Part shown: positions 1 to 33,174 of the stretch, piece after piece
Numbering within the stretch: the stretch's first letter is position 1
Layout of the letters: each line of letters opens with the position of its first letter
NCBI GenBank assembly: GCA_903891315.1
Contig: CAITEF010000318.1
Span: 1 to 33,174 of the forward strand
Origin: an uncultured Rhodospirillales bacterium
Lineage (GTDB): Bacteria > Pseudomonadota > Alphaproteobacteria > Acetobacterales > Acetobacteraceae
DNA length: 33,174 nucleotides
Direction of reading: 5' to 3'
Made by a program: the position numbers and the translations under genes
The notes under the pieces: model-generated
What the model saw: the letters and a program-made list of their open reading frames with translations, nothing else
Databases searched by the model: none
Told to the model about the DNA's origin: nothing

Positions 1-948
1 AACCGTATCTTCGCCCTGGGGCTGGTGCTGCTGTCCTTCGCGTCCGGCCCTGTGACCTTGGTGACCGCGTGGCTCGTGATCGGAATCGGTATGGGATTCG
101 GCCTCTACGAGGCAGCGTTTGCGACCGTGGCGGGACTCTATGGCCGCGACGCGCGCAACGCGATCACTGGCATCACCCTCTTCGCTGGATTTGCGAGCAC
201 GGTGGGATGGCCGATCAGCGCCGCACTCATCGATGCCTTCGGCTGGCGGGAGGCCTTGGTGGGATGGGCGGTGTTGCACTTGGTGCTTGGTTTGCCACTC
301 AATCGACTGCTGATACCGAAGGCGGCACCTACGGCTCTCGCACCAGCGGCATCAACGTCGGATTCACCAATATCGAGGGAAATACCGTGGACGATGATCA
401 TTCTCGCCGGCGTCTTCGGTGCCACGTGGTTCGTCTCTACTGCCATGGCATCGCATTTGCCGCGTCTGCTGATGGCGATGGGAGCCACGCAAGTTGCGGC
501 GGTGGCTGCAGCGTCCCTGGTCGGACCGGCGCAGGTGGCAGCGCGCGTAGCCGAATTCACTCTCCTGCGGCGGGCAGCCCCTATCATTTCGGCACGGTTG
601 GCTGCCGGGTTGCACCCGCTCGGGGCGGTCGTGCTGGCCGTGATAGGGGCCAAGGCGGCGATACCGTTCGTGCTGCTGCATGGCGGTGGAAATGGATTGC
701 TGACGATCGCGCGGGGCACCTTGCCGCTATCGATGTTCGGCCCGGCTGGCTACGGGCTGCGAACGGGTCTGCTCGCGGCTCCCGCACGGATTCTTCAAGG
801 TGGCGCACCTTTGTTGTTCGGCTTCCTGCTTGATCGGGAAGGTCCGCTCGCGGCGTTGGCGCTGTCTGGATCACTGACCGGCTTGTCGTTGCTGGCGCTT
901 CTGATGTTGGAGGTAAACGCTCAGCCGAAAACACCTGCCAAAAGTTGA
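1..948 (+). CDS. MFS transporter, C-terminal part (5' end outside window)
   Basis: The reading frame is open from base 1 and ends at TGA 946-948, giving 315 residues of a longer protein. The sequence is a chain of hydrophobic segments with short polar loops, about nine membrane spans, as expected for the later part of a 12-span major facilitator. One stretch of small residues near the start (GIGMGFGLYEAAFATVAGLYG) resembles the helix 4-5 region of MFS proteins, so only the first two to four helices seem to be missing. The substrate cannot be inferred. It is convergent with the MmgE/PrpD gene, leaving a 23-base gap with no obvious terminator. An ATG lies at base 25, but it falls inside a membrane segment and is unlikely to be the true start. 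Confidence 0.85.
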   Translation, partial: NRIFALGLVLLSFASGPVTLVTAWLVIGIGMGFGLYEAAFATVAGLYGRDARNAITGITLFAGFASTVGWPISAALIDAFGWREALVGWAVLHLVLGLPLNRLLIPKAAPTALAPAASTSDSPISREIPWTMIILAGVFGATWFVSTAMASHLPRLLMAMGATQVAAVAAASLVGPAQVAARVAEFTLLRRAAPIISARLAAGLHPLGAVVLAVIGAKAAIPFVLLHGGGNGLLTIARGTLPLSMFGPAGYGLRTGLLAAPARILQGGAPLLFGFLLDREGPLAALALSGSLTGLSLLALLMLEVNAQPKTPAKS

Positions 949-971
949 ATTCTGTATCATGGCGCTCCCGT

Positions 972-2318
972 TCAACCGGGCCAAATTTGACGCATGATTG
1001 TGCCCGCGTTCATCTCGGTATCCACGACCCAGCTTGCCCGAAGCAGTTCGAGGGCGTTGTTTGCGGTGAGAACAGTTGCGGCTTGGTCGAGGAATTTGGT
1101 GTCCAGTTCACCATCCGTCATCGGTCGCTTCTCGCTGCCGCGGCAGTGCAGAATATCGGCCGACAGCGTTTCGCCACTGCTGAGCGTGATATCCGCCCTC
1201 GCCGCGTCGCGTCCGTAGGACTCGGACCCGGTCATACGAACCTTTGCGCGCAGGGCCGCCACCAGTGGGTTATGGACCTGCTCCTCAGTGCCCTGGCGGA
1301 GCCCCGCTTGGCGATGCAGCACCGACACCGCAGCCCAATGCTGCGTGCTGACCAGCGCTTGCAGGCGATTGTTGGGGCTGGGCCGGTCGCAGAGGGTCAG
1401 AACCAGAGGATTGACGGTAAGGTGAATGTCCGAGATCGCGGCCGCATCCAGCGTATGCTGGCTCACGATCTTCAGGCAGGCATCGATCACCGGGTGAATG
1501 ACAAAACCGCACGGGTATGGCTTGTGCGCATTGGCCAGAATCTCCCAATGCGTGCCCAGACCGACCAGCGCCGCCTCAGGGTTGGGATGGCTGGAATAAC
1601 AGGCGGCGAATCCCTTCGGACCTTCCAGCATGCCCGAGCCGCAACTGAAGCCATCCTCGGCCAGCAATGCCGCCAACAGTCCGGCGCGGGACGTGTTTCC
1701 AGCCGTGAAATGGCTCGACATCGAAGCGTGCGCCTGACGCAGCCCGGCCGATTGGTTGGCGGCGATGCCAATAGCGGTGGTCATCTTGTCGGTGTCCAGC
1801 CCGATGGCACGGCCGACCGCCACCGCCGCCCCGATGCAGCCGACCAGCCCTGCCATCGACAGACCGTCCGATACCTGGGCTGGCAGGGTGACCAGCATCT
1901 GGCCCACACGGCATTGCAGTTCGATCCCGAGAATGAGCGCATGGATCAAGGTGGCACCGGAGATCGGCCGAATTTCGGCCAGCGCCAGCAGGGCGGCGGC
2001 GACCGGGCTGGTCGGGTGCGCCACAGTCTGGAAATGCGTGTCGTTGAAGGAGTGCACGCTCGAACTCGTGCTGTTGACGAAGGCCGCCGTCAGCGCGTCG
2101 AGCTTGCGATCAAAGCCCACCACCGTTGCTTCACCAGGGCCGGCGAAGCGCGCCAAGGTTTTCAGTGAGATGGAGGTGCCGGGTTCGCGGCAGCCACCGA
2201 GCACGCAGCCGACATAGTTGACAAAGGCGCGCCTGCCGTCGTGCCAGACAGCGTCAGGCAGATCCTGACGCTGCGATTGGGCGGCAAAGGCTGCCAGCTT
2301 GTGGGTGATGTCGGACAT
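972..2318 (-). CDS. MmgE/PrpD family protein
   Basis: 448 residues, the normal length for the MmgE/PrpD family (2-methylcitrate dehydratase, cis-aconitate decarboxylase, iminodisuccinate epimerase and many uncharacterised members). Family hallmarks include the N-terminal helix block with D-x-x-G-C-x-L-G-G-style Gly/Cys residues (YVGCVLGGCREPGT), the conserved FVNSTSSSVHSFNDTH stretch near residues 56-71, and the later GNTSRAGLLAALLAEDGF segment. A strong ribosome site (AAGGAGA) lies just upstream of the ATG. It is the last gene of a leftward run after the binding protein and permease, 19 bases behind the permease stop, so it is probably co-transcribed with the importer. It likely acts in the cytoplasm on the imported organic acid. 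The family is certain; the reaction is unknown, and it should not be called methylcitrate dehydratase without other prp genes, none of which are present. Confidence 0.92.
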   Translation of the reverse strand: MSDITHKLAAFAAQSQRQDLPDAVWHDGRRAFVNYVGCVLGGCREPGTSISLKTLARFAGPGEATVVGFDRKLDALTAAFVNSTSSSVHSFNDTHFQTVAHPTSPVAAALLALAEIRPISGATLIHALILGIELQCRVGQMLVTLPAQVSDGLSMAGLVGCIGAAVAVGRAIGLDTDKMTTAIGIAANQSAGLRQAHASMSSHFTAGNTSRAGLLAALLAEDGFSCGSGMLEGPKGFAACYSSHPNPEAALVGLGTHWEILANAHKPYPCGFVIHPVIDACLKIVSQHTLDAAAISDIHLTVNPLVLTLCDRPSPNNRLQALVSTQHWAAVSVLHRQAGLRQGTEEQVHNPLVAALRAKVRMTGSESYGRDAARADITLSSGETLSADILHCRGSEKRPMTDGELDTKFLDQAATVLTANNALELLRASWVVDTEMNAGTIMRQIWPG

Positions 2319-2337
2319 GGTCGGGTCTCCTTAGGGT

Positions 2338-4023
2338 TCAGCGGGCAAGCGGGCCCTCGATGCGGACGTGAAAGATCAGTCTGGTGACCAGCACCAAGGC
2401 CACCATGATCACCGATTGGATCACGCCGATGGCGGCAGCGAACTGGAAATTGCCGGAATCCATGTAGCTCCAGATCAGCACCGACAGGATCGGGCCGCGC
2501 TCGGAATACAGCAGCACCGAGGCGGAGAGCTCCTTGATGCTCATCAGCATGACGAAGAACAGCACCGAGACGAGCGTGGCCTTCAGCAGCGGCAGTGTAA
2601 TCCGAGCCAGCACCCGTGCCGGGTTGGCACCACAAGTGCGCGCACTTTCCTCCAACTCGCGGCCGATCTGCATGATGCCGGTGCGCGCCACCACGATGGC
2701 GTAGGGCAGGAACTTGGCAATGTAGGCGAGCAACAACACCCAAATTGTGCCGTAGAGCGGAGTGCGAAGATAGGTCCGCGACAGCCCGATACCGTAGACC
2801 AGTCCCGGGACCGCCACCGGCAGCACGGCCAAAAACGCGACCGCGATGATCAGCAGGCCTTTGGTGCGTAGTTCAAGGAAGCTGATCAAAGTGCCGAGCG
2901 CAGCACAGATGGTTCCGCTCAGAATGCCCAGCAGCAGCGTGTTGCCCAACGCCTCGCGGGTAGCCTGCAAGCTGAACAGGTTGCGGTAATGCACCAGACT
3001 GAAGACGTCGGCACCGAGCCTGCCAGAGCTGTATTTCATCAGCGAATAGACCAGCAGCGCCCCCATCGGCAGCAGCACTGAGCAGATGATGTAGCCCCAG
3101 GTGAGCCCGTAGGCGGCCCAACGCCAGCTTCCCAGATCGATCGGTCGCGAACGGTGGCCTTTTCCGCCGATGGTCACATATCGCTCTGACCGCCGCGTGA
3201 CGCGACGTTGGATCATAATGCCGACGAGGGTCACCCAGAGCAGGATGGTTCCGCCCGATGCGGCTCGGGCGAGGTGGACTGGTGAGACCGTGGTGTCGAG
3301 ATAGATTTGGTAGGGCAGCGTGGTGAAGCCTGCGGTGGCGCCGATGATGCCGGGGATGGTGTACATTTCCGCCGCCAGCACGAAGATCAGCATCCCGGCC
3401 CCGAAGATCGCGGGCACCATCATCGGCAAGGTGATGTGCAGGATCGAGCGGAGCGGCGAGGCTCCGGCGGTGCGAGCGGCCTCCTCCAGCGAGGCGTCCA
3501 TGGATCGAAGCGGATTGACGGTGAACAGGTAGGCGAATGGCGTGAAGAACAGCGCCATCACCCAGACCACGCCCGTGTAGCTCCAGATATTGACCAACGC
3601 ATCGCCGTCGCCAAACACGCCGCGCCACGCCATGTTCACAAATCCGGTTTCTTCGGACGCCAGCACGATCCAGGCAATCAGGCCGGTAAACGGCGAAAGG
3701 AACATCGGCGCGATGATTAGGATGTCGAGCAAACCGGCCAACCGCAGCCGTGCTCGCGCCATGATGAAGGCCATCGTCACACTCAGCGACAGCGAGAGAA
3801 TTGTGACGATCACCGATAGGATCAACGCTTCGACAAGATCACCGAGATATTCACCGGTGGTGTAGACCGTCAACAGCGCGGCCACACTGCGTGCGGTCGA
3901 CAGACCGTATGCCGTCTCGGCGTAAAAGGCGGTATTGATCGTCTGCGCCAGTGGCACCACGCAGACCACAAGGACCAGCACCGCCAGCAGCAAGACCAGA
4001 AGACGTCCGAGCGCGCGCGTCAT
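2338..4023 (-). CDS. ABC transporter permease, fused two-domain, iron(III)/organic-acid type
   Basis: 561 residues starting at the ATG that overlaps the binding-protein stop by one base (TGATG, 4021-4025). The frame is open for 37 more codons upstream, but that part lies inside the binding-protein gene and is not hydrophobic. The protein has about 12 membrane spans in two homologous halves, each carrying the cytoplasmic EAA loop that docks the ATPase: EEAARTAGASPLRSILHITLP in the first half and EESARTCGANPARVLARITLP in the second. This duplicated layout is typical of FbpB/AfuB-like permeases of the Fe(III)/2-aminoethylphosphonate/polyamine group. It works with the binding protein upstream and presumably the ATPase encoded divergently at 5367. 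The family alone does not fix the substrate. Confidence 0.93.
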   Translation of the reverse strand: MTRALGRLLVLLLAVLVLVVCVVPLAQTINTAFYAETAYGLSTARSVAALLTVYTTGEYLGDLVEALILSVIVTILSLSLSVTMAFIMARARLRLAGLLDILIIAPMFLSPFTGLIAWIVLASEETGFVNMAWRGVFGDGDALVNIWSYTGVVWVMALFFTPFAYLFTVNPLRSMDASLEEAARTAGASPLRSILHITLPMMVPAIFGAGMLIFVLAAEMYTIPGIIGATAGFTTLPYQIYLDTTVSPVHLARAASGGTILLWVTLVGIMIQRRVTRRSERYVTIGGKGHRSRPIDLGSWRWAAYGLTWGYIICSVLLPMGALLVYSLMKYSSGRLGADVFSLVHYRNLFSLQATREALGNTLLLGILSGTICAALGTLISFLELRTKGLLIIAVAFLAVLPVAVPGLVYGIGLSRTYLRTPLYGTIWVLLLAYIAKFLPYAIVVARTGIMQIGRELEESARTCGANPARVLARITLPLLKATLVSVLFFVMLMSIKELSASVLLYSERGPILSVLIWSYMDSGNFQFAAAIGVIQSVIMVALVLVTRLIFHVRIEGPLAR

Positions 4024-5114
4024 CAGCCGCGCGCCGTGTCCTCGATCTTCTGCCAGGCCGTCATGTCGCTTTCGTAGTTCTTGGCCCAGTTGTCCCAATC
4101 CACCGAATAGACCTCGGTGATCGGCTTCCACCAAGCCTCGTTGGTGATCGGACGCTGGTCGGGATAGCCGATGAGCGTGGTCATGCCGCCATAGTCAAGT
4201 TGCAGCCCTTTGGCGCCCTCCTCGCTCATCACCCAGTTTTGGAACAGCCGGGCGGCGTTTGGATGCGGCGCGTTGGCCGAGACCGCCTGCCAGGAATTGC
4301 CGAAAAGCGGCGTCGGGCTCGGCCGCACCCAGCGCACCGGGGCCCCCTCCTGCCATTTGGTGAGCGCCACTCCCTCCCACAGCCAGAAAACGAAGTCGCG
4401 TTCACCGGCGATGATGCGGTCGAGTGCGATCGGGTTATCGCTGTAAACGCGTGGGCGTTGGGCGGCGATGGCGCGCAGGAACGGCAGCCCGTATTCCTTC
4501 TCCATTTTGGGGCTGAGGAACATCTGGATCGGTGCGTAGCAAGCGCCGCATTTGCGCTTCACGATGGCGAAACGGTTCTTGAACACAGGGTCGATCACCG
4601 ATTTCCAGCCGCTGCCAAGCAGCTTCGCTTCGTCCTCGGTTACCCGATTGGAATTGTAAACGATGGCCATGTCGGTGGTGTACGGCGCATAGGCGAAATC
4701 GCCGATACGGAAGCTTTCCGGCACGCGGTCGAAAGTCGGCACCCGCCACGAGGCCAGCATCTTCTTTTCGACCAGATCATGGGTCAGCGGCTGGTCGCTG
4801 AGCAAAAGCAGGTCGGCGATGTGCTGTCCGGCCTCGGTCTCCTGGAGGAAGCGCTGGTATTGCTGCGGCCCAGAAGTGCGCATCAATTGCACCTTCACGC
4901 CGGGGTATTTCGTCTCGAACCGAACGACGAAGTTCTGCATCGCCTCCAGCGGGGCCGCCTCATACCAGACGATCTTGCCCTCGGCTTTGGCCAATTCATA
5001 AAGCTGGGCTTCATCATTCGGCCCAGGCGCTGCTGCTGCCGTGCCGGTCGATGCCAATGCGGCGGCACCTGCGAGAGCCGCTCGGCGGCTGATAATGAAG
5101 GGATGATCAGACAT
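4023..5114 (-). CDS. Periplasmic solute-binding protein of ABC importer (Tat-exported)
   Basis: 363 residues. The N-terminus has a twin-arginine signal (ISRRAALAGAAALA followed by a small-residue stretch ending in TAAAAPG), so export is probably by Tat with cleavage near residue 30. The rest matches the family 1/6 extracellular binding-protein fold: an early KIVWYEAAP strand, a PGVKVQLMR strand, and a C-terminal segment HPNAARLFQNWVMSEEGAKGLQ typical of FbpA-like proteins. I do not see the adjacent tyrosine pair that binds iron in FbpA-class proteins, which argues weakly for a non-iron ligand such as an organic acid. A KCGACYAP segment with two cysteines near residue 190 is unusual. It is the first gene of the leftward operon, with a GGGAGA ribosome site before the ATG. 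Confidence 0.92.
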   Translation of the reverse strand: MSDHPFIISRRAALAGAAALASTGTAAAAPGPNDEAQLYELAKAEGKIVWYEAAPLEAMQNFVVRFETKYPGVKVQLMRTSGPQQYQRFLQETEAGQHIADLLLLSDQPLTHDLVEKKMLASWRVPTFDRVPESFRIGDFAYAPYTTDMAIVYNSNRVTEDEAKLLGSGWKSVIDPVFKNRFAIVKRKCGACYAPIQMFLSPKMEKEYGLPFLRAIAAQRPRVYSDNPIALDRIIAGERDFVFWLWEGVALTKWQEGAPVRWVRPSPTPLFGNSWQAVSANAPHPNAARLFQNWVMSEEGAKGLQLDYGGMTTLIGYPDQRPITNEAWWKPITEVYSVDWDNWAKNYESDMTAWQKIEDTARG

Positions 5115-5155
5115 TTCTATCTCCCGGTGTCACGTCTTACGCGCTCTTTTGCGCG

Positions 5156-5183
5156 AGAGTAGTCGTGCGCCGGTCGCTGTCAA
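5156..5183 (-). promoter_or_regulatory. Putative sigma70-type promoter for the binding-protein operon
   Basis: On the minus strand TTGACA (5183-5178) is followed after 16 bases by TACTCT (5161-5156). The -35 is perfect and the -10 matches at three of six positions. Transcription would begin near 5150, leaving a leader of roughly 35 bases before the ATG at 5114. This is a motif match only. Confidence 0.45.
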
Positions 5184-5192
5184 TCACTTGAC
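5179..5192. repeat. Short inverted repeat, possible operator
   Basis: GTCAA-TCAC-TTGAC: five-base arms with a four-base spacer in the 252-base divergent region between binding-protein and ATPase genes. It overlaps the predicted -35 element of the leftward promoter, a location suited to a repressor. Arms this short can arise by chance. The rest of 5115-5295 shows only a second weak hairpin (CGCGC/GCGCG, 5140-5155). Confidence 0.3.
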
Positions 5193-5295
5193 GACTGTCA
5201 TACAGCGCGAGGGCTTGCTGCGCCTAGTTCCCCTGAGCTTTACAGGCGTCAGTCAGCACCCTAGCGTTCCGATGTGCCGAAGGAGACGCGAGAAG

Positions 5296-5366
5296 ATGAT
5301 CCAGTCCTTGCGGCGTGCAGCCACCGTCGAAATCTCCTCGGCACGTGATCTGGCTCTGGCCACAAC

Positions 5367-5370
<4 letters not shown>
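5296..5370 (+). CDS. Short leader ORF translationally coupled to ABC ATPase
   Basis: A 24-codon ORF starts at ATG 5296 behind a strong ribosome site (AAGGAGA, 5280-5286, nine bases before the start). It ends in a TGA that overlaps the ATPase ATG in an ATGA arrangement (5367-5370). The ATPase itself has no visible Shine-Dalgarno sequence, so ribosomes finishing this ORF may reinitiate on it. The peptide (MIQSLRRAATVEISSARDLA then LATT) has no recognisable domain and no run of a single amino acid that would suggest attenuation. It could also be the remnant of an older N-terminus or a chance ORF. Confidence 0.4.
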
Positions 5371-6440
<1,070 letters not shown>

Positions 6441-6448
6441 CAACCGAC

Positions 6449-6473
6449 GGTAGGCATTTTGATGCGGCTTACC
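6449..6473. terminator. Weak hairpin between convergent ATPase and hflX
   Basis: GGTA-G-GCAT-TTTG-ATGC-GGCT-TACC forms an imperfect stem-loop in the 37-base gap between two convergent stops. There is no clear U-run on either side, so termination activity is doubtful. Confidence 0.25.
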
Positions 6474-6477
6474 AAAT

Positions 6478-7839
6478 TCACTGCACGGCGAGCGCTCGCT
6501 GCAGCCGTGCGATAGCACCGGGTAAGCCGCGCACTTTCAGGACGCGACCGACAGCGTCGTAATCTTCGTTGAGAACGCGGGTGTTTTCGTAAATCTCACC
6601 AAGCAATCCTTGTTTGGCGTAAGGCAACACCAGCTCCGCGTCCTCCATCTTGGTCTCGAAGAACGCGATGATGGTCTCCCGCAACGCGGCGACGTCGGCG
6701 GGAGATTTGGATGAGAGCAGAATCGCGTCCGGATGCTTTGCCATGAGGGCAGCACGGTCCGCCGCGTCCACCTGATCACTCTTGTTGAGCAACAAGAGTG
6801 ATGGCACCGAGTCTGCGCCGATCTCGCGCAGCACCGTGCGGCTCACCTCAAGCTGCGCTTCATAGGTCGGATCGGACGCATCGACGACAAAAAGCAGCAA
6901 CGATGCCTCAAGGGCCTCATCCAAAGTGGAGCGGAACGAGGCGACCAAATCATGCGGCAATTGCTTGATGAAGCCGACCGTGTCGGAGACCAAGATGCGC
7001 GGCTTCGTCTCGGGCTTAAGGGTGCGCACCGTGGTGTCGAGCGTTGCGAAAAGCTGATCGGCCACCAACACTTCGCTGCCGGTGAGCGCGCGCATCAGCG
7101 AGGATTTTCCGGCGTTGGTGTAGCCAACCAGTGCCACGCGCAATTGGTCGTTGCGGGCGGAGCGACGCTGGTCGTTGTCGCGCTGGATCTGTTCCAACTG
7201 GTCCTTCAGCTCGGCCAAGCGGTCGCGAATGTTGCGGCGGTCGAGATCGAGACTGGTCTCGCCCGCTCCTACGCCACGCTGCCGCCCTCCGCCTGTTGCG
7301 GATTCGCGCAGACGGGGCGCGACATATTTCAAACGCGCCATCTCCACCTGGAGCTTTGCCTCGCGGCTGCGTGCGTGTCGATGGAAAATTTCCACAATCA
7401 CGCCGGTGCGGTCGAGCACCTTCGCCCCCGTGGCGTTTTCGAGATTACGGGATTGGCTGGGGGATATTTCATGATCGACAATCACGAATTCCGGTCGAGG
7501 TAAGTCAACCGATTTGGACGTGTCTGCGGGCTCATCCGGCGTGACGATGTCGGCCGAATCAAATCGCGCGCGAGCCTTGGATGTCTTCGGAGCAGTCCAG
7601 CCGCCAACGACGCCGGTGCCGCCGGTCAAAGCAGCAAGCTCGGCCAACTTGCCGGAGCCGAGTACAGTCAGCCCGCCGATGCCGCCGCGCTTCTGCACCA
7701 GAGTGCCGGCCACTTCGTAGCCCAATGTTTCGACAAGTCGGCCAAGTTCCTTAAAGCTGGCGTCCTGGGCGGTGTCATCAACCCCGTCCATCTGAACGCC
7801 GACGAGAATGGCACGCGGTGTTGGCTGTTTGGTTTCCAT
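6478..7839 (-). CDS. hflX: GTPase HflX
   Basis: 453 residues. HflX is a ribosome-binding GTPase that splits stalled or heat-damaged 70S ribosomes. The N-terminal HflX domain carries GGIGGLTVLGSGKLAELAA (52-70) and the conserved VIVDHEISPSQSRNLE (119-134). A helical linker with QVEMARLKYVAPRLR follows, and then the G domain: G1 GYTNAGKS (239-246), G3 DTVGF (286-290), G4 NKSD (352-355). The frame stays open 189 codons further upstream, but that part overlaps the neighbouring binding-protein gene in another frame and has no HflX similarity. I therefore take the ATG at 7839. About 45 extra residues (roughly 71-118), rich in Gly, Thr, Asp and Pro, separate two segments that are nearly adjacent in most HflX proteins. 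No hfq gene is nearby; hflX sits between two ABC importer modules. Confidence 0.95.
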   Translation of the reverse strand: METKQPTPRAILVGVQMDGVDDTAQDASFKELGRLVETLGYEVAGTLVQKRGGIGGLTVLGSGKLAELAALTGGTGVVGGWTAPKTSKARARFDSADIVTPDEPADTSKSVDLPRPEFVIVDHEISPSQSRNLENATGAKVLDRTGVIVEIFHRHARSREAKLQVEMARLKYVAPRLRESATGGGRQRGVGAGETSLDLDRRNIRDRLAELKDQLEQIQRDNDQRRSARNDQLRVALVGYTNAGKSSLMRALTGSEVLVADQLFATLDTTVRTLKPETKPRILVSDTVGFIKQLPHDLVASFRSTLDEALEASLLLFVVDASDPTYEAQLEVSRTVLREIGADSVPSLLLLNKSDQVDAADRAALMAKHPDAILLSSKSPADVAALRETIIAFFETKMEDAELVLPYAKQGLLGEIYENTRVLNEDYDAVGRVLKVRGLPGAIARLQRALAVQ

Positions 7840-7877
7840 GCCTGGAACGCTAGCACGAACATCCGCCCATCGCGCGA

Positions 7878-8948
7878 TCAGACCCCGAAAATGGTCGAAT
7901 ACGTCTTCTTGATCTCGCCGATATTTGCCTCCAGCGCCGCCGTGTCCGCACGGAGCAGTTTGATGTCGGATAGCGGTCGCACCGACGGATGCACGTTGAT
8001 GTCTTGGCGCACCGAGCGGAGCAGGCCCAAATCCGTCATCGTCTGCTGTGCTTCGCGGGAGAAGAGGTAATTGCGCAGCAAGCGAGCAGCGTTGGGGTGG
8101 GGTGCCCCTTTCATCACAACGAGATTGCCTTGGCTGGTTGGGGTACCTTCGGTGGGGTAGACCACTTCCACCGGTGAGCCGCCAGCCTTCAGCCGCAGCA
8201 GAACATATTCGCTGCAATCGACCAGAACCAGCCGCTCGGCAGCCGCAATCTTGCGCGGTGGCTCGGTGGCCGATTGGACCTGCATGACGTGCAATTTGGC
8301 CAGGTTGCGAAACCAGTCCCACCCCAGCAACTGGCTGAGTTCGAAGGTCGCCGCCATGGTGATGCCCGCATAGGATGGGTGCGATTTCACCAGCCGGTTG
8401 GTCCATTTCGCGTCGATGAGGTCGGCGAAGCCTTTGGGGGCGTCAGCGGCCTTGAGGTATTTTGTGTTGTACCCCATTGGCGAGACGCTCAGGCGGAAGG
8501 TTGCAAAATGCCCATCGGGGTCGCGTTCTGACGCCGCCCACTGCTTTTCGACGTCTGGCGCCAACTCCCGAAGCAACCAGCCATCACGTTTCCACACCAA
8601 AGCGTGGATGGGATCTGTCGACTCCACAACATCGGCGATTGCCAGATTGCTGGCCTGTTCCTGCGCGATCCGCTGGAACAGCCGCTCGCCTCCGGCGATC
8701 TGAGTTTTTACTGTGATGCCGGGATAGGCCGCTTCGAAATTCTTCGTCAGTTGCTCAATGACCGGCAAATCCATCGAACTGTAGAGCGTGACAGTCCCTT
8801 CCTTCGTCGCAGCAGCCACCAGCGCGTCATCGCTGCCGGTGGTGTCAGCGAGGGTGTTTCGGGCAAGGCCAGATAGGGCAAGGGCAGTCGTGCCGGATAA
8901 GAAACGTCGCCGCCCGCAGAAGTCGGTCAAGAATGAATTGTGCCGCAT
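7878..8948 (-). CDS. Periplasmic solute-binding protein of second ABC importer
   Basis: 356 residues from the ATG at 8948. A longer start (9005) adds 19 polar residues before the signal peptide and is less likely. The N-terminus has a twin-arginine-like motif (GRRRFLSGTTALALSG) followed by a cleavable region ending near NTLADT. The body shows VTLYSSMDLPVIEQL, AAYPGITVKTQI and the C-terminal APHPNAARLLRNYLFSREAQ, all typical of Fe(III)-type/organic-anion binding proteins. The tandem tyrosines of true ferric-binding proteins are not evident. It is divergent from its ATPase with a 92-base gap and lies 38 bases upstream of hflX on the same strand, so readthrough into hflX is possible. The ligand is unknown. 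Confidence 0.92.
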   Translation of the reverse strand: MRHNSFLTDFCGRRRFLSGTTALALSGLARNTLADTTGSDDALVAAATKEGTVTLYSSMDLPVIEQLTKNFEAAYPGITVKTQIAGGERLFQRIAQEQASNLAIADVVESTDPIHALVWKRDGWLLRELAPDVEKQWAASERDPDGHFATFRLSVSPMGYNTKYLKAADAPKGFADLIDAKWTNRLVKSHPSYAGITMAATFELSQLLGWDWFRNLAKLHVMQVQSATEPPRKIAAAERLVLVDCSEYVLLRLKAGGSPVEVVYPTEGTPTSQGNLVVMKGAPHPNAARLLRNYLFSREAQQTMTDLGLLRSVRQDINVHPSVRPLSDIKLLRADTAALEANIGEIKKTYSTIFGV

Positions 8949-8954
8949 CACCGT

Positions 8955-9005
8955 TTGACTCCCTGACTCGCCTATCTGATATACGCCTCCACCGGACCGG
9001 CGCAA
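8955..9005. promoter_or_regulatory. Putative face-to-face promoters of the second importer
   Basis: Minus strand: TTGCGC (9005-9000), 16 bases, TATATC (8983-8978), reading toward the binding protein with a short leader. Plus strand: TTGACT (8955-8960) with either GATATA at 17 bases or TATACG with an extended TG at 19 bases, reading toward the ATPase. Both would use the same central GATATA/TATATC block, so the two transcripts may be mutually exclusive. Inference from motif matches only. Confidence 0.38.
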
Positions 9006-9040
9006 TCGCCGCCCCCTTCGGCAAAGGTAGCGCGTCGCTC

Positions 9041-10099
9041 ATGGCTGAAATCGTGTTTGCCGGCGTCACCAAACGCTTTGGTACCAGTTTGGGCCTGGAT
9101 GCGTTGTCACTGACCATTCCTGATCGCGCGCTCACCTGCCTTCTAGGGCCGTCCGGCTGCGGCAAAACCACAACATTGCGGCTGCTCGCAGGCTTCATGA
9201 CGCCAGATGCGGGTGACATCCGGATCGGTGGCAAGCTGATGTCCTCTGCTGGAGCCTCGGTGGCCCCGGAGCGGCGCGACATGTCGATGATTTTCCAGTC
9301 CTATGCTCTGTGGCCACACCGCACCATCGCCCAAAATGTCGGCTACGGCCTGCTCCAACGCGGCATGCGCACGGCCGAGATCGCATCGCGCGTTAGCGAA
9401 GCGTTGGCACTCGTCCAGCTCAGCCACGTCGCAAGCCGCTATCCCGGCGAACTTTCAGGTGGCCAGCAACAGCGCGTGGCCCTCGCCCGAGCGGTGGTGG
9501 TGCGACCGCAGACATTGTTGTTGGACGAACCGCTTTCCAACCTCGACGCCAATCTGCGCGAGGAAATGCGCGCCGAAATCCGCCGTCTGCACGATCTCTA
9601 TGGTTTGACCACGGTCTATGTCACCCATGACCAGACCGAGGCGATGACGACCGCCGATCAAATCGCGCTGCTGAATGGCGGCCGCGTCGAACAGATTGGC
9701 ACGCCGGAGGACATCTATGTCCGCCCCGCCTCCATCTTCGCTGCCCGCTTCATCGGCAATGCCAATATCCTCGCCGCCACACCGCTTGATTTGCACAATG
9801 TCCGGGTCGGCGACCTCGCGCTGTCCTGCGGCTCGGGTGACGCCGTCAGCGCCACTGCGGTGGCCATTCGGCCGCATCAAGTGCGGCTGCAACCCGATAT
9901 GTCCGGCCCGCTGCCCGCGAACACGCTGAGGGTCAATGTGCTGCGCCAGTCCTATACCGGCATGGCACGTGAGTATCGGGTGCGCACGGCGTGGGGTGAG
10001 GAGATGAACATCACGGCACCGGACGACCAAAGATTCGAGTTCGGCAGCTTGGTGTTGGCCACGCTGCCCGCCGCACATTGCCGCGCGTTGGCTGGCTGA
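9041..10099 (+). CDS. ABC transporter ATP-binding protein (second importer)
   Basis: 352 residues from the ATG at 9041. The frame is open 36 codons further upstream, but that extension would run across the promoter region and into the start of the binding-protein gene on the other strand. The sequence contains Walker A GPSGCGKT, Q-loop IFQSYALWPH, signature LSGGQQQR, Walker B LLLDEPLSN, H-loop VTHDQTEA and a C-terminal TOBE-like domain (VAIRPHQVRL). It is followed after 7 bases by its permease, whose ribosome site (GAGGAA) overlaps the ATPase stop. It is clearly related to the ATPase at 5367 but not a recent copy: the ATP-binding motifs match while the C-terminal halves differ widely. Confidence 0.93.
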   Translation: MAEIVFAGVTKRFGTSLGLDALSLTIPDRALTCLLGPSGCGKTTTLRLLAGFMTPDAGDIRIGGKLMSSAGASVAPERRDMSMIFQSYALWPHRTIAQNVGYGLLQRGMRTAEIASRVSEALALVQLSHVASRYPGELSGGQQQRVALARAVVVRPQTLLLDEPLSNLDANLREEMRAEIRRLHDLYGLTTVYVTHDQTEAMTTADQIALLNGGRVEQIGTPEDIYVRPASIFAARFIGNANILAATPLDLHNVRVGDLALSCGSGDAVSATAVAIRPHQVRLQPDMSGPLPANTLRVNVLRQSYTGMAREYRVRTAWGEEMNITAPDDQRFEFGSLVLATLPAAHCRALAG

Positions 10100-10106
10100 G
10101 GAACCG

Positions 10107-11798
10107 ATGTCCCTCCGGTCCCCACGCTTGCGGCGTTTCCAACTGGACAGCTTCACGGCCATCGGAACGCTGGGCGTGCTTGCCATCCTGGCGTTGGTGG
10201 GCCTGCCGGTTGTCTGGGTGACTGGCTACGCCTTTTCGGACGACCACGGCCCGTCTTTGGCAAGTCTTTGGCAGGTTGCAACCGACCCCACTTTGATCGC
10301 CCCGCTTGGAATCACCCTGGTGATTTCCGCCTGCGTTGCAGTGTTCTCGCTGATCGTCGCCATCCCGCTGGCTTGGCTGATCTCACGCACCGATATCCCG
10401 TTCAGCCGCACCATCCGCGTGGTCGTGCTCTCCACCTATGTTGTACCACCCTTTCTTGGTGCCGTCGCCTGGGAGTTGCTGGCAGCCCCCAATGCCGGGC
10501 TGATCAACGTACTGGCTCGCGAACTGACGGACATGCCGCCGTTTGAATATCTGGTGAACATCTACTCGGTGCCCGGCCTTATCTTCGTCGACACATGCTA
10601 CACCTTCGCCTTCGCCTTCACACTGGTGGCGACGGCCCTCGACCGGGTGCCGAACGAGTTGGAGGAGGCGTCGGCCATCTTCGGGGCCTCTCGCCTCGGC
10701 ACGCTGCGCCAGATTACCTTGCCGCTCGTCATGCCCGCCTTGTTGGCGAGCATGATCGTCGCCTTCCTGCATTCGATGATTGAGTTCGGCACGCCCGGTG
10801 TGCTGGCTTTGCCTGCAGGATTCCACACCGTCACCACGCGGATCTGGAGCCTGTTCCAATATCCGCCACAAACCCATATCGCGGCGGCTGCATCGATGCC
10901 GCTGCTGGTGATCACGGTGCTGCTCCTGCTCGCCCAGAACCGCCTGACAGGCCGACGCCAGATTTCCCTGATCGGCGGCAAGGGCCAACGCGTCGCCAAA
11001 CTGAGTTTGGGCGCTCTGCGCTGGCCCGTCTTGGCTGGCTGTCTGTTGGTTCTGGCGATTCCGGTTTTCTTGCCGCTCTGGGCGCTGATCCGGGTCGCCT
11101 TCGCCACAGGCGGAGACGGCGTGGTCGATATCGGACATTGGGGATGGGACAATTGGCGCTTTGTCTTCGGCGAATTGTCCTCCACCTGGCCCGCCTTCGC
11201 CAACACGCTCAAGCTCGGCATCGTCACTGCGACATTGGGTGCAGCGCTCGCTTTGGTACTCGCCTATGTCGCCACACGCCGCAGCCTGCCCGGCAGCGGT
11301 CTGGTGGGCATCATCGCCATGATACCGGCTGCAATTCCAAGCATTGTGCTCGCGGTCGGCATGTTTGTGGCCTACACCCGCCCGCCGCTTCTGCTGTATG
11401 GCACGCTGGGTATTCTGCTTCTGGCGTTCATCACCATCCAGACGCCATCCGCCTTCCAACAGATCGGAAGCGCACTGCGCGGGCTGCATCCGGAACTCGA
11501 AGAAGCAGCTCGCATATTCGGCGCTACTCGCCTGCGTGCGATCGCAGATGTTGTCATCCCCTTGGTGCGGCCAAGCCTCATCGCGGCTTGGTGCTTCATG
11601 TTCGTGGGGGCCATTCGAGAACTCTCAGCGGCAATCCTGCTGTTCACCACCGACACAGAAACGGTGCCGGTGCTGATTTACGACCTGAATGAAGGTGGCC
11701 GTCTGGGCCCGATTGCGGTGCTGGGCCTCACCTTGCTGATGGTGACTATGCTGGTCGTCATTGTCGCCAACCTGATTGGCGGGCGTCGTCCGTCATGA
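10107..11798 (+). CDS. ABC transporter permease, fused two-domain (second importer)
   Basis: 563 residues with about 12 membrane spans in two halves. Each half carries an EAA loop: EEASAIFGASRLGTLRQITLP in the first and EEAARIFGATRLRAIADVVIP in the second. This is the same architecture as the permease at 2338-4023 and places it in the fused FbpB-like group. It lies in a rightward run of ATPase, permease and alpha/beta hydrolase, with gaps of 7 and 20 bases, so these are probably one transcript. The substrate is presumably set by the binding protein at 7878-8948. Confidence 0.93.
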   Translation: MSLRSPRLRRFQLDSFTAIGTLGVLAILALVGLPVVWVTGYAFSDDHGPSLASLWQVATDPTLIAPLGITLVISACVAVFSLIVAIPLAWLISRTDIPFSRTIRVVVLSTYVVPPFLGAVAWELLAAPNAGLINVLARELTDMPPFEYLVNIYSVPGLIFVDTCYTFAFAFTLVATALDRVPNELEEASAIFGASRLGTLRQITLPLVMPALLASMIVAFLHSMIEFGTPGVLALPAGFHTVTTRIWSLFQYPPQTHIAAAASMPLLVITVLLLLAQNRLTGRRQISLIGGKGQRVAKLSLGALRWPVLAGCLLVLAIPVFLPLWALIRVAFATGGDGVVDIGHWGWDNWRFVFGELSSTWPAFANTLKLGIVTATLGAALALVLAYVATRRSLPGSGLVGIIAMIPAAIPSIVLAVGMFVAYTRPPLLLYGTLGILLLAFITIQTPSAFQQIGSALRGLHPELEEAARIFGATRLRAIADVVIPLVRPSLIAAWCFMFVGAIRELSAAILLFTTDTETVPVLIYDLNEGGRLGPIAVLGLTLLMVTMLVVIVANLIGGRRPS

Positions 11799-11818
11799 AC
11801 GCCAAGAGCACCTAATTC

Positions 11819-12661
11819 ATGCCCTTCCTGACTCGCTCCGACGATCTTCGTCTGCACTACACGATCGACGATTACACCGATCCCTGGAAAAGCGCGCCCG
11901 TCCTGATTCTCCAGCACGGCAATGGCCGCTCCGGTGCGTTTTGGTATCGCTGGATCCCATATCTTGCCCGCTTCTTCCGCGTCATCCGCCCCGATTTACG
12001 CGGGCTGGGCCTCACGGAGGGACATGTCCCTGAGTCGGATCTCACCCTCAACACATTGCTGGGCGATCTGGATGCTCTGCTCGACGAGGTTGGTGCCAAG
12101 GACGTCCATTTCTGTGGGGAATCGATGGGCGGGATCCTGGGGTTAGCCTATGCCGCAACCCGCCCGGAACGCGTCCGCACCCTCACTTTGGTGGCCACCC
12201 CGGTCTTCATCGAGGACCAAATGAAGGAGCGCTATTCACTCGGCCATGGATCGCGCACCGACGCCATGGAAAAAATGGGCATGCGCGCCTGGCTTGAAGC
12301 CACCACAAGTGGTACCCGGCTTCCCGCCGACAAACAGCCAGAGTTGTTCAATTGGTATATCGAGAATTTCCTCAAAGGCGACGCCCAAGTTCAAGTCGCG
12401 ATGGCACGCTTGGTGAACAGCGCCAATGCCGAGGCCTTCCTGAAACACGTCAACGCACCGGTGCTTGGACTTTACCCGACGGCAGGCCACATCACCAGCA
12501 ACGCGCAGGAAACAATGCTACGGGAAGGGCTCAGCGATTTCCGCATGGTCCATCTGCCGACATTCTACCACATGATCCATCTGCTTTATCCCGCAACGTG
12601 CGCCCACGAAGTTCTGGCGTTTTGCGCTGGGTTTGATGGAACTTCATTCAAAGAGGATTGA
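11819..12661 (+). CDS. Alpha/beta hydrolase
   Basis: 280 residues of the alpha/beta-hydrolase fold. HGNG (33-36) supplies the oxyanion region, the nucleophile elbow is GESMGG with Ser102, and a His in the C-terminal FYHMIHL segment is the probable catalytic base. RPDLRGLG is the usual strand-loop before the elbow. The overall pattern resembles 3-oxoadipate enol-lactonase/meta-cleavage hydrolase-like members, but these families cannot be separated by eye. There is no signal peptide, so it is cytoplasmic. It is the last gene of the second importer run, 20 bases after the permease, and may process the imported compound (ester, lactone or C-C bond hydrolysis). It is convergent with the unknown gene at 12705. 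Confidence 0.88.
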   Translation: MPFLTRSDDLRLHYTIDDYTDPWKSAPVLILQHGNGRSGAFWYRWIPYLARFFRVIRPDLRGLGLTEGHVPESDLTLNTLLGDLDALLDEVGAKDVHFCGESMGGILGLAYAATRPERVRTLTLVATPVFIEDQMKERYSLGHGSRTDAMEKMGMRAWLEATTSGTRLPADKQPELFNWYIENFLKGDAQVQVAMARLVNSANAEAFLKHVNAPVLGLYPTAGHITSNAQETMLREGLSDFRMVHLPTFYHMIHLLYPATCAHEVLAFCAGFDGTSFKED

Positions 12662-12704
12662 TGCCACGAGAAAGTGGGAACCGGTGCCGTCGGATATCGA
12701 CCAT

Positions 12705-13373
12705 TTATTTTGATTTTATCCACCATTTCACTGGCTTCGATTCTGATTTTACTGAACGGCCGCGCCGGTTTGTATTCGTTGCAGGCTTCCTGACCGGCGC
12801 AGTCTGCGAGGGTGCCCTGGCTTCGGATTTCGCTTCGGTGACCGTCGCGCGGCGGGGGGCGGCCATAAGGTCCAGCAAGCGCTGCTCCAATGTCTGGCGC
12901 ACTTCCTGTTCAGCAGCCAGCGCCGTTTCCAGAGCAAGCTTTTCAATCTCGGCGTTGGCGCGGGCTTCCTCGCGTACCAGCATGGCGTGGCCAAGCTTGG
13001 TTTGCAGGTCGCGGATCGTTGCCTGCGCCTCAGCCAAACTCCGCTCTGCCGTCTCCCGCGCATGTCGTTCGGTCTTGAGCGCCTTCTCGGCAGCTTCCAA
13101 ACGAATGGTGGGAGATCTTCCGGTCGCCGGATGTGTCTCAGCGGCGTGTTGCCCATTATCGCGTCGAATCATGACGATGGGCACTTCGCCATCCTGCACG
13201 AAGCGCGATTTCGGGCGATCAGTGGCGTATCGTTCGCCCGAGCGTGCGGCAGGCATTGAGTGCGCCTGAGCGGAAGCGGCGCTCTCGAGTCCGAGCGCAC
13301 GGCGCACTTTAGACTCCGTGTCGTCAAGCTCAGAGGAGTCGGTGGATTGTCGCGATTGAGAGTTCGGTGTCAT
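12705..13373 (-). CDS. Unrecognised protein with coiled coil and basic C-terminus
   Basis: 222 residues from the ATG at 13373; the frame is open 18 codons further upstream. I do not recognise a family. The N-terminal third is polar and low-complexity (Ser/Asp/Glu-rich, TPNSQSRQSTDSSELDDTES). A short ordered-looking segment, SRFVQDGEVPIVMIRRDNG, follows. The region from about residue 90 to 175 is a long Ala/Glu/Arg/Leu heptad-like helix, probably a coiled coil. The last 45 residues are Lys/Arg/Ser/Thr-rich and end in KPVKWWIKSK. There is no signal peptide or membrane segment. The layout suggests a cytoplasmic scaffold or nucleic-acid/membrane-associating protein, but no function is claimed. 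No strong ribosome site is visible. Base composition is similar to that of the neighbours. Confidence 0.75.
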   Translation of the reverse strand: MTPNSQSRQSTDSSELDDTESKVRRALGLESAASAQAHSMPAARSGERYATDRPKSRFVQDGEVPIVMIRRDNGQHAAETHPATGRSPTIRLEAAEKALKTERHARETAERSLAEAQATIRDLQTKLGHAMLVREEARANAEIEKLALETALAAEQEVRQTLEQRLLDLMAAPRRATVTEAKSEARAPSQTAPVRKPATNTNRRGRSVKSESKPVKWWIKSK

Positions 13374-13762
13374 TGATGGTTCCAAATGGGGCACGCAAGC
13401 GAGCGTTAAATACCTTGCGATAGCCAACGATACAAAACGGTACGCTTGTCTTACAGGAAATTCAGGGGTGCCGTCTTGTGTTACATAGCTATGAGCTGTC
13501 CCCAGAAATTCGGGCGGGGCGATAACGTGTTCGTCTCTGGACGAACGACGGGAGACGATCGTCTAATGGACACGCGAGCTCTAAGGAGCTGGCTTCAAGG
13601 CAATGGTTGCAATGGACGACGGCATGGGTGCCTGCGCACCAGATGCGAAAAACAATTTGCCATGCCCTCATTTTAGAATTAACCAGATAGTTAATCGTAA
13701 GAACCCGCGCCAAGCAGTTCGTTGGCGAAATCCTCGCTCATCACTGATTGGGAGTGATTCTC
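13374..13762. other. 389-base gene-free stretch with a series of hairpins
   Basis: No convincing coding region is seen. Local AT content is higher than in flanking genes. Structured elements in order: a perfect 7-bp hairpin GTTCGTC-TCTG-GACGAAC (13529-13546); a perfect 12-base palindrome AGACGATCGTCT (13553-13564); AGCTC-TAAG-GAGCT (13577-13590); a two-part stem GCAT-G-GGTGC-CTGC-GCACC-AG-ATGC (13622-13646); and ATTAAC-CAGATA-GTTAAT (13678-13695). The last could be an operator just upstream of aroQ. The others could belong to a leader RNA, a small RNA, or regulatory sites for either neighbour. A GGGAG ribosome site precedes the aroQ ATG. Confidence 0.5.
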
Positions 13763-14212
13763 ATGAGCCGTCTCGTATTCGTCCTCAACGGTCCGAACCT
13801 GAATCTGCTCGGCAAGCGTCAGCCGCATATCTATGGCCACGAGACATTGGCCGATGTGGAAGCGCAATGCCGCGAATTGGCCGAGGAACTGAACCTCAAA
13901 ATCCGCTTCCACCAGTCAAACCGCGAATACGAGCTGATCGACTGGATCCACGAAGCGCGCGAAATCGCCGGGGGTATCGTGATGAACCCTGCCGCCTTCA
14001 CCCACACTTCGGTGGCGATTCTGGATGCGCTGAACACCTTCGACCATCCGGTGATCGAGGTGCATATCTCCAACGTCCACAAGCGGGAGGAGTTCCGTCA
14101 CCACTCTTTCGTCTCCAGCCGCGCCGATGGCGTGATCGCTGGTTTCGGCACGCAAGGCTATCTGCTCGGCCTCCGCCGGCTGGCCAAGCTGATCGACGAA
14201 AAGAAGGCGTGA
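13763..14212 (+). CDS. aroQ: Type II 3-dehydroquinate dehydratase
   Basis: 149 residues, standard for the small dodecameric type II enzyme that interconverts 3-dehydroquinate and 3-dehydroshikimate. The active-site set is complete: Arg19 and Tyr24 in GKRQPHIYG, Asn75 in [10 protein letters not shown], His81, His101 in EVHISN, and Arg112 in REEFRHHS. The usual REP of the lid loop is RQP here. The ATG at 13763 is preferred to an upstream TTG because a GGGAGTG ribosome site lies seven bases before it. The next gene begins 7 bases after the stop and encodes a quinate/shikimate dehydrogenase. The pair can therefore serve quinate or shikimate breakdown as well as aromatic amino-acid synthesis. Confidence 0.96.
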
Positions 14213-14219
14213 GAAAGTG

Positions 14220-15071
14220 ATGAAGACAACGACGCTGGTCGGCCTGATTGGGGCCGATATTCAAGGCTCCGCTGGGCCGGAACTGCATATGACGGAAGGG
14301 CAGGCGCAGGGCCTGTGGTACGTCTATCGCCTCGTCGATCTGACCAAGCTGGGGCTGACGCCTGACGCATTGCCGGATCTGCTGAAAGCCGCCGAGACCA
14401 TGGGTTTCACCGGCCTGGGCATCACGCATCCCTGCAAACAGGCGGTGATCCCCTATCTGACCGAGCTGTCCGATGACGCCCGCGCGCTGGGGGCGGTCAA
14501 CACCGTGGTGCTGCGCGATGGCAAGCGGATCGGCCACAACACCGACTGGTCCGGCTATGCCGAGGGCTTTCGCCGCAATATGGGTGACGTGAAGCGGGAT
14601 CGCGTGGTGCAACTCGGTGCCGGCGGCGCGGGAGCGGCGGTGGCGCATGCCGGGCTGACGCTCGGCTTTGGCGAACTGACGCTGTTTGACACCGACCTGA
14701 ACCGCGCCGCCGCCGTCGCCGACCGGCTGAATTCTCATTTCGGCCCAGGCCGCGCGGTGGTCGGCACCGATCTCGCCGCAGCCGTCGCCGCTGCCGATGG
14801 TCTGGTCAACTGCACCCCAATCGGCATGGACGCCCATCCCGGCGTGCCGCTGCCGGTTGAGATGTTGCGGGCTGATCTGTGGGTGTCGGACGTGATCTAC
14901 TTCCCACGAGAGACCGAATTGCTGCGTCACGCGCGCGAGTTGGGTGCCCGCACCGATAACGGTGTGGGGATGAACATCTATCAGGCGGCGGCCCAGTTCC
15001 GGCTGTTCAGCGGCAGCGAGCCTGACGTGGAGCGGATGGCCCAGAGTTTCGCGCGGATTCGCCCTCTTTGA
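14220..15071 (+). CDS. Quinate/shikimate dehydrogenase (AroE family, NAD-type features)
   Basis: 283 residues from ATG 14220; a GTG directly before it is an alternative. AroE-family features are the substrate-binding LIGADIQGSAGPELH start, catalytic Lys73 in GITHPCK, Asp109 in HNTDW, the nucleotide-binding GAGGAG (133-138), and the C-terminal NGVGMNIYQAA. Two details favour the catabolic, QsuD-like branch over biosynthetic NADP-dependent AroE. First, the IQ-S motif and THPCK replace the usual S-x-S and T-x-P-x-K forms. Second, the second beta strand ends in FDTDLNRA with Asp157, an acidic residue that normally selects NAD over NADP; biosynthetic AroE has NRT. It is co-directional with aroQ and almost certainly co-transcribed. 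I leave the symbol blank because aroE versus qsuD depends on cofactor. Confidence 0.9.
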   Translation: MKTTTLVGLIGADIQGSAGPELHMTEGQAQGLWYVYRLVDLTKLGLTPDALPDLLKAAETMGFTGLGITHPCKQAVIPYLTELSDDARALGAVNTVVLRDGKRIGHNTDWSGYAEGFRRNMGDVKRDRVVQLGAGGAGAAVAHAGLTLGFGELTLFDTDLNRAAAVADRLNSHFGPGRAVVGTDLAAAVAAADGLVNCTPIGMDAHPGVPLPVEMLRADLWVSDVIYFPRETELLRHARELGARTDNGVGMNIYQAAAQFRLFSGSEPDVERMAQSFARIRPL

Positions 15072-15181
15072 TCCGAAATAACGAGCCGCTGGCGACGGCG
15101 CATGATAGGCTGAAGACGCTCAATGTGAGCGAGGCGGTCAATCAAGCCGCAGCTTCTGGAACGACGGTGCGGATCGACTGA

Positions 15182-15201
15182 TCGCCGCCCCCACGCGGCG
15201 A
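15182..15201. terminator. GC-rich hairpin between convergent genes
   Basis: TCGCCGC-CCCCAC-GCGGCGA gives a perfect 7-bp stem with a six-base loop, in the 167-base gap between the dehydrogenase stop and the cytochrome stop. There is no U-run after it on either strand, so it is not a classical terminator, but it could slow or protect transcript ends. Nothing else is evident in 15072-15238 apart from a 4-bp stem at 15227-15238. Confidence 0.35.
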
Positions 15202-15238
15202 ATAGGGGCACCTCCAACTGACGCGCCGCCTGCGGGCG

Positions 15239-16513
15239 TTAGCGCATCTTCAACACGACGATATTGTCACTCGAAGGCTGCGTGCTCTTGCGCAATGCGG
15301 CGACTTCTTGCGGCGATACCGCGCCCGCTTTGTTGCCCCAGGCACCGCGGATGAAGCTGACAACCTCTGCAATCTGCCGGTCTTTCAACTGCTCTCGGAA
15401 TTGCGGCATGCGGTAGGCGTCGGGGCGTCCCTTGGCGACGAGAGGCCAGGAGCCGTTCAGCACGATGTTGATCAGCGAGGCCGGATCCTTGTCGAGAACG
15501 GTGGGGTTTCCAGCCAAAGGCGGGACGTAAGGCGGGGCGGCGGCACCATTCGCGCGGTGGCAGGTCTGGCAGGCGCTGACATAGAGGGCGGCACCTGCTG
15601 TGTCGGTCTTGCCGCTCAGCAGGGCTTGGGCGGTGGATGTGTCCTCCACCCAGGCGGTCTCGGCCTCGGTGGCTGGCAGCGAGGCGAGAAAGGCGGCGAT
15701 GGCGGCGAGGTCGCTGTCGGTCAGATAGGGGGTGGAGTTGTTGATCACGTCCCCCATCGAGCCATAGGCGACCGCGTGGCGGTTGTGGCCAGTCTTGAGG
15801 AATTCAGCGATCTCGCCCTGCGACCAGCTTCCCAGGCCGGTGGCCTGATTGGCGCGCAGGCTGGGCGCATACCAATCGTCAAGATTGGCACCGGCGAGGA
15901 AGCTGGAATCACGGGCGTCAAGCGACTTTTCCTGCCAGGCGGTGCCGCGCGGGGAGTGACATGCGCCGCAATGGCCGAGACCCTCGACGAGATAGGCGCC
16001 ACGGTTCCACTGCGCGTCCTTGCTGGGATCGGGGGTAAAGCCGGGCGAGGGGGTATAGACCACGTTCCACACTGCCAACGGCCAGCGGGGGCTGAGAAAG
16101 GGCGGGATCTCGTTCGCCCGATTGGCCTGCCGCACCGCCGGGACGTCGTGCATGAAATAGTCGTAGAGATCGGCGATGTCGGACCCGGTCAGCTTGGCAT
16201 AGGAGGGGTAGGGCATCGCTGGGTAAAGCCGATGGCCGTCGCGGGCGATCCCCCGGCGGATCGAGCGGTCGAAATCCTCCAGCGTGTAGCTTCCGATGCC
16301 GGTCTCGGGATCAGGAGTGATGTTGGTGGTGTAGAGTGTGCCGACGGGGCTTGCCATTTTCAGCCCGCCAGCGAAGGCGCGACCGCCAGGGACGGAGTGG
16401 CAGGCCACGCAATCCCCGGCGCGGGCGAGGTATTCGCCCTTTTCGTTGGCCATGGCTCCGGCGACGAAGCTGAAGCCCGCAAGCAGGGCTGCGGCCAGGA
16501 TCAGGCGCTTCAT
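15239..16513 (-). CDS. Triheme cytochrome c subunit of molybdenum hydroxylase
   Basis: 424 residues. A Sec signal peptide (MKRLILAAALLAGFSFVAGA) leads into three cytochrome c domains with heme motifs CVACH (35-39), CGACH (182-186) and CQTCH (315-319). This is the layout of the triheme subunits of acetic-acid-bacterial alcohol/aldehyde dehydrogenases and of the cytochrome portion of nicotinate dehydrogenase NicB. The mature protein is periplasmic and should carry electrons from the molybdopterin subunit to ubiquinone or a terminal oxidase. It is the last gene of a three-gene leftward operon, 26 bases after the molybdopterin subunit. A second-half truncation of the membrane anchor cannot be judged by eye. 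Confidence 0.93.
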   Translation of the reverse strand: MKRLILAAALLAGFSFVAGAMANEKGEYLARAGDCVACHSVPGGRAFAGGLKMASPVGTLYTTNITPDPETGIGSYTLEDFDRSIRRGIARDGHRLYPAMPYPSYAKLTGSDIADLYDYFMHDVPAVRQANRANEIPPFLSPRWPLAVWNVVYTPSPGFTPDPSKDAQWNRGAYLVEGLGHCGACHSPRGTAWQEKSLDARDSSFLAGANLDDWYAPSLRANQATGLGSWSQGEIAEFLKTGHNRHAVAYGSMGDVINNSTPYLTDSDLAAIAAFLASLPATEAETAWVEDTSTAQALLSGKTDTAGAALYVSACQTCHRANGAAAPPYVPPLAGNPTVLDKDPASLINIVLNGSWPLVAKGRPDAYRMPQFREQLKDRQIAEVVSFIRGAWGNKAGAVSPQEVAALRKSTQPSSDNIVVLKMR

Positions 16514-16539
16514 GGGCGTTCTCTCACTTCCGGCGCAGG

Positions 16540-18738
16540 TCAGGCCGAGGCCGACAGGTCGAGATCCTTGATCGGCAGACTGCGAATACGCTTGCCGGTG
16601 GCGGCGAAGATTGCATTGGCCAGCGCGGGCAAGGCAGGCGGCAAAGCAGGCTCTCCGAGGCCGGTCGGTGGGAAGTCGGTGACGCGGAAATGAACCTCCA
16701 CCGGCGGCGATTGGCGCATCCGCAGCGGCAGCACGGTGTCGAAATTGCCCTGCACGATCTTCCCGCCCTGCAGATGCAGGCCGTGGCCGAGTGCGGTGCC
16801 GATGCCGTCCAGCGCCGCACCCTGGGCCTGGTTCTCGGCGTTCAACGGGTTGATGATCTGGCTGCCGATGTCACCAGCGACCCAGATCTTGTCGACGGTG
16901 ATCTCACCCGCCGCGTTGACGGTGGCCTGCACCACTTCGGCGAAATAGCCGAGATGGCTGTAATAATAGGCCAGCCCCATGCCGGTGCCTTTCGGCAGAC
17001 TCTTTTTGCCCCAGCCGGATTTCTCGGCGGCCAGTTCAATCACGCCGCGCATCCGCCCGGTGTGGAAGCCCGGTCCGGCGCGCGGTCCGGGCGGGTCGGG
17101 CAGCAGGCGGGGTTCGCCGAGCAGGCCGAGTGCGAATTGTAGAGGATCGACGCCCGCCTTGTGCGCCAACTCGTCGAGGAAGGATTGGAAAGCAAAGCCC
17201 AGCCCGTTCGAGCGCGGCGCGCGCAGCGGGCCGGTGGGGGCACGCAGCGGGATCATCGACATGCCGTAATCGAGATGTTCGACCAGCCGCGCGGGGAATT
17301 CGGCGGCTGTCATCTCGGCCGAGGCGGCAACCTCACCGTTCTGGCTGAAGGTGACGAAATGGTCGGCGAACGCGATCAGCTTGCCATTGCCATCGAGGCC
17401 AGCCTTGAAGAAATGGAAGCCAGCGGGGCGATAGAAATCGTGCCGCATGTCGTCTTCACGGGTCCAGAGCAGCTTGACCGGTGCGCCCACGACTTTCGAA
17501 ATCCAGGCTGCCTCGACCATATAATCATTGCTCAGCCGCCGCCCGAAGCCACCACCGGCGCGGACCATGTGGACCTTGATCGCCGATTCCGGGATGCCCA
17601 GCGTGTTGGAGACCAGTTTCGAGCCGGGAGCGGGGTTCTGCGTGGGTGCCCAGATCTCGACTTTGCCGTCTTGGACATGCGCCGTGCAGTTCTGCGGCTC
17701 CAGGTTGATGTGCGACAGGAAAGGGTAGGAATACGCCGCCTCGACCACGGTTTTTGCCTTGGCTAACCCGGCATTCACATCGCCGTCACGCCGCAGAGCC
17801 ATGGCGGGCTTGCCGCTGGCCAGCCGGGAGGCAGTGGCGGCGAAATCGGCGGTGCTTTGGCCGGTGATGTCGCCTTCATCCCACACGATATCGAGTTGCT
17901 GGCGCGCCCGGTTGGCCTGCCACCAGCTGTCGGCGACCACGGCGACACCGTCGAGCAGGCCGCGCAGATCATTGCCGCCCTTGACCTCGAAGGCGGCGCG
18001 CACGCCGGGGAGCGCGCGTATCACGTCAACATTGGAGCTGACCAGCTTGCCGCCATGCACGTCGCATTTCTGGAAGACGGCGTAGAGCATGCCCGGCACG
18101 CTGACATCGATGCCGAACATCGGCTGGCCGGTGACGATGCGCGGGACTTCGATGTTGCGCGTCGGCTGGCCTATGATCCGGAAATTCTTAGGGTCTTTGA
18201 GTTTGAGCGTGTTGAGATCGGGCACTGGCTGAGCCGCCGCCTTGGTCGCCAATGCGCCATAGCCGAGGCTGCGCCCGCTGGGGTTGTGCAGCACGAGACC
18301 GGTCAAGGTCTCGCACTCCGATACCGGAACGCCCCATTCGGCGGCGGCGGCGGCGATCATCATGTGACGACCGGCGGCACCGACGCGGCGCATCGGCAGC
18401 CAATTCACCGGAGTGGCGGTGCTGCCGCCTGCGGTCTGCGCGGGATATCGGGAGTCGAGATCGGCCTGATCGATCTGCACCCGGTCCCACGAGACATCGA
18501 GTTCCTCGGCGATCAACATCGGCAGCATGATCTTCACGCCTTGGCCGATCTCCGGGTTCTTGGCCGTGATTGTCACCAGACCATCTGGGGCGATGCGGAC
18601 ATAAGCGTTGAGCGTGGCGGCGTCGCGGCCCGCCTTGCCCAGGCTTGCCGCCTTGGCGGGGGCCTTGATGGTGGCGGTGAGCAGCAACCCGCCGCCTGCG
18701 GCGAGGCTGGCCTTAAGGAAGTTCCGACGTGCCAACAT
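16540..18738 (-). CDS. Molybdopterin-binding subunit, xanthine dehydrogenase family (IorB/aldehyde dehydrogenase type), Tat-exported
   Basis: 732 residues from ATG 18738, seven bases after a GGAGGG ribosome site. A TTG two codons earlier sits too close to that site. The N-terminus MLARRNFLKASLAAGGGLLL is a clear Tat signal, so the folded molybdenum enzyme works in the periplasm. The family is IorB-like, with the molybdopterin domains in one chain. Visible motifs are GGGFGRRLSNDY for cofactor binding and PPTGLGEPALPP near the C-terminus with the catalytic Glu. With the 2Fe-2S subunit upstream and the triheme cytochrome downstream it forms a three-subunit oxidase of an aldehyde or N-heterocycle, handing electrons to the respiratory chain and not to FAD. 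No FAD subunit and no XdhC-type chaperone gene is present here. Confidence 0.94.
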   Translation of the reverse strand: MLARRNFLKASLAAGGGLLLTATIKAPAKAASLGKAGRDAATLNAYVRIAPDGLVTITAKNPEIGQGVKIMLPMLIAEELDVSWDRVQIDQADLDSRYPAQTAGGSTATPVNWLPMRRVGAAGRHMMIAAAAAEWGVPVSECETLTGLVLHNPSGRSLGYGALATKAAAQPVPDLNTLKLKDPKNFRIIGQPTRNIEVPRIVTGQPMFGIDVSVPGMLYAVFQKCDVHGGKLVSSNVDVIRALPGVRAAFEVKGGNDLRGLLDGVAVVADSWWQANRARQQLDIVWDEGDITGQSTADFAATASRLASGKPAMALRRDGDVNAGLAKAKTVVEAAYSYPFLSHINLEPQNCTAHVQDGKVEIWAPTQNPAPGSKLVSNTLGIPESAIKVHMVRAGGGFGRRLSNDYMVEAAWISKVVGAPVKLLWTREDDMRHDFYRPAGFHFFKAGLDGNGKLIAFADHFVTFSQNGEVAASAEMTAAEFPARLVEHLDYGMSMIPLRAPTGPLRAPRSNGLGFAFQSFLDELAHKAGVDPLQFALGLLGEPRLLPDPPGPRAGPGFHTGRMRGVIELAAEKSGWGKKSLPKGTGMGLAYYYSHLGYFAEVVQATVNAAGEITVDKIWVAGDIGSQIINPLNAENQAQGAALDGIGTALGHGLHLQGGKIVQGNFDTVLPLRMRQSPPVEVHFRVTDFPPTGLGEPALPPALPALANAIFAATGKRIRSLPIKDLDLSASA

Positions 18739-18740
18739 GC

Positions 18741-19205
18741 TCAAGCCCTCCCTGCTTCGGCGGCGTGTTTGATCGCGGCTCGGATGCGGGTGTAGGTGGC
18801 GCAGCGGCAGAGATTGCCGTTCATCGCCTCATTGATGTCGTGATCGGTCGGGTTCGGCGTACGGGTCAGCAGGGCCGTGGCGGACATGATCTGCCCGGCC
18901 TGGCAATAGCCGCATTGCGGCACGTCGAGTTCGATCCAGGCTTCTTGCACCAACTTGCCGAGGCGGCTCTCACCGACGGCTTCGATCGTGGTGATGCGGC
19001 CATTGCCGACCGAGGCGATGGGAGTTTGGCAGGCGCGGATCGGGTGGCCATCCATATGGACGGTGCAGGCCCCGCATTGCGCGGCACCGCAGCCGAATTT
19101 GGTGCCCTTGAGGTCAACCACGTCGCGCAGCACCCAGAGCAGGGGTGTCTCGCCGTCGATATCGACGCTTTGCTGAGCGCCGTTGATCTCGATTGTGTAG
19201 TGCAT
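18741..19205 (-). CDS. 2Fe-2S subunit of molybdenum hydroxylase
   Basis: 154 residues from the ATG at 19205; the 53-codon upstream extension of the frame is not family-like. The N-terminal plant-type ferredoxin domain has KFGCGAAQCGACTVHMDG with a further Cys in RACQTP. The C-terminal helical domain binds a second cluster through CGYCQAGQIM and NLCRCATYTRI. This is the complete two-cluster signature of xanthine-oxidase small subunits (IorA, NicA, AldG type). It lacks an export signal and would travel with the Tat-exported large subunit. Its stop lies two bases before the large-subunit ATG, so translation is coupled. It is the first gene of the leftward operon. Confidence 0.95.
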   Translation of the reverse strand: MHYTIEINGAQQSVDIDGETPLLWVLRDVVDLKGTKFGCGAAQCGACTVHMDGHPIRACQTPIASVGNGRITTIEAVGESRLGKLVQEAWIELDVPQCGYCQAGQIMSATALLTRTPNPTDHDINEAMNGNLCRCATYTRIRAAIKHAAEAGRA

Positions 19206-19257
19206 AGGAAGTGCAGCCCCCTCGCCCGTTCTTTTTTTCATATTTGGTGGCTGCGGC

Positions 19258-19286
19258 AAATTAGGCAAGCTCAATGGAGCGTTCAA
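19258..19286 (-). promoter_or_regulatory. Putative promoter for molybdenum hydroxylase operon
   Basis: Minus strand TTGAAC (19286-19281), exactly 17 bases, TAATTT (19263-19258). Transcription would start near 19250, about 45 bases before the 2Fe-2S subunit ATG. Motif match only; supported by position and optimal spacing. Confidence 0.42.
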
Positions 19287-19353
19287 CGCTGTACCCAACG
19301 TTGGTCCACACCTGCGGGAACAAGTGAATTTCGCAGCGAGGTACAACTCCACC

Positions 19354-19383
19354 CATCCCTTCAATGTAGGGTTTGAAGGGATG
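19354..19383. repeat. Perfect 11-bp inverted repeat, likely operator
   Basis: CATCCCTTCAA, eight-base spacer TGTAGGGT, TTGAAGGGATG. All 11 pairs match. It lies in the 290-base divergent region between the molybdenum hydroxylase operon and the MHS transporter operon, just upstream of the rightward promoter candidate (19410-19437). This position suits an activator binding around -75 of the transporter operon. As RNA it could also form an 11-bp hairpin, but it has no U-run. The rest of 19206-19495 holds the two promoter candidates and a ribosome site (GGGGAGG, 19482-19488). Confidence 0.6.
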
Positions 19384-19409
19384 CGGGCATGGCGGCGGAA
19401 AATCGAGCC

Positions 19410-19437
19410 TTCACCGCGACGTGGAAACCGCTACACT
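19410..19437 (+). promoter_or_regulatory. Putative promoter for MHS transporter operon
   Basis: TTCACC (19410-19415), 16 bases, TACACT (19432-19437); four of six matches in each box. Start near 19444, with about 50 bases of leader before the ATG at 19496. Confidence 0.38.
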
Positions 19438-19495
19438 TGCGCAAAAAACCGGGTCGACACGGTCGGACCCGACATCCACTGCGGGGAGGCGGATT

Positions 19496-20794
19496 ATGTC
19501 ACAATCTAAGGACATTCGGAATCTGGGATTGGCGTCGCTGGGCGCGGTGCTCGAATATTTCGATTTCCAGGTTTACGTGTTTGTGGCGGCGGCGCTCAGC
19601 GTGGCGTTCTTCCCACCCGGAGCGTCAACCTGGGTCAAACAGGTGCAGGTGTTCGGCATTTATGCAGTGGGATATCTGGTCCGCCCGGTGGCGGGGATCA
19701 TCATCGCCCATTACGCCGACAAGATCGGTCGCAAGAAGCTGTTCATCTTCACCGTTTTGCTGATGTCGATCCCAACCTTCGCGATGGGATTGTTGCCGAC
19801 CTACGACCAGATTGGCTGGCTGGCACCCGCCTTGCTGCTGATCCTGCGAATCGCCCAGGGGTGTGCAGTGGGTGGTGAGTTGCCGGGGGCTGCGGTGTTT
19901 GTCACCGAGCATGCCAAGCCGAACCGAATCGGGGTCTCTGGCGCTGTGTTCTCCGGGGTGACGAATTGCGGCCTGCTGCTGGGCGCGTTCGCTGCGGCGA
20001 TGTCCAAGCATGTGGCCGATCTGGACCCGTCGCTAGCGCAGTTGGCGTGGCGGCTGCCATTCCTCCTCGGCGGTGCGTTCGGGTTGGTGGCGGCCTATCT
20101 GCGCCGCAGCCTGGAAGAGACGCCGATGTTTGAGGAGATCAAGGCGTCGAAGAAGATTTCCAAGCAGTTGCCGCTTGGTGTGATTCTACGCGAGCATCGG
20201 ATGGAATGCGTGTTCGTGCTCGGGCTGGTGTTTGCTTTCTCGTCCACCAGTGGCGTGTATTTCCAATATCTGCCGAGTTATCTGATCGGCCAGCTGCATT
20301 TCAAAGCTGATTTGGTGTTCAACGCCAATGTGTTTGGGGTGACGGCGTTTGTCTGTGGAATGCCGGTTTGGGGGTGGCTGCGCGACAAATTCGGTCTTCA
20401 GCGGGTTCTGGTAACGGCCACGCTGCTGAACATGTGCATCAGCGTGTGGTTCTTCAACTTTCTGCCCACGCTGGCGAGTGACGATGTGCGGCTGATCTAC
20501 GCCATTATTGTTGTGGGATTGTTCGCTAGCTGCGTGCACGGGATCATTCCGAGCACGATCGCAACCCTGTTCCCCACTCCGATCCGTCAGAGCGGCTACT
20601 CGTTGCCCTATGTGGTGGGAACTGCGGTCTTCACTGGTCTCACCCCGTTGGCTTTGGCGTGGTTGGTGGCGGATTACGGGCTGTTCGCGCCGATGTATCA
20701 ATACCTTCTGGGCTGCGCGATCGCGCTGGTGATCGCCGGCACGTTCCGCTTCATGCCGCAATATCTCGGCACGCAGACCACGGCTGGGGAGTAA
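19496..20794 (+). CDS. MFS transporter, metabolite:H+ symporter (MHS) family
   Basis: 432 residues from the ATG at 19496, which follows a GGGGAGG ribosome site; the longer frame to 19373 is non-coding leader. Twelve membrane spans are expected. MHS-family features are the first-helix LGAVLEYFDFQVYVFVAAA, the loop 2-3 ADKIGRKKLFIF signature, and LRIAQGCAVGGELPGAAVFV in helix 4. Known members take up shikimate (ShiA), 2-oxoglutarate (KgtP), citrate or proline/betaine. The neighbouring aroQ/shikimate-type dehydrogenase and aromatic-catabolic genes make an organic or hydroaromatic acid the likely substrate, but this is inference. It heads a three-gene rightward run. Confidence 0.92.
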   Translation: MSQSKDIRNLGLASLGAVLEYFDFQVYVFVAAALSVAFFPPGASTWVKQVQVFGIYAVGYLVRPVAGIIIAHYADKIGRKKLFIFTVLLMSIPTFAMGLLPTYDQIGWLAPALLLILRIAQGCAVGGELPGAAVFVTEHAKPNRIGVSGAVFSGVTNCGLLLGAFAAAMSKHVADLDPSLAQLAWRLPFLLGGAFGLVAAYLRRSLEETPMFEEIKASKKISKQLPLGVILREHRMECVFVLGLVFAFSSTSGVYFQYLPSYLIGQLHFKADLVFNANVFGVTAFVCGMPVWGWLRDKFGLQRVLVTATLLNMCISVWFFNFLPTLASDDVRLIYAIIVVGLFASCVHGIIPSTIATLFPTPIRQSGYSLPYVVGTAVFTGLTPLALAWLVADYGLFAPMYQYLLGCAIALVIAGTFRFMPQYLGTQTTAGE

Positions 20795-20802
20795 TCGTCG
20801 CC

Positions 20803-21405
20803 ATGGAACTTCAGGAAATGCTAGACCGCGCCGAGATCACCCGCGTGGTCAATGATTGGGGCCTGTGCCGCGACACCGGGCGATGGGACGCGCTGCGCGC
20901 GCTCTACGCGCCGGGGGGCACGATGCGGACGACATGGTGCGATTGCAGTGCGGAGGAGTTCGTCGACCGCTCGATCCAATCGGCTGCGCGCGGATCGTTT
21001 TCGGGGCATTTCATCGGGGCATCGACGATCCGGGTGAACCACAAGCGGGCGATTGCCGAGACCCGGATGGTGCTGATGCTTCGCGCCGAGATTGAGGGCG
21101 TGAAGGTGGATGTCGCCTGTCAGGGGCGGTTCTACGACCAGTTCGTCAAGACCGAGGCGGGATGGCGAATCCTGCATCGCGTGCCGGTCTATGACAAAGA
21201 TCGGCTGGATCCGGTGGAGCCGGGTCGGACGGTCCATCTCGATCCGGAGCGTTTGGCGCGGTTTGCCGAGGGGTATCGGCATATCGCCCATATTCAATCC
21301 CTCGGCGGCATGACCCTCACCCCAGGTCTTCCCACCCGCAACAGCCCGGAAGAGGCGAAATTGCTGGCCGATGGTGATGCTTGGCTCAACGGAGATCACT
21401 CATGA
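20803..21405 (+). CDS. SnoaL/NTF2-like domain protein
   Basis: 200 residues. The first 140 residues fit the SnoaL-like (NTF2-fold) pattern: a helical start MELQEMLDRAEITRVVNDWG, then RDTGRWDALRALYAPGG, and later beta strands ending in GRFYDQFVKTEAGWRILHRV. The Asp/Arg/Trp pattern (D-x-G-R-W-D, G-W-R-I-L-H-R) is characteristic. The last 50 residues are an extra tail. Such proteins include small cyclases, isomerases, dehydratases and ring-hydroxylating dioxygenase beta-like proteins, so the reaction is unknown. The start is 8 bases after the transporter stop, and its TGA overlaps the amidohydrolase ATG (ATGA). No signal peptide. Confidence 0.85.
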   Translation: MELQEMLDRAEITRVVNDWGLCRDTGRWDALRALYAPGGTMRTTWCDCSAEEFVDRSIQSAARGSFSGHFIGASTIRVNHKRAIAETRMVLMLRAEIEGVKVDVACQGRFYDQFVKTEAGWRILHRVPVYDKDRLDPVEPGRTVHLDPERLARFAEGYRHIAHIQSLGGMTLTPGLPTRNSPEEAKLLADGDAWLNGDHS

Positions 21406-22433
21406 GATTGGGCCAACCCTGTGGCTGCCTATCGCGCCGCGGCTTCATTTCGAGCGCCATCGCGGCGGGCGTCGCTGCCACCACCAAATCCACGCTGGCG
21501 GCACAGCCAGCGTTTCGGGTGGATGTGCATCACCATCTCTATCCGCCGGAATTGCTGACGCGGGCGGCCAAGGTGATGCCGCTGCTGCCGCTGATCTCGG
21601 GTTGGCGGGTGGAGCATTCTCTCGAAGAGATGGACGCGGCCGGGATCAAGACTTCGATGCTGTCGCTCGCGATGCCGGGCGTTGCCTTCGAGACGCCCGA
21701 GCAGGCGCGGCTTCTGGCGCGGCTGACCAACGAATACGGTGCGGGGTTGGTGCGCGAGCACCAGGGCCGATTCGGCTTCTTTGCCATTCCGCCCTTGCCA
21801 GATGTGGAAGGCAGTCTGCGCGAAATCGAATATGCGATGGATGTGCTCAAGGCGGACGGCATCGGCGTGTTCACCAATTATCCCGGCAATATCTGGCTGG
21901 GCGACCCGAAATTCGCGCCGGTTTATGAGGAGCTGAACAGGCGTAAGGCGGTGCTTTACACCCATCCCAACACGGCTGATTGTTGCACGAATCTTACGCC
22001 GGGGATTGCCGACACGGTGGTGGAATACGGCACCTCCACCACGCGGTCGATTGCAACGATGGTCTTTGGTGGGTTTGCCAAGAAATACCCCGACATCAAG
22101 GTGATCTTCAGCCATGCAGGCGGCACGATGCCGTATCTGATCGAACGGTTCGAGTTTCAGGCGAAATCGGGGAAATATCCGAAAGAGATGCCGGAAGGGG
22201 TGCATCCCGCTATCGAGCATTTCTTCTACGACACCGCCCAGGCCTCAAACCCCGAGGCGTTGGGCACGTTGATGAAGCTGGTGCCGAGTTCGCAGATCGT
22301 CTTCGGCACCGATTATCCGTATCGCACCTGTGTGGAGCACGTGACCAACCTGCGTGCGATGAATTTGGCGGCGGCGGATTTGCGGGCGATTGAGCGGGAC
22401 AACGCGATTCGGATGCTGCGAGGAGTCGGTTGA
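21402..22433 (+). CDS. Amidohydrolase family protein (ACMSD/decarboxylase-like), Tat-exported
   Basis: 343 residues from the ATG that overlaps the previous stop. The N-terminus LSRRGFISSAIAAGVAAT is a good twin-arginine signal. The mature part is a metal-dependent TIM barrel of the amidohydrolase_2 class: metal-binding HxH in DVHHHLYP (His43, His45), a His in LYTHPN, a His in FSHAGG, and the catalytic/metal Asp in FGTDYPY. The class contains nonoxidative decarboxylases of aromatic acids (ACMSD, gamma-resorcylate, 5-carboxyvanillate, 6-methylsalicylate) as well as hydrolases. The ring-cleavage dioxygenase next door makes a decarboxylase or hydrolase in aromatic breakdown plausible. Periplasmic placement is unusual for this group. 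It is convergent with the dioxygenase gene, with a 7-base gap. Confidence 0.9.
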   Translation: MRLGQPCGCLSRRGFISSAIAAGVAATTKSTLAAQPAFRVDVHHHLYPPELLTRAAKVMPLLPLISGWRVEHSLEEMDAAGIKTSMLSLAMPGVAFETPEQARLLARLTNEYGAGLVREHQGRFGFFAIPPLPDVEGSLREIEYAMDVLKADGIGVFTNYPGNIWLGDPKFAPVYEELNRRKAVLYTHPNTADCCTNLTPGIADTVVEYGTSTTRSIATMVFGGFAKKYPDIKVIFSHAGGTMPYLIERFEFQAKSGKYPKEMPEGVHPAIEHFFYDTAQASNPEALGTLMKLVPSSQIVFGTDYPYRTCVEHVTNLRAMNLAAADLRAIERDNAIRMLRGVG

Positions 22434-22440
22434 GCTCAGC

Positions 22441-23445
22441 CTACTCGGCCGCCCGTTTTTGCGCATCGAACCAGGGGCATACTCCTTCGCTGAGCGCGTA
22501 ATTGCCCGGCATGACCTGGACCGGCTGACGCAGGCCGTTGCGCCCGCATTGCAGCCGCATGTCGCGGAATTTCGCCTGCATGTCCGGTGTCATGAATGGG
22601 CGGTCATGGCCCCACATGCTGGGGCCGACATTGGTTTCGTGCGGCACCCACGTTGCCGGATCGATGGTGCGACCACCCCAGCCATATTCAATAAAAAAGC
22701 CAGAGGGCGTGTGAACATAGAATGACGTCATCCAATCATTGGTGTGTCGTCCCAGCGTGTAGGCGATGCGACCCGATTCGAGTTGGGCGAGATCGTAGCC
22801 TTGGCCGACATCGTCGAGGCTGTACAATTCGACCATGAAATGATGAAAGCCGCGCCTGCCAGTGCCGATCATTGCGAAACTGTGGTGGCGACCATTGATG
22901 TGGAAGAAATACAGGCCGTAAGGCTCCAGCCCGTAATCGCTCATACCGAAGCCCAACACGTCACGGTAGAACGGCATCAGCAATTCGATGTTCTCGACTT
23001 GCAGCACGACATGGCCCATGCCGAGCGCGCCGGTGCGGAAGCCCGAAATTGGGCGGCCCGGCACGAAGGGATCGCTGGCGATTTTTGGGCCGATGACGAT
23101 TTCGATTCGGTGGCCGGCTGGATCATGGAAGACGATCAGTTCCGCCACTTCGCGCTTGTCCGCCAACGCCCGGCTGCCGCGCGTAACCGCCAGACCCTCT
23201 GCCTCGATGCGTGCGGTGACGCGGTCGAGCGCCGCAATGTCGGCCGCCTCGAAGCCGAAATAGCCGATATCATCGCCCTCGCTGCTATCGATGATCAAAC
23301 GCTGCATCCGGTCATCCATCCGGAAACGCCGCAGATCGCCGGATGTCTCAACCTGTTGCATGCCGAGCAGATTGGTCGCCAACGCCGACCAATCGTCGAG
23401 CTTGGAGGATTGCAGACCGAGATAGGCCAGAGCGATGATGTCCAT
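22441..23445 (-). CDS. Extradiol ring-cleavage dioxygenase, two-domain VOC (BphC/HsaC-like)
   Basis: 334 residues from the ATG at 23445, behind an AAGGAG ribosome site. There are two vicinal-oxygen-chelate modules, with the catalytic site in the second. By comparison with BphC-type enzymes the iron ligands are His145 (GMGHVVLQV), His202 (FHHFMVE) and Glu253 (FFIEYGWGG). The second-sphere residues are also present: His187/His188 (GRHHSFAMI), His234 and Tyr243 (SFYVHTPSGF). The full set suggests an active Fe(II) (or Mn) dioxygenase that opens a catecholic ring next to its hydroxyls. The substrate is not predictable; candidates are substituted or bicyclic catechols. The frame is open 65 codons upstream of the ATG, but that part has no family similarity that I recognise. 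It is divergent from the AAHS transporter. Confidence 0.9.
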   Translation of the reverse strand: MDIIALAYLGLQSSKLDDWSALATNLLGMQQVETSGDLRRFRMDDRMQRLIIDSSEGDDIGYFGFEAADIAALDRVTARIEAEGLAVTRGSRALADKREVAELIVFHDPAGHRIEIVIGPKIASDPFVPGRPISGFRTGALGMGHVVLQVENIELLMPFYRDVLGFGMSDYGLEPYGLYFFHINGRHHSFAMIGTGRRGFHHFMVELYSLDDVGQGYDLAQLESGRIAYTLGRHTNDWMTSFYVHTPSGFFIEYGWGGRTIDPATWVPHETNVGPSMWGHDRPFMTPDMQAKFRDMRLQCGRNGLRQPVQVMPGNYALSEGVCPWFDAQKRAAE

Positions 23446-23633
23446 GATGGGCTCCTTGCGCCCAAAGATCGTATGAGTGTCGCCCAGTTGCGTCCACACC
23501 CAGGCGAGACCCACACGAAGCTGCGGCTCGTTTGACAGAATCGTGACGCTGTTGCGTTCGGTGTTCCCGCCGACGGCATCGACCAGCACCGTCTTCACAT
23601 TCGGCACCTGCAGGCGCGAAGCCGTGCCGCGCA

Positions 23634-23665
23634 AGTTCATTTTTGGAACGACTTGATCTCAAGTC
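23634..23665 (-). promoter_or_regulatory. Palindromic operator with overlapping promoter candidate
   Basis: GACTTGA-TC-TCAAGTC (23650-23665) is a perfect 7+7 inverted repeat with a two-base centre. On the minus strand its right half contains TTGAGA (23662-23657), followed after 17 bases by TGAACT (23639-23634), a plausible promoter toward the dioxygenase with an approximately 180-base leader. An operator over a -35 box suits repression. The remaining 23446-23775 interval shows no other clear signal apart from a weak GAGG ribosome site before 23776. Confidence 0.45.
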
Positions 23666-23775
23666 CGCATAAGCTGGCCTGAATGATCTGGCTCGCGCGT
23701 GGTTGGCAACTTGGGGGCTTGCCCGCGTGTCGCCGCGTTGTCCAAGATGTTGAAACACATTGAGGATGGTTTCCA

Positions 23776-25002
23776 ATGACAATAGCCAGCCCGCCAGCGG
23801 GTGCTGCCACCACCCAATCGGGGCGAGTCGGTCTGATTTCATCCGTTCTCTGCTTTCTGGTGATTCTGCTCGACGGCTACGACACCGGCGTCGTCTCCTA
23901 CACCGCGCCAACGCTTGCGCGGGAATGGCACGTGACCGCCGCCGCGTTCACTCCTGCCTTTGTTGCCACCAGCCTGGGCGCTGTGATCGGCTACATCTCC
24001 TGCGGGAAGTTGGCCGCGCGTTTCGGGCATCGGATGCTGGTCACCGCCAGTGTCGCCTTCTTCGGCCTGATGTCGCTGGTCTCGCTGCTGGCAACCGACA
24101 TGACATCCTTGACGGTGCTGCGCTTCATCACCGCCCTCGGCTTGGGCGGCGCGATCCCGACCGCCATCGCACTTGCCGCTGCCCATGCGTCGACGCATCA
24201 GCGGGAACGGACGGCGTCTATCGTGACGTTGGGCATCGTGTTTGGCACCACAATCGGCGGCTATATCTCGGTGCCGATTTTGCAGAAATGGGGCTGGCAG
24301 GGGCCGTTTGTGGTCGGTGGGATTGTGCCGTTGCTCTGCGTGCCGGTGCTGTATCACTGGCTGCCGGATGCGCCGGTGCGCGGTGGGTCTGGTTCGGCGG
24401 GCGCGCTGTTTGCCAAGGGTCTGGCGGGATCGACGATCCTGCTTTGGTCGATGGCGCTGCTCTCCTTCATGCAGAGCTATTCGTTCACCTATTGGCTGCC
24501 GCTGCTGCTGACCAGCTATGGGTTTGACCGTGCGACGGCGGCACTTGGCAACACCTATACCGGGATGGGCACCATCGCGGGCGTGATCGTGATGTCCTTG
24601 GTAGTCGGCCGGGTTGGGTCGGCGCGGTATTTGTCGGGGGCTTTTGCCTGCGGGGCGGGGCTGGTTCTGTTGTTCGCGTGGGGCCACGTGTCGAACGATT
24701 ACGTGCCGCCGCTGCTGGTGCTGTGCGGGTCGGTGCTCGGAATCGGCGGCGTGGGGCAGGCGGCGATTGCCTCAATGCTCTATCCGGCTGCTTTGCGGAC
24801 GAACGGGGTTGGCTGGTCGTCGGCGATGGGGCGGCTCGGCTCGATTGTGGGGCCTGGGATTGCCGGGTTCTTCCTGCATCTGAACTGGCCTGCCGGTGAC
24901 ATCATCGCCCTTGCTGCCGTGCCCGCCTTGGGGGCCTCAATGGCTGCGATTGCGATCCATCTACGCCTGCGTGGCAAGGCTTCCCGGGAGATTTCGGCAT
25001 GA
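23776..25002 (+). CDS. MFS transporter, aromatic acid:H+ symporter (AAHS) family
   Basis: 408 residues, about 12 membrane spans. The first helix VILLDGYDTGVVSYTAPTLA carries the D-G-Y-D-T motif diagnostic of AAHS proteins such as PcaK, BenK and MhpT, whose Asp residues are needed for aromatic acid uptake. Loop 2-3 has GKLAARFGHRMLV, and helix 4 has LRFITALGLGGAIPTAIAL, also typical. It probably imports a (hydroxy)aromatic carboxylate by proton symport. The carboxylesterase start overlaps its stop by four bases (ATGA, 24999-25002), so the two are co-translated. The gene is divergent from the ring-cleavage dioxygenase, which matches an uptake-plus-degradation unit. Confidence 0.93.
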   Translation: MTIASPPAGAATTQSGRVGLISSVLCFLVILLDGYDTGVVSYTAPTLAREWHVTAAAFTPAFVATSLGAVIGYISCGKLAARFGHRMLVTASVAFFGLMSLVSLLATDMTSLTVLRFITALGLGGAIPTAIALAAAHASTHQRERTASIVTLGIVFGTTIGGYISVPILQKWGWQGPFVVGGIVPLLCVPVLYHWLPDAPVRGGSGSAGALFAKGLAGSTILLWSMALLSFMQSYSFTYWLPLLLTSYGFDRATAALGNTYTGMGTIAGVIVMSLVVGRVGSARYLSGAFACGAGLVLLFAWGHVSNDYVPPLLVLCGSVLGIGGVGQAAIASMLYPAALRTNGVGWSSAMGRLGSIVGPGIAGFFLHLNWPAGDIIALAAVPALGASMAAIAIHLRLRGKASREISA

Positions 25003-26477
25003 GTGACTCGGTTCAAATTCGCACCGGACTGGGCGAGATTCTCGGCGAACAAGCAGATGGCGTGATCCGCTTCCGCATCGTGCCTTATGCGCGCCCGCCA
25101 GTCGGTGATCTGCGATTTGCCCCGCCGAAGCCGCCCCTGCCTTGGTCCGGCGTGCTGGACGCCCGAGCTGTCGGCCCGATTGCGCCGCAACCGCAGTCCC
25201 GCCTGCGAATGGCGATGGGGGATTTCCAGCGTGAGCAGAGCGAGGATTGCCTCACACTCGCCATCAGCACTCCCGCAATCACCGGCAAGCGTCCGGTGGT
25301 GGTGTGGCTGCATGGCGGGGCATATCTGAGCGGCGCGGGGTCGCTCGACTGGTATGATGGTGGGCCACTCGCCCGTGCGGGCGATGTGGTGGTCGTCGGC
25401 GTCAATTACCGCCTCGGCCCGCTCGGCTTCCTGCATTATCCCGGTCTGTCGGACGGGATGATGGGCCTGCACGATATGGTCGCAGCCCTGCAATTTGTCC
25501 GCGACCACATCGCCTCCTTCGGCGGCGATCCGGACTGCGTCACGTTGATGGGCCAGTCAGCGGGTGGCGGCGCGATCCTGCGGCTGATCGATTTCGACAA
25601 CACCGAGGGGCTGTTCCACCGCGTCATCGTGCAAAGTGGCCCACCGCGTCCTGGCCCCACTGCGGCGGAGGCGTCGCGGCGCACGCGGCGGTATATGGAA
25701 ATCCTCGGCATCGACGCCGACGCACCGGATGCAGGCGAACAATTGCGCCGTGCTCCGCTCGACCAGTTGATCACCCAGCAGATGACGGTGGCGCGGGAGT
25801 TGTCGCGCTTCGCCGCCATCGAGCCCGCCTTCCCGCCCTGTTTCGACAATTACGCGCCCGACTATGCCGACCGTGTCGCCGCCGGGATCGTCTCGCGCGG
25901 GATTGAACTGATGATCGGCACCACCAGCGAGGAGATGAACGCCTTCTTCCTCGCTGACCCGTCGATGACCAGTCCCGACCCGGCCGCCGTGGCGGAACGT
26001 TTCGAGACGCTGGGTGGTTCAGCCGGGACTTTGGAGGCTTATCGCCGCCATCATCCGGGCGGCAGCCTGCGCGATCTGCTCGGCGATCTGATCACCGATC
26101 ACCGCTTCGTGCTGCCTTCGTTGGATTTGGCGCAACGCGTGCGGGCGCACGGTGGGAGCGCGTTCGTCTACGAGTTCAATTGGTCTGGCCCAAATTCAAA
26201 ATGGAAGGCCTGCCACTGCATCGAACTCGCCTTTTGCTTCGGCACGCTGCCCGCGTGGAATGCGCCGATGCTCGAAGGGCTTGATCCCGGCATGTATGCC
26301 GAATTGTCGGCCACGATGATGGCGGCCTGGAGTGGATTTGCGCATCGTGGCGATCCGTCCTTGCCCGATCTGGCTTGGCCGCAATATGGCGCGGGGCGGG
26401 AGACGATGTGTTTCGGCAACGCGGTGCGGGTGGTGGGCGACCAGGCCGGCCTTGCCTGGAAGCGCGCGGGTCAATAA
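24999..26477 (+). CDS. Type B carboxylesterase
   Basis: 492 residues. Family hallmarks are the second signature SEDCLTL (81-87), the oxyanion-hole HGGAYLSGAG from residue 105, and the nucleophile elbow GQSAGG with Ser187. An acidic residue in GTTSEEMNAFF is the probable triad Glu, and the CHCIELAFCFG segment has the catalytic His. FGGDPDCVTLMGQSAGG is the classical type B block. No signal peptide is seen, so it is presumably cytoplasmic and acts on an ester brought in by the coupled AAHS transporter. Aromatic or hydroxycinnamate esters are reasonable candidates, without direct evidence. It ends before a strong bidirectional terminator. Confidence 0.93.
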   Translation: MSDSVQIRTGLGEILGEQADGVIRFRIVPYARPPVGDLRFAPPKPPLPWSGVLDARAVGPIAPQPQSRLRMAMGDFQREQSEDCLTLAISTPAITGKRPVVVWLHGGAYLSGAGSLDWYDGGPLARAGDVVVVGVNYRLGPLGFLHYPGLSDGMMGLHDMVAALQFVRDHIASFGGDPDCVTLMGQSAGGGAILRLIDFDNTEGLFHRVIVQSGPPRPGPTAAEASRRTRRYMEILGIDADAPDAGEQLRRAPLDQLITQQMTVARELSRFAAIEPAFPPCFDNYAPDYADRVAAGIVSRGIELMIGTTSEEMNAFFLADPSMTSPDPAAVAERFETLGGSAGTLEAYRRHHPGGSLRDLLGDLITDHRFVLPSLDLAQRVRAHGGSAFVYEFNWSGPNSKWKACHCIELAFCFGTLPAWNAPMLEGLDPGMYAELSATMMAAWSGFAHRGDPSLPDLAWPQYGAGRETMCFGNAVRVVGDQAGLAWKRAGQ

Positions 26478-26494
26478 GCGCGAGCCGCCCGAAC

Positions 26495-26532
26495 AAAAAA
26501 GCCCAGCCACACATCGGCGGCAGGGCTTTTCT
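26495..26532. terminator. Bidirectional intrinsic terminator
   Basis: AAAAGCCC (26497-26504) pairs perfectly with GGGCTTTT (26523-26530), with inner GCC/GGC pairing. An A-run precedes the stem (26495-26500) and a T-run ends it (26527-26530). It lies between the convergent carboxylesterase and korB stops and can serve both strands. Confidence 0.85.
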
Positions 26533-26551
26533 AGTCGGTTGCGCGAATCGA

Positions 26552-27607
26552 TCAGCGCAGCGAGGCGTTCAGTTTGGCCAGGGCGGCTGAACCTGGCACC
26601 AGGGCTGCATCGTCCATCGCGTTGAGCGGCGTGCTGGATGTGCCGAGATGGTCGTGCATGTCTTGGCTGTCCGAGTCGACATAGAGCAGGCCGGTGACGA
26701 TCTCGCCCTTGGATTGGTGCTTCTGCACGTATTCCATCGCGGCGATCTTGTCGTTTACGTCATATTCGCTGTTGATCTTGCGCAGCTTGATCAGCGACCC
26801 GTCATGCTGGCGCACCACTTCGACCGAGCCTGGCGAATAATCCACCGTGATCTCTTGGCGGCCGAGGATCACGTCGAGGAAGTTCACCGCCTCGTTGTGC
26901 TCACGAACGTAGTCATAGCTCTTGGTGGAGCCTTCATGGTTGTTGAAGGTCACGCAGGGGCTGATCACGTCGATGAAGGCCGGGCCTTTATGAGCGAGGG
27001 CTGCTTTGATCAGCGGAACCAACTGCGTCTTGTCGCCAGAGAACGAGCGACCGACGAAGCTGGCACCAAGCAGCATCGCCATCGAGATCATGTCGATCGG
27101 TGCATCCTGGTTGGTCGCTCCTTTCTTATTCTTCGCCCCACGGTCGGCGGTGGCGGAGAACTGGCCCTTGGTGAGACCGTAAACGCCGTTGTTCTCGACG
27201 ATATAGGTCATGTTCACCCCGCGCCGCATGGCGTGGGCGAACTGGCCGAGGCCGATGGAGGCCGAATCACCGTCTCCGGAGACGCCGAGATAGATCAGGT
27301 CGCGATTGGCAGCGGCTGCCCCGGTGAGCACAGAGGGCATGCGGCCATGCACCGAGTTGAAGCCGTGCGAGGCACCGAGGAAATAGGTCGGAGTCTTGGA
27401 GGAGCAGCCAATGCCGGACAGTTTGGCGATGCGATGTGGCGGCAAAGCGAGTTCGTAGCAGGCATGGATGATCGCCGCCGAGATCGAGTCATGGCCGCAC
27501 CCGGCGCAAAGCGTCGAGATCGAGCCTTCATAATCGCGGCGGGTGTAGCCGAGATCGTTCTTCGGCAATTCCGGGTGATGCAGTTTCGGCTTCGGGAGGT
27601 AGGTCAT
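26552..27607 (-). CDS. korB: 2-oxoacid:ferredoxin oxidoreductase beta subunit
   Basis: 351 residues. This is the thiamine-pyrophosphate subunit of the two-subunit KorAB class. Seen are CAGCGHD (34-40), with a further Cys in GIGCSS, both probably ligands of the 4Fe-4S cluster, and the TPP/Mg motif GDGD (111-114) through ENN (138-140) followed by GVYGLTKGQ. With KorA it would oxidise 2-oxoglutarate (or another 2-oxoacid) to the acyl-CoA and reduce ferredoxin, reversibly. It overlaps korA by four bases (ATGA, 27604-27607) and is the last gene of the operon before the shared terminator. The substrate is not proven; length and the split from a fused gamma-alpha chain favour the 2-oxoglutarate type. 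Confidence 0.94.
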   Translation of the reverse strand: MTYLPKPKLHHPELPKNDLGYTRRDYEGSISTLCAGCGHDSISAAIIHACYELALPPHRIAKLSGIGCSSKTPTYFLGASHGFNSVHGRMPSVLTGAAAANRDLIYLGVSGDGDSASIGLGQFAHAMRRGVNMTYIVENNGVYGLTKGQFSATADRGAKNKKGATNQDAPIDMISMAMLLGASFVGRSFSGDKTQLVPLIKAALAHKGPAFIDVISPCVTFNNHEGSTKSYDYVREHNEAVNFLDVILGRQEITVDYSPGSVEVVRQHDGSLIKLRKINSEYDVNDKIAAMEYVQKHQSKGEIVTGLLYVDSDSQDMHDHLGTSSTPLNAMDDAALVPGSAALAKLNASLR

Positions 27608-29439
27608 TCTGCGGCCTCCTTCTGGGCGGCCTTGTCGAGGCCGAGTGATGTGCGGATTTGGCCAGCGATCTGGCGCGCGGTGATCGGCGTGCCGTCATAG
27701 TGCAGAATGCGCACAAGCTGACGCGGGTTAAGGTCGCCCTCGTTGATCAGCAGCGTGCGCAACTGCGCGTCGCGGTTCTGCTCGACGACAAAGACCTGCT
27801 CATGGGCTGCGATGAAATCATCAACCGATTTGTTGAACGGGAAGGCACGCACCCGCAGCAGGTCGATGTCCACACCGTCAGCTGCGAGAATTTCCGTGGC
27901 CTCTTCCATCGAGTCCGAGGTCGAGCCGTAATAGATCGCGCCGAGCTTGGTGGGTTTCGCCGCGTCCTTGCGGAGCGGGGTGGGCACGTAGGATTTCGCC
28001 GTCTCGAACTTGCGCAGCAGGCGTTCCATGTTGTCCTGATAGGCCGCGCCGTCCTCGGTGTAGATCGCCTTGCGGTCACGCGAGGTGCCGCGGGTGAAGA
28101 AGCTGCCGCGCGTCGGGTGGGTGCCGGGATAGGTGCGATAGGCAATGCCGTCGCCATCGACATCGGTGTAGCGACCGAACTCGCGACCGGCTTCGAGCTC
28201 CTCGGCGGTCATCACCTTGCCACGGTCCAAATGGCGGCTGTCATCCCAGGCGAACGGGGCGACGAGGCGCTCGTTCATGCCGATATCGAGATCGGTCAGC
28301 AGGAAGATCGGCGTTTGCAGGCGGTCGGCGAGGTCAAGGGCGGCGGCACCGAATTCGAAACACTCATTGGCGTCGCGCGGGAACAGCAGGACGTGCTTGG
28401 TGTCGCCGTGTGAGGCGTAGGCGCAGAGCAGCACGTCGCATTGCTGCGTCTTGGTCGGCATGCCGGTGGAGGGGCCCGCGCGCTGGACATCGACAAGCAC
28501 CGCTGGGATCTCGGCGAAATAGGCCAGCCCGATGAATTCCTGCATCAGCGAGATGCCGGGGCCGGAGGTGGCGGTAAATGCCCGCGCGCCGTTCCAGCCA
28601 GCGCCGATCACCATGCCGATGGACGAGAGTTCGTCCTCGGCCTGGATGATGGCGAATTTCTTCTCGCCGGTCTCGGCGTCAACCCGGAAGCGGGTGGCCC
28701 ATTTTGTGAAACCTTCCACTGCCGATGTGGAAGGCGTGATCGGATACCAAGCGCAGACGGTGGCCCCGCCATAGACCATGCCGAGACCGACGGCAGAGTT
28801 GCCCTCGACAAAGATGCGGTCGCCGACCTTGTCCGACCGGCGCACGCGCAGGCCGATTGGGCATTGCAAATGCTCCTGCGCGTAGGTGCGGCCAAGCTTG
28901 AAGGCCTGCACGTTGGCGGCGATCAGCTTGTCCTTGCCTTTGAATTGCTCGGCGAAAAGCTGCTCGAACACCTCTGGCTCGATGTCGAGCAGAGCGGACA
29001 GCACTCCGAGATAGATTACGTTCTTGAACAATTGCAGCTCGCGGGCGAGCTGGTAATTAGCGCTGGTGATCTGGGTGAGCGGCACGCCGATGACGTTGAT
29101 GTCGGAGCGCAGCGAGCCATGCGGCAGCGCGCGCGTGCTGTCGTGGAACAGATAACCGCCAGGCACGATAGAGGCCACATCCTGGTTCCAGGTCTGCGGG
29201 TTCATCTGCACCATCAGATCCACGCCGCCACGTGCGCCGAGATAACCGGCCTCGGAGACGCGGATCTCGTACCAGGTCGGCAGGCCTTGGATGTTGGAGG
29301 GGAAGATGTTGCGCGGCGTGGCGGGCACGCCCATCCGCAAGATGGACTTGGCGAACATCTGGTTGGCGGATGCCGAACCCGAGCCGTTCACGTTGGCGAA
29401 CTTCACAACGAAGTCGTTAACAGCCTCAATCGGTTTCAT
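27604..29439 (-). CDS. korA: 2-oxoacid:ferredoxin oxidoreductase alpha subunit (gamma-alpha fusion)
   Basis: 611 residues. The first 190 residues are the gamma domain (NVNGSGSASANQMFAKSILR at the start). They are followed by the alpha domain with CAWYPITPSTSAVEGF, QAEDELSSIGMVIGAGWNGA, TATSGPGISLMQE and VQRAGPSTGMPTKTQQ, and then a C-terminal domain with VVEQNRDAQLRTLL. This gamma-alpha fusion is the usual form of KorA/VorA-like proteins in proteobacteria. The ATG overlaps the upstream reductase stop (ATGA, 29436-29439), and the stop overlaps korB, so all three proteins are made in coupled fashion. No separate ferredoxin gene is present in this operon. Confidence 0.94.
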   Translation of the reverse strand: MKPIEAVNDFVVKFANVNGSGSASANQMFAKSILRMGVPATPRNIFPSNIQGLPTWYEIRVSEAGYLGARGGVDLMVQMNPQTWNQDVASIVPGGYLFHDSTRALPHGSLRSDINVIGVPLTQITSANYQLARELQLFKNVIYLGVLSALLDIEPEVFEQLFAEQFKGKDKLIAANVQAFKLGRTYAQEHLQCPIGLRVRRSDKVGDRIFVEGNSAVGLGMVYGGATVCAWYPITPSTSAVEGFTKWATRFRVDAETGEKKFAIIQAEDELSSIGMVIGAGWNGARAFTATSGPGISLMQEFIGLAYFAEIPAVLVDVQRAGPSTGMPTKTQQCDVLLCAYASHGDTKHVLLFPRDANECFEFGAAALDLADRLQTPIFLLTDLDIGMNERLVAPFAWDDSRHLDRGKVMTAEELEAGREFGRYTDVDGDGIAYRTYPGTHPTRGSFFTRGTSRDRKAIYTEDGAAYQDNMERLLRKFETAKSYVPTPLRKDAAKPTKLGAIYYGSTSDSMEEATEILAADGVDIDLLRVRAFPFNKSVDDFIAAHEQVFVVEQNRDAQLRTLLINEGDLNPRQLVRILHYDGTPITARQIAGQIRTSLGLDKAAQKEAAE

Positions 29440-31256
29440 GCCGGAACTCCGTGGCTATGCGCCCCTTGGCATTTCTTCTGCTTCAGATCGACGACTTGCG
29501 GCTGGTCGAGCAAGAAGGTCTGCATGTCCCACGCTCCGGTGGGGCAGCGCTCGGCGCACATGCCGCAATGCAGGCAGACATCCTCATCCTTGACCATGAT
29601 GTTGCCGGTCTTCAGGCCGGTGGCGACGTAAAGCGCCTGCTCCAGATTACGGGCTGGCGCGTTGAGCTTCAGGCGCAGATCTGCCTCGGACTCCGCGTCG
29701 GTCGTGAAGGTTAGGCAGTCGACTGGGCAGATATCGACGCAGGCATCGCATTCGATGCACAGCTTGGGGGCGAAGACGGTCTCGACGTCGCAGTTCAGGC
29801 AGCGCTGCGCTTCCTTGAACGCCATCTCGCGGTCAAAGCCGAGTTCGACCTCGGCATAGATATCGCGCAGAACGACGTCTTTTTCGGCGTGCGGCACCTT
29901 GAAGCGCAGATCGATGGAGACCGCGTTGTCATAGGACCATTCGTGGATGCCCATCTTCTGGCTGACCAAGGTGATGCCAAGCGGCGGACGTTCGGTGACG
30001 TCTTCGCCCTGGCAAAACTTGTCAATCGAGATTGCCGCCTGATGGCCGTGGGCGACCGCCCAGATGACGTTTTTCGGACCGAAGGCCGCGTCACCGCCGA
30101 AGAAGACCTGCGGCAAGGTGGATTGCAGCGTGTCCGGGTTGAGGCGTGGTAGGCCCCAGCGGTCGAAGGTGATTCCGCAATCCGGCTCGATCCAGGGGAA
30201 GGAGTTTTCCTGGCCAATGGCGACGATGATGTCGTCGGCAGCATGGAATTCGTCCGGCTCTCCGGTGGGCACCAGCGAGCGGCGACCCTTGTCGTCGTAT
30301 ACGGCGCGGACGATTTCGAAATTCATCCCGACCAGCTTGCCGTCTTCATGCACGACGTTCTTCGGCACGCGCATGTTGATGATGGGGATGTCTTCCTTGA
30401 TCGCGTCCTCTTTCTCCCACGGCGAGGCCTTCATTTCCTCGTAGCCAGAGCGGACGATCACCTTCACATCCTCGCCGCCGAGACGGCGGGCGGAGCGGCA
30501 GCAATCCATCGCGGTGTTGCCGCCACCGAGCACGATGACGCGTTTGCCGACCGATTTGGTGTGGCCGAATGAGACCGAAGCGAGCCAGTCAATGCCGATA
30601 TGGATGTTGGCTGCGGCTTCCCAGCGGCCCGGCGCATCCAACTCACGCCCGCGCGGGGCACCGGAGCCGACGAAGATGGCATCGAAACCCTCGGCGAGCA
30701 GCGCGCGCATCGAAGTGATGTAGCTGTTCGTGCGGATCTCGACGCCGAGCCGGGTGATGTAGCCGACCTCCTCGTCGATCACCTCATTGGGCAGGCGGAA
30801 TTTGGGGATCTGCTGGCGCACGAAGCCGCCGGCCTCGGCATTGCCGTCGAACACCACGACCTTGTATCCAGCGAGTGCAAGGTCTCGTGCCACTGCGAGC
30901 GAGGCGGGGCCTGCGCCGACGCAGGCGATGGTCTTGCCGTTGAAGGCAGCGGGTTCGGGCATCATGCTCAGCACGTCGCCCTTGTTGTCGGCGGCGACGC
31001 GCTTGAGGCGGCAGATCGCCACCGGCTCTTCCTCCACCCGACCGCGACGGCAGGCCGGTTCGCACGGGCGGTCACAGACACGACCGAGAATGCCGGGGAA
31101 CAGGTTGGATCGCCAGTTGACCATGTAGGCGTCGGCGTAGCGACCTGCGGCAATCTGGCGGATATATTCGGGAACCGGGGTATGTGCCGGGCAAGCATAT
31201 TGGCAATCGACCACTTTGTGAAAGTAGTCCGGATTGCGGATATCCGATGACTCCAC
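29436..31256 (-). CDS. GltD-like FAD/NAD(P) oxidoreductase with two C-terminal 4Fe-4S sites
   Basis: 606 residues from a GTG at 31256 that follows a GGGAG ribosome site by seven bases. An earlier in-frame GTG at 31310 has no such site. The N-terminal Fe-S domain has cysteines at 18, 22, 61, 65 and 69 (CQYACPAHTPVPEYI, CDRPCEPACRRG), as in the glutamate synthase small subunit. It is followed by an FAD-binding CVGAGPAS (112-119) and an NAD(P)-binding VLGGGNTAMDC. The C-terminus carries a ferredoxin-like pair of clusters: CIECDACVDICPVDC and CLHCGMCAERCPTG. It probably passes electrons between KorAB (or a ferredoxin) and NAD(P)H. A KorAB enzyme with an added flavoprotein subunit is known as 2-oxoglutarate:NADP+ oxidoreductase in Azoarcus evansii, where it feeds aromatic ring reduction; assignment to that role here is inference. 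Confidence 0.9.
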   Translation of the reverse strand: MESSDIRNPDYFHKVVDCQYACPAHTPVPEYIRQIAAGRYADAYMVNWRSNLFPGILGRVCDRPCEPACRRGRVEEEPVAICRLKRVAADNKGDVLSMMPEPAAFNGKTIACVGAGPASLAVARDLALAGYKVVVFDGNAEAGGFVRQQIPKFRLPNEVIDEEVGYITRLGVEIRTNSYITSMRALLAEGFDAIFVGSGAPRGRELDAPGRWEAAANIHIGIDWLASVSFGHTKSVGKRVIVLGGGNTAMDCCRSARRLGGEDVKVIVRSGYEEMKASPWEKEDAIKEDIPIINMRVPKNVVHEDGKLVGMNFEIVRAVYDDKGRRSLVPTGEPDEFHAADDIIVAIGQENSFPWIEPDCGITFDRWGLPRLNPDTLQSTLPQVFFGGDAAFGPKNVIWAVAHGHQAAISIDKFCQGEDVTERPPLGITLVSQKMGIHEWSYDNAVSIDLRFKVPHAEKDVVLRDIYAEVELGFDREMAFKEAQRCLNCDVETVFAPKLCIECDACVDICPVDCLTFTTDAESEADLRLKLNAPARNLEQALYVATGLKTGNIMVKDEDVCLHCGMCAERCPTGAWDMQTFLLDQPQVVDLKQKKCQGAHSHGVPA

Positions 31257-31294
31257 GTTCTTACTCCCACGCCTCTTGTCGTTTCGCGTTTCGT

Positions 31295-31340
31295 TGAGGC
31301 TTGACCTCACTATGCCCCTGGTTTCCGGTGCCCGGAAGCC
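31295..31340. repeat. Two inverted repeats upstream of the Kor operon
   Basis: TGAGG-CTTGA-CCTCA (31295-31309) and TTCCGG-TGC-CCGGAA (31323-31337). The second extends by a G/T and two G/C pairs on the plus-strand RNA (31320-31340). Both lie in the 135-base gap between the reductase start and the prepilin peptidase stop, in the expected promoter and leader region of the reductase-korA-korB transcript. They may be operators or a leader hairpin. No convincing promoter boxes were found. Confidence 0.35.
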
Positions 31341-31391
31341 GCAAATCGCTGACAGCAGACCATAGCGGATCGCAACAGGTGAGGGGGGACA

Positions 31392-32135
31392 TCACAATGG
31401 TCCGCCGAACATCCAGACCGCCCAGATGGCGATCGACAGCGCTGGTCCGAACGGCAATGGGTCCGACCAGTTTGTATCCCCCTTTACAAACTGACGGACC
31501 ACGGCCAGGACCAAACCTGCCATTGCGGCGAGGCAGATCACCCATGGCAGTGCCTCCCAGCCCAGCCACGCCCCACCGGCTGCGAGCATGCGGGGATCGC
31601 CGCTGCCGAGCCCATCGCGATTGCGGAGGCGGCGATAGATCGCGGCAACCAGCCAGAGTGATCCGAAGCCGAGAATGCTCCCCAGCGCGTGATCCAGCAC
31701 GGCGTCGGTTTGCGCCAGCAGCGTCCAGCCCAGCCCCGCGAGCAGCAAGGTGAGGGTGAGTTCGTCGGGCAGGATGAAATGTTCGAAGTCGATCCAGGCC
31801 AGCGTCAGCAGCCACCAGCCGAGGGCGCAGCCGCCCCAGAGCTGGGCGGGCTCGTCATGTGTGACGAGGCAAAGTGCTGCGATGGTCAGCGCGGCGAGTT
31901 CGATTGCCAGATGGAACGGCGCGATTGCGGCCTTGCAATGCCGACAGCGTCCGCGCGCGAGGCAGAAACTCAGCATCGGGATCAGGTCGCGCGGGCCGAG
32001 CGTCTTGCCGCAGCTGGTGCAGGATGAGCGACTGAGCAGGAACGGCCGACCGGCAGGCAGCCGTTCGATCACCACGCCGAGGAAGCTGCCGACAAACGGG
32101 GCGATCGCCAGACAGAGCAGGTTGGGAATCTGAAT
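31392..32135 (-). CDS. Prepilin peptidase (PilD/GspO, A24 family), probable ATT start
   Basis: 247 residues if read from ATT at 32135-32133; the first ATG/GTG/TTG-type start in this frame is GTG at 32075, which would remove 20 residues. Those residues (IQIPNLLCLAIAPFVGSFLG, then VVIERLPAGRP) are the conserved first membrane helix and motif of PilD proteins, so the shorter start is probably wrong. An AGAAGGGG ribosome site lies seven bases before the ATT. The zinc-binding Cys pairs are at 39/42 and 64/67. The two catalytic aspartates are Asp116 (AWIDFEHFILPD) and Asp180 in GSGDPRMLAAGGAWLGW, where the usual GDxK reads GDPR. It is an inner-membrane enzyme that cleaves and N-methylates type IV prepilins or pseudopilins. 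It is divergent from a GspE/PilB-like ATPase. Confidence 0.88.
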   Translation of the reverse strand: MQIPNLLCLAIAPFVGSFLGVVIERLPAGRPFLLSRSSCTSCGKTLGPRDLIPMLSFCLARGRCRHCKAAIAPFHLAIELAALTIAALCLVTHDEPAQLWGGCALGWWLLTLAWIDFEHFILPDELTLTLLLAGLGWTLLAQTDAVLDHALGSILGFGSLWLVAAIYRRLRNRDGLGSGDPRMLAAGGAWLGWEALPWVICLAAMAGLVLAVVRQFVKGDTNWSDPLPFGPALSIAIWAVWMFGGPL

Positions 32136-32237
32136 CGCGGCACCCCTTCTGCCTTGCTGGCTTTGGTATGAGCGGCCATATTGGTTATCGCAATCATCAA
32201 GATCAATGTGCAGAAACGGGAGGCAAAGGCAGGTCGG

Positions 32238-33174
32238 ATGGATACGGCCAGTCTGAACGCAACATCATTGCCGGACGATCCGGGCAGCTATCTTCGCGCG
32301 CAAGGCCTGCTGGACGCCCGCGGGCTGGATCGGGCGCGCAGGGTGGCCGAGGAGAACGGGCAGAGTCTGGCCGTGGTGCTGGTGCAGCTTGGCCTGATCG
32401 GTGAGCGCGATCTGGCCAATGCCTATGCGGCCATGCTCGGCCTGCCCATCGCCGCTGCCGCCGATTATCCCGAGACGCCAGTGCTGGCCGACCGGCTGGG
32501 CGTGAAATTCCTGCGCAATGCGCGTGCTATCCCGCTTTCGATCGAGGCGGGGCATCTGCGGCTGGCGATGGCGGAACCGCAGGACGGATTCACCGCCGCC
32601 GCCATCGCGGCTGCCTCGGGATTGACGGTCGCGCGGGTGGTGGCGGTGCCGGTGGAACTCGATGCGGCGCTGGCGCGGCTCTACAGCGAGGCACCCCCGG
32701 CGCCGTTCGACGCTGCACCGGCCGAGGATCTGTTCGAGGCCGATGCGCAGCGCCTGAAGGATATGGCGAGCGAGGCTCCGGTGATCCGGCTGGTGAATCA
32801 GTTGCTTGCGCGCGCTGTCGAGACCCAGGCGTCGGACATCCATATCGAGCCGTTCGAAGACCGTTTGCGCATCCGCTTTCGCTATGACGGCGTGCTGCAC
32901 GAGGCCGAGGCCCCGCCATCTGGCATGGCGGCGGCGATCACCAGCCGGGTGAAGATCATGGCGCATCTCGATATCGCCGAGCGCCGACTGCCGCAGGATG
33001 GCCGCATGCGTGTGAAGGTTAGCGGCAAGGACTTTGATTTGCGCGTGTCGGTTTTGCCGACGGTGCACGGCGAAAAAATCGTGCTGCGCGTTTTGGACAA
33101 ATCCAATTTGTCCGCCAGCCTCGACAAGCTGGGGCTCGACGAAGGAACCTTCAAGCAATTCAAGGGAGCGATTG
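32238..33174 (+). CDS. GspE/PilB-type secretion or pilus assembly ATPase, N-terminal part (3' end outside window)
   Basis: The frame runs open from ATG 32238 to the window end, giving 312 residues of a protein that is normally about 550-580. The N-terminal MshEN-like domain has the two-part helix pattern LRAQGLLDARGLDRARRVAE and LGLIGERDLANAYAAMLGLP. It is followed by a Pro/Ala-rich linker (about 150-170) and the N2 domain with VNQLLARAVETQASDIHIEP (SDIHIEP 199-205), RIRFRYDGVLH and RRLPQDGR (249-256). The Walker A site would come just after the truncation. Together with the divergent prepilin peptidase it marks a type II secretion or type IV pilus locus continuing to the right. GspE and PilB cannot be told apart without neighbours. 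The ribosome site is weak (AGG before GTCGG). Confidence 0.93.
   Translation, partial: MDTASLNATSLPDDPGSYLRAQGLLDARGLDRARRVAEENGQSLAVVLVQLGLIGERDLANAYAAMLGLPIAAAADYPETPVLADRLGVKFLRNARAIPLSIEAGHLRLAMAEPQDGFTAAAIAAASGLTVARVVAVPVELDAALARLYSEAPPAPFDAAPAEDLFEADAQRLKDMASEAPVIRLVNQLLARAVETQASDIHIEPFEDRLRIRFRYDGVLHEAEAPPSGMAAAITSRVKIMAHLDIAERRLPQDGRMRVKVSGKDFDLRVSVLPTVHGEKIVLRVLDKSNLSASLDKLGLDEGTFKQFKGAI

What the first reader, a model, noticed from the sequence alone, without database searches (positions are those of the whole stretch)
13763..26477. Candidate uncharacterised catabolic cluster for plant-type aromatic or hydroaromatic esters
Eleven genes in four units combine functions rarely seen as one block. 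They are AroQ plus an NAD-type quinate/shikimate dehydrogenase, a periplasmic triheme molybdenum hydroxylase, an MHS transporter, a SnoaL-like protein, a Tat-exported ACMSD-class amidohydrolase, an extradiol dioxygenase, an AAHS transporter and a type B carboxylesterase. An ester such as a hydroxycinnamoyl-quinate would supply substrates for both the quinate branch and the ring-cleavage branch. The families are seen in the sequence; the joint pathway and the example substrate are inference.
Basis: partly seen in the sequence, partly recalled or inferred. Interest (0 to 1): 0.62.

Follow-up and report, generated by a model that had tools for sequence, protein, structure and literature searches.

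The report
Mosaic island of aromatic-catabolism modules
A bacterial DNA stretch thought to be one pathway for breaking down plant esters is better read as several separately travelling breakdown modules side by side, one of which contains a bacterial look-alike of a yeast enzyme that removes carbon dioxide from gallic acid without any cofactor.

Summary
The eleven genes are real and correctly named, in five strand runs rather than four. They do not form one conserved block. In relatives the units mostly stand apart: AroQ plus quinate/shikimate-type dehydrogenase looks like a quinate module; the molybdenum enzyme is AldFGH-like and in one of three sister genomes again faces an AAHS permease and esterase; the five closest dioxygenase relatives whose surroundings were fetched stand next to an FAH-type hydrolase gene; and MHS permease, SnoaL protein and amidohydrolase recur together in a sister species, Paraburkholderia and Cupriavidus, there near glyoxalase-fold dioxygenase-like genes. 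The most interesting gene is the 'SnoaL-like' protein: its only convincing solved-structure matches are the cofactor-free gallate decarboxylases AGDC1 and PPP2; all eight active-site residues named for AGDC1 are kept, but the potassium site is lost. Wider bacterial relatives include some beside intradiol dioxygenase and maleylacetate reductase genes. Best reading: an aromatic-catabolism island whose core imports a phenolic acid, decarboxylates it without cofactor and cleaves the ring. Decarboxylase activity and substrate are inferred, not shown.

The parts
13763..14212 (+). AroQ, type II 3-dehydroquinate dehydratase (unit A)
   Evidence: TIGR01088 over cut-off; a second AroQ lies on contig C161; an 88% identical AroQ in G018 lies near a TIM-barrel/HPPD-domain gene and AroE
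14220..15071 (+). Quinate/shikimate dehydrogenase, probably NAD-dependent (unit A)
   Evidence: best solved match quinate/shikimate dehydrogenase 3jyo, E 3.3e-72, Asp kept at the cofactor-binding turn (its meaning for NAD is recalled); another AroE over the TIGR00507 cut-off on C252
15239..16513 (-). Triheme cytochrome c subunit (unit B)
   Evidence: three CxxCH; matches 8gy2_B and 8gy3_A
16540..18738 (-). Molybdopterin large subunit with Tat-like signal (unit B)
   Evidence: near whole-length match to 8gy3_C, large subunit of aldehyde dehydrogenase, E 3.6e-84
18741..19205 (-). 2Fe-2S small subunit (unit B)
   Evidence: Fer2 and Fer2_2; same gene order in L143, L144, L145
19496..20794 (+). MHS-family permease (unit C)
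   Evidence: best NCBIfam model TIGR00883, below its cut-off; 45% identical permease precedes SnoaL in Paraburkholderia largidicola
20803..21405 (+). SnoaL-like protein, proposed cofactor-free hydroxybenzoate decarboxylase (unit C)
   Evidence: 6w54 gallate decarboxylase E 8.6e-14; W35 R39 D40 T60 W61 H86 Y150 Q192 kept, E88 lost
21402..22433 (+). Amidohydrolase of the ACMSD / 5-carboxyvanillate decarboxylase class with Tat-like signal (unit C)
   Evidence: PF04909; HHH at 43-45, H188, H238 and GTDYP (metal-binding role recalled); solved matches
22441..23445 (-). BphC-type extradiol dioxygenase (unit D)
   Evidence: 1han E 1.9e-63; H145, H202 and E253 lie in the stretches aligned with it (identity of the metal ligands recalled)
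23776..25002 (+). AAHS-family permease (unit E)
   Evidence: TIGR00895 and MhpT models, below cut-offs; 66% identical gene beside unit B in G109
24999..26477 (+). Type B carboxylesterase (unit E)
   Evidence: PF00135; 8wdm and p-nitrobenzyl esterase among the best matches (60 of 152 shown); GQSAG at 185

Best explanation
The 12.7 kb is an aromatic-catabolism island put together from several separable modules. Supported by comparison: unit A resembles quinate/shikimate catabolic sets; unit B is an AldFGH-like periplasmic molybdenum dehydrogenase, in one sister facing a pair like unit E (permease plus esterase); unit C (MHS permease, SnoaL protein, amidohydrolase) is a cassette that recurs in alpha- and betaproteobacteria near meta-cleavage-type genes; unit D is an extradiol dioxygenase whose closest relatives examined are tied to an FAH-type hydrolase. 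Inferred for the core C+D: the permease imports a phenolic acid; the SnoaL enzyme uses a His-Asp dyad, a Trp clamp and an Arg to remove the carboxyl group without cofactor, as AGDC1 does; the resulting di- or trihydroxybenzene is opened by the dioxygenase. The exported amidohydrolase performs a metal-dependent decarboxylation or hydrolysis in the periplasm, and unit B may supply acids by oxidising phenolic aldehydes there. Whether units A, B and E feed the core is not shown.
For: Separation of units: five probes in a family draw of 150 genomes, tabulated; no SnoaL or amidohydrolase relative near 19 dioxygenase loci. Unit A: in G018 AroE, a TIM-barrel/HPPD-domain gene and an AroQ of 88%; protocatechuate 3,4-dioxygenase-type genes beside AroE in L266 and L273 and pcaGHCD in Skermanella. 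Units B and E: L143, 8gy3. Unit C: L080, Paraburkholderia, Cupriavidus P-10, ATGA overlap. SnoaL; no dehydratase among its solved matches at E up to 1. Published roles of the residues: PMC7862292, passages.
Against: The potassium ligand E88, whose change to Ala kills AGDC1 (PMC7862292 passages), is Ile here and is kept in none of 58 bacterial rows. In the window SnoaL's own 14-row tree group Q192 is kept only by the window protein, and W35 and T60 vary, so activity or substrate may have drifted. No FAH-type hydrolase or ring hydroxylase was found among the window ORFs scanned; candidates are on other contigs. The dioxygenase-like genes beside unit C that were compared share only about 24-29% identity with this one over partial stretches. 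The SnoaL structure model was too poor to use (mean pLDDT 51).
Confidence: 0.5

Rival explanations
1. One reading: an ester such as a hydroxycinnamoyl-quinate is imported and cleaved by the esterase, quinate goes through AroQ and the dehydrogenase, the acid through the dioxygenase.
For: All genes lie within 12.7 kb of one contig; unit A looks like quinate/shikimate catabolism. Loose pairings occur elsewhere: an esterase of 36% about 6 kb from the dioxygenase in L070, an AAHS-like permease of 24% next to it in L055.
Against: The probed units are not conserved together; the esterase's best solved matches are general carboxylesterases; relatives of unit A stand elsewhere, some with protocatechuate-type genes.
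Confidence: 0.07
2. The SnoaL protein is not a decarboxylase but a dehydratase, isomerase or tautomerase in an aromatic or cyclitol pathway; AGDC1, LinA and scytalone dehydratase share the His-Asp dyad (PMC7862292 passages).
For: E88 lost in 58 of 58 bacterial rows; W35, T60 and Q192 vary in its tree group; a G018 paralogue weakly matches the scytalone dehydratase model, below cut-off; many wider relatives stand beside genes with no evident aromatic role.
Against: Its convincing solved relatives are the two decarboxylases, with no dehydratase at E up to 1; Trp clamp and substrate Arg are kept; several relatives stand beside ring-cleavage-type genes.
Confidence: 0.3
3. Units B, C and D form one linear route: periplasmic oxidation of a phenolic aldehyde to an acid, import, cofactor-free decarboxylation to a catechol or pyrogallol, extradiol cleavage.
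For: B, C and D are neighbours here; B is AldFGH-like; AGDC1 accepts protocatechuate and gallate (PMC7862292 passages). Distant molybdenum-hydroxylase genes (24-39%) lie near the dioxygenase in L061, L063 and L067 and near SnoaL in L169 and L171.
Against: The three 81-82% orthologues of the Mo subunit in sister genomes have no C or D gene in the stretches read.
Confidence: 0.15

Closest known systems
AGDC1 / PPP2 cofactor-independent gallate/protocatechuate decarboxylases (6w54, 7jmr)
   Same: sequence match over most of the protein; all eight named active-site residues kept
   Different: bacterial; potassium-site residues replaced (87 F, 88 I, 124 A, 126 Q); distant match (E 8.6e-14); activity untested
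AldFGH-type membrane-bound aldehyde dehydrogenase (8gy3; the name AldFGH is recalled)
   Same: three subunits: 2Fe-2S, Mo, triheme cytochrome c; near whole-length match of the Mo subunit
   Different: cytochrome subunit scores higher against quinone-dependent alcohol dehydrogenase cytochrome 8gy2_B than against 8gy3_A; substrate unknown
Quinate/shikimate catabolic module (NAD quinate/shikimate dehydrogenase, AroQ, QsuB-like dehydratase; QsuB recalled)
   Same: AroQ next to a dehydrogenase of the 3jyo quinate/shikimate type; sister species has a fuller set
   Different: no 3-dehydroshikimate dehydratase found among the window ORFs scanned
BphC-type extradiol dioxygenases
   Same: 1han is the best solved match
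   Different: about 50 residues beyond the matched part at the C-terminus; below the TIGR03213 cut-off
ACMSD / 5-carboxyvanillate decarboxylase amidohydrolases
   Same: class matches and motifs in place
   Different: Tat-like export signal; best solved match is 2f6k, named only 'metal-dependent hydrolase'

Membership tests
AGDC1/PPP2 decarboxylases | His86-Asp40 dyad | tested here: met
AGDC1/PPP2 decarboxylases | W35/W61 clamp and R39, T60, Y150, Q192 | tested here: met
   (met by the window protein; its tree-group mates vary at W35, T60 and Q192)
AGDC1/PPP2 decarboxylases | potassium site (E88, with R87, D124, D126) | tested here: not met
   I, F, A, Q at positions 88, 87, 124, 126
AGDC1/PPP2 decarboxylases | non-oxidative decarboxylation of gallate or protocatechuate | not testable with these tools
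   needs an enzyme assay
AldFGH-type aldehyde dehydrogenase | three-subunit make-up with triheme cytochrome and exported Mo subunit | tested here: met
AldFGH-type aldehyde dehydrogenase | aldehyde as substrate | not testable with these tools
   needs an assay
Quinate/shikimate catabolism | quinate-type dehydrogenase besides another AroE in the genome | tested here: met
Quinate/shikimate catabolism | 3-dehydroshikimate dehydratase | tested here: inconclusive
   none among the window ORFs scanned (a few ORFs not scanned); the rest of the own genome was not searched for it; a candidate stands with unit A in G018
Extradiol dioxygenase, BphC type | two His and one Glu metal ligands | tested here: met
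   His, His and Glu kept in the alignment to 1han (that these are the ligands is recalled)

The most novel reading that the evidence does not exclude
A widespread, unrecognised bacterial class of cofactor-free hydroxybenzoate decarboxylases exists, related to yeast AGDC1 but without its potassium switch. It has split into two branches, one feeding extradiol cleavage (dioxygenase plus FAH-type hydrolase) and one feeding intradiol cleavage (hydroxyquinol-type dioxygenase plus maleylacetate reductase); the window carries the first kind.
Probability: 0.35. Interest if true: 0.6.

Novelty: new variant of a known kind. Interest (0 to 1): 0.38.

Why it matters
The AGDC1 structure paper says that in the homologues from lactic bacteria proposed earlier the catalytic side chains, above all the His, seem to be absent, so that they are probably not the same type (PMC7862292 passages). 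The window protein and 41 of the 44 bacterial rows outside its own tree group keep all eight named active-site residues, though not the potassium site. If they decarboxylate, they give bacteria a cofactor-free way from hydroxybenzoates to phenols, useful for lignin and tannin conversion, and they give a function to genes that plasmid records annotate only as 'nuclear transport factor 2 family protein'.

Tried and rejected
A joint ester pathway was tested by neighbourhoods and dropped. The genome-contig scan with a two-row SnoaL alignment was too narrow: 29 stretches matched a pattern, 1 encoded a relative, on a contig of the same length as G018's C80. Structure prediction of SnoaL from two sequences gave mean pLDDT 51, so no fold search was run. 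Relatives of the Mo subunit on plasmids (2 of 299 records looked at) and of the amidohydrolase showed no second copy of the window's arrangement; in Rhodococcus fascians the amidohydrolase relative does follow a VOC gene and an MhpA-type hydroxylase. Literature, seen as search listings with starts of abstracts: 20 of 33 papers listed; 13 of 13; 3 of 3; 15 of 47; 8 of 8; 10 of 41; 25 of 101. No listed title or abstract start described a bacterial AGDC1-type enzyme, but the listings were capped and only PMC7862292 (passages), PMC3556828 (passages) and PMC11069340 (outline and two sections) were opened. The isoflavone cluster of PMC11069340 has a glyoxalase-type protein and an FAD monooxygenase; no SnoaL gene is mentioned in the two sections read.
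Full report
What is there. The window is one complete contig (C318) of an assembly in 697 contigs. A genus-mate, G018, has a contig of the same length and content as one titled 'MAG: Rhodospirillales bacterium'. They lie in five strand runs: AroQ-AroE (+), MoS-MoL-CytC (-), MHS-SnoaL-AmH (+), dioxygenase (-), AAHS-esterase (+). Inside runs the gaps are -4 to 26 bases (SnoaL-AmH being -4 with the ATG at 21402), between runs 7 to 330.

Are they one block? Five genes were each searched in a draw of 150 genomes of the same family, own genome included: dioxygenase in 47 of 150, amidohydrolase in 27, SnoaL in 24, esterase in 10 at a strict limit of 1e-100, AroE in 33 at 1e-60. The handles coincide between calls. 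The two permeases, AroQ and the Mo genes were not searched in this draw. Leaving out the own genome, shared contigs are few: G018, amidohydrolase and SnoaL within 3 kb; G121, where dioxygenase, amidohydrolase and AroE share one contig of 5.4 Mb but lie at 4.52, 1.06 and 0.02 Mb; G036, SnoaL and dioxygenase about 519 kb apart; G014, AroE about 9 kb from an amidohydrolase of only 28% identity. Of 20 dioxygenase regions fetched, 19 were compared with the window proteins: none holds a SnoaL or amidohydrolase relative; distant Mo-hydroxylase genes (24-39%) lie in three (L061, L063, L067), an AAHS-like gene (24%) in L055 and an esterase (36%) in L070. Of 20 amidohydrolase regions, several of them short contigs, one (L080, G018) holds SnoaL.

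Unit A. The dehydrogenase's best solved matches are quinate/shikimate dehydrogenase 3jyo and 2nlo. In G018 its relative lies with a 643-residue protein holding an AP_endonuc_2 and an HPPD-type domain (the make-up of QsuB-like 3-dehydroshikimate dehydratases, recalled) and with an AroQ 88% identical to this one. Of twelve AroE regions fetched (L266-L277; my gene calls missed AroE in L274), AroQ was seen within four genes of AroE in two (L267, L271); of 19 short AroE loci, two hold AroQ, one being the same place as L267. Protocatechuate 3,4-dioxygenase-type genes stand near AroE in L266 and L273, and pcaGHCD in Skermanella rosea; Azoarcus KH32C has none annotated in the stretch. Unit A thus looks like quinate/shikimate catabolism. 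The own genome has a second AroQ (C161) and further AroE-like genes on C252 and C646, with a weak match on C548.

Units B and E. The Mo subunit matches aldehyde dehydrogenase large subunit 8gy3_C over residues 3-730. Of 8 genus genomes, own included, 7 have a match; three others hold an 81-82% orthologue, all in the order MoS-MoL-CytC. In one of the three (G109, L143) the set faces an AAHS permease (66%) and an esterase (61%, matching only from residue 134), as in the window. Of six other esterase regions (L260-L265), in four the esterase stands beside genes that look like branched-chain-type ABC transporters by their N-termini (not scanned).

Unit C. In G018 the MHS permease (in two frames) and SnoaL (56%) diverge from a gene that looks LysR-like and the amidohydrolase (49%), followed by a glyoxalase-fold gene, an FAH fragment, an AAHS-like permease, a second SnoaL and an FAD-binding hydroxylase-type gene. 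In Paraburkholderia largidicola: MHS, SnoaL, porin, hypothetical, amidohydrolase, beside genes annotated FAH family, VOC family, flavin reductase and acyl-CoA dehydrogenase family; two further Paraburkholderia records show the three matches in the same order and spacing. In Cupriavidus sp. P-10: acyl-CoA-dehydrogenase-type gene, a gene between, MHS, SnoaL, FAH, VOC, a BKACE-like gene, then on the other strand amidohydrolase, FAD hydroxylase, VOC and FAH. Paraburkholderia sp. D15 has a looser version. Unit C is thus a recurrent cassette near meta-cleavage-type genes. In the window the partner is the BphC-type dioxygenase. Its five fetched relatives of 58-66% (L055-L058, L068) all stand next to an FAH-type gene; none was labelled in the other 14 regions (output partly cut at L071); a 69% fragment in G002 and a 59% relative in G141 were not fetched. 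Of 68 plasmid records with a relative, five were looked at: four have an annotated FAH-family gene beside it, the Rhizobium one a gene annotated 5-oxopent-3-ene-1,2,5-tricarboxylate decarboxylase. No FAH gene was found among the window ORFs scanned; eight homologues lie elsewhere in the genome, of which two were looked at without a dioxygenase beside them, while contig C83 holds a VOC gene next to an MhpA-like gene.

The SnoaL protein. At E up to 1 its solved matches are gallate decarboxylase 6w54 (8.6e-14), PPP2 7jmr (4.4e-13), 2rfr (0.024) and eight weaker ones (0.48-0.86). The eight active-site residues discussed for AGDC1 (PMC7862292 passages) are all kept; the four potassium-site residues are not. 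Across 60 aligned rows (55 different; two are AGDC1 and PPP2; two hits dropped, one short and one with a stop), R39, D40 and H86 are kept in all, E88 in none of 58 bacterial rows, R87 in three, W61 in all but two. A tree splits the rows 14 to 46 (support 100/98, with long-branch warnings). The 14 hold the window protein, both copies from G018's contig C80 and the Paraburkholderia and Cupriavidus proteins; within them only the window keeps Q192, and W35 and T60 vary. Six of these 14 rows besides the window come from loci with VOC and FAH genes or fragments of them (L080 twice, L121, L193, L194, L195). AGDC1 and PPP2 fall, on a very long branch, among the 46, which include the proteins beside maleylacetate reductase and/or an intradiol dioxygenase (L109/L159 as one place, L174, L175, L188, L190, L191, L192). 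Of 37 plasmid records with a SnoaL relative, five were looked at first; four have both of these genes and one, Bradyrhizobium, has neither. Caution: the reference proteins used to look for neighbours came from these same loci, many loci had only about 1.5 kb of flank, and many members within the family stand beside genes with no evident aromatic role, so the contrast is suggestive only. At class level 20 of 385 genomes, own included, had a match at E up to 1e-20.

Judgement. On paper it works like AGDC1, but it fails one tested feature (the potassium site), so it is not filed as a member.

Noticed in passing
L192 4499-10302 (Sinorhizobium meliloti Rm41 plasmid): AroQ, maleylacetate reductase, SnoaL, intradiol dioxygenase and a TIM-barrel-type gene sit together on the plasmid to which calystegine catabolism has been attributed (PMC3556828 passages).
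   Followed up: partly
window 26552-31310: Genes for a 2-oxoacid:acceptor oxidoreductase (beta, fused gamma-alpha, and an FAD/Fe-S protein) directly beyond the esterase on the other strand.
   Followed up: no
window 2338-11798: ABC importer genes (two permeases, two ATPases and a solute-binding protein by Pfam, and a possible second binding protein at 7878-8948 that was not scanned) around an HflX-like GTPase gene.
   Followed up: no
L150, L151, L153, L158: SnoaL-family genes with the same eight active-site residues near genes that, by their N-terminal sequence, look like an acid-sugar kinase and a class II aldolase, an unexpected context for an aromatic decarboxylase (neighbours not scanned).
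   Followed up: no
L080 7206-8542: In sister genome G018 the MHS permease gene is split between two frames, by decay or assembly error.
   Followed up: no
G000 contig C83 6245-9072 (L223): A glyoxalase-fold gene 54% identical to the one in the G018 SnoaL cluster stands next to an MhpA-like hydroxylase gene in the window's own genome, a possible partner set for unit C.
   Followed up: partly
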